Source of the DNA: Chelativorans sp. Marseille-P2723
GTDB lineage: Bacteria; Pseudomonadota; Alphaproteobacteria; Rhizobiales; Rhizobiaceae
Reading direction: 5' to 3'
Assembly: GCF_902809845.1 (NCBI RefSeq)
Contig: NZ_CADDWI010000013.1
Location: 620,001-684,000, forward strand
DNA: 64,000 nucleotides
Shown here: positions 1-64,000 of the stretch, one piece after another
Numbering within the stretch: the first letter of the stretch is position 1
Layout: the number at the start of each line of letters is the position of its first letter
The notes under the pieces: model-generated
What the model was told of the DNA's origin: nothing
Database searches by the model: none
The model's input: the letters and a program-made list of their open reading frames with translations, nothing else
Made by a program: the position numbers and the translations under genes

Positions 1-901
1 AAGCCAGGTGGCGAGCGCGGACCTCGCTTACATGCAGCTCTCTTGAGGCGCGGCGAAGATTGCGCGCCAGATGAAAGCCGACCCCGAGGGTAATGGCAAG
101 CGCCAGCCCCGCCCAGGGCGCAACCTGCCTTACAAGGCGCAAGCCCGGCCGGTCTGGTGTCCACGCGAAATATCCGATCGTCCGGCCATCTCGGGAAGCT
201 ATGCGTACACTGGCAGACGGTGGCTGGCCATGCCGTGCCGACACATATTCTATATCAGTCACGAGGGGTTGATGGGCGATTTCCTCCATGGTGGCCGGAT
301 CGATGAATTTCACCGCCACAAAAACCGCCTCTGAATTTTCGGGTACGGCAACGTTGTCGGTGTGGGAAAGAATGGGCTTGGCACTGACGATTGCAGGCCG
401 GGCGGCAATCTCGTAGACGTCGCTTGCAGCGATATCCAACCGGTTGGCAAGGCCGCGCCTGGCTAGCCGCTCCCGCAGCCTTGAGATAATCTCTTCGGCC
501 GCCTGCCGATCGTCGGTAAAGCGTGCCGGCGTGATCACTTTTCCGCCGATAGCCGCAAAAAACAGGTTCCCTTCCGAATCGCACACATAGATGCGGTCGT
601 AACCGAAAAAGCGCTGCATCCAGCTTCTGAAGTTTTCAGCAAGCCATGTTACATCGCCCGAGGCCGCATGAAGGACGGCCTCGTCCCATACACTGAAATT
701 CTCTTGCTGGTGAGGAATGTCGGTAAGCAGCCGCATAAGGCCATGCCGGACGAGGAACTTTTCCTTGGCGAGCGCCGCTTCATCCACCTTCAGTGCGGCA
801 AAGAGGACGAAGCCCGCAAAAAGCGCAACCGCAAGCGCGGAGAGCAGGCCAATGGCAAATGTTATCCGTGACGTAAGAGTACGGGAGGAAAAACAGCGCA
901 T
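1..901 (-). CDS. CHASE4-type membrane sensor protein, C-terminal part outside window
   Basis: The reading frame is open from an ATG at 901 to the left edge, so about 300 residues are visible and the rest lies outside. An N-terminal membrane segment (about residues 12-37) is followed by an extracytoplasmic domain of about 220 residues and a second membrane segment (about 258-279). The extracytoplasmic part has CHASE4 features, including the FSVWDEAV stretch after the first helix. CHASE4 domains are usually joined to GGDEF/EAL or histidine kinase modules, so this is probably a signalling enzyme, but no output domain is visible. An AAGG ribosome site lies about 9 bases before the ATG. Confidence 0.7.
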   Translation of the reverse strand, partial: MRCFSSRTLTSRITFAIGLLSALAVALFAGFVLFAALKVDEAALAKEKFLVRHGLMRLLTDIPHQQENFSVWDEAVLHAASGDVTWLAENFRSWMQRFFGYDRIYVCDSEGNLFFAAIGGKVITPARFTDDRQAAEEIISRLRERLARRGLANRLDIAASDVYEIAARPAIVSAKPILSHTDNVAVPENSEAVFVAVKFIDPATMEEIAHQPLVTDIEYVSARHGQPPSASVRIASRDGRTIGYFAWTPDRPGLRLVRQVAPWAGLALAITLGVGFHLARNLRRASRELHVSEVRARHLA

Positions 902-1041
902 AAAGAAATACCTTAAAAATATGCGCGCGTTTTAACTGATCTCCTTTGACAATTTAAGCAAATAATTTCCTGGATGGCTGCGTCCCGTCTTTCGCGCACC
1001 GGTGGGACAGGCAGATATTTATGACCTACTGAAGGCCCGCG

Positions 1042-2331
1042 TTAATCTGGAATGGTTCCGTTCTCTGCAAGAACCTCACCCACCAGGTAGAGCGAGCCGC
1101 CGATCAGGATCCGCGGCGGAACATCCTCGCTCCAGGTAGTGGCAAGGAGCTGCAAGGCATTGGAGACGGAATGGACCGGCTCGGCGGAAAGTCCGGCTTC
1201 GAGCGCACGCGCGGCGAGCTCAACATTTGGCACCCCGGCATCGCTATTTTTAACGGGAACGGTGTAAACATGCCTTGCTATCCCCTCAAAAGCGCGGAAA
1301 TAGCCAGTTTGGTCCTTCGTGTTGAGCATGCCGGAAATGAGGAAGAGGGGTCGTGGGTGCTTCTCCTCAGCTTCAGCAAGCGCTTCGGCGACGGCCGCGC
1401 CTGCGGCGGGATTATGGCCACCGTCCACCCAGATCTCCGCTCCTTCGGGCGCAAGAGCTACCAGGTGCCCGTCAGGCAGGCTCTGCATGCGGCCTGGCCA
1501 GTTCACCTGCATCATGGCCGCTTCCGCCGCGCTGTCGTTAACGGGGAAGCCGGCTGCCTTTACCGCAGCGATCGCGGCGGCAGCATTGGCAATCTGGTGT
1601 CGCCCAAAAAGGCGCGGGAGCGGCAGGTCCAGAAGGCCGTCCTCATCCTGGTAGACGAGACGGCCGTTTTCCTCCATTGCGATGAAATCCTCGCCATAGA
1701 CCTTAATGGGGGAGCCGAGCCGGATTGCCGTGTCCACGAGCACATCGCGCCCCGCCTCCCACTCCTGCTGCCCCACTATCACCGGCGCTCCGGCTTTTAT
1801 GATGCCCGCCTTCTCTGCGGCGATCAGTTCCACGCGATCACCGAGATAAGCCTCATGGTCGAGAGAAATCGGCATGATCAGGCTTACCGCCGGGCAAGGG
1901 AGTACATTGGTCGCGTCAAAGCGCCCGCCAAGGCCCACCTCCACGATGGCCGCATCCGCCGGATGCTCCGAGAAGAGCAGGAACATGACGGCTGTCAGTA
2001 TCTCGAAAACGGTGATCTGCTGACCCTCATTGGCTTCGGCAGCACGTTCGACCGCTGCGGCAAGAACGGCATCCTCGACCAGCCGCCCACCGCCCCTTGC
2101 CGCCATCCTGTAGCGCTCGTGCCAGCGCACAAGGTGGGGGGAGGTATGGACATGGACGGCCTTCCCGGATGCCTCTAGCAGTGCGCGCGTGAAGGCGGCG
2201 GCGGAGCCCTTGCCGTTCGTGCCGGCAATGTGGATGACCGGCGGCATCTTCAGATGCGGATTGCCAAGGCGCTCAAGCAGCCGCTTGATCCGATCAAGGG
2301 AAAGATCGAATCCCTTGGGGTGGAGCGACAT
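1042..2331 (-). CDS. folC: Bifunctional folylpolyglutamate synthase / dihydrofolate synthase
   Basis: This is a Mur-ligase-type ATP-dependent enzyme that adds glutamate to dihydropteroate and folates in the cytoplasm. The P-loop GTNGKGS is at residues 37-43, the family HPKGFDLSLDRI block is near the N terminus, and an acidic DGGHNPAA motif lies in the C-terminal domain. The length of 429 residues is slightly short: relatives often carry 15-20 more N-terminal residues. The frame is open upstream of 2331 as far as the accD stop, but I see no good ATG or GTG there. It is the last gene of the trpF-trpB-cutA-trpA-accD-folC run, 62 bases after accD. Confidence 0.95.
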   Translation of the reverse strand: MSLHPKGFDLSLDRIKRLLERLGNPHLKMPPVIHIAGTNGKGSAAAFTRALLEASGKAVHVHTSPHLVRWHERYRMAARGGGRLVEDAVLAAAVERAAEANEGQQITVFEILTAVMFLLFSEHPADAAIVEVGLGGRFDATNVLPCPAVSLIMPISLDHEAYLGDRVELIAAEKAGIIKAGAPVIVGQQEWEAGRDVLVDTAIRLGSPIKVYGEDFIAMEENGRLVYQDEDGLLDLPLPRLFGRHQIANAAAAIAAVKAAGFPVNDSAAEAAMMQVNWPGRMQSLPDGHLVALAPEGAEIWVDGGHNPAAGAAVAEALAEAEEKHPRPLFLISGMLNTKDQTGYFRAFEGIARHVYTVPVKNSDAGVPNVELAARALEAGLSAEPVHSVSNALQLLATTWSEDVPPRILIGGSLYLVGEVLAENGTIPD

Positions 2332-2393
2332 CAGCCGCTCGATGGCGCGTTCGGCGGTAGACAGAACGGTTATGGCGAGCTCTCCGGTAAGGC

Positions 2394-3332
2394 TTATGCC
2401 TGCGCGGGCTCGGCGATCCCCGCCGGCTCGGCTGACGCGGGTATTTCCTCGGAAAATGCTTCCTCTTGTTCAGGTGCGGTTTCCGGCACCTTCATCAGGA
2501 TCTTCAGCAGGCGGGCAATTGTCGCTTTCAGTTCCAGCCGCGAGACCACCATGTCGACCATGCCGTGCTCCTTCAGGTATTCGGCTCGCTGGAACCCTTC
2601 GGGCAACTTCTCGCGAATGGTCTGTTCGATGACACGCGGCCCCGCAAAGCCAATCAGCGCCCCGGGCTCTGCGATATGCACGTCGCCCAGCATGGCATAG
2701 GACGCCGTCACGCCTCCGGTTGTCGGATTGGTGAGGACGACAATATAGGGCAGCCCGGCCTCCTTCAGCCGGTCGACGGCGACAATGGTGCGCGGAAGCT
2801 GCATCAGCGACAGGATGCCTTCCTGCATGCGCGCCCCACCGGAAGCTGCGAATAGGACCACCGGAAGCCGCCGCTCGATGGCCGTTTCAAAGCCCTTGAT
2901 GATCGCTTCGCCTGCCGCCATTCCCAGAGAGCCGCCCATGAAGGCGAAATCCTGCACCGTGGCTAGGATCTCCATTCCTTCGATCCGGCCGATGGCGTTG
3001 AGGATGGCATCGTCAAGACCGGTCTTCGCCTTGGCATCGCGCAGCCGGTCCGTGTACCGTCGTTCGTCGCGGAACTTCAGCGGATCCAGCACAACCTTGG
3101 TGTTCTCAAGCGTCTCGTATTGGCCGTCGTCGAAAAAGAACTTCAGCCTGTCCTTCGCCGCAATTTTCATATGATAGCCGGATGATGGAATAACCCACTG
3201 GTTCTCCTCCAGATCCTTGTGGAAGACCATCGCGCCGGTTTCCGGACATTTGATCCAGAGATTCTCCGGCATCTCGCGGCGACCGAGCATGGAATTGATC
3301 TTCGGCCGGACGTAATTGGTGATCCAGTTCAT
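2394..3332 (-). CDS. accD: Acetyl-CoA carboxylase carboxyltransferase subunit beta
   Basis: This is the beta subunit of the carboxyltransferase that makes malonyl-CoA for fatty acid synthesis, working with AccA. The protein is 312 residues with the crotonase-like core [11 protein letters not shown] and a glycine-rich TTGGVTAS segment. The N-terminal zinc ribbon of E. coli AccD (two CxxC pairs) is degenerate: only one cysteine remains, in KCPETG, as in rhizobial homologs I recall. The C-terminal tail is rich in Ala, Glu and Pro. It lies downstream of trpA with a 54-base gap in the same direction, a link between trp and acc genes familiar in alphaproteobacteria. Confidence 0.96.
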
Positions 3333-3386
3333 GAATCAGACCCTTTCAAAAATCCTCCGCGCCAGAATAGCGGCAGAAATTGTCGC

Positions 3387-4232
3387 TTATTCGGCAGCGG
3401 CAGAAACGCGCGCTTGGCGCACACCTTGTGCCAGGCCCTGCACGAATTGCTTTGCGGCCTGCACGGCATCGCCCCCCGGCTCGCCATCGGCACCGAAGGT
3501 TGCGGCGATGGTATTGACGAGAGCGGTGCCGACCACCACTCCATCCGCGGCGGCGGCGATGGCCCGCGCCTGCTCGGCCGACTTTACTCCAAAGCCGACG
3601 CAGACCGGCAGGTCCGTATGTGCCTTGATGCGGGCGACTGCCTCGGCCACCTTGCTTGTGTCGGGCAGCGCCGAGCCGGTGATGCCGGTCATTGACACAT
3701 AATAGACGAAGCCGGATGTGTTCTTCAGCACCTTTTGCAGGCGCGCGTCATCGGTCGTAGGGGTGGCCAGCCTGATGAAGTTGATGCCCGCCTCCAGCGC
3801 CGGGATACACAACTCCGCATCCATCTCCGGAGGCAGGTCGACGACGATCAGCCCATCGATACCAGCCGCCTTTGCATCGGCGAGGAAACGTTGCACGCCA
3901 TAGATATATATTGGGTTGTAATACCCCATCATTACGATGGGCGTGGTATTGTCTTCCTTGCGGAAGCTTTCCGCCATCTGCAGTGTGCGCGCAAGCGTCT
4001 GACCGGCCTTTAACGACCTGAGACCTGCGGCCTGGATAGACGGGCCATCGGCCATCGGGTCGGAGAAAGGCATGCCGAGCTCAATGATATCGGCGCCGGC
4101 GCCGGGCAGCGCCTTCATGATCGAGAGCGAGGTTTCGTAGTCAGGATCACCGCCCATGAAATAGGTGACAAGTGCCGGGCGGTTCTCGTCCCTGAGCCGG
4201 GCAAACAGCCTGTCGATACGGGTCGTGGTCAT
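3387..4232 (-). CDS. trpA: Tryptophan synthase alpha chain
   Basis: TrpA cleaves indole-3-glycerol phosphate to indole and glyceraldehyde 3-phosphate and passes indole to TrpB. The TIM barrel includes the catalytic pair Glu51 and Asp62 in the block [15 protein letters not shown]. The start at 4232 is preferred over an in-frame ATG at 4262: a GAGGGAG ribosome site sits 5 bases before it, and its ATGA overlaps the cutA stop by 4 bases, which implies translational coupling. The length of 281 residues is a little above the usual 265-275. Confidence 0.96.
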
Positions 4233-4555
4233 GCGGGCTCCCTCGTCTCCTTGCGCAGCCAATCCGCATAGGCCCGATCGACATGGCTTATCTCCGCCGC
4301 CACGATCGCGGGCACCTCATAGGGGTGAAGCGCGCGCACCGCGTCGCACACCGCCTGGAAATGCTCCGTACGGGTCTTGAGCAGGAGAGTTACCTCTTCG
4401 GCTGTTTCCACCGCCCCCTGCCAGTGGTACCGGCTGGTTATCGGGCCGGAAATATTTGCGCAGGCCGCAAGTCTTTCGCTGATCATTTCAGCGGCGATTC
4501 TGTCAGCCGTGTTCCGGTCGGGGCAGGTCACCGCGATTTCGATGAAACGTGCCAT
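4229..4555 (-). CDS. cutA: CutA-like divalent-cation tolerance protein
   Basis: A 108-residue protein of the CutA1 family, small trimeric ferredoxin-like-fold proteins linked to copper tolerance whose biochemical role is unsettled. Family features are the ITSRYHW block after the first third, the LLLKTR strand and the [10 protein letters not shown] stretch. It lies between trpB and trpA: its ATG overlaps the trpB stop by one base (TGATG) and its stop overlaps the trpA ATG (ATGA). It is therefore almost certainly co-translated with tryptophan synthase, which is an odd place for it since trpB and trpA are usually adjacent. Confidence 0.9.
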
Positions 4556-5775
4556 CAGATCTCCATCCCAAGATACCCGGCCACGGAGTAGATGTCCTTG
4601 TCGCCACGGCCGGAAAGATTGACGAGGATGATCTGGTCGCGGCTCATCTTCGGCGCGCGCTTGATCACCTCGGCTATGGCATGGGAGGGTTCCAGCGCCG
4701 GGATAATGCCTTCAAGCCTTGTGAGAAGCTGGAAAGCTTCCAGCGCCTCGTCGTCACGGATCGCCACATACTCCACCCGGCCACTGTCCTTGAGCCAGGC
4801 ATGCTCGGGTCCGATACCGGGATAGTCGAGTCCGGCCGAGATCGAATGCCCTTCCTTGATTTGCCCATCTGCATCCTGCAGCAGATAGGTGCGGTTGCCG
4901 TGCAGGACGCCGGCCCTGCCCGCCGACATCGATGCGCAATGCTCATCGCCCTCAAGCCCCTTGCCGCCCGCCTCGACGCCGACAATCGCCACCTGCCTGT
5001 CGTCGAGAAACGGATGGAAAAGGCCCATCGCGTTCGAGCCGCCGCCCACGGCAGCCACCAGCATATCCGGCAAGCGGCCTTCTGCCTTCAGGATCTGTTC
5101 TTTCGCTTCCTGGCCGATCACCGACTGAAGCTCGCGCACCAGTTCCGGATAGGGGTGAGGTCCAGCTACGGTGCCGATCAGATAATAGGTTTCCTCGACA
5201 TTCGTCACCCAATCGCGCAGCGCCTCGTTCATGGCGTCCTTGAGCGTGCCGTTGCCCGAGCTTACAGGGTGCACCTCCGCGCCCAGGAGGCGCATGCGGA
5301 AGACGTTTGGCTGCTGCCGCTCAACATCGGTCGCGCCCATATAGATGACGCAGCGCATGCCAAACCGGGCAGCGACCGTGGCTGTCGCAACGCCATGCTG
5401 GCCGGCCCCGGTCTCGGCGATGATACGCTCCTTGCCCATGCGCCTTGCAAGCAGGATTTGCCCTACGCAGTTGTTGATCTTGTGCGAGCCGGTGTGGTTC
5501 AGCTCTTCGCGCTTGAAGTAGATTTTTGCGCCGCCGAGATGCTCCGTCAGCCGCTCTGCAAAATAGAGTGGCGACGGCCGCCCCACATAGTGCGCGCCAA
5601 GCTGCCTCACTTCCTCCCGGAAAGCAGGATCAGCCTTCGCCGCATTCCAGTGCGTTTCAAGGTTGAGGATCAGCGGCATCAGCGTTTCGGCGACGAAACG
5701 TCCCCCGAAAATTCCGAACATCCCCGCCTCGTCCGGACCGCTCCGGAACGTGTTCGCTGATACCGTATCACTCAT
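4555..5775 (-). CDS. trpB: Tryptophan synthase beta chain
   Basis: This PLP enzyme condenses indole with serine to give tryptophan, in an alpha2-beta2 complex with TrpA. The PLP lysine is Lys99 in HTGSHKINN; the phosphate-binding loop GGGSNAMG and the C-terminal NLSGRGDKD motif are present. The length of 406 residues is typical of TrpB1. Its ATG overlaps the trpF stop by 4 bases and its stop overlaps the cutA start. Confidence 0.98.
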
Positions 5776-6446
5776 GGAGTCTCTCCGTTGTCTCGGACAG
5801 CTGAACGCGCTGCGCGCACAGCGGCAAAGAAGGCCCTGATCATATCCGGGTCCTTCCTGCCCGGCCCGCTTTCGACGCCCGAGGAGATATCGATGCCACG
5901 TGGCTGCGCAAGCCGCAGCGCCGTGGCGATATTGCCCGCGTCAAGACCGCCGGAAAGCATGTAATCCACATCCGCGTCAAGGGCTGCAAGCAAGGACCAG
6001 TCGAAAGGAACCCCATTGCCTCCGGGAAGCAGCGCCCCTGCGGGCGGCTTGGCGTCGAGCAGGAAGCGGTCGGCCACGCCCCGATATTCGTCAAGTCTTG
6101 CAAGGTCCTCCGCTTCGCGGATGGAAAGCGCCTTCATCACCGGAAGGCCATAGCGCGCCTTCGCTTCCGCTACGCGCGCAGGGCTTTCCTGCCCGTGGAA
6201 TTGCAGCAGGTCGGGCTGCATCGTCTCGACAATGCGGTCGAGCATGGGGTCTGCGGCATCGACGGTGACCGCGACGGCTGTGGCTTTGCTGATAGCGTTG
6301 CGGCGGAGGCGGCCGGCCTCGTCCGGCGTCACGTGACGGGGGCTCTTCTCGAAGAAGATAAAACCGATATGGCTCGCCCCGCCATCAAGGGCGGCGGCGA
6401 TGGCCTCGTCGGTCTTCAGCCCGCAGATCTTGATATCGAGTTTCAT
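5772..6446 (-). CDS. trpF: Phosphoribosylanthranilate isomerase
   Basis: This TIM-barrel enzyme isomerises N-(5-phosphoribosyl)anthranilate to its ribulose form. The diagnostic N-terminal KICGLKT carries the catalytic cysteine at residue 8; SGGLDAGN and a [10 protein letters not shown] phosphate-binding segment are near the C terminus. I chose the ATG at 6446 (224 residues) because homologs begin at this MKLDIKICG block. An in-frame ATG at 6506 would add 20 unlike residues and run over a TATATA-rich stretch that could be a promoter. The ribosome site is weak, so the start is less certain than the function. Confidence 0.93.
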
Positions 6447-6509
6447 GGCGGTGGAAGTGGCATGAAACGCTGAGGAAGTCGAGGATATATAAGGCGCTCG
6501 CGCCATAGC

Positions 6510-7265
6510 CTATTCGAACCTGATTGCCTGCAATGCTGTTCCATTGGCCTTCAGCCATGCCTTACAGCGGGAAGTGTCGGGGCAGAGTTCCTCGCATAAC
6601 TTCCAGAAGCGCGGACCGTGATTCATCTCCCTCAGATGGGCTACCTCGTGTGCCACCAGATAGTCGATGACTGCCGGAGGCGCCATCATGATGCGCCATG
6701 AGAAGGAGAGCACGCCGTCGCTGGTGCAGGAGCCCCAGCGGCTCGTTGTGTCCCGGTAGCGGATGGCACGGGCAGGCCTGCCGACCTTCATCGTATGCTT
6801 GGCGACCAGTGCCTCGATGTCCCGGCGGGCTTCGCGCTTGAGGAAATCTTTGACACGCCGAGGCAGGTGCTGCCGCTCGCCATTAACAATAAGCAACGGC
6901 TGACCGTCCTCGCCGGTGGCAGCTCTGGCGGTGCCGCGGGCGCCCTGCTCATGTACGATAAGATGCGGAATGCCGCGTATCGGTATCCTGGCCCCAGGGC
7001 GCACAAGCGCTTCGGCGGGAAGCTCCTTCAGCCTCTCTTCAAGCCAGCCGCGGTGACGCTCCAGAAAACGGTCCACCTCGCTGGGCGGAACTCCCGGCGG
7101 CACGGTGAGCCGAAGACCAACGCCACCCGGTGCAATGCGCAGCGTCAAGCGACGGGCGCGATCATTCTCAACCACCCTCAGCGGCAGCTCGCGCCCGGCT
7201 ACGCAATGGAGACGCTCGACGTGTCCGGCTTTGGAGGGCGCTTTGTTGAGCAGACGGCGCAGCAT
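6510..7265 (-). CDS. YgjP-like zinc metallopeptidase domain protein (DUF45)
   Basis: The 251-residue protein belongs to the YgjP/DUF45 group of gluzincin-like metallopeptidases. The zinc motif HEVAH is followed by NHGPRFW, where a third ligand is expected, and the preceding RYRDTTSRWGSCTSDG block is characteristic. Substrates of this family are unknown to me. It precedes trpF by 63 bases on the same strand and may share a transcript with it, although a possible promoter lies in between. Confidence 0.85.
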   Translation of the reverse strand: MLRRLLNKAPSKAGHVERLHCVAGRELPLRVVENDRARRLTLRIAPGGVGLRLTVPPGVPPSEVDRFLERHRGWLEERLKELPAEALVRPGARIPIRGIPHLIVHEQGARGTARAATGEDGQPLLIVNGERQHLPRRVKDFLKREARRDIEALVAKHTMKVGRPARAIRYRDTTSRWGSCTSDGVLSFSWRIMMAPPAVIDYLVAHEVAHLREMNHGPRFWKLCEELCPDTSRCKAWLKANGTALQAIRFE

Positions 7266-7321
7266 GTCGATAAGACTAGACGATTCGAGATGACACAGGG
7301 ATAGCGCCTGCCTCGCCTATG

Positions 7322-7350
7322 TAAAAACGGCGCCAGAAGGCGGCGCCGTT
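7322..7350 (-). terminator. Rho-independent terminator after the DUF2852 gene
   Basis: A perfect 9-bp inverted repeat (AACGGCGCC / GGCGCCGTT) with a 7-base loop is followed, on the minus strand, by five T residues. It lies 27 bases past the stop of the gene ending at 7377 and separates it from the metallopeptidase gene. Confidence 0.85.
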
Positions 7351-7376
7351 CAAGAAGCAAGCGGAGTGCTCCGCGG

Positions 7377-7793
7377 CTACTTCTGCGCTTCCGTCACTTC
7401 GTTGGTAGGGGTGCGATTGTCTCGCTCCCGCATGAAGCGGTCGAACTCCTCCTGATCCTTGGCACGGCGCAATTCGCGCACATACTCGTCAAACTCGTCA
7501 CGCATGACGTCGAGTTTGCGGCGCTCTTCGGCCAGACGCTGAAGCTCCTTCTCCCGCCATTCGTCGAAGGCGATATTGCCGGTGCGCAAATGGGCGCGGC
7601 CAGCCCGGCGGCAATTGGCAAACATGCCATCCGTTGCACGGTTCACCTCGTGCTTGAAGCTGCCGAGACGGTCACCCCAAAGAATATAGGCAAGCATGGC
7701 AAGGCCAAGCGGCCAGAAAACCATGAAGCCGATCACCATCAGAGCGATCGTCGCCGGTGTCCAGGCCGGGCGGATCAATGCAGATTGGGTCAT
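7377..7793 (-). CDS. DUF2852 small membrane protein
   Basis: A 138-residue protein with one strong hydrophobic segment near residues 12-40 (TIALMVIGFMVFWPLGLA within it), then a charged, probably coiled-coil region (about residues 75-130) rich in Arg and Glu, including EWREKELQRLAEERRK. This is the DUF2852 pattern, common in Rhizobiales and of unknown function. The start at 7793 has AAGGA 10 bases upstream; an ATG at 7826 is less likely. It appears monocistronic with its own terminator. Confidence 0.8.
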   Translation of the reverse strand: MTQSALIRPAWTPATIALMVIGFMVFWPLGLAMLAYILWGDRLGSFKHEVNRATDGMFANCRRAGRAHLRTGNIAFDEWREKELQRLAEERRKLDVMRDEFDEYVRELRRAKDQEEFDRFMRERDNRTPTNEVTEAQK

Positions 7794-7891
7794 CGTCACC
7801 AGTTCCTTTTCGCGGGGGTTGTACAAAGGAGATGGGATGATGAAAAATTGCTTTCAAGATTTTCCGCGCAAAAAATGCGACTCGATCCGCC

Positions 7892-8665
7892 TCAACGAGC
7901 GCGCTCGACCAGCGCCGAGGCGAACCGCAACATCATGTCGATATCCTGCGGCCGCGACAGACGATGGTCGCCGTCGCGCACGAGCGACAGGGTCACATCG
8001 TCGGTAGGCATATGCTCCATGAGGCGCAGCGCGTGAGCATAGGGGACGTCTGGGTCGGCCATTCCTTGCAGGATGTGGACCGGGCAGTGGGTGTCGATGA
8101 TGCCGTCGAGCACGCGGTTCGCGCGGCCGTCCTCCAAAAGCTTTTTTGTATAGATGTTCGGCTCTGGAGAGTAGTCGGACGGCTCCTCGAAATATCCCTG
8201 CTCGTCCATGGCGCGACGCTGCGCTTCGCCCAATTCGGGCTCGATGAGTTCCAGCGTGAAATCCGGCGCCGGGGCAAGCAGCAGCAGCCCGCCTATGCGC
8301 TCGCCCTCTCCGGCCTTATGGAGTTCCTGCACCATGCGCAATGCGATCCACGCTCCCATGGAGGAGCCGACGAGGATTTGCTTGCCCTCGGTGAAATGGC
8401 GGAAAACAGCAAGGCTTTCGGCAAGCCAGCGCGAGATGGTGCCTTCCATGAAGTCACCGCCGGACTCTCCATGGCCGGAATAGTCATGACGCGTTACGGA
8501 CAGGCCCAGCTCCGCACCCCATGAATCGAGCGCCACCGCCTTGGTGCCCATCATGTCGGAGCGGTAGCCGCCGAGCCATGCCAGGCCCGGTGCACGTCCC
8601 CGTCTGTGGCGCACGGCTATGGACGCGCCTTCCACTTCGATCCGGGTGGGTTTGACCTGATCCAT
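7892..8665 (-). CDS. Alpha/beta hydrolase, ABHD10/thioesterase-like
   Basis: This 257-residue protein has the alpha/beta hydrolase layout: oxyanion strand LAWLGGYRSDMMGTKA, nucleophile elbow GSSMG, an acid in the GMADPDVPY segment and His in DGDHRLS near the C terminus. The pattern resembles the ABHD10/palmitoyl-thioesterase-like group, so an esterase or thioesterase activity is expected, with substrate unknown. The ATG at 8665 has GGGGAG upstream. It is divergent from infC. Confidence 0.82.
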   Translation of the reverse strand: MDQVKPTRIEVEGASIAVRHRRGRAPGLAWLGGYRSDMMGTKAVALDSWGAELGLSVTRHDYSGHGESGGDFMEGTISRWLAESLAVFRHFTEGKQILVGSSMGAWIALRMVQELHKAGEGERIGGLLLLAPAPDFTLELIEPELGEAQRRAMDEQGYFEEPSDYSPEPNIYTKKLLEDGRANRVLDGIIDTHCPVHILQGMADPDVPYAHALRLMEHMPTDDVTLSLVRDGDHRLSRPQDIDMMLRFASALVERAR

Positions 8666-8836
8666 GAAAACTCCCCGCTGTCCTGGTTGACGGCGATGAC
8701 AATTGGCGGAACCCGTTCCGGTTCCGCGTGATTCTTCCATCGGGTTATGCTATTGACACATGGGCGGGCAAGCCAACATAGCCAACTGCCCTCTTTAAAA
8801 TCTGCCAATCCTGTCAACAACTGGGAGATAACGACC

Positions 8837-9373
8837 ATTCGCAGACCATTCAAAGCACCGCCGACCGTCAAGGAAGGCCCCCGAGCCAATCGGGATATTC
8901 GGGTTCCCCGTGTCCAGCTTATCGACGACGAAGGTAACAACCGCGGCGCCGTTTCCATCGAAGAGGCTTTAAGCCTCGCCGAAGAGGCGGGACTTGATCT
9001 TGTCGAGGTTTCGCCGAACGCCAATCCGCCTGTCTGCAAGATCACCGATCTTGGCAAGCTCAAATATATGAGCCAGAAGAAGGCTGCCGAAGCTCGCAAG
9101 AAGCAGAAGACCATCGAGATCAAAGAGATCAAGATGCGGCCAAACATCGACTCTCACGATTATGAGACGAAGATGAAGGCTGTCCGCCGCTTCTTCGACG
9201 AAGGGGATAAGGTGAAGGTGACGCTGCGCTTCCGCGGCCGTGAAATGGCGCATCTGGAACTGGGGATGAAGCTTCTGAACCGCGTCCGCGAGGATGTAGA
9301 GGGCATTGCCAAGGTGGAAGCTGAACCCAAGCTGGAAGGCCGCCAGATGATGATGGTGCTTGCTCCCCGATAG
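8837..9373 (+). CDS. infC: Translation initiation factor IF-3 (ATT start codon)
   Basis: IF-3 binds the 30S subunit, keeps it apart from 50S and checks start-codon choice. The 178-residue product has the N-terminal [15 protein letters not shown] block and the C-terminal domain ([18 protein letters not shown]). The conserved N terminus (M)RRPFKAPP begins exactly at an ATT at 8837, with GGGAG ending 9 bases upstream; the only in-frame ATG (8747) would add 30 unrelated residues. A non-AUG start is the classical basis of infC autoregulation, since IF-3 discriminates against it. rpmI and rplT follow. Confidence 0.96.
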
Positions 9374-9599
9374 GCCTTGCGGTCCGGGCACCGGTTCTGG
9401 TGCCTGGCCACGCGATCGCAGCATCGGATGCTGCTTCACAAAGCGCAAACTGTTCTGTTGCACTTTTTCCCGCGCGCCGCTATGAAGGCGGCGTTTCGCG
9501 AGCCGTCCGGCAGGGCATGCCGTGGCGGCTCTGAATGCTTACGGGCCTTGAAAACCCGTCAGAAAAGGCGCCTTTGCGCCCACAATTTGGAGAAGCAAA

Positions 9600-9800
9600 A
9601 TGCCCAAGATGAAGACCAAGTCGGCTGCCAAGAAGCGGTTCAAGGTCACGGCCACCGGAAAGGTGAAGGTGCAGGCCGCAGGCAAGCGCCACGGCATGAT
9701 CAAACGTTCCAACAAGTTCATCCGCGATGCGCGGGGTACGATGGTGCTTTCCGATCCCGATACGAAGATCGTGAAGCAGTTCATGCCCTACAGCTTCTGA
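9600..9800 (+). CDS. rpmI: 50S ribosomal protein L35
   Basis: The 66-residue basic protein starts [16 protein letters not shown] and ends near MPYSF, the full-length L35 pattern. It binds 23S rRNA in the large subunit. A GGAGA ribosome site precedes the ATG. It is 226 bases after infC and 35 bases before rplT; that gap holds an inverted repeat (GGCACC / GGTGCC, about 9394-9411) without a T tract, and otherwise nothing I can name. Confidence 0.97.
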
Positions 9801-9835
9801 TCACGGATAGGAACGGCTTTTAAGGAGATCATGTC

Positions 9836-10237
9836 ATGGCACGCGTGAAGAGGGGCGTAACCGGCCACGCCAAGCACAAGAAGGTCCTGAAATCCGCCAA
9901 GGGTTTCTATGGCCGCCGGAAGAACACGATCCGCATTGCCAAGCAGGCGGTCGAGAAGTCGCTGCAATATGCGTATCGCGACCGTAGGAACAAGAAGCGC
10001 AGTTTCCGCGCGCTCTGGATTCAGCGCATCAATGCGGCCGCGCGCGAGCACGGGCTTAGCTATGGCCGTTTCATCGACGGTCTCAGCAAGGCTGGCATCG
10101 AGATCGACCGCAAGGTGCTGGCCGATCTGGCCGTGCATGAGCCGCAGGCTTTCGCAGCGCTGGTCGACCAGGCCAAGAAGTCGCTTGAATATCTCAAGGA
10201 TACGACGCCCAACGCGTTTGAGAGCGCTGTCGCCTGA
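9836..10237 (+). CDS. rplT: 50S ribosomal protein L20
   Basis: L20 is needed early in 50S assembly. The 133-residue protein has the basic N-terminal extension ([17 protein letters not shown]) and the globular part with RDRRNKKR and [13 protein letters not shown]-like sequence (here [15 protein letters not shown]). An AAGGAG site is placed well before the ATG. A strong terminator follows, so infC-rpmI-rplT forms one unit separate from pheST. Confidence 0.97.
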
Positions 10238-10273
10238 AGCCAGCGCTCCCGAGCACATCAGGAATATTCGGGA

Positions 10274-10304
10274 ACCCGCGCTGGCTGGGCTGGCGCGGGT
10301 TTTT
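10274..10304 (+). terminator. Rho-independent terminator after rplT
   Basis: A 7-bp stem CCCGCGC / GCGCGGG with an 11-base loop is followed by TTTTT. It lies about 36 bases after the rplT stop and 95 bases before pheS. Confidence 0.85.
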
Positions 10305-10398
10305 CGTGATTGCAGAGGCAGGTTTGCATGATTGCACATGGCCATAAGCAGAGGGACCGGTGCCGCCATGCAGCATGCCGCCGGGGCAGGGAAAGACC

Positions 10399-11484
10399 AT
10401 GACGGATATCGAAGAACTGGAGAATGAGATCCTCGCGCAGATCGCCGCGGCGGGCGATGAGCAGGCTCTCGAAGCCGTGCGGGTTGCCTCGCTCGGAAAG
10501 AAGGGAACGATTTCCGAGAAGCTGAAGACGCTGGGGGCCATGTCACCTGAAGAACGGCAGGTAATGGGCCCGGCTCTCAATGGCTTGAAAATCCGAGTGA
10601 CCGAGGCGCTTGCTCAGCGCCGCACCGAGTTGCGCGCCGCAGCGATCGAGGCAAGGCTGGAGCGGGAGAAGGTGGATGTCACGCTGCCCGTCCCTCGCCC
10701 GCCGGCGGAGCGGGGACGCATCCATCCGATTACCCAGGTCATCGACGAGATCGCCGCCATTTTCGGGGACCTTGGCTTTGCGATTGCCGAAGGCCCGGAT
10801 ATCGAGACGGACTATTACAACTTCACGGCGCTCAACTTTCCCGAAGGGCATCCCGCCCGGGAGATGCACGACACCTTCTTTTTCGAGCCGGATGAAAGGG
10901 GGGAGCGCAAGCTTCTGCGTACGCACACCTCACCGGTGCAGATCCGCACCATGGAAGCGCAGAAGCCGCCGATCCGCATCGTTATTCCCGGCAAGACATA
11001 CCGCTCCGATTCGGATGCCACCCACACGCCCATGTTCCATCAGCTTGAAGGGCTGGTGATCGACCGGACCGCAAATATTGCGAACATGAAGTGGGTGCTG
11101 ACCGAGTTCTGCAAGGCATATTTCGAGGTGCCTTCGCTGAAGATGCGTTTTCGCCCCAGCTTCTTCCCATTCACCGAGCCGAGCCTGGAGGTGGATATCC
11201 AGTGCGACCGCTCCCGGCCGGGCGAAATCCGCTTTGGCGAGGGCGATGACTGGCTGGAAATCCTGGGCTGCGGCATGGTGCATCCGAACGTCCTGCGTTA
11301 TGGCGGGCTCGATCCGGACGAGTATCAGGGCTTCGCCTGGGGCATGGGTATCGATCGCATTGCCATGCTGAAATACGGCATGCCGGACCTGCGCGCCTTC
11401 TTTGACGCCGACATACGCTGGCTACAGCACTACGGCTTCCGTCCGCTTGATCTGCCGACCTTGTTCGGCGGACTCAGCAGCTGA
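10399..11484 (+). CDS. pheS: Phenylalanine--tRNA ligase alpha subunit
   Basis: The catalytic alpha chain of the alpha2-beta2 class II synthetase that charges tRNA-Phe. The 361-residue protein has an N-terminal coiled-coil (about residues 1-90), the motif region around PLTQV-like [10 protein letters not shown], motif 2 [12 protein letters not shown] and motif 3 [17 protein letters not shown]. The ATG at 10399 is preferred over 10360 because homologs begin just before the coiled-coil. pheT follows after 24 bases. Confidence 0.97.
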
Positions 11485-11508
11485 TTTCTATCAGGCAGGC
11501 TAACGAAT

Positions 11509-13923
11509 ATGAAAATCACCCTTTCCTGGCTCAAGGATCACCTCGACACCGAAGCGACGCTCAACGAGGTCGTCGACACGCTGACCATGATCGGCCTCGA
11601 GGTCGAATCAGTCGACGACAAGGCCGCCCTCAAGCCATTCGTGATCGCCAGAGTGCTAACGGCAGAAAAGCATCCCGATGCCGACAGGCTGAAGGTGCTT
11701 ATGGTGGATACGGGTTCTGGCGAGCCGATCCAGGTGGTCTGCGGTGCTCCGAACGCGCGTGCTGGCCTCCGCGGCGCCTTTGCGGCTCCGGGGACGTATA
11801 TCCCCGGTATCGACACGACGCTGTCGGTCGGCAAGATCCGCGGCGTGGAAAGCCATGGCATGATGTGCTCGGAACGCGAGCTTCAGCTTTCCGACGAGCA
11901 CACGGGAATCATCGAGCTCCCGGAGGATGCGCCGGTGGGAGAATCTTTTGCCAGTTGGGCAAAGCTCGACGATCCGGTAATCGAGATCGGGCTGACGCCG
12001 AACCGTCCCGACTGCACGGGCGTCTACGGGATCGCTCGGGACCTGGCCGCAGCCGGCCTCGGCAGGTTGAAGGATAAGGTAATCGAGCCGGTGCGGGGTG
12101 CGGGCGAATGCCCTGTAAAGGTCCATATCGAGGATCCGGACCTCTGCCGCGTCTTTGCGCTCAGGCTCGTACGTGGCGTGAAAAACGGCCCTTCGCCGAA
12201 ATGGATGCAGCAGCGGCTGACGGCAATCGGCCTGAGGCCGATCAACGCGCTGGTCGATATTACCAACTATCTCACCTTCGACCGCGGCCGCCCCCTGCAC
12301 GTCTTCGACGCTGCCAAGGTGAAGGGCGATCTTGTGGTGCGCCGCGCGGTGGCGGGGGAAACGCTTCTTGCTCTCGATGGCAGGAAATACATGCTCGGCG
12401 GAGAAATGTGCGTGATCGCCGACGACAATGGAGTCGAATCGATCGCCGGCGTCATGGGCGGAGAGCATTCGGGCTGTGACGAGAATACCACCGATGTCCT
12501 GATCGAGGCGGCGGTGTGGGAGCCATCGAACATCGCCCGCACCGGCCGCGATCTCGGCATCATCACCGATGCGCGCTACCGCAACGAGCGAGGGATCGAT
12601 CCTGCCTTCAACGAAGCGGGGATGGAACTGGCCACCCGCCTGGTGATGGAGCTTTGCGGCGGCAAGCCTACGGAAACCTTCACGGCCGGCCGGCCCTACG
12701 ATCCTTCGGAGCGCAAGAGCGTGTCCTTTCCCTTTACGGAGGTTCAGCGGCTTACCGGGCTTGAAGTGTCCAAGCAAGAAAGCCTTTCCATTCTTTCCCG
12801 TCTTGGCTTCGAGCCGCAGGGTGATGCCGATGTCGTGGACGTGATCGTTCCCTCCTGGCGCCCCGACATCGACGGCAAGGCCGACCTCGTCGAGGAGGTC
12901 ATGCGCATTTATGGCGTAAACCGGATCGAGCCGCAGGCGATGGTCTCCAAGGATGCCGTGGGCGGGCGGATGCTCACAAACGCCCAACTACGCACCCGCG
13001 CAGCCAAGCGGGCTCTGGCCGTACGCGGCATGATGGAGGCGGTGACCTGGTCGTTCATCCCCGAGGCTCATGCGCGACTCTTCTCCGGGAACCGCAAGGT
13101 ACTCAAGCTGTCCAACCCGATAGCCGCCGACATGACCGCCATGCGTCCCTCGCTTCTTCCTGGCCTCCTGACAGCCGTGCAGCGTAACGCTGACAGGGGC
13201 TTTGCCGACGTAGCGCTGTTCGAGGTCTCCGACACTTATGAAGGTGAGGGGCCGGACGAGCAACGCCGCGTGGCAGGCGGCATCCGTCGCGGCACTGCGC
13301 GGCTTTCCGGCAATGGACGCCACTGGTCAGGCAACACGCCTGCGGTCAACGTGTTCGTGGCGAAAGCCGACGCGCTTGCGGTGCTGGAGGCGTGTGGCGC
13401 ACCGGTGGACAAGCTGCAAGTAGAAACTGGCGGACCGAGCTGGTATCACCCCGGGCGGTCCGGCACCATCAAGCTCGGACCGAAGAATATCCTCGGCACG
13501 TTCGGCGAATTTCATCCATTGGCACTGGAGGAGCTGGACGTCTCCGGTCCGCTCTGCGGCTTCGAGATCTTCATCGACGCGATTCCCGAGCCAAAGGCGC
13601 GGCCGACGCGCACCAAGCCTCGCCTCGATGTATCGCCCTTCCAGGCGGTCAAGCGCGATTTTGCTTTCGTGGTGGACAAGGAGGTAGAAGCGGCGGCGCT
13701 CATCCGCGCTGCGGCCGCGGCCGACAGGAAGCTGATTACGGAGGTCAGCCTCTTCGACATCTTTGAAGGCGAATCCATTGGTGCGGGCAAGAAGTCGCTT
13801 GCCATCGAAGTCACCATTCAGCCGGTGGAGCGGACGCTTACCGAAGAGGATTTCGAGGCGCTGGCGGCAGCTCTCGTGGAAAATGTGCAAAAGCAGACCG
13901 GGGGCGAACTGCGCAGCAGTTGA
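11509..13923 (+). CDS. pheT: Phenylalanine--tRNA ligase beta subunit
   Basis: The 804-residue beta chain carries, in order, an EMAP/OB-type tRNA-binding domain (about 40-150), the B3/B4 editing domain, B5 and the C-terminal ferredoxin-like anticodon-binding domain ([20 protein letters not shown]). It contributes tRNA recognition and clearance of Tyr-tRNA-Phe. The length is standard. It is cotranscribed with pheS. Confidence 0.97.
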
Positions 13924-14044
13924 TAGGCAAACACCTTTCACGACAGGCAAAGAATGCTGTAGCCTGAAGATGGCCTCTTGGTAGTGGCGCCCGTCCGCCG
14001 CTTGAGAGCCATTCGAGGCATCTGCGCTCGTCGGGAGGTGTATC

Positions 14045-15055
14045 ATGTTCCGCTGGGGCGTCCTGTCGACTGCAAGGATCGGCCGGGATCATGTCATTCC
14101 GCAGCTTCTCGATTCGGAGAATGGTGTCCTCACCGCCATCGCCAGCCGCGACGAAAAGCGAGCGCGTGCTTTTGCTGAGCGATTCGGCATTGGCAGGGAT
14201 TATTCTTCCTATGAAGCGCTGCTTGCCTCCGCTGAGGTTGATGGTGTCTATATTCCCCTGCCAACCTCCCAGCATGTGGAATGGGCGGTGAAGGCGGCGG
14301 ATGCTGGCAAACATGTACTGGTGGAAAAGCCCCTTGCGCTGAAAGCCGAGGAAATCGCCCGCGTCATCGAAGCTCGTGACCGCAACCGGGTGCTGATCTC
14401 GGAAGCTTTCATGGTGATCCACCATCCGCAATGGACGAAGGTGCGGGAGCTGGTCGAAGCCGGTGCCATAGGCCGGCTGCGCCATGTGCAGGCCGCCTTC
14501 AGCTACTACAACCGTGACCAGTGGGACATGCGCAACAGGCCGGAACTGGGTGGCGGAGGATTGCGCGATATAGGCGTCTATCCAATCGTCACCGCCCGCT
14601 TCGTTACGGGCAAGGAACCTGTCCGCGTCCAGGCACGGGTCGAGCGCGACCCGGCCTTTGGCACCGATTCCTATGCCAGTGTGAAGGCGGATTTCGACGG
14701 CTTCGAACTCAGCTTTTATATCTCGACCCAGATGGCCGCACGCCAGGTGATGGTGTTCCACGGCGACAAGGGCTTCATCGAGGTGGAGACGCCGTTTAAC
14801 TCACGGATCTATGGTGATGACCGGGTGATTCTCCATGATGCCACGCATGATGTATCCACAGTGCACCGCTTTGGCGACATCCGCCAGTATCGCCTACAGG
14901 CGGAGGCTTTTGTACGCGCCGCACAGGGCGCAGATGCGCGTGTCTTCACACTGGAGGAGTCGCTGAACAATCAGCGCGTGATCGACGCGATCTACCGGGC
15001 CACCTCGCATGACGGGTGGGAGCCGGTGGACGCATCCGCCAACATCGTTCCATAG
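14045..15055 (+). CDS. Gfo/Idh/MocA family NAD(P)-dependent oxidoreductase
   Basis: A 336-residue protein with an N-terminal Rossmann domain ([10 protein letters not shown], then [15 protein letters not shown]) and the EKP motif [10 protein letters not shown] typical of sugar or inositol dehydrogenases, then the C-terminal alpha/beta domain with [13 protein letters not shown]. It resembles the trans-1,2-dihydrobenzene-1,2-diol / D-xylose dehydrogenase branch, but the substrate cannot be read from sequence. The ribosome site GGGAGG precedes the ATG at 14045. It stands alone between pheT and dnaK. Confidence 0.88.
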
Positions 15056-15059
15056 CTGC

Positions 15060-15091
15060 CTTGCAGGAAAATCTGCCGCTTCTTATATACG
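15060..15091 (+). promoter_or_regulatory. RpoH (sigma-32) type heat-shock promoter of dnaK
   Basis: CTTG at 15060-15063 is followed by 18 bases and then CTTATATACG at 15082-15091. This fits the alphaproteobacterial RpoH consensus (CTTG, 17-18 bases, CyTATnTnnG) at every fixed position, and lies about 115 bases before the dnaK start. Confidence 0.75.
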
Positions 15092-15206
15092 CCGCGTATC
15101 GCGTCTGACGTTTCCCCCGAACGTTGACGTGGCAATTCTTATGAACAGGGGCTGTTGCCTGGAACGCCGGTATGGGTCCTAACAGTCTGCTAAGCGGAGA
15201 TGAATG

Positions 15207-17123
15207 ATGGCAAAAGTTATCGGTATTGACCTCGGAACCACGAATTCGTGCGTCGCCGTGATGGACGGAAAGGATGCGAAGGTCATAGAAAATGCGGAGG
15301 GCGCGCGCACGACGCCTTCGATTGTTGCTTTCACAGATTCGGATGAGCGTCTGGTCGGCCAGCCAGCCAAGCGTCAGGCCGTCACGAATCCCGAGAACAC
15401 GTTTTTCGCCATCAAGCGTCTTATTGGCCGCCGTTATGAAGACCCGACCGTAGAGAGTGACAAGAAGCTTGTCCCCTACAAGATCGTAAAGGCGGATAAT
15501 GGTGATGCCTGGGTGCAATCCCAGGGCGAGAAATACTCCCCCTCACAGATATCCGCGATGATCCTTCAGAAGATGAAGGAGACGGCCGAGTCCTATCTCG
15601 GCGAGAAGGTAGAGAAAGCGGTCATTACCGTTCCGGCCTATTTCAACGACGCGCAACGCCAGGCCACGAAGGACGCCGGCAGGATCGCAGGGCTTGAAGT
15701 GCTCCGCATCATCAACGAGCCGACAGCCGCGGCTCTTGCCTACGGTCTTGACAAGAAGGACGGCAAGACCATTGCCGTCTATGACCTGGGCGGCGGTACC
15801 TTCGATATCTCGATCCTTGAGATAGGCGATGGTGTGTTCGAGGTGAAGTCGACCAATGGCGACACCTTCCTGGGCGGCGAAGACTTCGACATGCGCCTCG
15901 TTAATTACCTGGCGGATGAGTTCAAGAAGGAGCAGGGAATCGACCTGAAGAACGACAAGCTCGCCCTCCAGCGCCTGAAGGAAGCAGCGGAGAAGGCCAA
16001 GATTGAGCTTTCGTCCGCCTCCCAGACAGAAATCAACCTTCCCTTCATCACCGCGGATCAGACCGGTCCCAAGCATCTGGCCATGAAGCTGACCCGGGCA
16101 AAGTTCGAAAGCCTTGTGGACGATCTGGTCCAGCGTACCATTGAGCCCTGCAAGGCAGCACTCAAGGATGCCGGGCTCAATGCCGGTGAGATCGACGAGG
16201 TGGTCCTTGTCGGTGGTATGACCCGCATGCCCAAGGTGCAGGAGACGGTTAAGAACTTCTTCGGCAAGGAGCCGCACAAGGGCGTCAACCCCGATGAGGT
16301 CGTGGCTATGGGTGCGGCTATTCAGGCCGGTGTGTTGCAGGGTGACGTGAAGGACGTTCTGCTTCTCGATGTGACCCCGCTTTCGCTGGGCATCGAGACG
16401 CTTGGAGGTGTCTTCACCCGGCTGATCGACCGCAACACGACGATCCCGACCAAGAAGAGCCAGGTCTTTTCAACTGCCGAGGACAACCAGAACGCTGTAA
16501 CGATCCGCGTCTTCCAAGGCGAGCGCGAGATGGCAGCCGACAACAAGCTTCTCGGCCAGTTTGACCTCGTCGGTATTCCGCCTGCACCGCGCGGAGTGCC
16601 CCAAATTGAAGTCGCCTTCGACATTGACGCCAATGGCATTGTCAATGTTTCGGCCAAGGACAAGGGCACCGGCAAGGAGCAGCAGATCCGCATCCAGGCC
16701 TCCGGCGGTCTCACCGATGACGAGATCGAGAAAATGGTCAAGGATGCCGAGGCCAACGCGGAAGCCGACAAGCAGCGGCGTGAGATGGTCGAGGTAAAGA
16801 ACCAGGCGGAGGCTCTCATCCACTCATCGGAGAAGTCCCTGAGCGAATATGGCGACAAGGTTTCTGAGGACGATCGGAAGGCCATCGAGAATGCCATTGC
16901 TGAACTGAAGACCGCAACCGAAGGCGAGGATGCGGAAGCGATCAAGGCCAAGACGACAGCGCTTGCCGAAGCTTCTATGAAGCTTGGCCAGGCCATGTAT
17001 GAGGCAAGCCAGGCCGAAGAGCCGTCCGAGGGTTCGTCTTCCGGCAGCGACGAGAAGCCTAATGACGACGTCGTGGACGCCGACTTTGAGGAGATCGACG
17101 AGGACGGCAAGAAGTCAGCCTGA
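15207..17123 (+). CDS. dnaK: Chaperone protein DnaK (Hsp70)
   Basis: The ATP-dependent chaperone is 638 residues: nucleotide-binding domain beginning [15 protein letters not shown], phosphate-2 region [14 protein letters not shown], linker [13 protein letters not shown], substrate-binding domain and an acidic C-terminal tail. Two ATGs are adjacent (15204 and 15207); the second has better spacing from GGAG. An RpoH-type promoter sits upstream. It works with DnaJ (17346) and GrpE. Confidence 0.98.
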
Positions 17124-17141
17124 CTGCTGGCAGGAAATGTT

Positions 17142-17175
17142 GGCCCGGATCGGCAACGGTCCGGGCCTTCTCTTT
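17142..17175 (+). terminator. Probable terminator after dnaK
   Basis: An 8-bp stem GGCCCGGA / TCCGGGCC with a 10-base loop is followed by the pyrimidine-rich TTCTCTTT. The T tract is interrupted, so it may attenuate rather than fully end transcription into dnaJ. Confidence 0.6.
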
Positions 17176-17345
17176 GGAAGAAACGGCCGGCCTTCGCTGC
17201 TGATCACTCACGAAAGTAGTACTCTGCAGCAGGCGCTAGCAAAATGCTTCAAGCTATGGCATTCGCTCTAACGAATAACTAGATAGCGGGCACCTAACGG
17301 GAGCGGCGTCCGCGCTTGACGAAGACCATGCGGGATCTCTGATAC

Positions 17346-18467
17346 ATGAAGGCAGATTTTTACGAGACGCTCAGCGTATCGAGAAACGCCGACGAAAAAG
17401 AACTGAAAAGCGCATTCCGCAAGCTCGCCATGAAGTACCACCCGGACCGCAACCCGGGTGACAAGGAGGCGGAGCAGAAGTTCAAGGAGATCAACGAAGC
17501 CTACGAGACCTTGCGCGATCCGCAAAAACGCGCAGCCTATGACCGCTTTGGCCATGCCGCATTCGAGAATGGCGGAATGGGCAGCCGCGGGGGCGGTTTC
17601 CACTCCGGAGGCTTCGCCGACATTTTCGAAGATATTTTCGGAGACATTATGGGCGGCCGCCGACGCGGCGGTGGGCGAGATCGCGGTGCCGATCTGCGCT
17701 ACAACATGGAGATCACCCTGGAGGAAGCCTTTACAGGCAAGACGGCGCAGATTCATGTGCCGACCTCCGTCACCTGCGATGAATGCACAGGTTCTGGTGC
17801 ACGTCCCGGGTCCACGCCAGTTCAGTGTCCCATGTGTCACGGCGCCGGACGGGTCCGGGCATCCCAAGGGTTTTTCTCGGTTGAGCGTACCTGCCCGCAT
17901 TGTCAGGGCCGCGGCGAGGTTGTCAACGATCCCTGCGACAAGTGTGCCGGGCATGGCAGGGTCACAGAGGAACGCACGCTTTCCGTCAACATCCCCGCGG
18001 GCATCGAGGACGGCACACGGATCCGTCTTGCCGGTGAAGGCGAGGCCGGCTTGCGGGGCGGCCCTGCGGGTGACCTTTACATCTTCCTCTCGGTCAAACC
18101 CCACGAGTTTTTCCAACGCGACGGTGCGGATCTTTATTGCAAGGTTCCCATTTCCATGACGACCGCTGCTCTTGGCGGGTCCTTCGAGGTCACAACACTG
18201 GACGGAACGCAGGCGCGCGTTAAGATTCCCGAGGGAACACAGAACGGGCGACAGTTCCGCCTGCGTGGCAAGGGAATGCCCGTTCTGAGACAGCCGCAGG
18301 TCGGCGACCTTTACATACAGGTTGCGGTGGAGACGCCGCAGAATCTGACGAAACGCCAGCGGGAATTGCTTGAAGAGTTCGAAAAGATATCCTCTCACGA
18401 AAACAGCCCTCAATCGACGGGCTTCTTCTCCCGAATGAAGGACTTTTTCGAATCCTTCAGCGAGTGA
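17346..18467 (+). CDS. dnaJ: Chaperone protein DnaJ (Hsp40)
   Basis: The 373-residue type I co-chaperone stimulates DnaK ATPase activity. It has the J domain with [10 protein letters not shown], a Gly-rich/Phe linker ([12 protein letters not shown]), four zinc-binding CxxCxGxG repeats ([32 protein letters not shown]) and the C-terminal substrate-binding domain. The 222-base gap after dnaK contains the hairpin listed above. Confidence 0.98.
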
Positions 18468-18694
18468 CTGGCGCATAGTCGCGGGCTTTTAACGAGAACC
18501 CGCTAACATGTTGGCAGGTCCAGTGTCCTGGTGGATGACACGGCGTTAAAGGCGGCGGTAGCCGACAGATGCCCAACTCGTTTTGGAGCAGGGGCTACTT
18601 GAATAAATTGATTGCCATTAGGGCGTTTTTGGATGGACGCATGGTGATCGGGAAGTGTAGCACATGCTGCACAAGACCAATCCGGAGGAGGTTC

Positions 18695-19303
18695 ATGGTA
18701 AAGGCTCTGCGTCTCGGAAAGTCGCTTGCATCCCGCTTCGATGAAGAACTGCGCTTCTTTCGCGGATGGATCGACAAGCCGAAGGCAGTGGGCTCCATCG
18801 TACCTACCAGCGCGGTTACGGCGAGGCGCATGGCCTCCATTGTCCGGCCCGAGAGCGACGGCCTTGTGCTGGAGCTCGGGCCAGGAACAGGGGTCATCAC
18901 GCGCGCGATTCTTGAGCGCGGCATCAAGCCGCAGAATCTCGTTTCGGTCGAATATTCGGCCGACTTTGTCAAGAAGCTGAGGGAGGATCTTCCCGGCGTC
19001 AATATCGTCCACGGTGATGCTTTTGATCTCGATGCCACCCTCGCCGCCTGGAAAGATCAGACCTTCGACTGCGTCGTTTGCGCCATTCCGCTCCTCAATT
19101 TCCCCGTGCCGAAGCGGATCGAGCTGATCGAACGGCTGCTCGACTTAATCCCGGTTGGCCGCCCGGTGGTGCAGATCACCTATGGCCCTATATCGCCTGT
19201 CCCGCCAAGGCGTGGCACCTATGACGTTGAGCGTTTTGACTTTGTGGTGCGCAACATCCCGCCCGCGCATCTGTGGCTATACCGCCGCCCCGCTGATATG
19301 TAA
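18695..19303 (+). CDS. pmtA: Phospholipid N-methyltransferase
   Basis: SAM-dependent enzyme that methylates phosphatidylethanolamine towards phosphatidylcholine at the inner membrane, typical of rhizobia. The 202-residue protein has the family N terminus (FDEELRFFRGWIDKPKAVGS) and SAM motif I LELGPGTGVIT. The ATG at 18695 has GGAGG directly upstream; the longer open frame from 18569 has no family similarity. Location after dnaKJ matches the order I recall in rhizobial genomes. Confidence 0.93.
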   Translation: MVKALRLGKSLASRFDEELRFFRGWIDKPKAVGSIVPTSAVTARRMASIVRPESDGLVLELGPGTGVITRAILERGIKPQNLVSVEYSADFVKKLREDLPGVNIVHGDAFDLDATLAAWKDQTFDCVVCAIPLLNFPVPKRIELIERLLDLIPVGRPVVQITYGPISPVPPRRGTYDVERFDFVVRNIPPAHLWLYRRPADM

Positions 19304-19381
19304 TCAGAAGCTTCAAGGAAGCGGCCGGTAAGTTTGCATCCGGGCGCAATTGCCTATACAGCGCGGGCAAGGAGGCGGTTC

Positions 19382-19975
19382 ATGATTCCACGGGTGCTCG
19401 TCTTTGCCGGCTCTGTACGCACCGGCGCATTGAGCGGCAGGACCGCCGACGCCGCCGTCAGGGAACTTGCGCTGCAGGGCGTGGATGTCACCCGGATTTC
19501 GCTCGCGGATTACCCTCTTCCCCTCCTCAATCAGGATCTGGAGCGTGAAAAGGGCGTGCCGGAGAACGGCGTCAAGCTGGCACGGATGATCGCCGCTCAT
19601 GATGGCCTTCTGATTGCAACGCCAGAATACAACGCGTCCCTTCCGCCCTTGCTGAAGAACACGATCGACTGGGTAAGCCGCGTCAAAGCAGATGCGCATG
19701 GCCGGCCCATGCGTGCCTTCAGGAGCAAGCCTATAGCGCTCTGCTCCTCCTCCGATGGCGGCTATGCCGGTGTTCGGGCCATCAATCATCTGCGGGCGGT
19801 GCTCGTCCACTGCCAGGCGGAAGTCATCACGCCGCAATGCTCCGTGCCGCGCGCGCAGGAAGCTTTCGATGAAAGCGGCGAGTTTGTCGACGGCAGGTTG
19901 AGAAAGGCGATGTCCGAGGTTTGCCGGGTCTTGATCGAACGCACGCGGCTGCTATCGGTCCGGCTGGAGAGATGA
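19382..19975 (+). CDS. NADPH-dependent FMN reductase family protein
   Basis: A 197-residue flavodoxin-like protein: [15 protein letters not shown] phosphate-binding loop at the N terminus and [19 protein letters not shown] in the middle, the hallmark of the NADPH-dependent FMN reductase/chromate reductase family. It probably transfers electrons from NAD(P)H to quinones or small oxidants. The ATG at 19382 follows AAGGAGG. Its stop overlaps the pyrF start (TGATG), so the two are translationally coupled. Confidence 0.88.
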
Positions 19976-20676
19976 TGCACGAGATACGCAAACGCCTGAT
20001 TGTCGGCCTAGACGTTCCTGACGTGACGGAAGCGGAAAAGGTCGTCTCCGAACTCGGCGATACGGTTGGTTTCTACAAAATCGGCTATCAGCTCGCCTTT
20101 GCCGGCGGCCTCGGTCTTGCTCGCGAACTGGTCGAAGGCGGCAAGAAGGTCTTTCTCGACATGAAGCTTCTCGACATCGACAACACGGTGGCCAGAGGAG
20201 TCGAGAACATCGCCCGTATGGGCGTTAACATGCTAACCTTGCACGCTTACCCGAAAGCCATGCGCGCGGCAGTTGCGGCTGCCGAAGGATCGAACCTTTG
20301 CCTTTTGGGAGTGACAGTTCTCACCTCGATGGACGAGCAGGACCTGAGGGAGGCGGGATATGCCTTCGATCCAAAGGCGCTGGTCATCCGGCGTGCGGAG
20401 CAGGCGCAAAGGGCAGGAATGGGTGGCATCGTCTGCTCGGCTGCGGAGGCTGAAGTCGTGCGGGAAACCGTCGGCGGCGACATGGCGGTGGTTACGCCCG
20501 GCATCCGGCCGGCGGGTGCTGCCGCAGGCGACCAGAAGCGGGTGGTAACGCCCGCTGAGGCGATCCGTGCGGGGGCGAGCCATCTTGTCGTCGCCCGGCC
20601 CATCATCACGGCCGTCGACCGTCAGGCAGCCGCAGCGGCGATTCTCAGCGAAATGCAGGAAGCTCTGAAACGGTAA
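19975..20676 (+). CDS. pyrF: Orotidine 5'-phosphate decarboxylase
   Basis: Last step of UMP synthesis. The 233-residue TIM barrel has the substrate Lys in [11 protein letters not shown], the catalytic cluster [13 protein letters not shown] and the phosphate-binding GIRPAG and [11 protein letters not shown] segments. Two ATGs (19972, 19975) are possible; the second gives normal spacing to GGAG and a one-base overlap with the upstream gene. Confidence 0.96.
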
Positions 20677-20745
20677 AACCAGGCCAAGGGCGGTCGCAGG
20701 GCGCATCTCGACAATGTCGATATGAAAGTAGCCGGTTTGGACAGG

Positions 20746-21085
20746 CCGTGAACTTACTTCTCGTGCCCTGCGGGTATGACAGCGCGCGTTGTCTATGATT
20801 GCACCATGAATGGGGCTGTGTTCCTGGCCTATTTCAAGCAGGTTCTGGTCCTGAATACTGGCGCAGGGCGACATCGTCGCTCCGGGCCAAAAAAGTTCGC
20901 AGGCGGGCGCCTGCTTTACCTCTCCGCCTACGGTCGCGATTTCAATCCCGTCGAGTACACCTTGCCAGGCTCAAGCCGCTGCTCGGCGCAGGCCGAAAAG
21001 AGCCATTGCCACCCTATGGGGACGCGCTTGGACCGGCTCGATCTCTTCACTCCCGCCGAATCCGCAAACTACTTCGAGGGTAGAG
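20746..21085 (+). pseudogene. Degraded IS630-family transposase remnant
   Basis: Translated fragments match the C-terminal half of IS630-type transposases: MTARVVYDCTMNGAVFLAYF, then RLLYLSAYGRDFNPVE, then FTPAESANYFEG. The pieces need at least two frame changes, and the segment that should carry the second catalytic Asp is deleted. No N-terminal half and no clear ends are visible. The rest of 20677-21227 holds nothing else recognisable. Confidence 0.72.
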
Positions 21086-21227
21086 GGCAGGCTTCCGGAT
21101 TAAACAGGACCTTCTTTACGGCGGTGCTCTATTGCAATTCTCGACGGAAATCAGGATTCACTTCCCTGGACCCGTTTCAAAGGTCTAAACGGTAGAAGCT
21201 GCTTTCCACACGCGGAACGAGGGCAGT

Positions 21228-21261
21228 AAAAAGGGTGCCGGACCAGCCCGCCCCGGCACCC
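21228..21261 (-). terminator. Rho-independent terminator after the cytochrome c gene
   Basis: A perfect 9-bp stem GGGTGCCGG / CCGGCACCC followed on the minus strand by TTTTT. It lies about 48 bases past the cytochrome c stop at 21310. Confidence 0.82.
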
Positions 21262-21309
21262 ATCCCATTTTTAGAGTTACGATCTCTTCAAGAGCATGCC
21301 ATGGCCCGC

Positions 21310-22122
21310 TTATTGGGCCGGCGGTATTGCCTCCTCGGCCTCCTCCGTGTCGGTCGCCGCATCGCCTGCGTCGGCGTCATCAGCAGCGCCTGTATCAGCC
21401 GGCGCGGCGTCTTCCGCAGGAGCGGCATTCCCGTCAGGAGCGACACCTTGTGCAGGCGCCGTCTCTTCGGCAGGCGCCGTTTCCGTTGCATCCCCGGCAG
21501 GCGCGGCTTCGCCCGCGTCCTCAGCCCCGGGTGCTTCGCTTTCGGCAGGCTGCTCCCCCTCGTCGGCGGGCGCGGCCTCGGGCAGCGGAGCCGGATCGTT
21601 GGAAAGCGTGCGCAAATAAGCGATCACATCGGCCCGGTCCTCGACATTTCTCAAGCCGGCGAAAGCCATCGCCGTTCCCGGAATGAAACCGCGCGGATTG
21701 AGCAGGAAATGATCGAGATTCTCGTAGGTCCAGGTCTCCTGCCCCCCTTGCGAGAATTCTTCCAGCGCAGCCGAGTAGCTGAACCCTTCATGCGCGGCGA
21801 CGGCATTGTTGACGACGCCCCAAAGATTGGGGCCAACCCTGTTGGCGCCACCCTCATCGACGGTGTGGCAAGCCTGGCAGCGGCGGAACACCGACTCGCC
21901 GGCCGAAGGATCGGCGGAAGCCAGCAGCGGCAGAACCGACTCGGCGGCAGGCTCGGCAGCGCCCCCTCCGCCCTCATCGCCTTCCGGCACGGCAATCGCG
22001 TAGCCTGGTGTTTCCGGAGCAGGCGAATGGAAGATCGAGCCGCTCAGCAGGCTGACGGAAAATATGATGAAGATGGTGCCAAGAACTGCACCGATGATCT
22101 TGTTCAGTTCGAAAGAATCCAT
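21310..22122 (-). CDS. Membrane-anchored c-type cytochrome with acidic Ala/Pro tail
   Basis: A 270-residue protein: N-terminal uncleaved membrane anchor (about residues 8-31), short linker, then a class I cytochrome c domain with CQACH haem attachment and a Met ligand in PGTAMAFAG. This is the CycM-like layout used for electron transfer to terminal oxidases in rhizobia. After the haem domain comes an unusual tail of roughly 95 residues made almost only of Ala, Pro, Glu, Asp and Gly, without clear structure. The ATG at 22122 precedes the anchor; an earlier in-frame ATG at 22191 is less likely. Divergent from kdsB. Confidence 0.88.
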   Translation of the reverse strand: MDSFELNKIIGAVLGTIFIIFSVSLLSGSIFHSPAPETPGYAIAVPEGDEGGGGAAEPAAESVLPLLASADPSAGESVFRRCQACHTVDEGGANRVGPNLWGVVNNAVAAHEGFSYSAALEEFSQGGQETWTYENLDHFLLNPRGFIPGTAMAFAGLRNVEDRADVIAYLRTLSNDPAPLPEAAPADEGEQPAESEAPGAEDAGEAAPAGDATETAPAEETAPAQGVAPDGNAAPAEDAAPADTGAADDADAGDAATDTEEAEEAIPPAQ

Positions 22123-22312
22123 GCGCCCTGAGGCTCCCTTCTTCACACGCCCCGACAGTTTTACTGCCTCGGTGACGCTTAAGGCTCCCATTCGGCCATC
22201 GCCGTCAAAATCGCGCGGAAACTAGGGCTTTTGCTCCGGCAAAGCAACACATATAAGGCTTCTAACGAGTGAGACCTTTTGCCACTTTTCGAAATTCGTC
22301 GAGCCAGTCCGC

Positions 22313-23050
22313 ATGTCAACCATCGTTCTCATCCCAGCCCGCATGGCCTCCACCCGCCTTCCGGGAAAGCCTCTTGCAGACATCGGGGGAAAGCCGATGA
22401 TCGCCCAGGTTGCCGCGCGGGCACTTGAAAGCGGTATCGGCCGCGTCGTGGTGGCGACAGATGCAGCTGAGGTTGCGCAGGCGGCGCGCGATGCGGGTGT
22501 GGAGGCGGTGATGACCAGTGCAGATCACCAGTCTGGTTCGGACCGCATTTTCGAAGCGCTGGAGATTCTTGAATCGGCGGGCGAGGCGGAGGTGGTTGTC
22601 AACCTGCAAGGGGATCTTCCCACTATCCCCCCGGAAGACATACGCGCCGCCATGGCGCCGCTCCAGAATGCAGCAACTGACATCGCCACCCTTGGCGTGG
22701 AGATCACGCAGGAGGAGGAAAAGACTAACCCCAATGTGGTGAAGATCGTCGGCGCACCCATCCCATCGGCGGCGGGGCGCCTACGCGCGCTCTATTTCAC
22801 GAGGGCAACGGCCCCGTGGGGCGAGGGCCCGCTTTTCCACCATGTTGGCATCTACGCCTATCGGCGCAAGGCGCTGGAGCGTTTTGTCTCGCTGCCGCCT
22901 GGTGCGCTCGAACTGCGGGAACGCCTGGAGCAGCTCAGGGCGCTGGAAGCGGGGATGCGCATCGACGTGGAGATCGTCCGCTCGGTGCCGTTAGGTGTCG
23001 ATACCGCGGCCGATCTGGAGCGGGCCCGGCAGATTTTGTCTCAACAGTAG
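22313..23050 (+). CDS. kdsB: 3-deoxy-manno-octulosonate cytidylyltransferase
   Basis: Activates KDO with CTP for lipopolysaccharide inner-core synthesis. The 245-residue protein begins [18 protein letters not shown], the nucleotide-binding signature, and has [12 protein letters not shown] for the metal site. Length and motifs are standard. pheA begins 8 bases after its stop, a common pairing in Rhizobiales. Confidence 0.96.
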
Positions 23051-23058
23051 GATTGTTC

Positions 23059-23931
23059 ATGGTACCGCGCGTAACCAACAAGATCGCCTTTCAGGGCGAG
23101 CCAGGAGCCAATTCGGACACGGCGTGCCGCAACATGTTTTCCGATATGGAGCCGCTGCCCTGCGCCACTTTCGAGGATGCCTTCAACGCCGTCGAAACCG
23201 GCAAGGCGGATCTCGCCATGATCCCGATCGAGAACACCATCGCCGGGCGCGTCGCCGACATCCATTATCTCCTGCCCCAGTCACGCCTCCACATTGTCGG
23301 TGAATATTTCCTGCCCATCCATTTCCAGCTTATGGCGCTTCCGGGGGTGGAACTGCCGGAGGTGAAAGCTGTCTACAGCCACATCCACGCCCTCGGCCAA
23401 TGCCGGAAAATCATCCGGAGACACCGGTGGAAACCGGTGGTGGCAGGCGATACGGCTGGCGCAGCGCGCAAGGTTGCCGAGGAGAACGTGCGCAGCAACG
23501 CTGCGCTCGCCCCGCGGTTGGCGGCGGAGCTGTATGGCCTGGACATCATAGCGGAGAATGTGGAGGACGCGGAGAACAACGTCACGCGCTTCGTCGTCCT
23601 GTCCAAATCGAAGCGCTGGGCAACGCGACGTGCGCCGGACCAGACCATGATCACGAGCTTCGTCTTCCACGTCCGCAACGTGCCGGCAGCTCTTTACAAG
23701 GCTATGGGCGGGTTCGCCACGAACGGCGTTAACATGACAAAGCTGGAAAGCTATCAGATCGGCGGCAAATTCTACTCCACGCAGTTCTACGTCGATGTCG
23801 AAGGTCATCCGGACGACCGCGGTCTGTCGCTTGCACTGGAAGAATTGCGCTTCTTCTCGCGCGAGGTTCGTATCCTGGGTGTCTATGAGGGACATCCCTT
23901 CCGCGACACGCAATGCAATGATGACGACTGA
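23059..23931 (+). CDS. pheA: Prephenate dehydratase
   Basis: Converts prephenate to phenylpyruvate in phenylalanine synthesis. The 290-residue monofunctional protein has the PDT domain (IAFQGEPGANSDTACRN, then MIPIENTIAGRV and NNVTRFVVL) and a C-terminal ACT domain (GVNMTKLESYQIGG) that senses phenylalanine. No chorismate mutase domain is attached. The ATG at 23059 is placed before the PDT domain; the open frame upstream overlaps kdsB and is not used. Confidence 0.95.
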   Translation: MVPRVTNKIAFQGEPGANSDTACRNMFSDMEPLPCATFEDAFNAVETGKADLAMIPIENTIAGRVADIHYLLPQSRLHIVGEYFLPIHFQLMALPGVELPEVKAVYSHIHALGQCRKIIRRHRWKPVVAGDTAGAARKVAEENVRSNAALAPRLAAELYGLDIIAENVEDAENNVTRFVVLSKSKRWATRRAPDQTMITSFVFHVRNVPAALYKAMGGFATNGVNMTKLESYQIGGKFYSTQFYVDVEGHPDDRGLSLALEELRFFSREVRILGVYEGHPFRDTQCNDDD

Positions 23932-24099
23932 TTAGGGCCTTCTTCTTGCGCGAGAGGTACCGGCATCTGCCAGTTGCACAAATGTTGGAACAATTTTCTC
24001 AAAACAACTTTTTGGCGCCTGTAGCAATTCTCACTAATTCCGCTGAGAGTACCTATGTTAGAATAAATCGTAATCAGAGCGTTACTGGGGAGAGACGTC

Positions 24100-24759
24100 A
24101 TGGCCCTACGCATCAACGACACTGCACCTGACTTCACCGCCGAGACCACACACGGCACCATCCATTTCCATGAATGGATCGGCGACGGCTGGGCAGTCCT
24201 GTTCAGCCATCCGAAGAACTTCACACCAGTCTGCACCACCGAACTCGGTACGATGGCGGGTCTGGAGGACGAGTTCAGGAAACGCAATGCCAAGATCATC
24301 GGCATCTCCGTCGATCCTGTCGAAGACCACGACCGCTGGAAAGACGACATCCTGAAGGCGACCGGCTTCAGTGTGGAGTATCCGCTGATCGGCGACAGGG
24401 ATCTAAAAGTCGCAAAACTGTACGACATGCTTCCGGCGGATTCGGGTGATTCGGCTCAAGGCCGTACTCCGGCCGACAATGCGACGGTGCGATCCGTCTA
24501 TGTCATCGGGCCCGATAAGAAGATCAAGCTGATCCTCACCTACCCGATGACGACCGGCCGTAATTTCGATGAGATTCTGCGCGCGATCGATTCGATCCAG
24601 CTCACCGCCAAGCACCAGGTGGCAACTCCCGCCAACTGGAAGCAGGGCGAGGACGTGATCATCACGGCTGCCGTATCGAACGAAGACGCGATCCAGCGGT
24701 TCGGCGCATTTGAGACCATCCTTCCTTATTTGCGGACGACAAAACAGCCCTCGGCCTGA
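24100..24759 (+). CDS. 1-Cys peroxiredoxin (Prx6 family)
   Basis: A 219-residue thiol peroxidase reducing hydrogen peroxide and organic hydroperoxides. The peroxidatic Cys45 is in NFTPVCTTE, and the long C-terminal arm with PANWKQGEDVII is typical of the Prx6 group. No resolving cysteine is seen. It appears monocistronic, with 168 bases upstream containing no gene and a terminator downstream. Confidence 0.94.
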   Translation: MALRINDTAPDFTAETTHGTIHFHEWIGDGWAVLFSHPKNFTPVCTTELGTMAGLEDEFRKRNAKIIGISVDPVEDHDRWKDDILKATGFSVEYPLIGDRDLKVAKLYDMLPADSGDSAQGRTPADNATVRSVYVIGPDKKIKLILTYPMTTGRNFDEILRAIDSIQLTAKHQVATPANWKQGEDVIITAAVSNEDAIQRFGAFETILPYLRTTKQPSA

Positions 24760-24780
24760 CGGCGGCAGGGCCCTTTTGCG

Positions 24781-24812
24781 AAGGCGAGGCGTTGAGCCTC
24801 GCCTTTTCTTTT
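24781..24812 (+). terminator. Rho-independent terminator after the peroxiredoxin gene
   Basis: A perfect 10-bp stem AAGGCGAGGC / GCCTCGCCTT with a 5-base loop is followed by TTCTTTT, 21 bases after the stop codon. Confidence 0.88.
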
Positions 24813-24894
24813 CGCGGCACAAGGCCGCTTCATTCAGAATGGCGCGCCGGCAGTTGATCAGGTATGGTCGCGCCGTTTTTGAATCGGGCGAGCA

Positions 24895-25671
24895 ATGTCG
24901 AAACAGCGTACCACCCCGGCTGGTGGAATGGAAACGGCCTTCGGTTTCAGGAAAGTCGAGGCTGGCGAGAAGCAAGGATTGGTCAACGACGTATTTCATC
25001 GCGTCGCCCGCCGCTACGACCTGATGAACGATCTGATGTCCGGCGGCTTGCACCGGCTGTGGAAGAACGGCATGGTCGCGTGGCTTTCGCCCTCTAAACG
25101 CCCGGGCTACAACGTTCTGGACGTTGCAGGCGGCACGGGTGACATTGCCTTTCGCATCGTCGAAGCCTCCGGCGGCAATGCGGACGTGACGGTCCTCGAC
25201 ATTAACGGCTCGATGCTCTCGGTCGGACGCGAAAGGGCAGAGAAGGGCGGGCTTCTTGGCAACCTCACTTTTGTCGAGGCGAATGCTGAGGAATTGCCGT
25301 TTGGCGCCTGCTCCTTTGACGCCTATACGATTGCCTTCGGCATCCGCAACGTGCCCAGGATCGAAAAGGCCCTTAAGGAGGCCAACCGTGTTCTCCGTCC
25401 CGGAGGCCGATTCTTGTGTCTTGAATTTTCCGACCTGGACATGCCCTTCCTCGATCGCGCCTATGAGGCCTGGTCCTTCCACATGATTCCCCGCATCGGG
25501 GAAGTGGTAACGGGCGATGGTGAACCCTATCGCTATCTGGTCGAGTCGATCCGCAGGTTCCCGAATCAGGAGAATTTCGCGACCATGATCCGGCAAGCCG
25601 GGTTTTCCAGAGTGACCTGGCGCGATTATTCAGGCGGAATTGCCGCGCTGCATTCAGGCTGGAAGATCTGA
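24895..25671 (+). CDS. ubiE: Ubiquinone/menaquinone biosynthesis C-methyltransferase
   Basis: SAM-dependent C-methyltransferase of ubiquinone synthesis. The 258-residue protein has the [20 protein letters not shown]-terminal block, the SAM-binding [13 protein letters not shown] and the family motif [13 protein letters not shown]. ubiB follows after 4 bases, so the two are cotranscribed. Confidence 0.96.
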
Positions 25672-25675
25672 GCGG

Positions 25676-27247
25676 ATGGGCACGGTTGGCGCATATCTAC
25701 GCCTTCTTCGCGCGGGCTGGATTCTCGTGCGCGAGGGCGTGGTGGCGGCTCTGCCGGGAGAGCATCTGACCGGAATGCCGGAATTCGGCTGGCGCCTTGC
25801 CAAGCTTCTGTCCCGGCGACGGGCCGGCGGGCGTGACAGGCCAGAGCGGCTTTCGATCGCTGTTGAGCGGCTTGGGCCATCCTATGTGAAACTTGGGCAG
25901 TTCCTGGCCACGCGACCCGATGTTGTCGGCCAGACGATGGCGCGCGATCTCGCCCTGCTCCAGGACAGGATGGAAACCTTCCCGGAGGCACAGGCGCGGG
26001 CAGCGATCACCGAGTCGCTTGGAGCGCCGGTCCAGTCGCTCTATCTGGAGTTCAGTGAGCCGGTCGCCGCCGCTTCCATCGCTCAGGTACATCGCGCCCA
26101 AATTGTGCGTGACGGAAAGGCAGAGACGGTGGCGGTCAAGGTCATCCGGCCGGGGGTGCGCCGCCGCTTCTATAATGATCTGGAAAGCTTTTTTCTGGCG
26201 GCCCGTCTCCAAGAGCGTTTCATCGCCTCAAGTCGGCGCCTGAGGCCGGTTCAGGTTGCGCAGACACTTGCCCAAACCACCAGGATCGAGATGGATTTAC
26301 GGCTGGAGGCCGCTGCCATCTCGGAGATGAACGAGAACACCAAGAACGATCCCGGCTTCCGGGTACCGTGGGTGGACTGGCAGCGGACCGGGCGCGATGT
26401 GATCACCCTGCAATGGGTGGACGGCATCAAAATGTCGGACGTCGAAGGTCTTCGCGCTGCCGGCCATGACCTCAAAAGCCTTGCCGTCACGCTCATCCAA
26501 TCCTTTCTGCGCCACACGCTGCGCGATGGCTTCTTCCACGCCGACATGCATCCCGGCAACCTCTTCGTCGAGGAGGATGGTACCATCGTCGCGGTTGATT
26601 TCGGCATTATGGGCCGGATTGGCAAGAAGGAGCGCCGTTTCCTGGCTGAGATCCTCTACGGCTTCATCACGCGAGATTTCCGTCGGGTTGCGGAGGTGCA
26701 TTTCGAGGCAGGTTACGTGCCGGCGCATCACGACGTTGCTGCGTTCGCACAGGCGCTTCGAGCCATCGGCGAACCGATCCATGGCCAGCCGGCCGAGACC
26801 ATTTCCATGGCAAAGCTCTTAACACTTCTTTTCGAGGTCACGGAGCTGTTCGACATGCAGACACGGCCGGAACTCCTGCTTCTACAAAAGACGATGGTGG
26901 TGGTGGAGGGGGTGTCGCGGACGCTCGATCCGAATTTCAACATGTGGCGAGCGGCAGAGCCCGTGGTTTCCCAATATCTCCGCGACAGCTTGGGCCCGCG
27001 TGGCCTCATCACCGACGCGCGCGACGGTCTGAACGCATTGGTGGTGCTGGCCCGCCAGATGCCGGAGCTTGCGTCCCGCACCGAACGCTTGTCCCGGGAG
27101 ATGGGCGTCATGGCCGAGCGCGGGCTGCGTTTCGATCCCGAAACCGCGGAAGCCATCGGTTGTGCCGAAGCGCGGTACACGCGCCTTGGGCGGCTGGCGC
27201 TCTGGTTTATTGCACTCGCCCTCCTGCTCATTGCCTGGCAGCTCTGA
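25676..27247 (+). CDS. ubiB: UbiB atypical kinase/ATPase of ubiquinone biosynthesis
   Basis: A 523-residue ADCK/UbiB protein required for ubiquinone synthesis, attached to the inner membrane. It has the KxGQ motif (KLGQFLATRPD), the nucleotide-binding Lys in VAVKVIRPGVRR, the catalytic DGFFHADMHPGNLF block and VDFGIMG, plus a C-terminal membrane helix (LWFIALALLLIAWQL). The ATG at 25676 lies just after the ubiE stop. Confidence 0.95.
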   Translation: MGTVGAYLRLLRAGWILVREGVVAALPGEHLTGMPEFGWRLAKLLSRRRAGGRDRPERLSIAVERLGPSYVKLGQFLATRPDVVGQTMARDLALLQDRMETFPEAQARAAITESLGAPVQSLYLEFSEPVAAASIAQVHRAQIVRDGKAETVAVKVIRPGVRRRFYNDLESFFLAARLQERFIASSRRLRPVQVAQTLAQTTRIEMDLRLEAAAISEMNENTKNDPGFRVPWVDWQRTGRDVITLQWVDGIKMSDVEGLRAAGHDLKSLAVTLIQSFLRHTLRDGFFHADMHPGNLFVEEDGTIVAVDFGIMGRIGKKERRFLAEILYGFITRDFRRVAEVHFEAGYVPAHHDVAAFAQALRAIGEPIHGQPAETISMAKLLTLLFEVTELFDMQTRPELLLLQKTMVVVEGVSRTLDPNFNMWRAAEPVVSQYLRDSLGPRGLITDARDGLNALVVLARQMPELASRTERLSREMGVMAERGLRFDPETAEAIGCAEARYTRLGRLALWFIALALLLIAWQL

Positions 27248-27363
27248 AAACCGCCATTCAGGACCGCTTGGCCCATAGCGGCCATGCAAAAGACGCGCGC
27301 ACTTCTTTTCAAGAGCAGCGATTTCGTCCATATCGGTGCCATGAACAGCTGTGGGAGCGTCCG

Positions 27364-28587
27364 GTGAGGCTTTCGGGAAAGCAGGTCCTTCTTGTCATCG
27401 GTGGTGGCATTGCGGCCTATAAGAGCCTCGATCTCATCCGCCGGCTGCGCGAGCGCGGCGCAACTGTGCGCTGCGTGCTGACGGAAGCAGCGCAGCAGTT
27501 CATCACGCCGCTTTCGGTCGGCGCGCTCTCGGCGACCCACGTCTTTACTGATCTCTTCGACAGGCAGGACGAGCACGATGTCGGCCATATCCGGCTTGCG
27601 CGTGAAGCAGACGTAATCGTCGTGGCGCCGGCAACGGCGGACCTCATGGCAAAACTTGCCTCCGGTCTTGCCAATGACCTTGCCTCGGCCGTGCTTCTGG
27701 CCACGGTCAGTCCCGTCCTGATGGCACCGGCAATGAACCCGAAGATGTGGGAGCATCCGGCAACGAAGCGCAATGTCGAGCGGCTGAAGGGCGATGGCGT
27801 CGGCTTTGTAGGGCCGAATGCCGGAGAGATGGCCGAAAGCGGAGAAGCTGGCACAGGACGCATGGCCGAGCCGCTGGAAATCACCGACGCCGTGGAAAAA
27901 CTATTGAATAAGCCGGATCGCCTGCTTGAGGGAAAGAAGATTATCGTCACATCCGGTCCGACGCACGAGCCGATTGACCCGGTGCGTTACATCGCCAATC
28001 GCTCGTCCGGCCGGCAGGGGCATGCCATAGCAGCAGCGCTCGCAAATCTTGGCGCGGAAGTGCACCTGGTCTCCGGACCAGTGACGATCGCCGATCCGCA
28101 AGGCACTAAAACGATCCATGTGGAGAGCGCGCGCCAGATGCGCGATGCGGTGGAAGCACTCCTTCCCGCCGATGCCGGCATCTTCGTTGCCGCGGTGGCT
28201 GACTGGCGGCCGCAATCCGCAAATGGACAGAAGATCAAGAAGGACAGGCATGCCGCCGCGCCCGCCATCGAACTGGTGGAGAACCCAGATATCCTCGCCG
28301 CTGTCGGCCATCACGACAAACGGCCTCACCTCGTCATCGGCTTTGCCGCGGAGACGGAGGATGTCGTGAAGAATGCGCGCGCCAAGCTGGCAAAGAAGGC
28401 CGCCGACATCATCGTCGCCAACGATGTATCGCTTGACAGCGGTATCGGCTCAACGGGCGTTATGGGCGGTGAACGCAATCGCGTGCACATTGTCTCTGCT
28501 GAAGTTGTTGAGGAATGGCCGGAGATGACGAAGGAAGAAGTCGCTGCCCGCCTTGCCGCTCTTATCGCCGAGCGCCTGCCGCGCTGA
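27364..28587 (+). CDS. coaBC: Bifunctional phosphopantothenoylcysteine decarboxylase / phosphopantothenate--cysteine ligase
   Basis: Makes 4'-phosphopantetheine for coenzyme A. The flavin decarboxylase half has GGGIAAYKSLDLIRRL, the catalytic His in HIRLAREADVIVVAPA and PAMNPKMWEHPA; the ligase half has VTSGPTHEPIDPVRYIANRS and the dimer-contact Lys-rich KIKKDR. The GTG at 27364 with GGGAG upstream gives 407 residues; the long upstream frame runs into ubiB and is not used. The substrate clamp that reads ACGD in E. coli Dfp reads ESGE here, as I recall for alphaproteobacterial homologs. Confidence 0.94.
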   Translation: MRLSGKQVLLVIGGGIAAYKSLDLIRRLRERGATVRCVLTEAAQQFITPLSVGALSATHVFTDLFDRQDEHDVGHIRLAREADVIVVAPATADLMAKLASGLANDLASAVLLATVSPVLMAPAMNPKMWEHPATKRNVERLKGDGVGFVGPNAGEMAESGEAGTGRMAEPLEITDAVEKLLNKPDRLLEGKKIIVTSGPTHEPIDPVRYIANRSSGRQGHAIAAALANLGAEVHLVSGPVTIADPQGTKTIHVESARQMRDAVEALLPADAGIFVAAVADWRPQSANGQKIKKDRHAAAPAIELVENPDILAAVGHHDKRPHLVIGFAAETEDVVKNARAKLAKKAADIIVANDVSLDSGIGSTGVMGGERNRVHIVSAEVVEEWPEMTKEEVAARLAALIAERLPR

Positions 28588-28650
28588 AGGCGCCCTCGGC
28601 ATTACTAAAGCGTTTCAGGTTTCAAGCGTATCCGGCGTTTTCGAGGTATT

Positions 28651-29351
28651 TAGAGCATCTTCGATGAACGCAGGGTCGGGGTTTGGGAAGGTTTTGTCTG
28701 ATTCATTCTCCTGTTGATCTGCGCGGGGAAGTGATGATGACGAGGAGTTTGAATGCCGACCTTCGCGCCATGCCTCAGCAGCAGCGTGCCGATGTCCTGC
28801 GCCGCCGCATAGCTTGGTTCGACGGCCCATGCGACCTCGATCCCGATAGACTGATCTTCATCGATGAGACTGCGGCATCCACGAAGATGGCGCGATTGCG
28901 CCGGCGCTGCCTGCCTGGCGAGCGGTGCCCGGCGGCCGTTGCTCATGGCCACAGGAAAACCACGACCTTCACCGCCGGCTTGCGGTTGAACGGCATGGCC
29001 GCGCCGATGCTGCTCGACGGCTCGATGAGCGGACCAGCCTTCCTCGCCTATGCCGAGCAGGTTCTCGCACCCGAGCTTTGCCCCGGCGACGTCGTGGATA
29101 GCCTGCCAGCCCGCAAATCAGCGGTGTGCGCGAGGCGATCGAGAAGGTTGGTGCGCGGCTCCTGTTGCCGCGCTCTTCGCCCGACTTCAAATCCGATCGA
29201 GATGGCATTCTCAAAGCTCAAGACGCTCCTGAGGAGGGCCGCCGCAGAACTATCGACGAACTCTGGTCAGTACTGGCCGACTTCACGCCAAAGCACAGGT
29301 ACTATTTCGAGGCAGAAGGCTATGACTCCGGAATAAGTTGAATCTGCTCTA
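28651..29351 (+). mobile_element. Truncated IS630-family element with broken transposase
   Basis: From about 28738 the translation matches an IS630 transposase from its middle onward: DVLRRRIAWFDG, DPDRLIFIDETAASTKMARL (first catalytic Asp-Glu region), FTAGLRLNGMAAPM, LAYAEQVLAPELCPGDVV. The frame then shifts; later parts (RPTSNPIEMAFSKLKTLLRR and TIDELWSVLADF) lie in different frames. The N-terminal helix-turn-helix half is missing. TAGAGCA at 28651 and TGCTCTA at 29345-29351 form inverted ends, with similarity continuing inward. About 700 bases remain of an expected 1.0-1.1 kb, so it is inactive by itself. Confidence 0.75.
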
Positions 29352-29369
29352 GACATCTTGAACGCCGCT

Positions 29370-30026
29370 TCAGTCCTGAGACTCCAGCCGGAATAGGCCG
29401 ACGAAATCCTGTGCCGCTACGATGTCGCCTTCCGCCCCGATAAAGCCCTTGGCGATCAGAGACGAAAGCGGCACGGCACCATAGATCGCGGCCGCCATCG
29501 CGTTGCCGGTTCCTGCCAGCACGAACCCCGTATTTGGCCGTGCAACCGATGTGGTCGTCAGCCGGCCATCGCAAAGGCGCATCTCAAAAGCTTCCTCGCC
29601 GAAATCAAACCCTGCCAGCGCCTCCTTCCCCCTGGCGTCTTCGCGCATGAGGTTCACGCCCATGGAGATCATCAGCGCCGACGGGCTGATGAAGCGCGAA
29701 GGATCGTGCCCGGGCATGGTGAGCGCCCACCGGCAAAGCGCTTCCAAGACGGGTAACAGGCCGCGCCCCGCATCCGTCAGTGAATAGAGGCCAAGACGTT
29801 CATCATGCGTGACGACGCCGGCCTCTTGCAACTGGGCCAATCGCCCTGTCAGCACACTGGCGGTGATGCCGGGCAGACCTCTGCGGATCATCTGGAACCG
29901 TTTCGGCGCAAACATCAGCTCACGCACGACCAGCAGGGCCCATCGGTCACCTATGAGATTGAGCGCGTGAGCGGCCAGACATCCTTCGTCATAGCGGACC
30001 CGGGGTGCTTCTATATCATTAGTCAT
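29370..30026 (-). CDS. HxlR-family transcriptional regulator with SCP2-like C-terminal domain
   Basis: The first 105 residues are a winged helix-turn-helix of the HxlR family, including Cys16 in DEGCLAAHALNLIGDRW and LPGITASVLTGRL. Residues about 115-215 resemble the sterol-carrier-protein-2-like domain seen at the end of some HxlR proteins (VARPNTGFVLAGTGNAMAAA). HxlR proteins typically respond to electrophiles, aldehydes or oxidants. It is divergent from the DUF1428/VOC pair, which it probably controls. No ribosome site is evident before the ATG. Confidence 0.85.
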   Translation of the reverse strand: MTNDIEAPRVRYDEGCLAAHALNLIGDRWALLVVRELMFAPKRFQMIRRGLPGITASVLTGRLAQLQEAGVVTHDERLGLYSLTDAGRGLLPVLEALCRWALTMPGHDPSRFISPSALMISMGVNLMREDARGKEALAGFDFGEEAFEMRLCDGRLTTTSVARPNTGFVLAGTGNAMAAAIYGAVPLSSLIAKGFIGAEGDIVAAQDFVGLFRLESQD

Positions 30027-30034
30027 TTTTTGAT

Positions 30035-30043
30035 ACTACTAGT
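30035..30043. promoter_or_regulatory. Candidate operator for the HxlR regulator
   Basis: ACTA-C-TAGT lies 9 bases before the HxlR start, in the 92-base region between divergent genes. ACT/AGT inverted repeats are common in HxlR-type operators. The repeat is short and could occur by chance. Confidence 0.35.
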
Positions 30044-30118
30044 TGCATTTTCATTCTTCAAGAGTCATGCTCGCAAGCAATGAGGGGCGGCGGGAACAGA
30101 AGACGAGCGGAGAGACAG

Positions 30119-30844
30119 ATGGCTTATTACACCGGTTCCCTTGCAGCCGTCCCGGCTGCGAACAAGCAGAAATATATCGAACATGTGCGCGGTGCCTGGC
30201 CGTTGCTCCAGAAATACGGCGCCGTCCGCATGGTCGAAAACTGGGGCGTGGACATTCTGAAAGGCAAGCTTAACGACCTTTACGGTGCGGTAGACGCCAA
30301 GGAGGGCGAAACCGTAGTCTATTCATGGATCGAGTGGCCCGACAAAGCTGTTGCAGATGCTGCCTGGCGAAAGATGCAGGACGATCCTGCAATGAGCGAG
30401 ATACCGCCAATGCCCTTCGATGGCGGCCGCATGATCTACGGTGGTTTCGAGCCCTTGATAGAGGAGGGAACCGACCGGGGCGCACGCTATTTTCAGGGTT
30501 TTGCACTGGCCGTACCCGAAAAGAATAAGGAGGCCTACAGGAGCATGGCCGCCGATGCCTGGAAGGGCGCGTTCAAGCCACGGGGCTGCCTGGGCATCGT
30601 CGAGGCTTGGGGTGTCGATGTTCCGCGCGGCAAACAGACGGACTTCTACCGTGCTACCCTGGCCGAGGATGGCGAGGCGGCGGTGTTCAGTTGGACATCA
30701 TGGCCCGACAAGGCCACCTGCGAAGCGGCAGCCAGAGCTATGGAGGTGGAAATGGAGGGGCAGGAACTTCCGGAAATGCCCTTCGACGGCAAGCGCATGA
30801 TGTGGGGCGGATTTGAGAACATCTTTGATTCCGACGAAAAATGA
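30119..30844 (+). CDS. Tandem-duplicated DUF1428 protein
   Basis: A 241-residue protein made of two DUF1428 (E. coli YbaA-like) units. Repeat 1 (about 1-115) has AVPAANKQKYIEHVRGA, ENWGVD, VYSWIEWPDKA and MPFDGGRMIYGGFEPL; repeat 2 (about 121-241) has AVPEKNKEAYRSMAADA, EAWGVD, VFSWTSWPDKA and MPFDGKRMMWGGFENI. Single-domain versions are about 117 residues, so this is an internal duplication. Function is unknown; the fold is ferredoxin-like. The ATG at 30119 follows GGAGAG. Neighbour of a two-domain VOC protein 17 bases downstream. Confidence 0.85.
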   Translation: MAYYTGSLAAVPAANKQKYIEHVRGAWPLLQKYGAVRMVENWGVDILKGKLNDLYGAVDAKEGETVVYSWIEWPDKAVADAAWRKMQDDPAMSEIPPMPFDGGRMIYGGFEPLIEEGTDRGARYFQGFALAVPEKNKEAYRSMAADAWKGAFKPRGCLGIVEAWGVDVPRGKQTDFYRATLAEDGEAAVFSWTSWPDKATCEAAARAMEVEMEGQELPEMPFDGKRMMWGGFENIFDSDEK

Positions 30845-30861
30845 CATTCAGGGAGGAAAGA

Positions 30862-31662
30862 ATGACGAGCTTTCACGGCAATCCATGCTGGTATGAACTT
30901 GGAACCAGTGATCTGGACGGTGCCGCCGATTTCTATCAGAAGGTTCTAGGCTGGCGGGTAGAGGACAGCGGCATGGAAGGCTTCGACTACCGTCTGGCAA
31001 AGGCTGAGGATGACATGGTGGCGGGGATGATGTCCAATATTAGCCAAGTAGAAAATCCGCCTCCGAACTGGCTTATCTATTTTGCCGTGGACGATTGCGA
31101 CAAGAGCGCTGACGAGGTCAAGGACGCCGGCGGCAAGATCTTGAAGGAGCCGGACGACATTCCCAATACAGGCCGCTATGCCGTGGTCGCAGACCCTCAA
31201 GGGGCTGTGTTCGGGATTCTGCAGCCCGACATGAGCCGGATGAGCGAGGAGGATATCGCCAAGGCAGAAGCAGGCGGAGGCGCCTTCAACCAGAAAAAGT
31301 CGGGCCATGGCAACTGGCACGAACTGATGTCGACCGACTCTGAAGCGGGTCTTGCCTTCTATTCAGCGCTCTTCGGCTGGACCAATGGCCAGGCGATGGA
31401 TATGGGCGAAATGGGCACCTATCAATTGTTCCGGTACAGGGACAATGACATCGGAGGAATGATGGGCCTTGGCAATGCGCCGCAGCCCCTATGGCTGCCC
31501 TATTTCGGTGTCAATGGTGCGGTGACGGAAACTGTCGAGGCTATCAAAGCGTCAGGCGGCAAGATCCATCACGGACCGGCCGAAGTGCCCGGACCGGCTT
31601 ACATCGCACTGGCGCAGGATCCGCAGGGTGCGTGGTTTGCCGTAGTCGGTCCTGAAAAGTAG
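30862..31662 (+). CDS. Two-domain VOC (glyoxalase/bleomycin-resistance-like) protein
   Basis: A 266-residue protein with two vicinal-oxygen-chelate domains: residues about 4-122 (NPCWYELGTSDLDGAADFY to FGILQPD) and about 145-262 (GNWHELMSTDSEAGLAFYS to QGAWFAVVG). It resembles the CFP30B / 27-kDa antigen type of VOC protein. Metal ligands are not obvious and the reaction is unknown. GGGAGG lies before the ATG at 30862. Probably cotranscribed with the DUF1428 gene. Confidence 0.85.
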   Translation: MTSFHGNPCWYELGTSDLDGAADFYQKVLGWRVEDSGMEGFDYRLAKAEDDMVAGMMSNISQVENPPPNWLIYFAVDDCDKSADEVKDAGGKILKEPDDIPNTGRYAVVADPQGAVFGILQPDMSRMSEEDIAKAEAGGGAFNQKKSGHGNWHELMSTDSEAGLAFYSALFGWTNGQAMDMGEMGTYQLFRYRDNDIGGMMGLGNAPQPLWLPYFGVNGAVTETVEAIKASGGKIHHGPAEVPGPAYIALAQDPQGAWFAVVGPEK

Positions 31663-31723
31663 GTCTTTTTGCCGGGAAGTTGTGCCAAACGCCGCTCCAG
31701 AAGCATGCGGCTTCAAGAATAGA

Positions 31724-31756
31724 GCGCCTCCTTCACCTCTGCCGTGAAGGGGGCGC
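31724..31756. terminator. Long hairpin between convergent genes
   Basis: GCGCCTCCTTCAC and GTGAAGGGGGCGC form a 13-bp stem with one mismatch around a 7-base loop, in the 151-base gap between the convergent VOC and SDR genes. There is no clear T tract, so it may be a transcription stop or a REP-like palindrome. Confidence 0.5.
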
Positions 31757-31813
31757 CATAGATTTGCAGAGAATAAATGCCTTGAGCTTGAGGCCAGCCT
31801 CATTCTAGCTAGA

Positions 31814-32617
31814 CTAGGCGACGGTAAACCCGCCATCGACACAGAGGATCTGGCCAGTGATGAACGAGGCTGCGCCAGAGGCTAGGAAAGCTATCGTTGC
31901 TGCCACTTCCTCAGGCTCACCGAAGCGCCCCAGGGGAATTGAATCCACCATGCGCTGCCGCCTTGTCTCGTCGTTGCGGGCAACGCTCGTCATCGGCGTG
32001 ACGATCGGGCCCGGCGCCACAGCATTTACCCGGATTGCGCGATCCGCCAGTTCGAGCGCCATCGCACGGGTCAGCCCGTTCAATCCCGCTTTCGAGGCCG
32101 CATAGGCTGCCGCCCGGCGATGGCCGATCAGGCCGATCTGGCTTGAGACATAAACGATGCTGGACCCAGCGCCCATCAGCGCCGCCGCCCCACGTCCCAG
32201 GACGAAACCTGCCGTAAGATTAATGTCGATTACGCGTGTCCAGTCGGCAATATCGGTCTCCGCGGTGCTGAGATGCTCGAAGATCCCGGCGGCCCCCACC
32301 AGCCCGTCCAGCCCGTCCATGGCATCCGCCGCCCGCTGGGGCAGGGTGGCGGCCCAGCCAAAATCAGTCAGATCGCCGATGAGGGTTGCCGCGGTCTGGC
32401 AGTTGCGGGCATCGAGTTCGGCGCGAAGGCCATCCGCCTCGGCTTCCGTCCGCACCACCGCGGCTGCACTTGCCCCGGCAGACAGGGCTGAGAGCAGAAA
32501 TTCCCGCCCGATCCCAGAGCCGGTCCCCGTTACCAGCAGCCGGCGGCCGGCGAGTGCCGCGAAGATCGGCGTACTCGTATTAATATTATCACTTGCATTT
32601 GTTTGATCTTGTTCCAT
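31814..32617 (-). CDS. Short-chain dehydrogenase/reductase
   Basis: A 267-residue classical SDR. It has the cofactor loop VTGTGSGIG, the catalytic Ser in YVSSQIG, the YAASKAG Tyr/Lys pair, and the C-terminal substrate region VAPGPIVTPM. The usual NNAG is replaced by GAAG. A NAD(P)-dependent alcohol or ketone oxidoreductase is expected; the substrate is unknown. GAGGA precedes the ATG at 32617. Divergent, 41 bases apart, from the carboxymuconolactone-decarboxylase-like gene. Confidence 0.9.
   Translation of the reverse strand: MEQDQTNASDNINTSTPIFAALAGRRLLVTGTGSGIGREFLLSALSAGASAAAVVRTEAEADGLRAELDARNCQTAATLIGDLTDFGWAATLPQRAADAMDGLDGLVGAAGIFEHLSTAETDIADWTRVIDINLTAGFVLGRGAAALMGAGSSIVYVSSQIGLIGHRRAAAYAASKAGLNGLTRAMALELADRAIRVNAVAPGPIVTPMTSVARNDETRRQRMVDSIPLGRFGEPEEVAATIAFLASGAASFITGQILCVDGGFTVA
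32577..32592. promoter_or_regulatory. AT-rich 16-mer, possible operator
   Basis: GTATTAATATTATCAC shares 13 of 16 positions with the 16-mer near gntR at 42490-42505. It lies inside the first codons of the SDR gene and about 67 bases before the divergent gene at 32659. A weak candidate on its own. Confidence 0.3.
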
Positions 32618-32658
32618 GTAGGGTCCTCGCTTGTTTCTGATCAGGGAGACCGGACAGG

Positions 32659-33360
32659 ATGTCCGATAACCAAACTTTATCCGAACGCTTGGCCGCCATC
32701 CGTGAGAAGCGCGGCTATCTGCTGCCGCACCATGGCCTGATGGCCATCACCTCGCCTAATCTTTTGCAGGCTTATGACGCCGCCTATACGGCGATGGCGT
32801 TGGACGATCGGGTTCTGAGCCATCACGACCGGGAGTTCGTGTGGTTCGGGGTGCTGATAGCCACGGATGAGGCGCTTGCCACGCATCACATCGCGAAGTT
32901 CCGCAATGCGGGCGGCACGGATGCCGAGATCGAGACGGTTCTGGCGATCAGCGCGTTGTGTCTGGGCTTCCGAGGCTACCGTTTCGTGGAGGATCACTGG
33001 CGTCCGCATCTGCCGACCATTGAGCCCCATTCCCGGTTCCTTGCCGACTTGCGCAGGTTGGCGTGCGACGTGCCGATGCGGCTGATCCATATGACGGCGG
33101 CTGCGATTCACACCTGCCAGGCCGCCTGGGATGCGCTGGAACTTCAGATCATCGCCGCCTATGCCGATGGCGTACCAGAACCGGAGCTTGCAGAAGCGCT
33201 GTCGCTGGCCATGTTCCCCGGCAGCGTTCCGTACTTCGTCGAGGCGGCTGGCGTCTGGCGCGAAATTATCGTGGCCGGCAAGGTCGAGGCTTCCCCAGAG
33301 TTCCGCGAATGGGCGTTGATGTCCGGCCAAGGCGGGTTTGACGAGGCTGCGGGCCGCTGA
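32659..33360 (+). CDS. Carboxymuconolactone-decarboxylase/AhpD-fold family protein, copy 1
   Basis: A 233-residue mainly helical protein with the signature REKRGYLLPHHGLMAI at the N terminus and an ATHHIAKFRNAGGTDAEIE helix typical of the CMD/AhpD superfamily. There is no CxxC pair, so peroxidase-type redox activity is unlikely; a decarboxylase, lactonase or binding role is possible. It is a clear paralog of the protein at 39228-39953. GGGAG precedes the ATG. Confidence 0.75.
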   Translation: MSDNQTLSERLAAIREKRGYLLPHHGLMAITSPNLLQAYDAAYTAMALDDRVLSHHDREFVWFGVLIATDEALATHHIAKFRNAGGTDAEIETVLAISALCLGFRGYRFVEDHWRPHLPTIEPHSRFLADLRRLACDVPMRLIHMTAAAIHTCQAAWDALELQIIAAYADGVPEPELAEALSLAMFPGSVPYFVEAAGVWREIIVAGKVEASPEFREWALMSGQGGFDEAAGR

Positions 33361-33398
33361 GGCCCGCCCGCCTGCCGTCCTCACCGTCGCTGTTCCCG

Positions 33399-35009
33399 TC
33401 ACGCGGCCTGTCCGAGGATGAATTCAGAGGCTTTCTCAGCCACCATCATTGCAGGGGCATGTGTGTTCGAACTTGGCATGCGCGGCATGATGGAGGCATC
33501 GACCACCCGCAGCCTCTCCACGCCGTAGACCCGCAGCTCAGGATCGACCACGGCCATGGAATCCGTGCCCATCTTGCAGCTACCGACCGGGTGGAAGACG
33601 GTATCCGCGTTCTCGCGTATCCAGACTTCGATTTCCGAATCGGTCTGCACATCCTGGCCTGGGGCCAACTCCATGCCGCGATAACGGTCAAAGGCCTTCT
33701 GGGTGAAGATCCGGCGCAAAATCTTCACTCCTTCACGCAAGACGCGCAGATCTTCCGGCGAGGACAGATAGTTCGGCCGGATCACCGGGTCCTTCAACGG
33801 ATCGGCGGACCGTATGGAAATCTCGCCGGTGCTGTACGGGCGAAGCTGGTAGATATTGGCGAAGAAGCCGTGACCGTCATAGCTGACCTTGCCCCGCCGG
33901 ATGAAGGGCAGTCGCAGTGAAGCGGTCGAGAGGCCCGGAAGGAAGTGTGACTGCAGGTCCGGCTCATCGAGGCTCGGATCCGACTTCAGGAAAGCGCCAC
34001 CCTCCAGCGGGAACGAGGCTGCCGCCCCTTTCTTGAAAAGCATCGCCTGAAACAACGCCAGCGCCGCGCGATCGCCTCGCAGGGTGTTGTAAAGCGTGAC
34101 CGGCTCCTTGCATATATATTCCACGCGGGCGAGCAGGTGGTCCTGAAGGTTCTTGCCCACGCCCTTCAGATCCGCCACGACGTCGATCCCCAGCCTCTGC
34201 AGCAGGTCGGCATCGCCAATTCCCGAATGCATAAGCGCCGCGGGCGAGTTCACCGCGCCGCAACTCAGGATCACTTCGCGCTCCGCGCGGAAGGTCTTGC
34301 GCCGGCCTTTGATCAGGACCTCAACACCGACAGCCCGTTTGTGCTCGAAGATCACGCGAAGCAGATGCGCGTTGGTGCGAATGGTCAGGTTGGGGCGATT
34401 GCGGGCGGGATCGATAAAGGCTCGCGCGGCGCTCCAGCGCTCGCCTTTGTGGATCGCGAAGTCGTAACGGCCCACGCCTTCTTGCGTCGCGCCGTTGAAA
34501 TCGTCGTTGTAGGGAAAGCCTGCCTGCTGTCCGGCTTCTATAAAGGCATCAAACAGCGGATTGGGAGTATTGGGGCGGGAGATTGGCAACGGACCGTCCG
34601 TGCCACGGAACTCGTTTATCTTCCCCTTATATGATTCGGTACGGCGGAATGCTGGCAGAACCTTGTCGAAAGACCATTCCGGCATTCCCATCTGCGCCCA
34701 TGAATCGTAGTCGGCGCGTGTGCCCCTTGTGTAGACCATACCGTTGATTGCGGAGGATCCTCCAAGCACCTTGCCTCGCGGCCAGAAGATCCGGCGATTG
34801 CCAAGATTTGGCTCAGGTTCGCTCGTATAAAACCAGTTCGCGTAGCGGTTGCGCAGCAGGACGCCGGTCATCAATGGCACCCGAAACAGCGGGTTCCAGT
34901 CGCGTCCGCCAGCTTCCAGCAGCAAGACGCGGTTGGAAGGCTCTGCCGATAGCCTTTCGGCCAAGACGCACCCAGCCGAGCCTGCCCCGACGATGATGAA
35001 GTCGAACAT
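33399..35009 (-). CDS. GMC family FAD-dependent alcohol dehydrogenase/oxidase
   Basis: A 536-residue glucose-methanol-choline oxidoreductase similar to choline and other primary alcohol dehydrogenases. The FAD site FIIVGAGSAGCVLA is at the N terminus, the GMC signature region PRGKVLGGSSAINGM follows, and the active-site His residues lie in FHPVGSCKMG and SNTHAPAMMVAE. No signal peptide is seen. I prefer the ATG at 35009; an in-frame ATG at 35033 adds 8 residues. Divergent from the SDR gene at 35117. Confidence 0.9.
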   Translation of the reverse strand: MFDFIIVGAGSAGCVLAERLSAEPSNRVLLLEAGGRDWNPLFRVPLMTGVLLRNRYANWFYTSEPEPNLGNRRIFWPRGKVLGGSSAINGMVYTRGTRADYDSWAQMGMPEWSFDKVLPAFRRTESYKGKINEFRGTDGPLPISRPNTPNPLFDAFIEAGQQAGFPYNDDFNGATQEGVGRYDFAIHKGERWSAARAFIDPARNRPNLTIRTNAHLLRVIFEHKRAVGVEVLIKGRRKTFRAEREVILSCGAVNSPAALMHSGIGDADLLQRLGIDVVADLKGVGKNLQDHLLARVEYICKEPVTLYNTLRGDRAALALFQAMLFKKGAAASFPLEGGAFLKSDPSLDEPDLQSHFLPGLSTASLRLPFIRRGKVSYDGHGFFANIYQLRPYSTGEISIRSADPLKDPVIRPNYLSSPEDLRVLREGVKILRRIFTQKAFDRYRGMELAPGQDVQTDSEIEVWIRENADTVFHPVGSCKMGTDSMAVVDPELRVYGVERLRVVDASIMPRMPSSNTHAPAMMVAEKASEFILGQAA

Positions 35010-35023
35010 CTCTTTCCCTGCAA

Positions 35024-35052
35024 TTGACACCATATTGTATTGTAGATATTAC
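35024..35052 (+). promoter_or_regulatory. Sigma-70-like promoter towards the SDR gene
   Basis: TTGACA at 35024-35029, 17-base spacer, then TATTAC at 35047-35052. The perfect inverted repeat at 35038-35056 covers the -10 element, the layout expected for repression. Confidence 0.45.
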
Positions 35053-35056
35053 AATA
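35038..35056. promoter_or_regulatory. Perfect 19-bp palindromic operator candidate
   Basis: TATTGTA-GATAT-TACAATA has perfect 7-bp arms around a 5-base centre, midway between the divergent GMC (start 35009) and SDR (start 35117) genes. Its half-site TATTGTA recurs at 42649-42655 before gntR. Confidence 0.6.
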
Positions 35057-35116
35057 GCAGAACTGGAGCACAAGTCGCAGTTCGCGGCGAAAGTAAAAAC
35101 AGGGGGCGTGTCGAAT

Positions 35117-35857
35117 ATGCGGGACACGAATTATCTTGAGGGCCGGGTTGCTCTGGTGACTGGTGGCGCCCGCGGGATTGGTGCAGCAGTGTGCCATTAT
35201 CTCGCCGAGGTCGGCGCCACCGTTCATGTCGCTGATATACTTGATGTCTCATCCACGGTTTCTTCGATTCACGAGGCGGGAGGCAAGGCCAGCGGCCTTA
35301 CTCTTGACGTCACTGATCGGGAAGGTTGTGCGAAAGCCGCCGAAGCAATCGTCGCCAAGGATGGCCGGATTGACATACTGGTTGCCAATGCGGGGATCTG
35401 TCCCCCTGGTACCGTTGCCGGCGACTGGGACCAGTGGGACCAGGTTATCGACGTCAATGTGCATGGCACGCAGAATTGTGTCGCCGCTGTCTGGGACCAC
35501 ATGGTCAAGGCGAAATACGGCCGTATCGTTCTCGTCAGCTCGATGGCTTTCTATCGGGGCGGGGTGATTGTAGGGACGGAATACTCCGCCTCGAAGGGGG
35601 CCGTCGTCGGTATGACGCGGCATCTGGCTCGCAATGGCGGGCAGTATGGCATTACCTGCAATGCGGTCGCCCCGGGTGTCATCGATACCGACATGACCGC
35701 TAATTTCTCGCGCCCTGATCTGTCCTCGATCCCGATCCAGCGGCTCGGCACTGCCGGCGATGTCGCAGGTCCGATCCGATTTCTTTGCGGGCCTGATTCA
35801 GAGTATATGACTGGCTGCGTTCTAAACGTGACCGGCGGCATTGTCCTGGCAGCCTGA
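35117..35857 (+). CDS. Short-chain dehydrogenase/reductase
   Basis: A 246-residue classical SDR with VTGGARGIG cofactor loop, NAGICPPG, catalytic Ser in VLVSSMAF, YSASKGA, and VAPGVIDTDM. The sequence is close to the FabG/3-hydroxyacyl or secondary alcohol dehydrogenase type. The ATG at 35117 is 7 residues before the fold begins. It is followed after 12 bases by the UPF0303 gene and probably heads a plus-strand operon. Confidence 0.9.
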   Translation: MRDTNYLEGRVALVTGGARGIGAAVCHYLAEVGATVHVADILDVSSTVSSIHEAGGKASGLTLDVTDREGCAKAAEAIVAKDGRIDILVANAGICPPGTVAGDWDQWDQVIDVNVHGTQNCVAAVWDHMVKAKYGRIVLVSSMAFYRGGVIVGTEYSASKGAVVGMTRHLARNGGQYGITCNAVAPGVIDTDMTANFSRPDLSSIPIQRLGTAGDVAGPIRFLCGPDSEYMTGCVLNVTGGIVLAA

Positions 35858-35869
35858 CGGGCCGGTCTC

Positions 35870-36340
35870 ATGGATCATAATTCACATAAAGCTGCAATTG
35901 AGCGCGATGAGGCCGATCTTGCCCGGTTGCCGCTCGATGCGCGCACATTGATTGATGTGGCGAACCGGCTGATCGTCCAGTCGCCCGCGCCGTTGGCGGT
36001 AAAGGTGGTTCTAGGCCAGCGTGTCGTGGCCTATCTCGCCGATGCCGGTACGGCCGGGGACAATGCCGCTTTCCTGGACATGAAGATCAATACGGTGATG
36101 GGTTGCGGCCACAGTTCTCTGTGGTGGTTCCATCATCTGCGCAGCACTGGGCGAACCCTGGCCGACGTCATCTGGGCCGACCCGAGGCGGGTAACGGACC
36201 TCGGCGGCGCTGTACCGCTTTTCCATGCGGGCCAGGTCGTTGGTGCCATTGCCGTCTCGGGCTTGCCGCACGAGGATGATCATGCGTTGATCATGCGCGT
36301 CGTCCGCCAAGCGCTCGATGCCATGGGCGGCGAAGTTTAA
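35870..36340 (+). CDS. UPF0303 / HbpS-like (GlcG/DUF336-fold) protein
   Basis: A 156-residue protein resembling the UPF0303 and HbpS-like heme-binding-domain family: LDARTLIDVANRLI, MKINTVMGCGHSSLWWFHHL and FHAGQVVGAIAVSGLPHEDD. Relatives bind haem or small ligands and often accompany catabolic genes; some are annotated as haem-degrading without proof. It sits between an SDR and the ABC importer genes and is likely cotranscribed. I cannot tell its ligand. Confidence 0.65.
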   Translation: MDHNSHKAAIERDEADLARLPLDARTLIDVANRLIVQSPAPLAVKVVLGQRVVAYLADAGTAGDNAAFLDMKINTVMGCGHSSLWWFHHLRSTGRTLADVIWADPRRVTDLGGAVPLFHAGQVVGAIAVSGLPHEDDHALIMRVVRQALDAMGGEV

Positions 36341-36377
36341 TCGCTTCCTTAACGTTAAATCCAACAGGAGGAGTGTA

Positions 36378-37433
36378 ATGTCCTACAATATCAATCGCCG
36401 TACCGTCCTGGGCGGGGCGGCTGCGCTGGCTCTTACGCCGCGAATTGCACTGGCGAGCAATTCGTTGCCCGAAGTCACCACTTTGCGCTCGACCGCAAAG
36501 TCCTGGCTCTGGTTGGTCGAGGATTATGGCACGGCAGGCGGGTTCTTTGCTGAAGCGGGTATCAAGGTAAACTCGAACGCCTCGAACCGCGGCACCAACA
36601 TTGCCGCATTGCAGGGCGGTGGCGTCGACATCGTTCTCGGCGATCCCGGTGAGGCGCTGCGCGCACGCGCCCAGAATCTGAAAGTTCGTATCATCGCCAA
36701 GATGGTTGGCCGTTATGCAAGCCATGTGGTGTTGAAAAACGCAGTCCTGACGGAGCGTGGCGTGACCGAAGCGTCGCCGGTTGCCGACAAAATTGCGGCG
36801 CTGAAGGGTCTGAAGCTGGGTACCACCGGGCCGGGCGCTGCACCCGACGCGCTCTTCCGCTATCTTGCATCGCTGGGTGGCATGGATCCGAATACGGATT
36901 TCCAGCTCGTCCCCATTCAGGGCGGTGGCCCCGGTGTTCTGGCCGCACTGCAGCAGGGCGTTATCGATGGTTTCTGCCTGTCGTCGCCGACTGCTGACAT
37001 GGCAATCGACCGCGAAGACTGCGATTACCTTTTCCAGATGGTCTCCAACCCGCCGGAGCAGATGAAGGAGTTCCAGTACATTACTGCTTCAGCCGGCGAA
37101 GAGACCATTGCCAATCGTCGCGATGTGCTGGTACGTTACTGCCAGGGCCTTGCTCTTGCACAGAAGTCCATTGCTGCGGATCCGGAAAAGTTCAAGGCTT
37201 GGGCGAAGGAATACTTCGATGGAATGTCACCGGAGATCTATGAAGTGGCGTTCGCCAATAATGGTTCGATCTACTTCGACGATCCGGTCCCGAGCGAAGA
37301 GCTTCTGGCCAAGAACATCGAATACATCAATACCGTGAACTTGCTGATGGATGCCGAAAAGCTTCCGGAAAGCCTAACCTTCAGCAACATGGTCGAGCCG
37401 ACCATTGCGCAGGACGCGATCAAGGAACTGTAA
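36378..37433 (+). CDS. ABC transporter substrate-binding protein, NitT/TauT (NMT1) type
   Basis: A 351-residue periplasmic binding protein. The N terminus carries a twin-arginine-like signal (NRRTVLGGAAALALTPRIALA), so Tat export is likely. The body has the NMT1/SsuA-like pattern: two-lobe fold with GGVDIVLGDPGE and LKLGTTGPGAAPDALFRYL. This family carries nitrate, taurine, sulfonates, pyrimidine precursors or aromatic acids; the ligand is unknown. AGGAGG lies before the ATG at 36378. The ATPase gene starts 3 bases after its stop. Confidence 0.9.
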   Translation: MSYNINRRTVLGGAAALALTPRIALASNSLPEVTTLRSTAKSWLWLVEDYGTAGGFFAEAGIKVNSNASNRGTNIAALQGGGVDIVLGDPGEALRARAQNLKVRIIAKMVGRYASHVVLKNAVLTERGVTEASPVADKIAALKGLKLGTTGPGAAPDALFRYLASLGGMDPNTDFQLVPIQGGGPGVLAALQQGVIDGFCLSSPTADMAIDREDCDYLFQMVSNPPEQMKEFQYITASAGEETIANRRDVLVRYCQGLALAQKSIAADPEKFKAWAKEYFDGMSPEIYEVAFANNGSIYFDDPVPSEELLAKNIEYINTVNLLMDAEKLPESLTFSNMVEPTIAQDAIKEL

Positions 37434-37436
37434 AAC

Positions 37437-38219
37437 ATGCAAGGCGCCATCACCATTGAAGGGGTGGACAAGCGCTACATCAGTCGGGGGCGAGAAACCG
37501 TCGCCCTCGACAGCGTCTCCCTGAACATACAGCCCGGAGAGTTGGTTTCTTTTGTTGGCCCTTCGGGCTGTGGAAAGTCTACTCTCATGAATATGATTGC
37601 CGGCATCGTTCCGATGACCAACGGCAGAATCATCCATAACGGAAAGAAAGTTTCGGGCATCAATCGCGACGTCGGCTACATGACCCAGGCTGACAGCGTG
37701 CTTCCGTGGCGCACCGTGGAAAAGAATGTGGCGCTGCCTCTGGAATATCGTGGCGTGCGGACGCAGGAGCGCAAGCAGCGCGTTGATGAAATGCTGAAGC
37801 TTGTCGAGCTTGAAGGCTTCAACAAGTCTTTCCCGCGCGAGTTGTCCGGCGGTATGCGCAAGCGCGTCGCACTTGCGCAGATGCTAGCCTATAGCCCGAA
37901 CACATTGCTGCTCGACGAGCCGTTTGGCGCACTCGATGCGCAGTTGAAGATGGTGATGCAACAGCAGTTGCTCAACATCTGGCGTGAGCAGAAGAAGACG
38001 ATCGTTCTTGTTACGCACGATCTGTCGGAAGCTATCGCAGTATCAAATCGCGTTGTCGTTCTTTCCGGCCGGCCTGGGCGGATCAAGCATATCGAGAATA
38101 TCGACATCCCACACCCGCGAGATGTCTTCAAGGTGCGCTTCTTGCCTGAGTTTGAACGTGCCTATGACAGCCTGTGGGAGCAACTCTCCAGCGAGATAAC
38201 CAAAGGCGAAAGCCTGTAG
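37437..38219 (+). CDS. ABC transporter ATP-binding protein, NitT/TauT type
   Basis: A 260-residue ATPase with Walker A GPSGCGKST, Q-loop MTQADSVLPWRT, signature LSGGM, Walker B TLLLDEPFGALD and H-loop VTHD. The block order matches SsuB/TauB. It powers the importer formed with the adjacent binding protein and permease. Confidence 0.94.
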   Translation: MQGAITIEGVDKRYISRGRETVALDSVSLNIQPGELVSFVGPSGCGKSTLMNMIAGIVPMTNGRIIHNGKKVSGINRDVGYMTQADSVLPWRTVEKNVALPLEYRGVRTQERKQRVDEMLKLVELEGFNKSFPRELSGGMRKRVALAQMLAYSPNTLLLDEPFGALDAQLKMVMQQQLLNIWREQKKTIVLVTHDLSEAIAVSNRVVVLSGRPGRIKHIENIDIPHPRDVFKVRFLPEFERAYDSLWEQLSSEITKGESL

Positions 38220-38228
38220 GGGTTCGTT

Positions 38229-39068
38229 ATGCAAGTAGATGAAAGTGCGGCCGTCGGGACCGGCCTTAATACCGGCGGATCGTCAAAAGCCGTACTGGCC
38301 TATGAGGCTGGTCTAGAGCAACGCAAGATGATGGTGCGCGTCAGCCAGGTGCTTTTCGCCATTGTCTTTCTGTCGTTCTGGCAATGGGCTTCCGGCCGGA
38401 TCATCGATCCATTCTTCGTCTCTTCGCCACTTGCCGTTGGGGGCAGGCTTTATGAATGGACGCTGAACGGACAATTGTGGTCGCACTTGTCGGTGACGAT
38501 GCTGGCTACTGCGTTCGGCTTTTTTATTGGTGCAGGGATCGGCTTCGCACTTGGCTTGCTGTTTGGCAAATTTGCCTTCCTGGCCGAGGTGATGGACCCC
38601 TTCATCACGGCGCTTTATTCGATTCCCAAGCTGGCGCTTGCGCCATTGTTCATCATCTGGTTCGGAATCGGCATTGAATCCAAGATCGCTGTATCGGCTT
38701 CGATCGTGTTCTTTGTGGTGTTCCTCAACACCTTTGCCGGTGTGCGCGATGTGAGTCAGATTTATATACACTCCACGCAGATCATGGGCGCATCGAACTG
38801 GGCGGTGCTGCGCACCGTGGTAATCCCGTCGGCAACCGCGTGGGTGATTACAGGTCTTAAGGTCTCGGTTCCGTATGCTCTAGTGGGCACCGTCATCGGG
38901 GAGTTCATGTCGTCGAACCGCGGCATTGGCTACATCATTGCTCAGGCCACTGGCCTGTTCGATACCAACTCGGTCTTTGCCGGTATCGTTATCCTCATGG
39001 TGGTCGGAGCGATCATCAACGGGCTCTTGAAGAAGACCGAAGGTTGGCTGTTGCGCTGGAAGGAATAA
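38229..39068 (+). CDS. ABC transporter permease, NitT/TauT type
   Basis: A 279-residue inner-membrane protein with about six hydrophobic segments and the BPD_transp_1 coupling region (QIMGASNWAVLRTVVIPSA, the EAA-loop equivalent). Homodimer formation is expected because only one permease gene is present. It begins 9 bases after the ATPase stop. Confidence 0.93.
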   Translation: MQVDESAAVGTGLNTGGSSKAVLAYEAGLEQRKMMVRVSQVLFAIVFLSFWQWASGRIIDPFFVSSPLAVGGRLYEWTLNGQLWSHLSVTMLATAFGFFIGAGIGFALGLLFGKFAFLAEVMDPFITALYSIPKLALAPLFIIWFGIGIESKIAVSASIVFFVVFLNTFAGVRDVSQIYIHSTQIMGASNWAVLRTVVIPSATAWVITGLKVSVPYALVGTVIGEFMSSNRGIGYIIAQATGLFDTNSVFAGIVILMVVGAIINGLLKKTEGWLLRWKE

Positions 39069-39227
39069 TGGCTTCCGGCAGTCAACGGGCTTGATCAGGA
39101 AAGGGCTCAGCGCCGCAATGGTGCTGCGCCCTTTCTCGTTTTCCACCCCTTAACAGGTATCGCGACCGATCCGGCAATGCCGGATCTTGGCAGTGCGATA
39201 CGCCTTCCCTTTTCCCGAGGATCAACG

Positions 39228-39953
39228 ATGAGCGATGAGGCCCATCCCGATATTCAGGCTCTAAAAGACCGGATCGGCAAACTTCATCAAGCAAGAGGTT
39301 ATCTCTTGCCGCACCATGGTGCGATGGCGGTGGCCGCACCCGATCTGCAGGAAGCCTATCTTGCGATGTACCGGGCGCTGACGCTGACGGATCGTCACCT
39401 GTCGCCCTTCGAGCGTGAAGCGGTATGGATCGCTATACTGATCGCGGCACGCGAGGCTATCGGGACCCACCATGTCGAGCTGTTCCTCGAAGCCGGGGGG
39501 AGCGAGGTACAGATGCGCTACCTTACGAAGCTGTGCGCTTTCGGGCTTGGCGTAGGGTCCTATGAATTCATGGATACCGCCTGGTCCGAAATGTTTCCGT
39601 CACTGAAGGGCATTGTGGCCTATCGGGAGGATTTTGAAGCGCTGCTCAACGACGGACTTCTAGCAGCGGATGTGGTGCATCTAGCGCTTGCCGCCCTCCA
39701 TGCTGCAAGCGGCAATAAATGGGGATTGCGGGCACATATCCGCGCCCTTTACGAACTGCAGCCGCGCGAGGATGCCCTGGTCGAGGCGTTGAGTCTGATC
39801 ATGTGGCCCGTGGGGGTGAACCATTTTCTGGACGCATGCGGTGTCTGGGTCGAGATGATGAAGTCCGGCGAGGTCACACCGTCGGAGCGTTTTCGTGTCT
39901 GGGCCGATCTGCCGCGCCAGGATGGCCATGACGCCAGCCATCTGAAGGCGTGA
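39228..39953 (+). CDS. Carboxymuconolactone-decarboxylase/AhpD-fold family protein, copy 2
   Basis: A 241-residue paralog of the protein at 32659: the N-terminal ARGYLLPHHGAMAV block and the GTHHVELFLEAGGSEVQM helix align with copy 1. It also lacks a CxxC pair. The ATG at 39228 follows CGAGGA. Its stop is close to the amidase start, so the two are coupled. A role in processing the same class of substrate as the amidase is inferred from position only. Confidence 0.75.
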   Translation: MSDEAHPDIQALKDRIGKLHQARGYLLPHHGAMAVAAPDLQEAYLAMYRALTLTDRHLSPFEREAVWIAILIAAREAIGTHHVELFLEAGGSEVQMRYLTKLCAFGLGVGSYEFMDTAWSEMFPSLKGIVAYREDFEALLNDGLLAADVVHLALAALHAASGNKWGLRAHIRALYELQPREDALVEALSLIMWPVGVNHFLDACGVWVEMMKSGEVTPSERFRVWADLPRQDGHDASHLKA

Positions 39954-39964
39954 CGGGAATGGCG

Positions 39965-41350
39965 ATGAAGACCGATTTGCAGCGGCTCGGCCTTGCGGAT
40001 CTCCGCGATGGTCTTGCCAAGGGCTGGTGGTCCAGCCGTGATATTGCCGAAGCCTATCTGGCGCGGATCGCGGCACTGAACCCGCAGCTAAACGCATTCG
40101 CTCTGGTGATGGCGGATGAAGCGCTGGCGGATGCCGAGGCGGCCGACGCCCGCCGGGCGAAGGGCGAGAGCCTCGGCACGCTCGATGGCTTGCCCATCGC
40201 CGTAAAAGATGTGTGCGATATTGCCGGCACCCCGACTGGCGCCGGTGTGAAAGCATGGGCAAACCGCATCGCCCAAAGCACCGCTCCGGTAATCGAACGA
40301 CTGCGCTCTAAGGGAATGGTGATCCTTGGCAAGACCAATATGGTCGAACTTGCGCTTGGGGGTTGGGGTACCAATCCTTTCATAGGAACGCCGCTCAACC
40401 CTTGGGACCGGTCGGAGCCGCGCGCGCCGGGAGGGTCATCGAGCGGGTCTGCCGTTGCTGTTGCCGCGGGGCTTGTCCCGGTCGCCCTCGGCTCGGATAC
40501 CGGAGGCTCCGTTCGTCTTCCGGCGTCGTTCAACGGCCTGAGCGGGATGAAGACCACGCCGGGGTTGATTCCCATAACCGGAACATTCCCCCTCACCGCA
40601 CATCTTGATACGATTGGCTTCCTCGCGCGCCGTATCTCGGACGTCATCGAGATAACAGACGCGGTGAGTGAGCCGGGGGCACCAGTCCTTGCGGCGAAGC
40701 CCTTTCCAGAAGGGAAAGAACCGCTGGCGGGGCTTCAGTTAGCCATGATCCGGGATGAGGATTTGCCCGGCGAGGTGGACAGAGCCGTCCGCGAGGCGGT
40801 GGCGCAGGCAGCAGAAACCCTGCGCAGTCTTGGGGCCGTCGTGGAGGAGGTCGCGCCGCCTTTCGATTTTGCGGAGCTGCTGGCCGCAAATGGACGGATC
40901 ATCCTGTATGACGCATGGCGGCTTTACCAGGCGCATGTCGAGGATCTCGACACGCCCTGCGATCCGGCGGTGCGTGAGCGGCTGTTCATGGCGCGCGAGA
41001 TATCAGAGGCTGATTACAATCATGCACTGGAGCAGCGCGACCGTGCCTGTGCTGAATGGGCGGCATGGGTTGCCCATTGGCCGGGAGGATTGCTGCTCCC
41101 ATGCACTCCAACGCCCGCTCCGACGCTCCGCTCACTTGCTTCGGGCTGGTCATCATGCGCGCTGCTGACCGCCGCTGGCAACTTCGTCGATGCGGCAACG
41201 ATGTCGCTGCCGATCGGGTTTACATCGGAAGGCCTGCCAATCGGTGCGCAGCTCATGGGGCCGGCCTGGTCCGAATGGCGGCTGGCAGCGATCGGTGACG
41301 TCTTCCAGCGTGTGACCGACTGGCACTTGCGCTGCCCTTACAGAACATAA
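39965..41350 (+). CDS. Amidase (amidase-signature family)
   Basis: A 461-residue Ser-cisSer-Lys amidase: Lys81 in PIAVKD, cis-Ser in the GGSSSGSAVAVAAG glycine-serine loop (about 157-169), and the nucleophile Ser182 in SDTGGSVRLPAS. The family hydrolyses a wide range of amides, including GatA, indoleacetamide and malonamate substrates. The start is uncertain: GTG 39950, ATG 39959 and ATG 39965 are in frame, and only the last has a normally spaced CGGGA. Last gene of the plus-strand run. Confidence 0.9.
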   Translation: MKTDLQRLGLADLRDGLAKGWWSSRDIAEAYLARIAALNPQLNAFALVMADEALADAEAADARRAKGESLGTLDGLPIAVKDVCDIAGTPTGAGVKAWANRIAQSTAPVIERLRSKGMVILGKTNMVELALGGWGTNPFIGTPLNPWDRSEPRAPGGSSSGSAVAVAAGLVPVALGSDTGGSVRLPASFNGLSGMKTTPGLIPITGTFPLTAHLDTIGFLARRISDVIEITDAVSEPGAPVLAAKPFPEGKEPLAGLQLAMIRDEDLPGEVDRAVREAVAQAAETLRSLGAVVEEVAPPFDFAELLAANGRIILYDAWRLYQAHVEDLDTPCDPAVRERLFMAREISEADYNHALEQRDRACAEWAAWVAHWPGGLLLPCTPTPAPTLRSLASGWSSCALLTAAGNFVDAATMSLPIGFTSEGLPIGAQLMGPAWSEWRLAAIGDVFQRVTDWHLRCPYRT

Positions 41351-41378
41351 AAACCTGCCAGCCTTTTCGGCTGGCAGG
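41349..41378 (-). terminator. Terminator for the lyase gene, between convergent genes
   Basis: A perfect 10-bp stem CCTGCCAGCC / GGCTGGCAGG with a 5-base loop is followed on the minus strand by TTTTTA. It lies just past the lyase stop (41394) and just past the amidase stop, so it may also slow plus-strand transcription. Confidence 0.8.
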
Positions 41379-41393
41379 GTTAAAGAAAGTCGT

Positions 41394-42251
41394 TCAACCG
41401 TCGTATTTTGCCCCGAGGGCCAGCATTTCAGGCGTTCCGATAACCTCGTTCAGTCCCTTGAAATCATACATCCGGTCCTGGAAGGAGGCATTGCTGCCTG
41501 TTGCCTTCAGTTGAGCGTAATAGTCGCCGGCGGTGCGCGCTAATGCGCGTACGATGCCGCCGGGGAAGATCACCAGCCTGAAGCCGAGCTTGCCCAGATC
41601 CTCCGCCGAGGAGATCGGCGTATCGCCCCCTTCGACCATATTGGCCAATAGCGGGATCCTTGCCCCGAACCGTTCGACGATGCCGCTCATTTGCTCGCGG
41701 TTGCGGGGTGCTTCGATGAAAAGGATATCGGCTCCGGCCTCGACATAACGCTCCGCCCGCTCCAGCGCCGCCTCGAATCCTTCAACCGCAATGGCATCGG
41801 TACGGGCGATAATGAGGGTCCCAGCGCTTCTGCGCGCATCGGCTGCCGCTTTAACCTTGCCCACCATTTCAATAGTGGGAACGAGGGCCTTGTCCTGCAG
41901 GTGGCCACAGCGCTTCGGAAGGGTCTGATCCTCGATCTGCAACGCACCTGCGCCGGCATTTTCATAAAGCCTTACTGTGCGCTGCACGTTCAATGCATTG
42001 CCATGGCCATTGTCCGCATCCACGATCAGTGGCACATCCACCCGGTCCGCAATAAGGCGGATGGTGTCTGCCATTTCTGTCATGGTGACCAGCCCGATAT
42101 CCGGACGCCCCAGCCTGGTATAGGCCACGGCCGCCCCCGATACGTAGAGCGCGCTGAAACCGGCAGCCGCTGCAATCTTTGCGGTTAAGGGATCATAGAC
42201 CCCAGGTGCCACTAGCGGGCTTGCGGCTTCCAATGCACTCATGACGGACAT
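41394..42251 (-). CDS. Isocitrate lyase/PEP mutase superfamily C-C lyase
   Basis: A 285-residue TIM-barrel lyase. The catalytic loop KRCGH is at residues 113-117 with Cys115, and the metal-binding VDADNGHG is at 77-84 with IEDQ at 107-110. An intact Cys loop fits the 2-methylisocitrate lyase, 2,3-dimethylmalate lyase and oxaloacetate hydrolase group rather than PEP mutase. It should cleave a 2-hydroxy (alkyl)dicarboxylate into a 2-oxo acid and a smaller acid. AAGGAG lies before the ATG. Next to GntR, LeuC-like and LeuD-like genes. Confidence 0.88.
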   Translation of the reverse strand: MSVMSALEAASPLVAPGVYDPLTAKIAAAAGFSALYVSGAAVAYTRLGRPDIGLVTMTEMADTIRLIADRVDVPLIVDADNGHGNALNVQRTVRLYENAGAGALQIEDQTLPKRCGHLQDKALVPTIEMVGKVKAAADARRSAGTLIIARTDAIAVEGFEAALERAERYVEAGADILFIEAPRNREQMSGIVERFGARIPLLANMVEGGDTPISSAEDLGKLGFRLVIFPGGIVRALARTAGDYYAQLKATGSNASFQDRMYDFKGLNEVIGTPEMLALGAKYDG

Positions 42252-42489
42252 GTTTTTTGCGCTCCTTTCAGTCCAGATTTGCGGCTCGTATGGCTTTGCC
42301 CGCTATTGATATGCCCGGACCCCCGGGCCGGGGTACCGGTGAGGACGATAAAGAAAGACGTAGCATTTAGGCCGATCCCGTAAGGGCTCACTGCTTTTCG
42401 CGGCAAACCCGCGCAGGTGATCAGCCACGCATCCTTTGGGGGAATCAAGCATAGGACAGGCGGTGGACCCTCGTTCTTCTTGCAAAGTA

Positions 42490-42505
42490 GTATTAATAAT
42501 AATAC
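42490..42505. promoter_or_regulatory. AT-rich palindrome, GntR operator candidate
   Basis: GTATTAATAATAATAC is self-complementary at 14 of 16 positions and lies in the spacer between the lyase gene and gntR. It stands out sharply from the GC-rich surroundings. Confidence 0.5.
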
Positions 42506-42647
42506 AAAAAGACAATAGAGCATTATCAAAGGGATGGTAGGCAGAAATGCCGCCGAAAGACGGATCGCGAACGGGTAGGTACCCCCAGATTCAAGCGTCC
42601 GCGGTTCAGCCACCGTTATGCAATAGCTGGGATCCGCGGTACTAGAG

Positions 42648-42664
42648 CTATTGTATAATAATTG
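42648..42664. promoter_or_regulatory. AT-rich site before gntR
   Basis: CTATTGTATAATAATTG carries the half-site TATTGTA found in the perfect palindrome at 35038-35056 and lies 55 bases before the gntR ATG. It could be a -10 region, an autoregulatory operator, or both. Confidence 0.4.
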
Positions 42665-42718
42665 GTGGATCGTAACAAACTGAGGAGCGCACATAGGGAC
42701 ATGCGCGGGGACGTTCAA

Positions 42719-43483
42719 ATGGCCGCGATTTCTTCGCCGACGCCGCTTTATCATCGTATTTACGTCGTTTTGCGCGAACGACTGGTAAGCGGATATTATC
42801 CCGCGGGAAGTCTTCTGCCCAGCGAAGCGGAGTTGCAGGAGAGCTTCGAAGTCAGCCGTATAACCATACGCAAGGCCATGGAACTGCTGGTCCATGAAGG
42901 GCTCATTGAGCGCAAGCGCGGTAGTGGCACCTATGCGGTGGAACGTCGAACCACATCGGATTTCGCCAAGAGCTATGTCTCGGACGTCCACGACTTGCTG
43001 AGCTATCTGAGCGCAGTCGGCCTCGGCACCAGCTTGCGGGTCATTTCTTCGGAAATGAAGGAGGCGCCCGCGCGCATCTGCAAATTGATGGATTGTGCGC
43101 CGCAAGACGAGCTGCATTGCACCATGCGGGTGCGCAATCTGGACGGGCAGCCTTATTCGCTGTCGCTGGCCTATCTGCTGCCGGAAATCGGCAAGAATAT
43201 CGATCGCGAGGGGCTGGCGACGACAGCCATGATCGACCTCGTGCAGCGGAACGGTGCAGTCGTGAATAGCGTCGAGCAGGTTCTGACCGCGACGCTTGCC
43301 GACGAGACTATCGCCCGGCACCTGCAAACTCCCGTCGGCGCGCCCGTCATGCGTGTGACCCGGGTGTTCTGCGGGCCTGACAAGAGGCCGTTCTATATAG
43401 CCGAGATCTTCTATCGTTCCGACCGTTATGAGTACCGCGTCCTGTTGCAGCGCAACCATGACAAGACGTTTCAGATAAGCTGA
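42719..43483 (+). CDS. GntR-family (HutC/UTRA) transcriptional regulator
   Basis: A 254-residue regulator: N-terminal winged helix (about 8-70) with PLYHRIYVVLRERL, LPSEAELQESFEVSRITIRKA and the wing GLIERKRGSGTYA, then a UTRA ligand-binding domain (about 95-245). UTRA domains bind small metabolites, often the pathway substrate. The ATG at 42719 is preferred because of GGGG 7 bases upstream; ATG 42701 and TTG 42662 are in-frame alternatives. It is divergent from the lyase gene and convergent with leuD, so it is the obvious local regulator. Confidence 0.92.
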   Translation: MAAISSPTPLYHRIYVVLRERLVSGYYPAGSLLPSEAELQESFEVSRITIRKAMELLVHEGLIERKRGSGTYAVERRTTSDFAKSYVSDVHDLLSYLSAVGLGTSLRVISSEMKEAPARICKLMDCAPQDELHCTMRVRNLDGQPYSLSLAYLLPEIGKNIDREGLATTAMIDLVQRNGAVVNSVEQVLTATLADETIARHLQTPVGAPVMRVTRVFCGPDKRPFYIAEIFYRSDRYEYRVLLQRNHDKTFQIS

Positions 43484-43500
43484 CCGCCAAGGCGTAAGAA

Positions 43501-43529
43501 CGGCTGCTTGCTCCTCGCTCCAGCAGCCG
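43501..43529. terminator. Hairpin between convergent gntR and leuD-like genes
   Basis: CGGCTGC and GCAGCCG form a 7-bp stem with a 15-base loop, 17 bases after the gntR stop. No T tract follows, so termination is not certain. Confidence 0.4.
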
Positions 43530-43580
43530 CCTGTGTGCTTCTGCGAGTCTCCCGTCGGTAGCCTTGCCCCGGCCGCGTGA

Positions 43581-44195
43581 CTATCTGTCCAGCCAAGGGC
43601 ATTCCTGCATCCGTTTCGCCTCGAAAGCGGTGATCTGATCCATCAGGCTAAAGGTCATTTCCATCTCATCCAGCCCCTTCAGGATGCACTCGCGCGCGAA
43701 CGGGTCGATGCTGATCGGGAACTGGCCGAGATCGGCGGGAAGCGTAAGCTGTTCCGCCTCAAGATCGACTGTCACCTCGGCTTCGGGATGGGAAGCCAGA
43801 TAGCTGGCCAGAGCCTCGCAATGTTCACGCGGCAGGCGAACCGGCACCAGCCCGTTCTTCAAGGCATTATTGTAGAAGATATCGCCGAAGCTTGGTGCAA
43901 TCAGGGCACGGATCCCCGCGTCGATCAGGGCATATACCGCGCCTTCCCGAGACGAGCCACAGCCGAAATTGTCTTCCACCAACAGGATGCGTGCCTGCTC
44001 TGCGCCGGGGCGGTTCAGCGGGAAATCCGGGTTCAGATTGCCATCCGAATCGCGCCGGATGTCATGAAACAGGAATTGCCCGTAGCCCTGTGCACGGTCG
44101 GCTTTCAGAAAGCGGGCCGGAATGATCTGGTCCGTATCGCAGTTCATGCCGGGAACTACGACGACGGTGGAGGTTTCTCGAGTAAAGGCTTTCAT
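43581..44195 (-). CDS. leuD: LeuD-like isopropylmalate isomerase small subunit
   Basis: The 204-residue swivelling-domain subunit of an aconitase-family hydratase: DTDQIIPARFLK near the N terminus, LLVEDNFGCGSSREGAVYAL in the middle and DPFARECILKGLDE at the C terminus, all standard LeuD blocks. The ATG at 44195 is 8 bases after the leuC-like stop. It could be the leucine enzyme, but the setting beside a lyase, amidohydrolase and GntR gene makes a catabolic hydratase acting on an alkylmaleate-type acid more likely. Confidence 0.9.
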   Translation of the reverse strand: MKAFTRETSTVVVVPGMNCDTDQIIPARFLKADRAQGYGQFLFHDIRRDSDGNLNPDFPLNRPGAEQARILLVEDNFGCGSSREGAVYALIDAGIRALIAPSFGDIFYNNALKNGLVPVRLPREHCEALASYLASHPEAEVTVDLEAEQLTLPADLGQFPISIDPFARECILKGLDEMEMTFSLMDQITAFEAKRMQECPWLDR

Positions 44196-44203
44196 CTTTT
44201 TCT

Positions 44204-45616
44204 CTACAGTCGCCTTATATCGGTGAGCATGCCGGTAATCGCCGCGCCGGCAGCCATGGCTGGGCTGACCAGGTGGGTGCGCGCGCCGGGCCCCTGACGG
44301 CCGACGAAGTTGCGGTTCGATGTTGAAGCGCACCGCTCGCCGGGACCGACAACATCGCCGTTCATCGCGGCGCACATGGAGCATCCGCTTTCGCGCCACT
44401 CGAAACCCGCTTCCTTGAAGGTTTGTGCCAGCCCTTCGGCTTCGGCCTGTTCCTTGACCTGGGTAGAGCCGGGAACGATGATCGCCTTCACCGTTGCCTT
44501 GCGCCCTTTGAGCACGGCGGCAGCGGCGCGCAGGTCCTCGATCCGGCTGTTGGTGCAAGAGCCGATGAAGACCTTGTCGATCTTCAGTCCTTCGAGTGGC
44601 GTACCAGGCACAAGATCCATGTATTCCAGAGACTTTGCCGCGGCGCTGCGTTTCTCCACACTGGTGAAGCTTGCCGGGTCAGGCACGCGGCCAGTGATGG
44701 GCATCGCATCCTCGGGCGAGGTACCCCAGGTCACCATCGGTGCAATCTCGTTGCCGTCCAGAACCACCTCGCGGTCGAACTCCGCACCTTCGTCGGTCGG
44801 CAGCAACTGCCACTGTGCCAACGCCCGGTCCCACTCCTCTTCCGACGGCGCATACTGACGTCCGCGAATATAGGCGTAGGTCGTTTCATCGGGTGCGACC
44901 ATTCCCAGCCGCGCAGCAGCCTCGATGGACATGTTGCAGAGCGTAAGACGCCCCTCGATAGAGAGGTTCCTGACCACCTGTCCCGCAAATTCGATGGCAT
45001 GGCCGCCGGCACCGCCAGAGCCGATCTTGCTGATTAATGCCAGCATCACATCCTTGGCCGAGACGCCCTGGCCAAGCGTGCCGTTGATGTTGACGCGCAT
45101 CGTCTTCGGGCGGACCTGCCACAGGGTCTGCGTTGCCAGAACATGCGCATTCTCGGACTGGCCGATGCCGAATGCGATAGCCCCCAGCGCCCCCTGAGTC
45201 GAGGTGTGGCTATCCGAACAGACGATAGTCAATCCTGGAAGGGTGATCCCCTGCTCTGGCGCGACGACATGAACGATGCCCTGTTGACGGCTGCCAATGG
45301 AGAAATGCCGTACTCCGCCCCAGGTCATGTTTTCATCGAAAGTGTCGATCATCCGAGCGATCGCGGGGCTGGCTGCATCGGCGGAGGAGCGGCCGAGCGT
45401 CGGCACATAATGGTCAGCGACGCCGAAAATCTGTTTCGGCCTTCGCGGCTTGAGCCCGCGGGATTTCAGATGCGCAAAAGCGTGAAAGCTCCCCTCATGG
45501 ATGAGGTCGCGGTCGATATACAGCAATGACGGTCCCGCCGGGTGGCGGAGTATTTCGTGGGCCTCCCAGATCTTGCCGAACATGGTTCGGCGAGAAGGGG
45601 CGTTGGCTTGCACCAT
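44204..45616 (-). CDS. leuC: LeuC-like isopropylmalate isomerase large subunit
   Basis: A 470-residue aconitase-superfamily protein with the 4Fe-4S ligands in GSCTNSR and ESGCSMCAAMNGD, and the substrate region VCSDSHTSTQGALGA. The N-terminal part (SFHAFAHLKSRGLKPRRPKQ, then DHYVPT) and the WGGVRHFSIGSRQQGIVHV stretch differ from the usual leucine-pathway form, as in LeuC paralogs that act on other 2-alkylmalates. The ATG at 45616 fits family length; an ATG at 45643 is possible. It follows the deacetylase-fold gene by 76 bases on the same strand. Confidence 0.9.
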   Translation of the reverse strand: MVQANAPSRRTMFGKIWEAHEILRHPAGPSLLYIDRDLIHEGSFHAFAHLKSRGLKPRRPKQIFGVADHYVPTLGRSSADAASPAIARMIDTFDENMTWGGVRHFSIGSRQQGIVHVVAPEQGITLPGLTIVCSDSHTSTQGALGAIAFGIGQSENAHVLATQTLWQVRPKTMRVNINGTLGQGVSAKDVMLALISKIGSGGAGGHAIEFAGQVVRNLSIEGRLTLCNMSIEAAARLGMVAPDETTYAYIRGRQYAPSEEEWDRALAQWQLLPTDEGAEFDREVVLDGNEIAPMVTWGTSPEDAMPITGRVPDPASFTSVEKRSAAAKSLEYMDLVPGTPLEGLKIDKVFIGSCTNSRIEDLRAAAAVLKGRKATVKAIIVPGSTQVKEQAEAEGLAQTFKEAGFEWRESGCSMCAAMNGDVVGPGERCASTSNRNFVGRQGPGARTHLVSPAMAAGAAITGMLTDIRRL

Positions 45617-45692
45617 GGCGTGCTGTCTTCCTGTAAGTGACATCCAAGTGTGTAACGTGCCGTGCATTTGCCAGCACGTTACAGTTTACTGC

Positions 45693-46616
45693 TCAGGCCT
45701 GGGCTTTGAACGCGTCGGCTATTTCACCGGCGGGAGCAGTCCAGACACCTTCGTGCGAAAGCATGTAGTCCAGCACCTCGCGGAGATATTCGATGCGGTA
45801 CGGCATGCCGGACACCCAGCTATGCAGAGGCAGGCTCATCACGCGGCCGCCATATTCGGCGCTTTCGCGATAAAGCACGTCGAAGCGATCCTTCACCTGC
45901 TGCACCCACTCTGGCTCCGAATGGAAGTATTCGTCCGCGACCACACGGTCATCCGTCTCATAGGCCAAGGGCATGGCCAGAATGGCGCCTTCCTTGGTCC
46001 GCATCGCGTAAGGCATGTCGTCATTGGCCCAATCGAGTGCATAGCGCACACCGTTCTTCACCAGCAGTTCCGGCGTGTTGAAGCTTTGCGCCCGGCCGGG
46101 CGAGAGCCACCCGTCGACCTTCTGGCCCGACACCTTGCGCAAGAGTTCGAGCGTTTCGGCGATGATAGACCCTTCCTCATCGGCGGAAAGTCCGGAATGA
46201 TGGACCTTGCCCATGTCGAGCCCGTGAGCCACGACCTCATGCCCATCGGCCACGACGGCGCGAATAAGGGCCGGATAGCGAGCGGCAATGATGCCGTTGA
46301 TCGCCATGCTCGTGCGAAGGCCCTTCTCCGCCAGCAATCGCAGCACGCGATAAATGCCGATCCGGTTCCCGTAGTCGCGATTTGTGTAATAGCGGAAGTC
46401 CGGGTAGGGCATTGACAGCGCGCCTGGAGCCTTGAAGGGCTTGGCCGGCATGTCGAGCGGGAAGTGCTGCACGTGAGTAACGATCGACAATGCGATCCGC
46501 GCGCCGCCTGGCCACGTTACAGGCTTTCGCTGGAATAGGTCGGACCAGTCGTAACGGTCGTGATCCATGCCGTAGCGGCGGGCCGGATACTCCAGATAGC
46601 TATCGGGCAAAGACAT
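45693..46616 (-). CDS. PuuE-like polysaccharide-deacetylase-fold hydrolase A
   Basis: A 307-residue protein of the polysaccharide deacetylase superfamily, closest in pattern to PuuE-type allantoinases: GGARIALSIV first strand, GHEVVAHGLDMGKVHH, GWLSPGRAQ, WANDDMPY and a late His in SLPLHSW. The classical NodB TFDDG metal motif is absent, which argues against carbohydrate deacetylation and for hydrolysis of a cyclic amide or ureide. No signal peptide. Its ATG overlaps the stop of the upstream paralog by one base (TGATG). Confidence 0.82.
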   Translation of the reverse strand: MSLPDSYLEYPARRYGMDHDRYDWSDLFQRKPVTWPGGARIALSIVTHVQHFPLDMPAKPFKAPGALSMPYPDFRYYTNRDYGNRIGIYRVLRLLAEKGLRTSMAINGIIAARYPALIRAVVADGHEVVAHGLDMGKVHHSGLSADEEGSIIAETLELLRKVSGQKVDGWLSPGRAQSFNTPELLVKNGVRYALDWANDDMPYAMRTKEGAILAMPLAYETDDRVVADEYFHSEPEWVQQVKDRFDVLYRESAEYGGRVMSLPLHSWVSGMPYRIEYLREVLDYMLSHEGVWTAPAGEIADAFKAQA

Positions 46617-47563
46617 CAGCGGTTCTCCTGTTCGGCGGCATGCGCGGCCATTGCCGCCTTCATCGCGTCATAGGCGCCGCTCGAGTGATAGGCCTCGGCT
46701 ATCTCGCGGCCCGTGGCCTTCCAGACCCCGTCATGCCCGGCGATATATTCGATGGCTTCGGCGAACGCATCGATCCGGTGCGGCTGCCCCACGAGATAGG
46801 GGTGCAGAGGGATGCACATCACCGTACCGCTCTCCTCGCCTTCCTTGTAGAGCTGGTCAAACTGCCGCTTGATGATTTCGCCGTAGTGGCGGGGTGTCGT
46901 CTTCTGCGTGTTGTAGACGATCACGTCGTTCATCTCGAGCGAGTAAGGCATGGAGATGAGCCTGCCGGTCTTGACCTTCACCGGCATCGGCTGATCGTCA
47001 TGGAACATGTCGCAGGTGTACTGAATCCCCGCCTCGGACAGAATGTCCATCGTCCACAGGTTGTTCGAGAGGGCCGGAGAGAGCCAGCCGGCCAGTTCCT
47101 GCCCGGTGTGCTTGCGGACGGTCTCGAACGCATCGCGGATGATCTCCCGCTCCTGCTCGATCGTCATGTTATAGACGTAGCGCGTGTTGTAGATCCCGTG
47201 CGAAAAGAACTCCCAGCCCCGGTCAGCGCAGGCTCGGATGATCTCGGGGTGATGGTCGCACAAGGCGACGTTCAGCGACACGGACCCGCGAAAGCCCGCC
47301 GCGTCCATTGCAGCCATCATGCGCTGCCAGCCGGCGCGGTTGCCGTAATCGCGATGCGAATACTGCAAGACATCCGGATTCGGCCGCGGCCAGGGGGTGC
47401 GCGTCGGATTGTTCGGTGGATTGTACTCGTAGAACTCGATGTTCGGCGCGATCCAGACCGCGATCTTCTTTCCGCCTGGCCAGGTGATCTTCGGCCTGTC
47501 CGGCCAGGGCAGATAATCGTAAAGGCCCAGATCCGAGCGGATCTCATTCGTTGCGCTGCTCAT
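46616..47563 (-). CDS. PuuE-like polysaccharide-deacetylase-fold hydrolase B
   Basis: A 315-residue paralog of the downstream gene: WPGGKKIAVWIAPNIEF, WEFFSHGIYNTRYVYN, GWLSPALSNN, MFHDDQPM and IPLHPYLVGQ. The second His of the metal-type motif seen in hydrolase A (KVHH) is Tyr/Asn here, so the two copies may not be equivalent; one may be catalytic and the other regulatory, or they may take different substrates. Translational coupling to hydrolase A suggests a complex. The gene starts 1 base after the cysteine hydrolase stop. Confidence 0.82.
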   Translation of the reverse strand: MSSATNEIRSDLGLYDYLPWPDRPKITWPGGKKIAVWIAPNIEFYEYNPPNNPTRTPWPRPNPDVLQYSHRDYGNRAGWQRMMAAMDAAGFRGSVSLNVALCDHHPEIIRACADRGWEFFSHGIYNTRYVYNMTIEQEREIIRDAFETVRKHTGQELAGWLSPALSNNLWTMDILSEAGIQYTCDMFHDDQPMPVKVKTGRLISMPYSLEMNDVIVYNTQKTTPRHYGEIIKRQFDQLYKEGEESGTVMCIPLHPYLVGQPHRIDAFAEAIEYIAGHDGVWKATGREIAEAYHSSGAYDAMKAAMAAHAAEQENR

Positions 47564-47564
47564 C

Positions 47565-48242
47565 TCAGCGAGCCTCAGGCTGATAGGCTTCGTACCACTC
47601 GATCACTTCCGAGACGGGAACGACATCGCCATACTTCACCAAAATATCGTAGAGATTCGCGAAGTGCGGGCTTTCGTGCTTGTCCGCCACGCCCTCCTCC
47701 GGGACGATGACCCGATAACCGCGCGAGATCGCGTCGACAACGGTGGCGCGCACGCAGCCGGAGGTCGAGCCGCCGGTCAACACCACGGTGTCGCACTGAT
47801 GCCAGACCATGAGCGACTGCAAATTGGTTTCATGGAAGGCCGAAGGCATGCGCTTGTTGACGATGATATCGCGTACCCGGTCGACCTGAAGGCGCGGATC
47901 GAGCTCCGACCGGCGCGAACCGACCTTGATGTTCTGCAGCGAATCCGGCGTGTTCGTGCGGGTGCCCCAGACGCCGCAATCCTCGCCCGATTCCATATAC
48001 GCAACATAGGTCCAGGTTATTGGCAGGCCCTTTTCGCGGGCAATACCGGAGATCTGGTTCACATAGTCGATCTGCTTTGGATCGGTCTCATAGGCGGTGG
48101 CGAACTCACCGACAGCAGTATAGGCGCATTGCAGATCGATGTTGATCAGCATGGGCTTGCGGCCAAAGCCAAACCGCTTTCGGCTCGGGTTCGCCTTGGC
48201 ATGTTCATACATCTGACGCGCCGTAAGGGATGATAGCTCCAT
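47565..48242 (-). CDS. Isochorismatase-family cysteine amidohydrolase
   Basis: A 225-residue cysteine hydrolase with the family triad Asp36 (INIDLQ), Lys130 (VNKRMPSAF) and Cys163 (GGSTSGCVRAT). Biochemically known members with this triad include N-carbamoylsarcosine amidase, ureidoacrylate amidohydrolase, maleamate amidohydrolase and nicotinamidase, all releasing ammonia or carbamate from a small amide. The ATG at 48242 has AAAGGAGG upstream, the strongest ribosome site of the cluster. It heads the minus-strand run of hydrolase B, hydrolase A, leuC-like and leuD-like genes. Confidence 0.9.
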   Translation of the reverse strand: MELSSLTARQMYEHAKANPSRKRFGFGRKPMLINIDLQCAYTAVGEFATAYETDPKQIDYVNQISGIAREKGLPITWTYVAYMESGEDCGVWGTRTNTPDSLQNIKVGSRRSELDPRLQVDRVRDIIVNKRMPSAFHETNLQSLMVWHQCDTVVLTGGSTSGCVRATVVDAISRGYRVIVPEEGVADKHESPHFANLYDILVKYGDVVPVSEVIEWYEAYQPEAR

Positions 48243-48902
48243 CGGTAAATCCTCCTTTTTGTTCAAGCTCGTGCGCTGAATGCCCTGCATCGCTCGCTCA
48301 CGCATGGGAAGCTGCACAGGTCAGCAAAATCCCGCTCGTCATATTGTTATCTTTTTATATCATTTGTAAAGTGGAGCTACGGGGAAAATAGCCCATAGAC
48401 AGAAGGCCGCTACAATGGAAGCGAGGAATCGCTGCCAATAGGGCTCAAGCGTAATGGAATTTACGCAGTTTCCATTCGGTGATCCAGAGGTACGGGCTGC
48501 GAACACCGCTCATTCTTTCTTTCTCTCTCCTTCTCTTTGACGGTCTTGTCTAGTGGTGAGACATCTCTCCAGCCGAGGAAGGGTAAGTCTTCCGACCGGA
48601 TACGCCGTTTCGGCAGCGTCGAGCTAATGCTTTGGCGCTGCCTACCGACGACGCCCGGTCCTTCAGGTGTCAATGCGGATAGATGGCTCCCTCCCGCTAA
48701 GGTTGACCCTAAATGGATTGTGTATATAAAGGAGCTTTAAGGCATTCCGCATAGCGGCGTGCCTTGAATTGAATATTGTCGCGCCAAGCCAGACATGACT
48801 TGCGGATAAACAGCAGGGAGAACTCCAGGCGTATCTCATGCCAATATCGGCATGATTCATGCTGCTATTGCATGAACATAGTTGCGCTCGATACAATGGC
48901 TG
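48243..48902. other. Gene-free spacer between divergent operons
   Basis: This 660-base region probably holds the promoters of the cysteine hydrolase operon (minus) and the betaine-type ABC operon (plus). An AT-rich stretch at about 48340-48372 lies roughly 100 bases before the minus-strand start. A 26-base pure pyrimidine tract occupies 48513-48538. Short open frames exist but match nothing I know. Confidence 0.5.
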
Positions 48903-50084
48903 ATGAAATCTAAGATAGCCGGAAATAATATATACAAGATCTTCGGGGAAGATCCGTCACTAGCGCTCGACCTTCTCGCGGCGGGGAAAAGCAAGGACGA
49001 AATATACGAGGTCACGGGCCAGGCCGTCGGCGTTCATAACGTGACCTTCCGCGTAGCGGAGGGAGAGATTTTCGTCGTCATGGGCCTTTCCGGATCTGGG
49101 AAGTCTACGCTCGTCAGGATGATCAACGGTCTCATCAAGCCGAGTTCTGGCGAAATTCTCATTGATGGGATCGATGTAGCAAGCTGCTCGGACGAAGAGC
49201 TACGCACCATCCGCCGCGAAAAGGTTGCGATGGTGTTCCAGCACTTCGCTCTTTTCCCCCACAAGACGGTAGTCGAGAACGTCGCGTTCGGGTTGAAGAT
49301 ACGGGGCGTCAAGGCCGCGGAACGGCGTGAGCGGGCGCAGTCGGCGCTTGAGCAGGTGGGCCTTGGCGCGCGTGGCGACAGCTATCCAGACGAGCTTTCG
49401 GGTGGCATGCAGCAGCGCGTGGGGCTTGCCCGCGGGTTGGCCTCGGAACCTGAAATCCTGTTGATGGACGAGCCTTTCAGTGCGCTCGACCCGCTCATCC
49501 GCAGCGACATGCAGCAGGAACTTCTCGAATTGCAGCGGACGCTGAAGAAGACCATCGTTTTCATCACCCACGACCTGAACGAAGCGCTGACGCTCGGCAA
49601 TACCATCGCCATCATGCGTAACGGCGCGATCGTGCAGACCGGAAACGCTGAGGAGATCGTCGGAAATCCTGCAAATGCTTATGTCGCGGCGTTCACGCGA
49701 GACATCGACCGGTCGCTCGTCTTCAAAGCCGGTAGCATCGCCCGGCCGCCCGATACGATTGATCTTGGCACCGATATACAGTCGGCTCTTGCTCACATGG
49801 AGGAAACAGGCGCCGATGCGGTCCATGTTCTAAAAGGGGGCAAGCTTGCAGGCATTATAACCTACAAGGCCGCGAACGCAGCTCTGCGGGAAGGACGTGC
49901 GCTTAAGTCCGCCGTGTTGGAGGAGTTTCCCTCGACATCTCCACAATCACGGCTGTATGATCTCTACCTGCTTGCAGAGGCGGGCCTACCGATCGCGCTG
50001 ACGGATGACGCCGGCGAACTTATCGGGGTCGTACGGCCGCAGGACGTCTTCCAGCAGCTTGCGGTAAGGGGAGCATCAGCATGA
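48903..50084 (+). CDS. proV: Glycine betaine/proline-type ABC transporter ATP-binding protein
   Basis: A 393-residue ATPase with Walker A GLSGSGKST, LSGGMQQRVGLARGL, Walker B LLMDEPFSALDPLIR and VFITHDLNEA, followed by paired CBS domains (about 275-390), the ProV/OpuAA layout in which CBS domains sense ionic strength. The start is uncertain: ATG 48903 has no clear ribosome site and a TTG at 48882 is in frame. Overlaps the permease gene by 4 bases. Confidence 0.92.
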   Translation: MKSKIAGNNIYKIFGEDPSLALDLLAAGKSKDEIYEVTGQAVGVHNVTFRVAEGEIFVVMGLSGSGKSTLVRMINGLIKPSSGEILIDGIDVASCSDEELRTIRREKVAMVFQHFALFPHKTVVENVAFGLKIRGVKAAERRERAQSALEQVGLGARGDSYPDELSGGMQQRVGLARGLASEPEILLMDEPFSALDPLIRSDMQQELLELQRTLKKTIVFITHDLNEALTLGNTIAIMRNGAIVQTGNAEEIVGNPANAYVAAFTRDIDRSLVFKAGSIARPPDTIDLGTDIQSALAHMEETGADAVHVLKGGKLAGIITYKAANAALREGRALKSAVLEEFPSTSPQSRLYDLYLLAEAGLPIALTDDAGELIGVVRPQDVFQQLAVRGASA

Positions 50085-51013
50085 TGAGCCCATCCGATTT
50101 TCTCACACTTCCCTTTGACGACTGGGTCAATTCCCTGGTCAGGGACTGGCTGGTGCCGAATTTCCGTCCGTTCTTCCGGTCGATGCAGTGGCCGGTTACG
50201 CAGGTGCTTAACGGGCTATCGGCATTTCTCAATGCCACGCCGATGCTCGTGTTCACCCTTGCACTTGCTCTGGTTGCATGGCGTACAGCCGGGAAAGGGC
50301 TGGCCCTTTTCACTATCGTAGCGCTCTCCTTCATCGATGTGATCGGGCTTTGGCCGGAAACAATGACGACGCTCGCCATGGTCGTCACCGCCGTTCTGTT
50401 TTGCGTGGTTCTCGGTATTCCCCTTGGCGTGCTCGCTGCTCGCACCGAAGTTTTCCGGGCGATTCTTCGCCCGATCCTCGACATCATGCAGACAATCCCC
50501 TCTTTCGTCTATCTGGTGCCCATCGTCATGCTTTTTGGCGTCGGGGTTGTGCCTGGCATCATCGCCACAATCATCTTCGCTCTGCCTCCCATAATCAGGC
50601 TCACTGACCTTGGCATCAGGACCGTGCGGGAGGATCTGATTGAGGCCGCGATGGCTTTCGGCGCGACACCGTGGCAGATGCTTGTGGAGGTGCAGTTCCC
50701 GCTGGCTCTGCGCACCATCATGGCGGGGCTGAACCAGACGCTGATGCTGGCGCTCTCGATGGTGGTCATCGCGGCCATGATCGGCGCGGGCGGACTGGGG
50801 CTGACGGTCTTCACGGGATTGGGTCGTCTTGATGTGGGCAACGCGACCGCGGGCGGAGTGGGTATCGTGCTGCTTGCCATCATTCTCGACCGCATCAGTC
50901 AGGCACTTGGTGAAAGACGGATGGTGCAGGTCCCCTCGCTTCTGGAAACGATGCGATCTCTTTTCTCGCTGCGGGGGCAAAAGCCGGCGGCGGAAGCCAA
51001 AAGGGCAGGCTGA
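50081..51013 (+). CDS. proW: Glycine betaine/proline-type ABC transporter permease
   Basis: A 310-residue inner-membrane permease with about six to seven hydrophobic segments and the coupling motif EAAMAFGATPWQMLVEVQFP. The N-terminal LNATPMLVFTLALALVAWRT and the IPSFVYLVPIVMLFGVG helices follow the ProW/OpuAB pattern. Translationally coupled to proV by ATGA. Confidence 0.93.
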   Translation: MMSPSDFLTLPFDDWVNSLVRDWLVPNFRPFFRSMQWPVTQVLNGLSAFLNATPMLVFTLALALVAWRTAGKGLALFTIVALSFIDVIGLWPETMTTLAMVVTAVLFCVVLGIPLGVLAARTEVFRAILRPILDIMQTIPSFVYLVPIVMLFGVGVVPGIIATIIFALPPIIRLTDLGIRTVREDLIEAAMAFGATPWQMLVEVQFPLALRTIMAGLNQTLMLALSMVVIAAMIGAGGLGLTVFTGLGRLDVGNATAGGVGIVLLAIILDRISQALGERRMVQVPSLLETMRSLFSLRGQKPAAEAKRAG

Positions 51014-51094
51014 TCCTGCCCGACCGCGTCTTGCGCGGTTCTCATGTCCCCTCTCTCAGGCGGGGGCGCAAGAAGAAGACAAGGAGAGAGTACC

Positions 51095-52138
51095 ATGACC
51101 AAGCGCAGTTTATCACGGCTCGTCGCCGTTACACTCGCCGCAGGCACCATGCTGGCAGCACCAATACCCGCCGCGCAGGCACAGGACGAGCCCGGTGCGG
51201 GCATCACCGTGCGAATGGCCCAGGCCACCTGGGATACTGGCTGGTTCGAGGCCGCAATTTACAAGCAGCTTCTGGAAAAGCTTGGCTATACGGTTGAAGG
51301 ACCAACCACGCTTGACAATCCGCCATTCTACCAGGCTGTCGCCCAGGGCGATCTCGACCTTTGGGTGAATGGCTGGTTCCCGCTGCACAACTCCTATGAA
51401 ACCACCTACTCGCAAGGCGCAGAACTCGTTGGCTACGTCGCAAAAGGCGGTGCGCTTGAAGGCTATCTCGTCGACAAGGCTTCAGCCGAAGAATTCGGCA
51501 TCACCAACCTGGAGGATTTCAAGCGGGATGAGGTGAAAGCGGCATTCGATCGCGATGGCGACGGCAAGGCGGACATGGTTGCCTGTCCTCCCGGCTGGGG
51601 CTGCGAGATCAACATCGAGCACCACCTCGATGCTTACGATCTGCGCGACCATGTTAACCCGATCAAGGCGAGCTACGCCGCTTCGATGGCGGACGCAGTT
51701 GCAGCATATAACGAGGGTACGCCGATCCTGTTCTATACCTGGACGCCGAACTGGACCGTGGACACGCTAAAGCCAGGTGAGGACGTTGTCTGGATCGAGG
51801 TTCCCGAAGTGAACCTGCCGGAAGAACTGGCTGATCTTGCCGATGCGGCAACGCTCTCCGGCGTTACGGGCTGCGTCAACGATCCTTGCAAGCTCGGCTT
51901 CCCGGCCAACGATATCCGACCGGTCGTGAATTCCGAATTCCTCGAGGCCAACCCCGCCGTTCGCGCGCTGCTCGAAACGGCTTCGATCCCGATCCAAGAC
52001 ATATACGCGCAGAATGCACGGATGAATGACGGGGAAGGCAGCCAGGAAGATGTCAACCGTCATGCCGCCGAGTGGATCGAGGCGAACGCCGATCTGGCGA
52101 ATGGCTGGCTTGAAGCAGCACGCGCAGCCGCAGAATGA
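51095..52138 (+). CDS. proX: Glycine betaine/proline-type ABC transporter substrate-binding protein
   Basis: A 347-residue periplasmic OpuAC/ProX protein with a Sec signal (MTKRSLSRLV to AQA, cleavage near residue 29). The mature part has the LGYTVEGPTTLDNPPFYQAV block and LWVNGWFPLHN, with several Trp and Tyr residues that could form an aromatic quaternary-amine box. Two Cys pairs (CPPGWGC, CVNDPC) may form disulfides. AAGGAGAG precedes the ATG at 51095. The exact betaine or choline-like ligand is not readable. Confidence 0.93.
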   Translation: MTKRSLSRLVAVTLAAGTMLAAPIPAAQAQDEPGAGITVRMAQATWDTGWFEAAIYKQLLEKLGYTVEGPTTLDNPPFYQAVAQGDLDLWVNGWFPLHNSYETTYSQGAELVGYVAKGGALEGYLVDKASAEEFGITNLEDFKRDEVKAAFDRDGDGKADMVACPPGWGCEINIEHHLDAYDLRDHVNPIKASYAASMADAVAAYNEGTPILFYTWTPNWTVDTLKPGEDVVWIEVPEVNLPEELADLADAATLSGVTGCVNDPCKLGFPANDIRPVVNSEFLEANPAVRALLETASIPIQDIYAQNARMNDGEGSQEDVNRHAAEWIEANADLANGWLEAARAAAE

Positions 52139-52145
52139 CGCCACC

Positions 52146-52177
52146 GGAACGGCGGCGCAGCCGCCGTTCCTTCCTTT
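52146..52177 (+). terminator. Terminator after proX
   Basis: A perfect 10-bp stem GGAACGGCGG / CCGCCGTTCC with a 5-base loop is followed by TTCCTTT, 7 bases after the proX stop. Confidence 0.75.
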
Positions 52178-52211
52178 AAGAATAGGAACATGCTCAAAGG
52201 AGAACGCGTCA

Positions 52212-52601
52212 ATGCTTGTCGACAAGGATGGTTCCGCGTGCGAGGACACTTTAGGGGGAAGGATTTCCCTGGGCCGCGAGGCCGTCGGCCTTTCCGTTGA
52301 AGAGGCCGCCTGCCATCTCGGCGTTCTGGCCGAGACCTGGCGTGACTGGGAGTGCGACCGCGATGCACCGCGCGCGAACCGCTTAACCATGATGGCCGGG
52401 CTCCTCGGCGTCAGCCCTTGCTGGCTTTTGACGGGTGCCGGAACAGGCCCGGTCGATCGCAAGGCAGACCATTCTGCCGACCTCTTGCGTGCGGTCCGCC
52501 AGATCTCGGAAGAGACGGCCTCACTTAACCGACGTCTCAAGGAGATTGCGGAAGATCTTACGCGCCAGCAACGTGCCGAGCGCGCCGGGAGGGCGGCCTG
52601 A
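52212..52601 (+). CDS. Small XRE-type helix-turn-helix protein
   Basis: A 129-residue protein. Residues about 18-75 form an XRE-like helix-turn-helix (ISLGREAVGLSVEEAACHLG, then TWRDWECDRDAPRANRL and LLGVSPCWLLTGAG), followed by a charged helix (about 90-125). AAGGAG is correctly spaced before the ATG at 52212. It may regulate the transporter genes just upstream, but nothing in the sequence proves this. Confidence 0.75.
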   Translation: MLVDKDGSACEDTLGGRISLGREAVGLSVEEAACHLGVLAETWRDWECDRDAPRANRLTMMAGLLGVSPCWLLTGAGTGPVDRKADHSADLLRAVRQISEETASLNRRLKEIAEDLTRQQRAERAGRAA

Positions 52602-53987
52602 GCCACTATGCGGGCTGCGTCTTCTTGGCTTTGCCTGCATGGGAGGGCAGGTGGAGCATTATCGTTGTCGGCGAACAGCATCCGTTGGTCTTGCTCACTC
52701 CCCATTACGGCTGACACAGCTATCGTCCGCGAGTGGGATCGGCAGTAAGAAGCAGTGGCGAGACGTCGATCAGCGTCATCAATATAGCCCCTAGTACAGC
52801 CTCCCTTTCACAGCCCTCCAGTTGTGGCCGCCCAAAGCGATTAGAGTTAAGGCGCTGCCATGCAGCCAGGTCGAATACGTCCGCAGCAACGGGGCAATAG
52901 CAGCCTTTGGGTGAATGTCACTCTGATCAGGCTGGAGGAGCGCAGTGGTTCCGCGCTGTTGTCAGTCAGAGGGCCGACCGTTGGCGCCGGTGACGCGGAC
53001 ATATTCATGGTAACGCCTGGTCGACCGTTGGCCCGCGCCAATAGCGCGGCTTGGCTGGGCGATCACCGCCGCCGCTCGAATGGGGGAACGTGTTCGCCCG
53101 GCTCGTCGGCGCGCTCAACCATCCGGTATCACAGGTTGGGGCCGAGATATTGGTGGCGGGCGGGCGCTTGATCATCTGCCTGTGGGAAACTCCCGCGCAC
53201 GCAACCCAGAGGTTCGACAAGCCAAGGCAATTGCGGAAGTTGGTCCGCACGTCCAGGCCGCGTGTGGACCTTGAGTAAAACCAGCCGGTAGAGGCTGGCC
53301 GCGTGAACACTGCCCCACAATCGAACTTGTGGCGGGAGCAGGGAAGTCCCTCCTGGTCCTTTTGTTCGAAGGACCGAAATGACTACAATCCACAACCCGA
53401 TCAGCTTACGTTTGACGATGCCGTCGACGTGTGGCTGCGGCATTGGACCGGCGAGTACCAGCACCACGTTGCCGCTTGCTACCGGGTTAATCCAGGTCGC
53501 GTGAATGACGTTCTGAAAGGGCGGAAGAACCCTGGTAGCGAACAGGTGGCAGCACCAAAAAGGGGCTGCCTCAAGGTCGGCGACACCGTGAAGTGCTTTG
53601 CCGCAAGTGTAAGGTGCCTATAGGCGCTCCGACATGCGAAGCCGCAGGATATCGGGACTTGCCCTCGTCGTCGCGCCGGGAAGACGTACGCTTCGGGCTT
53701 GGCGCGTCCTCGGGGTCGAAGATGGCCTAAATCTTTTCGCATTCTTCATGCCCCGGAATGGCGCGGCGGCATGGGCCGAGCGCTCGTTTTGCCGCGCTGA
53801 TCGTTCCGGTGGCGAAGGTAAGGGCGAGGGAACTGTCTCTCGCCGATCCCCGCCAGCATGAGAGATCTGCTCCTTCCATCTGGATATATTGCGGGGCTTA
53901 TGGCAGTTCAGATTAGGTTGACCGCCACGGCCGGAGGCACAATCGGCTCAGCACCGGGTGGCGTAAGATTTGATTGGAAGGCCACGG
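52602..53987. other. Gene-poor, probably decayed region
   Basis: About 1.4 kb between the XRE gene and the HyuA-like gene. Open frames here are short, overlap each other in several frames and match nothing I recognise, apart from a possible small protein at 53303-53623. No transposase ends, tRNA or att site were found. It looks like decayed accessory DNA. Confidence 0.5.
53303..53623 (+). CDS. Hypothetical small protein, helix-turn-helix-like core
   Basis: The only frame in this gene-poor stretch with protein-like character. Residues about 36-80 (QLTFDDAVDVWLRHW, then YRVNPGRVNDVLKGRKNPGS) read like a small DNA-binding helix-turn-helix module seen in rhizobial hypothetical proteins. The first 35 residues and the Cys-containing tail look non-conserved, the GTG start is arbitrary, and there is no clear ribosome site. 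It may be the remnant of a longer gene. Confidence 0.35.
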   Translation: MNTAPQSNLWREQGSPSWSFCSKDRNDYNPQPDQLTFDDAVDVWLRHWTGEYQHHVAACYRVNPGRVNDVLKGRKNPGSEQVAAPKRGCLKVGDTVKCFAASVRCL

Positions 53988-56012
53988 ATGCAGCATCAGG
54001 CGCTTGCGCCCCTCCTTCTTGGCATTGATACGGGCGGCACCTACACCGATGCTGTGCTTTACGATGAGCAACGCGGCATTGTCGCCAAGGCCAAGGCGCT
54101 TACCACCAGGCACGATCTTGCTGAAGGAATGGCGGAAGCCGTCAAGACATTGCTTGGTGAGAGCGATGCGGATGCAGGGCGCATCGGACTTGTCTCAATG
54201 TCCACCACCCTCGCAACCAACGCGCTGGTGGAAGGGCAGGGCGGGCGTTCGGGGCTGGTCATGGTCGGCTTTTCCGAGGCCGATCTTGACCGCGCCGGAT
54301 TGCGCCAGGCTTTGGGAAGCGATCCGGTGGTGTTCATTCCCGGCGGGCATGACGGGCATGGCAATGAGAAAGAGCTTGATCTTTCGCCTCTTTTTCGATG
54401 GCTGGAGACTGTCGCGCCGACGGTTTCGGCTTTTGCCGTTTGCGCCTATTTCGCCGTGCGCAATCCCGCGCACGAAATCGCCGTGTGCGAGGCCATTCAG
54501 GAGCATACTGGTTTGCCAGTGACCGCAAGCCATGAGCTTTCGGCCAGGTTGGGGGGGCCGCGGCGGGCGCTGACCACGCTGCTAAACGCGCGGCTGATCT
54601 CCCTCATCGACAGGTTGATCACATCCACGTCCTCTTTCCTGGAAAGGCGCGGCATCGCCGCTCCGTTAATGGTGGTCCGTGGCGATGGAGCCCTGATTTC
54701 GGCTCCGGTGGCGCGTACCCGCCCGATCGAGACGATCCTTTCCGGCCCTGCGGCCAGTCTCGTGGGTGCTCGCCACCTGACCGGAATCGAGGAGGCCATT
54801 GTCTCCGATATTGGCGGCACCACCACCGACATCGCCATTCTTTCCGGCGGCCGTCCGCGGCTTGACGAGGAGGGCGCGCTGGTGGGCGGGTGGCGCACCA
54901 TGGTCGAGGCTGTGGCCATGCGCACTTTCGGCCTTGGCGGCGACTCGGAGGTTTCCATTGACGAGCGCGTGCTGGAGCCGGAGATCCAGCTTGGTCCGCG
55001 GCGGCTGGTACCGCTTTCCCTAGCGGAGATGCAACATCCCGGCTCCGTGATCCCGGTGCTGGAGCGCCAGCTTTGCCGGGAGCAGCCGCCGGGGCGCCTT
55101 GACGGGCGCTTTGTCATTTCCACGGGTCTTCCCGAGCGGTTTGCCGCTGGGCTGTCGGGCAATGAGGAAAGGATCTACCGCCGCCTGAAAGCTCGCCCCC
55201 AACCGCTAGACGAATTTGCGAGCTCGAATCTTGCACTGGTCGCGATCGAACGGCTGGTTTCACGCGGGCTGGCCCAGCTTTGCGGCTTTACACCCTCCGA
55301 TGCGGCTCATGTGGCGGGGCAGCAAGCCATCTGGAACGGCAGGGCAGCGCATCTGGGTGCAATGCTTTTTGCACGCAGGAGCGACAAACGCGGCCGCCCG
55401 CTCGCCGCCGATGCCGCTGAAATTAGTGCGCGTGTGCTCAGGGCACTGACGCGGCGGTCGGCCGAAGCGATTCTGGAAACGGCCCTTGCCGAGGACGGTC
55501 TGGGTGAGGCCGTGTCGCCGCGCCACCCCCTTATTAGTCGCGCGCTGGACCGCAGAGAGGGGGTGGCGCGCTTCTCGATATGCCTCGATCGTCCGGTCAT
55601 AGGCCTGGGTGCCTCGGCGCGCGTCCATTATTCCTCCCTCGACCGGCTGCTTGAAAGTGATTGTGTCCTGCCCAACTGTCTTGACGTCGCCAATGCCGTC
55701 GGCGCGGTCGCGGGGCAGGTGCGCATAGCGGTCGAAGCGAAGATCACGCAGCCGCAGGAGGGCCTTTTCCGCGTGTCCGTCGGCAGCGGAACGGATGATT
55801 TCGATGACGAGGAGGAGGCGCTTGTCCATGCGGAGCGACAGGCGCGCGCACTTGCTGCTGCAAAGGCGGCGGAAGCGGGTGCGGTAGAGGCTGAGACTTT
55901 GGTGGAGCGTGCCATCGAGGCGGCACAGGTAGAAGGCCGGCGCCTCTTTGTTGAGGGCATGATCCGCGCTACAGCCTCGGGGAGGCCGCGCATAGCGGCT
56001 ACGGGTAATTGA
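53988..56012 (+). CDS. Hydantoinase/oxoprolinase (HyuA-like) family protein
   Basis: A 674-residue HyuA-type ATP-dependent protein: [16 protein letters not shown] phosphate loop at the N terminus, [12 protein letters not shown], a second actin-like ATPase element [14 protein letters not shown] and a C-terminal domain. No HyuB partner gene is next to it, so it is a stand-alone form whose substrate is unknown; hydantoins, 5-oxoproline and acetone-type ketones are known for the wider family. The ATG at 53988 follows GGAAGG. Malate synthase G begins 50 bases downstream. Confidence 0.88.
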
Positions 56013-56062
56013 CCCCCGGCTCCCGCCATGGTCAAACACCCTACATAGATGCAGGAGGAACT

Positions 56063-58261
56063 ATGACGGACCGTGTCGATATTAATGGCTTGAAAGTCTC
56101 CCGGGCCCTTCATGATTTCGCCATCCGGGAAGCTCTGCCGGGGACTGGCGTCGACGCGGAGGCGTTTTGGCGCGCGCTATCGGAAATCGTGCACGCTCTT
56201 GCGCCCAGGAATCGCGAACTGCTTGCCACGCGTGGAGCGCTTCAGGAGAAGATCGATACATGGCATCGTGAGAACGGCGCGCCGAGCGACCTTAATGCCT
56301 ACGAGGCTTTCTTGCGTGAGATCGGCTATCTTCTACCCGAGGGGCCTGACTTTAAGGTAACGACTTCGGATGTGGACCCGGAGATCGCCGATTTGGCCGG
56401 GCCGCAGCTCGTCGTGCCCGTCATGAACGCCCGGTATGCGCTCAATGCCGCGAATGCCCGCTGGGGGTCGCTATATGATGCGCTTTATGGCACCGATGCT
56501 ATCCCCGAGACTGATGGGGCCGAGCTTGGCAAGGGCTACAATCCGCGGCGCGGGGAAAAGGTGATTGCCTGGGCGCGGGGCTTTCTGGACGAGAGCGCGC
56601 CGCTGGAAGGCGCAAGCTGGTCGGATGTTGTTGGCCTTTCCGTCTCTGACGGGAAGCTCTCGGTAGCGCTCGAAAGCGGTGCGAGGGGCCTTAAGAACCC
56701 CGCGCAGTTTGCCGGCTATGCTGGCGAGCTGGCCAATCCCCGTGAGATTGCGCTCGCCAGAAACGGACTGCACATACGCATCATGGTAGATCGGGAACAT
56801 CCGATCGGAGCCACGGACAAGGCGGGTATCGCCGACGTGGTTCTGGAAGCCGCGCTCACCACCATCATGGATTGCGAGGATTCCGTTGCTGCGGTCGATG
56901 CTGAAGACAAGGTGCTTGCCTACCGCAACTGGCTCGGCCTGATGAAGGGCGATCTGACCGAGACATTCGAGAAGGGCGGCAGCGCTATTACGCGAAGGCT
57001 TGCGCCGGATGTGGAACTCACCGCGCCGGACGGCACGTCGCTTGCTCTTCCCGGCCGCTCGCTGATGCTCGTGCGCAATGTAGGGCATCTCATGACCAAC
57101 CCGGCTATTCTCGACCGGGATGGCAACGAGGTTCCGGAAGGCATCATGGATGCCATGTTCACAGCCCTGATCGCGCTGCACGATATCGGCCCGAACGGCC
57201 GGCGCATGAACAGCCGCGCAGGCTCGATCTATGTGGTGAAGCCGAAGATGCACGGCCCGGAGGAGGTGGCCTTCGCCGTCGAACTTTTTGCCCGTGTCGA
57301 AGACGCGCTTGGCATGCGCGCCAACACCATCAAGATGGGAATCATGGACGAAGAGCGGCGCACGACGGTGAACCTCAAGGAGTGCATCCGCGCCGCTTCC
57401 GAACGTGTGGTTTTCATAAATACCGGCTTCCTCGATCGCACTGGCGATGAGATCCATACTTCCATGGAAGCTGGCCCGATGATCCGTAAGGGGGACATGA
57501 AGCAGTCGACCTGGATTGCGGCTTATGAGAACTGGAACGTGGATATCGGCCTTGAATGCGGCCTTGCCGGCTATGCCCAGATTGGCAAAGGAATGTGGGC
57601 CATGCCCGATATGATGGCGGCGATGCTGGAGCAGAAGATCGGCCATCCGAAGGCTGGCGCCAACACGGCCTGGGTACCTTCGCCCACCGCTGCTACGCTG
57701 CACGCCACCCATTACCACAAGGTCGACGTGAAGGCGGTTCAGGAGGAACTGAAATCGCGCCCCCGCGCCAAGCTTGCCGACGTTCTCTCCATTCCCGTTG
57801 CCGTGCGCCCCAACTGGAGCCCGGAGGAAATCAAACAGGAACTCGACAACAACGCGCAGGGCATTTTGGGATATGTGGTGCGCTGGATCGATCAGGGTGT
57901 AGGCTGTTCCAAGGTCCCGGATATCAACAATGTCGGCCTGATGGAGGATCGCGCTACCCTGCGCATTTCCTCCCAGCACATCGCCAACTGGCTGCACCAC
58001 GGTGTCGTCACGCGCGAGCAGGTGATGGAGACAATGAAGCGCATGGCCGAGGTTGTAGACCGGCAGAACGCCGACGACCCGAATTATGAGCCAATGGCGC
58101 GGGACTTCGATGCTTCCATTGCCTTCCAGGCTGCCTGCGATTTGGTGTTCAAGGGCCGCGAGCAGCCGAACGGCTATACGGAGCCGGTGCTGCACATTAA
58201 GCGCCTTGAGAAGAAGGCGCGGGACCGGAACAATGCTGCGGCTTCGGCAAGCCAGGCGTGA
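56063..58261 (+). CDS. glcB: Malate synthase G
   Basis: Condenses glyoxylate with acetyl-CoA to malate. The 732-residue protein has the G-type motifs: [23 protein letters not shown], the catalytic Arg region [37 protein letters not shown] and [26 protein letters not shown] precedes the ATG at 56063. No isocitrate lyase of the classical type is in this window, so glyoxylate may come from other sources. Its last 29 bases overlap the next gene. Confidence 0.97.
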
Positions 58262-58721
58262 TGAAGGCGATGCGTTGACTGCGCTGTGCCTGCGATCCAA
58301 GGCAGCGCACGGCTATGACGATACTTTTATCGCAGCCTGCCGTGAGGAACTCACCGTTGATCCGGCAAGTCCGGGTCTCATAGTGGCCGAGCTCGATGGA
58401 ACTGCCGTAGGGCTGGCCCAGATTTCGACCGGTGGCGAGGAAGCCGAGTTGGACAAGCTGTTCGTGGAGCCGGCGTTTCATGGGAGAGGCATCGGTCGGG
58501 CGCTACTTGAATCGGCGGCAGCCAAGGCGGCAAAATCTGGTGCCCAGGCGCTCGTGCTCGATTCCGATCCCGGTGCGGCGGCGTTTTATGAGCGCATGGG
58601 AGCGGTCGTGACCGGCCGCTCCCGTTCTGGCTCAATACCGGGACGCCTTCTGCCGCGCCTGCGGTTGGAAGTGGACAGACCTGCCCTGAACGACAGAAAG
58701 GCTGTGGCGAACTCGCCATGA
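58233..58721 (+). CDS. GNAT-family N-acetyltransferase
   Basis: A 162-residue GNAT protein: acetyl-CoA pyrophosphate loop in [14 protein letters not shown], preceded by ELDKLFVEP, and a C-terminal [14 protein letters not shown]. The substrate is unknown. The ATG at 58233 lies inside the end of glcB in another frame (29-base overlap). Its stop overlaps the tsaB ATG (ATGA). Confidence 0.85.
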
Positions 58722-59392
58722 ACATACTTGCCCTCGACACCGCGGCGTCGCTTTGCGCGGCCTGCGTATATGATTCACGTAGCAGGGCCGAAAAGGGCCG
58801 GCACGTGCTCGATCTTGGCAGGGGCCATGCAGAGCATGTGATGGCGGTAATTGCCGGTGCGCTCGACGAAGCCGGGCTTACTTATTCCGATCTTGCAGCC
58901 GTCGCCGTTGCCGTAGGGCCCGGCTCTTTCACCGGCCTTCGGGTGGGAGTGTCGGCGGCGCGGGGCTTGGCGCTGGCCTTGGAAATTCCGGCAATCGGCG
59001 TCACCACCCTTGAAGCTCTTGCGGCAGAGGCGCGCGAGGCATACCCGGGCCGTCCAATCCTTTCTGTCATTGGCAGGTCAGAACCTTTCCCTATTGCCGG
59101 CTTTGATATCGCTGGCGCGCTGGCCGACGGACCGCGGCTGGCTCTGCTGGAGGAAGCAGCGCGCCTTGCCGAAGCAGGAACCGTGCTCGCCGGCGATGCG
59201 GCAGAAACTGTCGCGCAGGCTGCGGGAGGCAGGTTTGACTTCGGCCCTCAACGGGCGACGGCGGATATCCTCTTCTATGCCCGCATTGCCGCCTCGCGCC
59301 CGGCGAGTGGGGAGAAGCCGCGGCCGCTTTATCTGCGCAAGCCCGACGCCAAGCCTCAATCAGGCTTTGCCCTGCCGCTGCGGAGACAGTAA
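58718..59392 (+). CDS. tsaB: tRNA threonylcarbamoyladenosine biosynthesis protein TsaB
   Basis: TsaB partners TsaD in making t6A37 on ANN-reading tRNAs. The 224-residue ASKHA-fold protein has ILALDTAASLCAACVYD at the N terminus, GRGHAEHVM and VAVGPGSFTGLRVGVSAARG, the family hallmarks. It overlaps the GNAT gene by 4 bases and rimI by 1 base. Confidence 0.94.
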   Translation: MNILALDTAASLCAACVYDSRSRAEKGRHVLDLGRGHAEHVMAVIAGALDEAGLTYSDLAAVAVAVGPGSFTGLRVGVSAARGLALALEIPAIGVTTLEALAAEAREAYPGRPILSVIGRSEPFPIAGFDIAGALADGPRLALLEEAARLAEAGTVLAGDAAETVAQAAGGRFDFGPQRATADILFYARIAASRPASGEKPRPLYLRKPDAKPQSGFALPLRRQ

Positions 59393-59886
59393 TGGCGCTT
59401 TCTTTCGCTGCTTTCCGCAGGCGGAGCTTCGCCGTGCGCCCGGTGGAGATCGCCGACGCGCCGGCCCTTGCCGCGCTACATTCGGAGGATTTCGCGCGTT
59501 CATGGTCGGATGGCGAGTTTGAAGCGCTGCTGGCGCAAAGTACGGTCTTTGGCTTTGCGGCTGTTGAGGAAGGGGACCCGAGCGGCAGGCTGTGCGGATT
59601 TGTTCTGGCGCGCAGCGCAGGTGGTGAGGCGGAAATCCTGACATTGGTTGTCCCGCGCCCCTTCCGTCGGCGCGGCATCGGCTACCTTCTCATGGATGCG
59701 GTGCTTCGCGCGCTTCACGGTGAGCGGGCGGACGCACTGTTTCTTGAGGTGGACGAAAACAATACGGCGGCTCTAGCGCTTTATCGCCGTCTCGGTTTCC
59801 GAGAGGTTGGCCGGCGGCCGGGCTATTACCGCACGCCGCAGTCCCACCCGTCCAACGCACTGGTCATGCGCCGGGACCTGGGATAG
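59392..59886 (+). CDS. rimI: Ribosomal-protein-alanine N-acetyltransferase (RimI-like)
   Basis: A 164-residue GNAT enzyme that acetylates the N-terminal alanine of S18 or other proteins. The acetyl-CoA loop is RPFRRRGIGYLLM and EVDENNTAALALYRRLGF is the standard RimI C-terminal motif. Its position directly after tsaB (TAATG overlap) is the usual arrangement. Confidence 0.92.
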   Translation: MALSFAAFRRRSFAVRPVEIADAPALAALHSEDFARSWSDGEFEALLAQSTVFGFAAVEEGDPSGRLCGFVLARSAGGEAEILTLVVPRPFRRRGIGYLLMDAVLRALHGERADALFLEVDENNTAALALYRRLGFREVGRRPGYYRTPQSHPSNALVMRRDLG

Positions 59887-59911
59887 AAGCAGGGGCGGGG
59901 AGCAGGGAACG

Positions 59912-60712
59912 ATGCTTGCGCAACTCCGCGCGGCCGCAAAGATAATGGCGATTGCCAGCTACACGCTGCCTTTGATGCTCTATCAGGAGATCGCGCTGCG
60001 CACTGGCTGGTGGAGCGACCGTAGGGTGCCGCGTCTTTGGCACCGGCTGACGCTGCGCGTGCTTGGCATCCGGGTACATCTTCGCGGTCGTCCCGCCACG
60101 GAGAAGCCGCTTCTCATCGTCTCCAATCACGTCTCGTGGAGCGATATTCTCGTGCTTGGCTCGATAATGGAAGCGCATTTCATCGCGAAAGCCGAAGTGC
60201 GCGGATGGCCGTTGCTGGGTACCTTTGCGCGCATGCAGCGCTCGGTGTTTATCGAGCGCGAACGCAGGCGCGCCTCGTCAACACAGGCACGCGAGATTGC
60301 AAACAGGCTGGCCAGTGGCGATCCGATGGTACTTTTCGCCGAAGGCACGACGGGCGATGGCACTCGAATCCTGCCCTTCAAATCGGCGCTTTTTGGTGCG
60401 GCCCAGATCGCTCTTGGAACCATGGATGCCGAACGCGTTCTGGTACAGCCCGCCGCAATCGCCTATATCCGCCGCAACGGCTTGCCGCTCGATCGTCGGG
60501 AACGCGGTTCCATCGCCTGGATCGGTGACATGGATTTCCTGCCTCATCTGAAGGAACTGTTGCGGCGCGGGGCAATCGATGTCGAGGTCCGGTTCGCAGA
60601 GCCCATCTCCTGTGCTGCGGGAACGGACCGGAAGGCTCTTGCACGCAAGAGTGAAGTTGAAGTGCGACGCATGGTTGCGGCCGCCCTTCGCGGCCGTGAA
60701 AAGACGGAATGA
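59912..60712 (+). CDS. plsC: 1-acyl-sn-glycerol-3-phosphate acyltransferase
   Basis: Acylates lysophosphatidic acid in phospholipid synthesis at the inner membrane. The 266-residue protein has an N-terminal hydrophobic segment, the catalytic NHVSWSD (HX4D) motif and the substrate-binding FAEGTTGDG block. The ATG at 59912 precedes the hydrophobic segment; the frame is open upstream but overlaps rimI. Confidence 0.93.
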   Translation: MLAQLRAAAKIMAIASYTLPLMLYQEIALRTGWWSDRRVPRLWHRLTLRVLGIRVHLRGRPATEKPLLIVSNHVSWSDILVLGSIMEAHFIAKAEVRGWPLLGTFARMQRSVFIERERRRASSTQAREIANRLASGDPMVLFAEGTTGDGTRILPFKSALFGAAQIALGTMDAERVLVQPAAIAYIRRNGLPLDRRERGSIAWIGDMDFLPHLKELLRRGAIDVEVRFAEPISCAAGTDRKALARKSEVEVRRMVAAALRGREKTE

Positions 60713-60757
60713 AGTTTCGCCTGTTTTTTGTCATCGAAAGACGCTAGTTAGCCCTTC

Positions 60758-62200
60758 ATGGAACACAACCTGCCACAGCGAGGTTCAGCCAAACCTCTCG
60801 GACGCGAAGAGGCTTCGCCGAGGGAGAAGAAGGTTTTTGTGAAGACCTATGGCTGCCAGATGAACGTTTATGATTCCCAGCGCATGGCCGATGCGCTGGC
60901 GGCGGATGGCTTCCGCCCAGCGGATACGATAGAGGAAGCCGACCTCGTGCTCCTCAACACCTGCCATATTCGGGAAAAGGCAGCCGAAAAGGTCTATTCG
61001 GAACTGGGCCGTATCCGTCTCCTGAAGGAGGAAAGGGCTAAAAGGGGCCAGGAAACCGTGATCGGCGTGGCAGGCTGCGTGGCCCAGGCCGAAGGGCGGG
61101 AAATCTTGCGCCGAGCACCGGTGGTGGATCTGGTAATCGGGCCGCAAACCTATCATCGCCTCCCCGCTGTGGTGCAGCGGGCAAAAGCAGGCGAAAAGAT
61201 TGTCGAGACCGAATATGCCATAGAAGACAAGTTCGAGCATCTGCCCGCGCCCGAACGTCGGGTCGTCAAGAGTCGGGGCGTTACCGCCTTTCTGACGGTG
61301 CAGGAGGGCTGCGACAAGTTCTGCACCTTCTGCGTCGTGCCCTATACGCGTGGGGCAGAAGTTTCCCGTTCCGTGGCGCAGATCGTCGCCGAGGCGGAAA
61401 GGCTTGCGGATGCAGGCGTTCGCGAGGTCACTTTGCTCGGACAGAACGTCAATGCCTGGCACGGGGAAGGGCCGGATGGAAGCGAATGGGGGCTCGGCAG
61501 ACTGCTTTTCCGGCTGGCGGAAATTCCCGGTCTCGATCGCTTGCGCTATACCACCAGCCATCCCCGCGACATGGATGACGAACTGATCGCCGCCCACCGC
61601 GACTTGGGCAAGCTCATGCCCTACCTGCATCTGCCCGTGCAGGCAGGTTCTGACCGTATCCTGAAGGCTATGAACCGGAAGCATACGGCGTCGGATTATC
61701 TAAGCCTGATTGAACGCATCCGGAAGGCGCGCCCCGACATTGCCTTGTCCGGCGATTTCATCGTTGGCTTTCCAGGAGAGACGGACGCAGATTTTGAGGA
61801 TACGATGCGCCTCGTGCGGGAGGTTACCTATGCCCAGGCGTTCTCGTTCAAATATTCGCCGCGGCCTGGAACTCCGGGCGCCGAAATGGATGCCCAGGTG
61901 CCAGATAAAGTGAAGGACGAAAGATTGCAGCGGCTCCAGGCACTGCTTGCCGAACAGAGCCGCGCATTCGCCGAAAGCCTTGTCGGGGTCGAGATCGACC
62001 TGCTGTTGGAGAAGCCGGGCCGTGAACCGGGGCAGCTTGTCGGCCGTTCTCCCTGGCTGCAACCGGTAATTGTTGATGCGAATGCCGGAAGAATCGGCGA
62101 CATTGTTCCGGTGAAGGTCTTGCGTGCGGGCACAAACAGCCTGTTCGCAGAGCGAAAGGTCATGTCGATAAAGGACAATGCCATGGGGGTGCGCGTTTGA
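60758..62200 (+). CDS. miaB: tRNA-2-methylthio-N6-dimethylallyladenosine synthase
   Basis: Radical-SAM methylthiotransferase acting on i6A37 of tRNA. The 480-residue protein has the UPF0004 domain cysteines ([29 protein letters not shown]), the radical-SAM triad [15 protein letters not shown] and a C-terminal TRAM domain. The 20 or so N-terminal residues before KVFVKTYGC are poorly conserved and no ribosome site is visible at 60758, so the exact start is open. Its stop overlaps the phoH start. Confidence 0.96.
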
Positions 62201-63231
62201 CAGCGGGTACGCAGCGAACCAACCTGCCCGCAGGGGCATCCGATATGGCGCACATCGTGCTCACCTTCGACAACAACAAGTTTGCGGGCGCTCTGTACGG
62301 GCCATTTGATGAAAACCTGGCTCGAATCGAGCAGAAGCTTGGAGTCGATATACGCTCCAAAGGCAACCAGATCGCCATCAAGGGCGAGCCGATAGCAGCG
62401 GAGCAGGCGCGCCGCACGCTCGACTATCTTTACGGCCTTATTCAGAATGGGGCCGAGCTTTCAGCTTCCGAGGTGGATGGAGCGTTGCGGATCGCGCAAG
62501 CTGCGGACGATCAGCTATCGCTGCCCACCTTCGAGGCGAAGGGAAAGCTGGCAGCGGCCCAGATTTCCACGCGAAAGCGGACGGTGCACGCCCGTTCGGC
62601 AAACCAGGATGCATATATTCGGGCGCTGGAGCGTTCGGAACTCGTCTTCGGCATTGGCCCCGCGGGAACAGGCAAAACCTTTCTTGCGGTTGCCTACGCC
62701 GCAATGCTGCTTGAACGCGGTATGGTGGATCGCATCGTGCTTTCGCGGCCCGCGGTGGAGGCAGGCGAACGGCTGGGCTTCCTGCCCGGCGACATGCGAG
62801 AGAAGGTCGATCCCTACTTACGTCCCCTTTACGACGCGCTTTACGAGATGATCCCCGCGGACAAGGTCGAGCGGGCGTTGGCGGCGGATGTCATCGAGAT
62901 CGCGCCGCTTGCCTTCATGCGCGGCAGAACGCTGTCCAATGCGGTTGTGATTCTGGATGAGGCGCAGAACACCACGCCCATGCAGATGAAGATGTTTCTT
63001 ACCCGACTTGGCGAGAATGGGCGCATGATCGTGACCGGCGATCCAAGCCAGATCGATCTGCCGCTCAACACGAAGTCGGGCCTGGTAGAGGCGTTGGACA
63101 TCCTGAAGGACGTATCGGGCACCGTCACCGTCCGGTTCAATGAGAAGGATGTGGTCCGCCATCCGCTTGTGGCCGCCATCGTGGAGGCCTATGACCGAGC
63201 GCAGAGTCGCAAGTCCACCGGAGAGAAATGA
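62197..63231 (+). CDS. phoH: PhoH-like ATPase (YbeZ)
   Basis: A 344-residue P-loop ATPase/RNA-linked protein with an N-terminal KH-like region ([18 protein letters not shown]), Walker [15 protein letters not shown] and Walker [18 protein letters not shown] at 62197 with GGGGG upstream overlaps the miaB stop (TTGA); an ATG at 62245 is the alternative. Works with YbeY in rRNA processing and ribosome quality control in other bacteria. Overlaps ybeY by 4 bases. Confidence 0.94.
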
Positions 63232-63716
63232 CGGCTGGCAGGGTCCCCGCAGGGGGCATTATCGTAGAAAGTGCGGTGGAAGCTTTAGGTTGGCCACCGG
63301 AGGGCAAGCTGCAGCATCTGGCGCAACAGGCAATCCTCGCCGCGATAAAGCGCGTTGGAGCCCCGTCCGCGGAAACAGTCAGCATCGTCTTTACTGACGA
63401 TGCGCAGATGGAGGACTTGAATGCGCGTTTCCGTGGGAAGAACAAGCCCACCAACGTGCTCTCCTTTCCCGCAGCCGACATGCCGGTGAGCGGTGAGCCA
63501 CGCCATCTGGGTGACATCGTGTTGGCCTATGAGACGGTGGCAAGTGAGGCGGAAGCAGATCAAAAGCCATTTGACCACCATCTCACACATCTTCTGGTAC
63601 ACGGTTTTCTGCATCTTTTGGGATATGACCACGAAACGCCGGAAGATGCAGAGGAAATGGAAAATCTTGAAAGGGAAATTCTAGAGAGCCTTGCCATCGG
63701 CGACCCTTATGCCTAA
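63228..63716 (+). CDS. ybeY: Endoribonuclease YbeY
   Basis: Metal-dependent endoribonuclease needed for 16S rRNA maturation. The 162-residue protein has the zinc motif HLLVHGFLHLLGYDH (HxxxHxxxxxH) and the preceding RGKNKPTNVLSFP block. Coupled to phoH by an ATGA overlap and followed by corC after 24 bases, the classical ybeZ-ybeY-ybeX order. Confidence 0.96.
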   Translation: MTAGRVPAGGIIVESAVEALGWPPEGKLQHLAQQAILAAIKRVGAPSAETVSIVFTDDAQMEDLNARFRGKNKPTNVLSFPAADMPVSGEPRHLGDIVLAYETVASEAEADQKPFDHHLTHLLVHGFLHLLGYDHETPEDAEEMENLEREILESLAIGDPYA

Positions 63717-63740
63717 CTTGAAGGCTTCTAAGACTGTAAG

Positions 63741-64000
63741 ATGATGACAGACATTACCATGATCGCCTCCGGCAATGCGCCGGACAGCGAGGCTGAAGCC
63801 CCCGCGGAGGGGGAAGAAGGCTCGAGTCAACCTGAACCTAGTCCCGAGCGCCGACAATCTCTGATCAACCGGCTCGCTGGTTTCCTGCGGTTCCGTAACG
63901 GGTCTTCCCTGCGTGAAGATCTGGCTGATGCGCTCTCCGAGCATGCGCCCGATGCGGCCTCGTTTTCGCCCAGCGAGCGGGCGATGCTCAACAACATCCT
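63741..64000 (+). CDS. corC: CorC/HlyC-family (YbeX) protein, N-terminal part
   Basis: Only the first 86 or so codons are inside the window. The acidic N terminus (EAEAPAEGEEGSSQPEPSPE) leads into RFRNGSSLREDLADAL and SERAMLNNI, the region just before the CBS pair in rhizobial hemolysin C/CorC proteins. ATGs at 63741 and 63744 are both possible. Gene order supports the call more than sequence length does. Confidence 0.82.
   Translation, partial: MMTDITMIASGNAPDSEAEAPAEGEEGSSQPEPSPERRQSLINRLAGFLRFRNGSSLREDLADALSEHAPDAASFSPSERAMLNNI

Follow-up and report, generated by a model that had tools for sequence, protein, structure and literature searches.

Cyclic imides are common and include tetrapyrrole fragments, drugs and fungicides. 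To our knowledge, only a few bacterial pathways for substituted imides have been defined genetically. Known lyases of the ICL superfamily give 2-oxo acids from malate-type substrates, and the motif K(K/R)CGH, which we take to be the signature of the C-C lyases of the ICL/PEP-mutase superfamily, allows their recognition. PDB entry 4l07 is presumably Ami, a maleamate amidohydrolase. NicF, likewise a maleamate amidohydrolase, is entry 3uao according to an excerpt of PMC5806882. In the nicotinate breakdown of Aspergillus, an imide is converted to a half-amide by HxnM, which is related to HP0310 and has a NodB fold, and then to the acid by HxnN; excerpts of PMC9304392 assign both steps from metabolites and deletion strains.

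In this study, we describe a gene cluster of Chelativorans sp. Marseille-P2723 (assembly GCF_902809845.1, contig NZ_CADDWI010000013.1, positions 620,001-684,000 of the forward strand; this whole 64-kb stretch is the window, to which all coordinates refer). With moderate confidence we read it as an operon for the breakdown of a small, substituted cyclic imide, whose ring is most likely five-membered and on which PdaA/PdaB, CysH, LeuCD and a lyase would act in turn. Its gene content, its linkage, the separateness of its LeuC, the retention of catalytic residues and the fold class were established directly. A search of the open-access literature found no published description of this pathway. The cluster offers a testable, ordered gene set and a probable two-subunit opener of imide or amide rings.

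Gene content and linkage

All genes of the cluster (41394..48242) are open reading frames located where the original prediction had placed them, and its content of a cysteine amidohydrolase, two PuuE-fold hydrolases, a LeuC/LeuD pair, a KRCGH lyase and a GntR/UTRA regulator was borne out by Pfam, position and motif checks. Five genes form a run on the minus strand. CysH (47565..48242; PF00857) is an isochorismatase-family cysteine amidohydrolase, proposed to act on a half-amide. PdaB (46616..47563; PF01522), a PuuE-like NodB-fold cyclic amidohydrolase, and PdaA (45693..46616; PF01522), a second PuuE-like NodB-fold protein, are the proposed catalytic and partner subunits of the ring opener. They are followed by the LeuC-like large subunit of an Fe-S hydro-lyase (44204..45667; PF00330; start unsure, 45667 or 45616), the putative alkylmaleate hydratase, and its LeuD-like small subunit (43581..44195; PF00694). 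With the first of the two LeuC starts the gaps are 1, -1, 25 and 8 bases, and a PdaA-LeuC gap of 76 bases arises if LeuC begins at the ATG at 45616. The lyase (41394..42251, minus strand; PF13714), an ICL/PEP-mutase superfamily C-C lyase with a KRCGH motif and the candidate alkylmalate lyase, had been said to adjoin this run, but the divergent GntR/UTRA gene (42719..43483, plus strand; PF00392 and PF07702) intervenes between it and LeuD. Several relatives have GntR-family homologues next to the cluster.

Alignment of 12 upstream regions and a scan of the window revealed a conserved promoter-like element (48342..48371, minus strand) about 100 bases upstream of the CysH start, readily recognised by eye in 10 of these regions, that of the window among them. 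Convergent with the lyase lies a set of genes assigned by Pfam to an NMT1/SsuA-type ABC transporter, a CMD-family protein and an amidase (36375..41350, plus strand). Among 57 loci this set was not found beside the trio of CysH, PdaB and PdaA, with single SsuB-like matches in loci L047 and L060 and amidase matches in L004; judged by these sequence comparisons, its membership of the cluster is unsure.

Linkage in other genomes, a further element of the original prediction, is evident from 109 loci around PdaB relatives. PdaA adjoins in 103 of them, and 93 have a CysH gene nearby. In 50 loci a LeuC-type hydratase was located no more than 10 kb away, always accompanied by PdaA and CysH, and 48 have both a hydratase and a C-C-cleaving enzyme, some of the counted lyases being only 36-42% identical and possibly other family members. 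Wherever PdaB shares 80% identity or more with that of the window (28 loci), the order CysH, PdaB, PdaA, LeuC, LeuD is kept. As a control, 16 true PuuE loci (15 genomes, about 20 kb) contained no CysH, hydratase, lyase/HMGL, FAD2 or racemase.

The trio is joined to at least three hydratase lineages, namely the bacterial LeuC type, the LeuC_sp1 type and the HacA/archaeal type (421 and 172 aa), the small subunit being of LeuD/DmdB type in some relatives. It is likewise joined to two cleavage routes that both act on hydroxy acids, either the lyase or a CoA-transferase with a member of the HMG-CoA-lyase family. In the remaining 59 of the 109 loci, some with short flanks, no hydratase lies within 10 kb, and the trio would therefore also serve other routes; some of these trios stand beside amidases, hydantoinase A/B or sulphur genes. 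Fuller operons add a flavin dehydrogenase (FAD2), two relatives of hydantoin/allantoin racemases and a Liv transporter. The models closest to FAD2 are those of flavocytochrome c and TcuA, whose cut-offs it does not reach, and the best FAD2 match in the window genome has 33% identity; a racemase match was not found in that genome. The gene cluster is patchily distributed in bacteria. Some carriers are plant-associated by name (Rhizobium sp. Leaf262); Oligella, Paenalcaligenes and Paracoccus are not.

The encoded proteins

PdaA and PdaB belong to the PuuE-like NodB fold superfamily, as judged from sequence and predicted structure. Their best NCBIfam model is TIGR03212 (PuuE), which is matched by all 34 members of the alignment set A1 (best E 1.9e-44), and the SHG and LH motifs of the superfamily align with those of PuuE. 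The AF2 model of PdaB, poor around residues 46-63 and 185-194, is nearest to the PuuE entries 1z7a and 3cl6 (Foldseek E 2.6e-12 to a PuuE-like entry), that of PdaA to 3s6o and 3cl6 (8.3e-20). The predicted PuuE-like nature of both hydrolases was thereby upheld. As PuuE allantoinases proper they were rejected: PdaB and PdaA score 128.3 and 130.1 bits against a cut-off of 424.6, and in a quick tree with SH-aLRT support and without bootstrap a branch with SH-aLRT 99 sets off seven PuuE rows, and neither window protein is among them. A separate true PuuE gene is present in the same genome (contig C9, position 306306). PdaB residues N41, E43, H122, D185, D189, D190, N212, D213 and H254 are identical in all 34 aligned proteins; PdaA position 131 is His in 19 and Asn in 13 of 34. 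Since PdaA and PdaB are co-travelling paralogues, in one of which a His at a conserved site is variable, they more probably form one heteromeric ring opener than catalyse two steps.

The catalytic triad predicted for CysH (D36, K130, C163) was recovered, none of the three residues being conserved in fewer than 95% of the 94 rows aligned, the window included. Against PDB sequences CysH matches 4l07 (2.7e-30), 26st (3.4e-30), 1nba (4.1e-28) and 3ot4/3uao (1.1e-19), and it stays below every listed NCBIfam equivalog cut-off. By sequence it is equally near to N-carbamoylsarcosine amidohydrolase and to maleamate-type enzymes. Family and triad fit the predicted half-amide hydrolase, but do not discriminate between half-amides and N-carbamoyl (ureide) substrates.

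LeuC has the three cysteines expected of an Fe-S hydro-lyase of the aconitase/LeuC superfamily (Cys371, Cys429 and Cys432, present in 36/36 aligned rows). It scores 641.3 bits against TIGR00170 (cut-off 560.25), and LeuD, taken from 44180, 174.8 bits against TIGR00171 (cut-off 116.25). LeuC lies within a 40-row clade made up of cluster LeuCs only (support 99/91). Compared with non-cluster proteins, LeuC carries H158Q (STHGA to STQGA) and LeuD H85G, reading SSREG where most others read SSREH. The original prediction had named as refuting it a pair that groups firmly with the sole leucine-pathway isomerase of the organism; this was not borne out, as a further LeuC and LeuD are encoded elsewhere in the genome and the cluster LeuC is placed apart from the remaining LeuCs of the genomes concerned. 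Cluster-type LeuC/LeuD proteins, filed by annotation under leucine biosynthesis, probably hydrate something else.

The Cys-loop lyase was confirmed by PF13714 and by KRCGH at residues 113-117, every letter of which is shared by 95% or more of the 46 rows aligned. Assignment as the methylisocitrate lyase PrpB was rejected, its 286.7 bits lying below the curated equivalog cut-off of 354.4.

Candidate pathway and alternatives

From sequence and analogy we infer each reaction, the heteromer and the substrate. PdaB and PdaA, as a heteromeric PuuE-like amidohydrolase, would open the ring to a half-amide, from which CysH would release ammonia and an alkylmaleate-type dicarboxylate. LeuC/LeuD would hydrate the double bond to an alkylmalate, and the KRCGH lyase would cleave this to a 2-oxo acid and a carboxylate under control of the GntR/UTRA regulator. 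The originally predicted order of ring opening, ammonia release, hydration and C-C cleavage fits the gene set, its first step being recast as the probable work of one heteromer; it is reinforced by the variety of hydratases and C-C-cleaving enzymes that accompany one and the same trio. In relatives, the flavin dehydrogenase may introduce the double bond into an alkylsuccinate or succinimide, and with the two racemase-like proteins may provide an entry for saturated, chiral imides, which this added gene content would suit. Against the scheme, no protein reaches the equivalog cut-off for its proposed reaction, and LeuC/LeuD pass the generic leucine-isomerase ones.

As a best guess, the substrate would be an alkyl-maleimide or alkyl-succinimide, and chlorophyll or haem may be its source. 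A more specific version, rather unlikely in our estimate, is a bacterial route for pieces of the pyrrole rings of chlorophyll, haem and bilins: methyl-, ethylmethyl-, methylvinyl- and carboxyethyl-maleimides, and chiral succinimides in the fuller operons, would pass through a PuuE-derived heteromeric imidase, deamidation and dialkylmalates to pyruvate or another 2-oxo acid and a short acid. Excerpts of PMC7318184 and PMC9227131 report or cite such maleimides and haematinic acid from cyanobacteria, lake sediments and senescent leaves. If true, this would fill a gap at the final stage of chlorophyll and haem breakdown.

Somewhat unlikely is a ring that is a hydantoin or other ureide, with PdaA/PdaB as hydantoinase, CysH as N-carbamoyl-amino-acid hydrolase, the racemases of the fuller operons as hydantoin racemases, and LeuCD and the lyase processing the acid's carbon skeleton after its release. 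In favour, the matches of CysH to N-carbamoylsarcosine amidohydrolase (26st, 1nba) are as good as that to 4l07, PuuE allantoinase is nearest to PdaA/PdaB, the PDB entries closest to RacB are an allantoin racemase and a putative hydantoin racemase, and a hydantoinase A/B pair adjoins the trio in Salipiger. However, a released amino acid leaves a maleate-type hydratase and a malate-type lyase without a task, yet all 50 hydratase loci have the trio; moreover, for allantoin the genome already encodes a PuuE, other ureides being still compatible.

A six-membered imide of glutarimide type, e.g. 3-methylglutarimide, leading via 3-hydroxy-3-methylglutarate to HMG-CoA, is distinctly unlikely and would concern lineages with CoA-transferase and HMG-CoA-lyase-like genes. 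In Acidiphilium the HMGL passes its subfamily cut-off and the CoA-transferase has the succinate-glutarate CoA-transferase model as its best match, under the cut-off; the Aspergillus precedent, as excerpted from PMC9304392, also has a six-membered ring. Against this reading, the window, like most of the 50 loci with a hydratase, encodes an ICL-superfamily lyase in place of these genes, and the substrate ring of PuuE is five-membered.

That LeuCD is a duplicate leucine-pathway isomerase among unrelated neighbours, as its passing of the generic leuC and leuD cut-offs might suggest, is very improbable in view of the second LeuC/LeuD, the separate LeuC clade, the STQGA and SSREG changes, and a linkage that is conserved with several hydratase lineages and missing at the 16 control loci. 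Polysaccharide deacetylases of cell wall or exopolysaccharide, favoured by the Pfam name PF01522 and weaker fold matches, are hardly credible given the nearest relatives of PdaA/PdaB in sequence and fold, translations in which no signal peptide was seen by eye, and neighbours that are an amidase, a hydratase and a lyase.

Comparison with known systems

The imide pathway favoured here resembles a branch of the nicotinate fermentation of Eubacterium barkeri, in which a LeuCD-type hydratase is likewise followed by an ICL-superfamily lyase; the counterparts there are, we presume, dimethylmaleate hydratase DmdAB and dimethylmalate lyase. Unlike that branch, the clusters were read without recognised pyridine or methyleneglutarate genes, and the entry is an opener of an imide or amide. 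PuuE allantoinase (TIGR03212; 3cl6, 1z7a) shares the NodB-derived fold and ranks among the top PDB hits for both AF2 models, whereas PdaA and PdaB are two side-by-side paralogues and PuuE neighbourhoods are without the cluster partners. Maleamate amidohydrolases (NicF, Ami) and N-carbamoylsarcosine amidohydrolase, the best PDB matches of CysH, are also isochorismatase-family Cys hydrolases with a D/K/C triad; CysH differs in falling under all listed NCBIfam equivalog cut-offs and in its linkage to PuuE-like genes. The isopropylmalate/citramalate isomerase entries 4kp1, 4nqy and 3vba have large and small subunits related to the window pair, which is distant from them, of bacterial LeuC/LeuD type and altered near catalytic motifs. 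Finally, the imidase of P. putida YZ-26 and Aspergillus HxnM with the amidase HxnN, as described in excerpts of PMC9304392, provide a precedent for NodB-fold opening of an imide followed by half-amide hydrolysis; HxnM is likened there to HP0310 (3qbu), which PdaA/PdaB match more weakly than PuuE.

Gene set and chromosomal setting

All genes of the cluster were found where the original prediction had placed them. Five are read from the minus strand: cysH (47565-48242; Pfam isochorismatase), encoding the cysteine amidohydrolase CysH, pdaB (46616-47563) and pdaA (45693-46616), encoding two PuuE-like hydrolases of the NodB fold (Pfam Polysacc_deac_1 in both), and the putative hydratase genes leuC (44204-45667; Pfam Aconitase) and leuD (43581-44195; Pfam Aconitase_C). 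For the starts used, the gaps between them are 1, -1, 25 and 8 bases. The divergent gntR (42719-43483, plus strand; Pfam GntR and UTRA) and a minus-strand gene for a KRCGH C-C lyase (41394-42251; Pfam PEP_mutase) complete the set. The names PdaA, PdaB and CysH, as well as FAD2, RacA and RacB for proteins of related operons, were coined in this analysis; CysH, PdaB and PdaA together are termed the trio.

The window corresponds to C13:620001-684000 of a host genome of 3.77 Mb. Judged by eye, housekeeping genes flank the cluster stretch, with dnaK, dnaJ and pyrF on one side and miaB on the other, and a transposase-like ORF (28683-29336) lies at the border of the accessory stretch, as would fit a mobile region. 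Two related CMD/AhpD-like proteins (32659-33360 and 39177-39953), 38% identical to each other, enclose an NMT1-type ABC transporter, an HbpS-like protein and, read by eye, a GMC-type oxidoreductase and an SDR; together with an amidase (39950-41350), these genes look like a separate catabolic set. Divergent from cysH lies a ProVWX-like ABC transporter of the glycine betaine/proline type (48882-52138, by eye), and no ProW or ProX match was found beside the trio at the other loci compared. Further on (53970-58261), a HyuA-like hydantoinase/oxoprolinase-type gene, 27% identical to a Salipiger one, is followed by a second large gene that is HyuB-like by position only.

A 30-base element (48342-48371, minus strand) is clear by eye in 10 of 12 otherwise diverged upstream regions, and its full form occurs once in the window. 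It may represent promoter and operator. No GntR operator common to the upstream regions of cysH and the lyase gene was detected (no shared 13-mers with one mismatch), and no shared 12-mers were found for the gap between gntR and leuD.

Linkage and distribution of the cluster

Linkage was scored over 109 loci, made up of 57 from one genome-contig scan with PdaB, 11 annotated plasmid loci and 41 regions from sampled genomes, the latter being 45 minus four duplicates of named records (L098-L101). These duplicates were likewise excluded from the residue-conservation alignments (D/K/C, Fe-S Cys and KRCGH) and from the 85-row Pda tree; in several alignments, rows with stops, outside length bounds or under identity limits were excluded as well. 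In several neighbourhoods, among them the fuller-operon and second-trio regions described below, ORFs were picked mechanically, and some of these picks are on the wrong strand. The 109 loci are related, were selected for PdaB, have short flanks in some cases and are not independent trials; among them, PdaA adjoins PdaB at 103, CysH lies within 2.5 kb at 93 and a hydratase of the LeuC type within 10 kb at 50; a C-C-cleaving enzyme is present at 57, hydratase and C-C-cleaving enzyme together at 48, and the flavin dehydrogenase FAD2 at 42. PdaA and CysH are present at all 50 hydratase loci. Regarding the two hydratase loci without a counted cleavage enzyme, L023 ends 6.4 kb downstream, and in L102 the lyase lies just beyond 10 kb.

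Sorted by PdaB identity, a hydratase accompanies 28/28 loci at 80% or more, 6/7 at 70-79%, 8/40 at 60-69%, 8/23 at 50-59% and 0/11 below 50%. The hydratase linkage holds in diverged PdaB tiers, with different hydratase lineages: in B. plantarii and others, the hydratase beside the trio is a HacA/archaeal-type pair, and further trios have one of a separate LeuC_sp1 lineage, which occurs together with HMG-CoA-lyase-like genes. As a control, about 20 kb around each of 16 true PuuE genes (above the TIGR03212 cut-off) were searched with identical queries and limits, and CysH, hydratase, cleavage enzyme, FAD2 and racemase were each found at none of the 16. This control supports the linkage and is not informative about the substrate.

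Of 199 genomes sampled from the family Rhizobiaceae, 6 (the host genome among them) have a PdaA relative of at least 65% identity; PdaB matches at E 1e-70 occur in 35 of 385 genomes across the class and in 10 of 398 across the phylum. Therefore, the operon is patchily distributed, as expected for a trait that moves horizontally. None of 12 further genomes from the genus showed a tandem PuuE-like pair (TIGR03212, E 1e-30), a weak test, since the same limit also missed the PdaA of a second trio in the host genome.

Fuller operons, other uses of the trio and the substrate

In two family members (L251 and L252), leuD is followed by a Liv-type transporter, the lyase, FAD2 and two racemase-family genes, leading up to a GntR gene; in a third (L102/L253), the gene content is the same and the lyase comes after the racemases. 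FAD2 of L251 and L252 is flavocytochrome c/TcuA-like, under cut-offs. RacA and RacB belong to the Asp/Glu/hydantoin-racemase family and are 49% identical to each other, and the PDB entries nearest to RacB are a putative hydantoin racemase and an allantoin racemase. Neither FAD2 nor a racemase was found in the window. The host genome gave no RacA or RacB match, both being recovered in a positive-control genome that carries them, and its closest match to FAD2 reaches 33% identity.

The kinship of CysH and of the racemases is what a ureide as substrate rests on. We moderately favour a cyclic imide, opened to a half-amide and converted via alkylmaleate and alkylmalate to cleavage products. For imide catabolism, a saturated imide with stereocentres would give the dehydrogenase and the racemases a role, and the shorter gene set of the host genome would suffice for an unsaturated one. 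Alkylmaleimides are candidates for the natural substrate. PMC7318184 discusses methyl-, ethylmethyl- and methylvinyl-maleimide, along with haematinic acid, as products of chlorophyll and haem, and cites maleimides from senescent leaves and lake sediments, though the study itself detected none; 2-ethyl-3-methylmaleimide has been reported from Spirulina (PMC9227131).

The trio also occurs in other settings. The host genome has a second one (G000:C13:547694-549480; L097:6989-10913). Before it lie a molybdopterin oxidoreductase and a glyoxalase-like protein, after it an amidase and a peptide-type ABC transporter, and MetC-like and DadA-like (FAD enzyme) genes are nearby; much the same gene set recurs in L103 and L104. 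At some other loci, the trio is accompanied by acyl-CoA genes, tripartite transporters, amidases or hydantoinase A/B. In Arthrobacter, a more distant Pda pair that lacks CysH neighbours a xanthine-dehydrogenase-type hydroxylase and an asparaginase. Given these varied neighbours, the trio looks like a general module for ring opening and amide hydrolysis, the hydratase-lyase tail marking the branch studied here. Plasmids of Sphingobium sp. TomTYG65 and of Sphingomonas sp. JE1 carry near-identical trio clusters (L094 and L180) that include two LeuCD pairs, an HMG-CoA-lyase family gene and a lyase; ten neighbouring proteins are 97-99% identical between them.

Proposed hydratase pair and ring opener, and precedents

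The window LeuC and LeuD exceed the generic leucine cut-offs. The original prediction would have been undermined by their grouping with a sole leucine-pathway isomerase; the genome encodes another LeuC (C13:237103) and another LeuD (C13:126048, a match with one TAG inside, the stretch used for letter comparison being stop-free), and in the 65-row LeuC tree the window LeuC falls within a 40-row clade of cluster LeuCs only (support 99/91), apart from non-cluster LeuCs. Because L098-L101 were retained in the letter comparison and this tree, as in some further row sets, both contain a few duplicates; with these included, LeuC 158 is Gln in 39/47 cluster rows versus His in 17/18 non-cluster rows, LeuD 85 is Gly in 35/48 versus His in 15/16, and LeuD 88 is Tyr in 41/48 versus Trp in 16/16. 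The canonical LeuC set is impure, since it includes G373 C1:2989099, a gene some 11 kb away from a trio whose product falls with the LeuC_sp1 type. The three Fe-S cysteines of LeuC are retained in 36/36 rows. On the grounds of the second gene pair, the cluster-only clade and the changed letters, a leucine-pathway function was rejected. At one locus (G621:C1:625311-626698, L176), the cluster LeuC appears in two pieces with a stop.

PuuE is the best match of both Pda proteins, which score roughly 30% of its cut-off, and Foldseek places their AF2 models (PdaB, pLDDT 71.8, pTM 0.78; PdaA, pLDDT 83.0, pTM 0.86) nearest to PuuE-like structures. The 85-row tree separates a clade holding most PdaA (34 rows) from one holding most PdaB (28 rows, plus 3 others), and PdaA-like rows of greater divergence fall outside them. 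PuuE stands apart, with one PdaB-labelled row of 31% identity next to it. Membership in the PuuE allantoinases was rejected on the TIGR03212 score, this position in the tree and the presence of a separate PuuE gene in the host genome. That the Pda proteins are polysaccharide deacetylases was rejected on the Foldseek result.

In 34-row sets, PdaB N41, E43, H122, D185, D189, D190, N212, D213 and H254 are invariant, and PdaA retains H139, D195, D199 and D223 in 34/34 and H265 in 33/34 rows. PdaA position 131 is His in 19 and Asn in 13 of 34 rows, and position 50 is Gln in 17 and Glu in 17. A PuuE row aligned with these sets had been translated in a wrong frame and was disregarded. PdaB N126 occupies the place of the second His of HxxxH, and the AF2 model is poor nearby. 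An old co-travelling pair, one member of which varies at a conserved position, suggests that PdaA and PdaB may form a heteromer. In PMC3084791 and PMC10967932, PuuE and HP0310 are reported to be tetrameric, and PuuE to have no metal site.

Within the open-access literature, covered by titles, beginnings of abstracts and some passages, no description of the cluster was found, nor a paper joining imidase, deacetylase, isochorismatase and isopropylmalate dehydratase, or one joining cyclic imide, succinimide and maleamate with a catabolic gene cluster; judged by title, no open-access paper on plasmid pJE1 was relevant. In Aspergillus nicotinate breakdown, as described in PMC9304392, a NodB-related protein opens an imide and hydrolysis of the half-amide follows, both assigned from deletion strains and metabolites. 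The chemistry of each step has precedent, and the combination of the steps appears to be undescribed.
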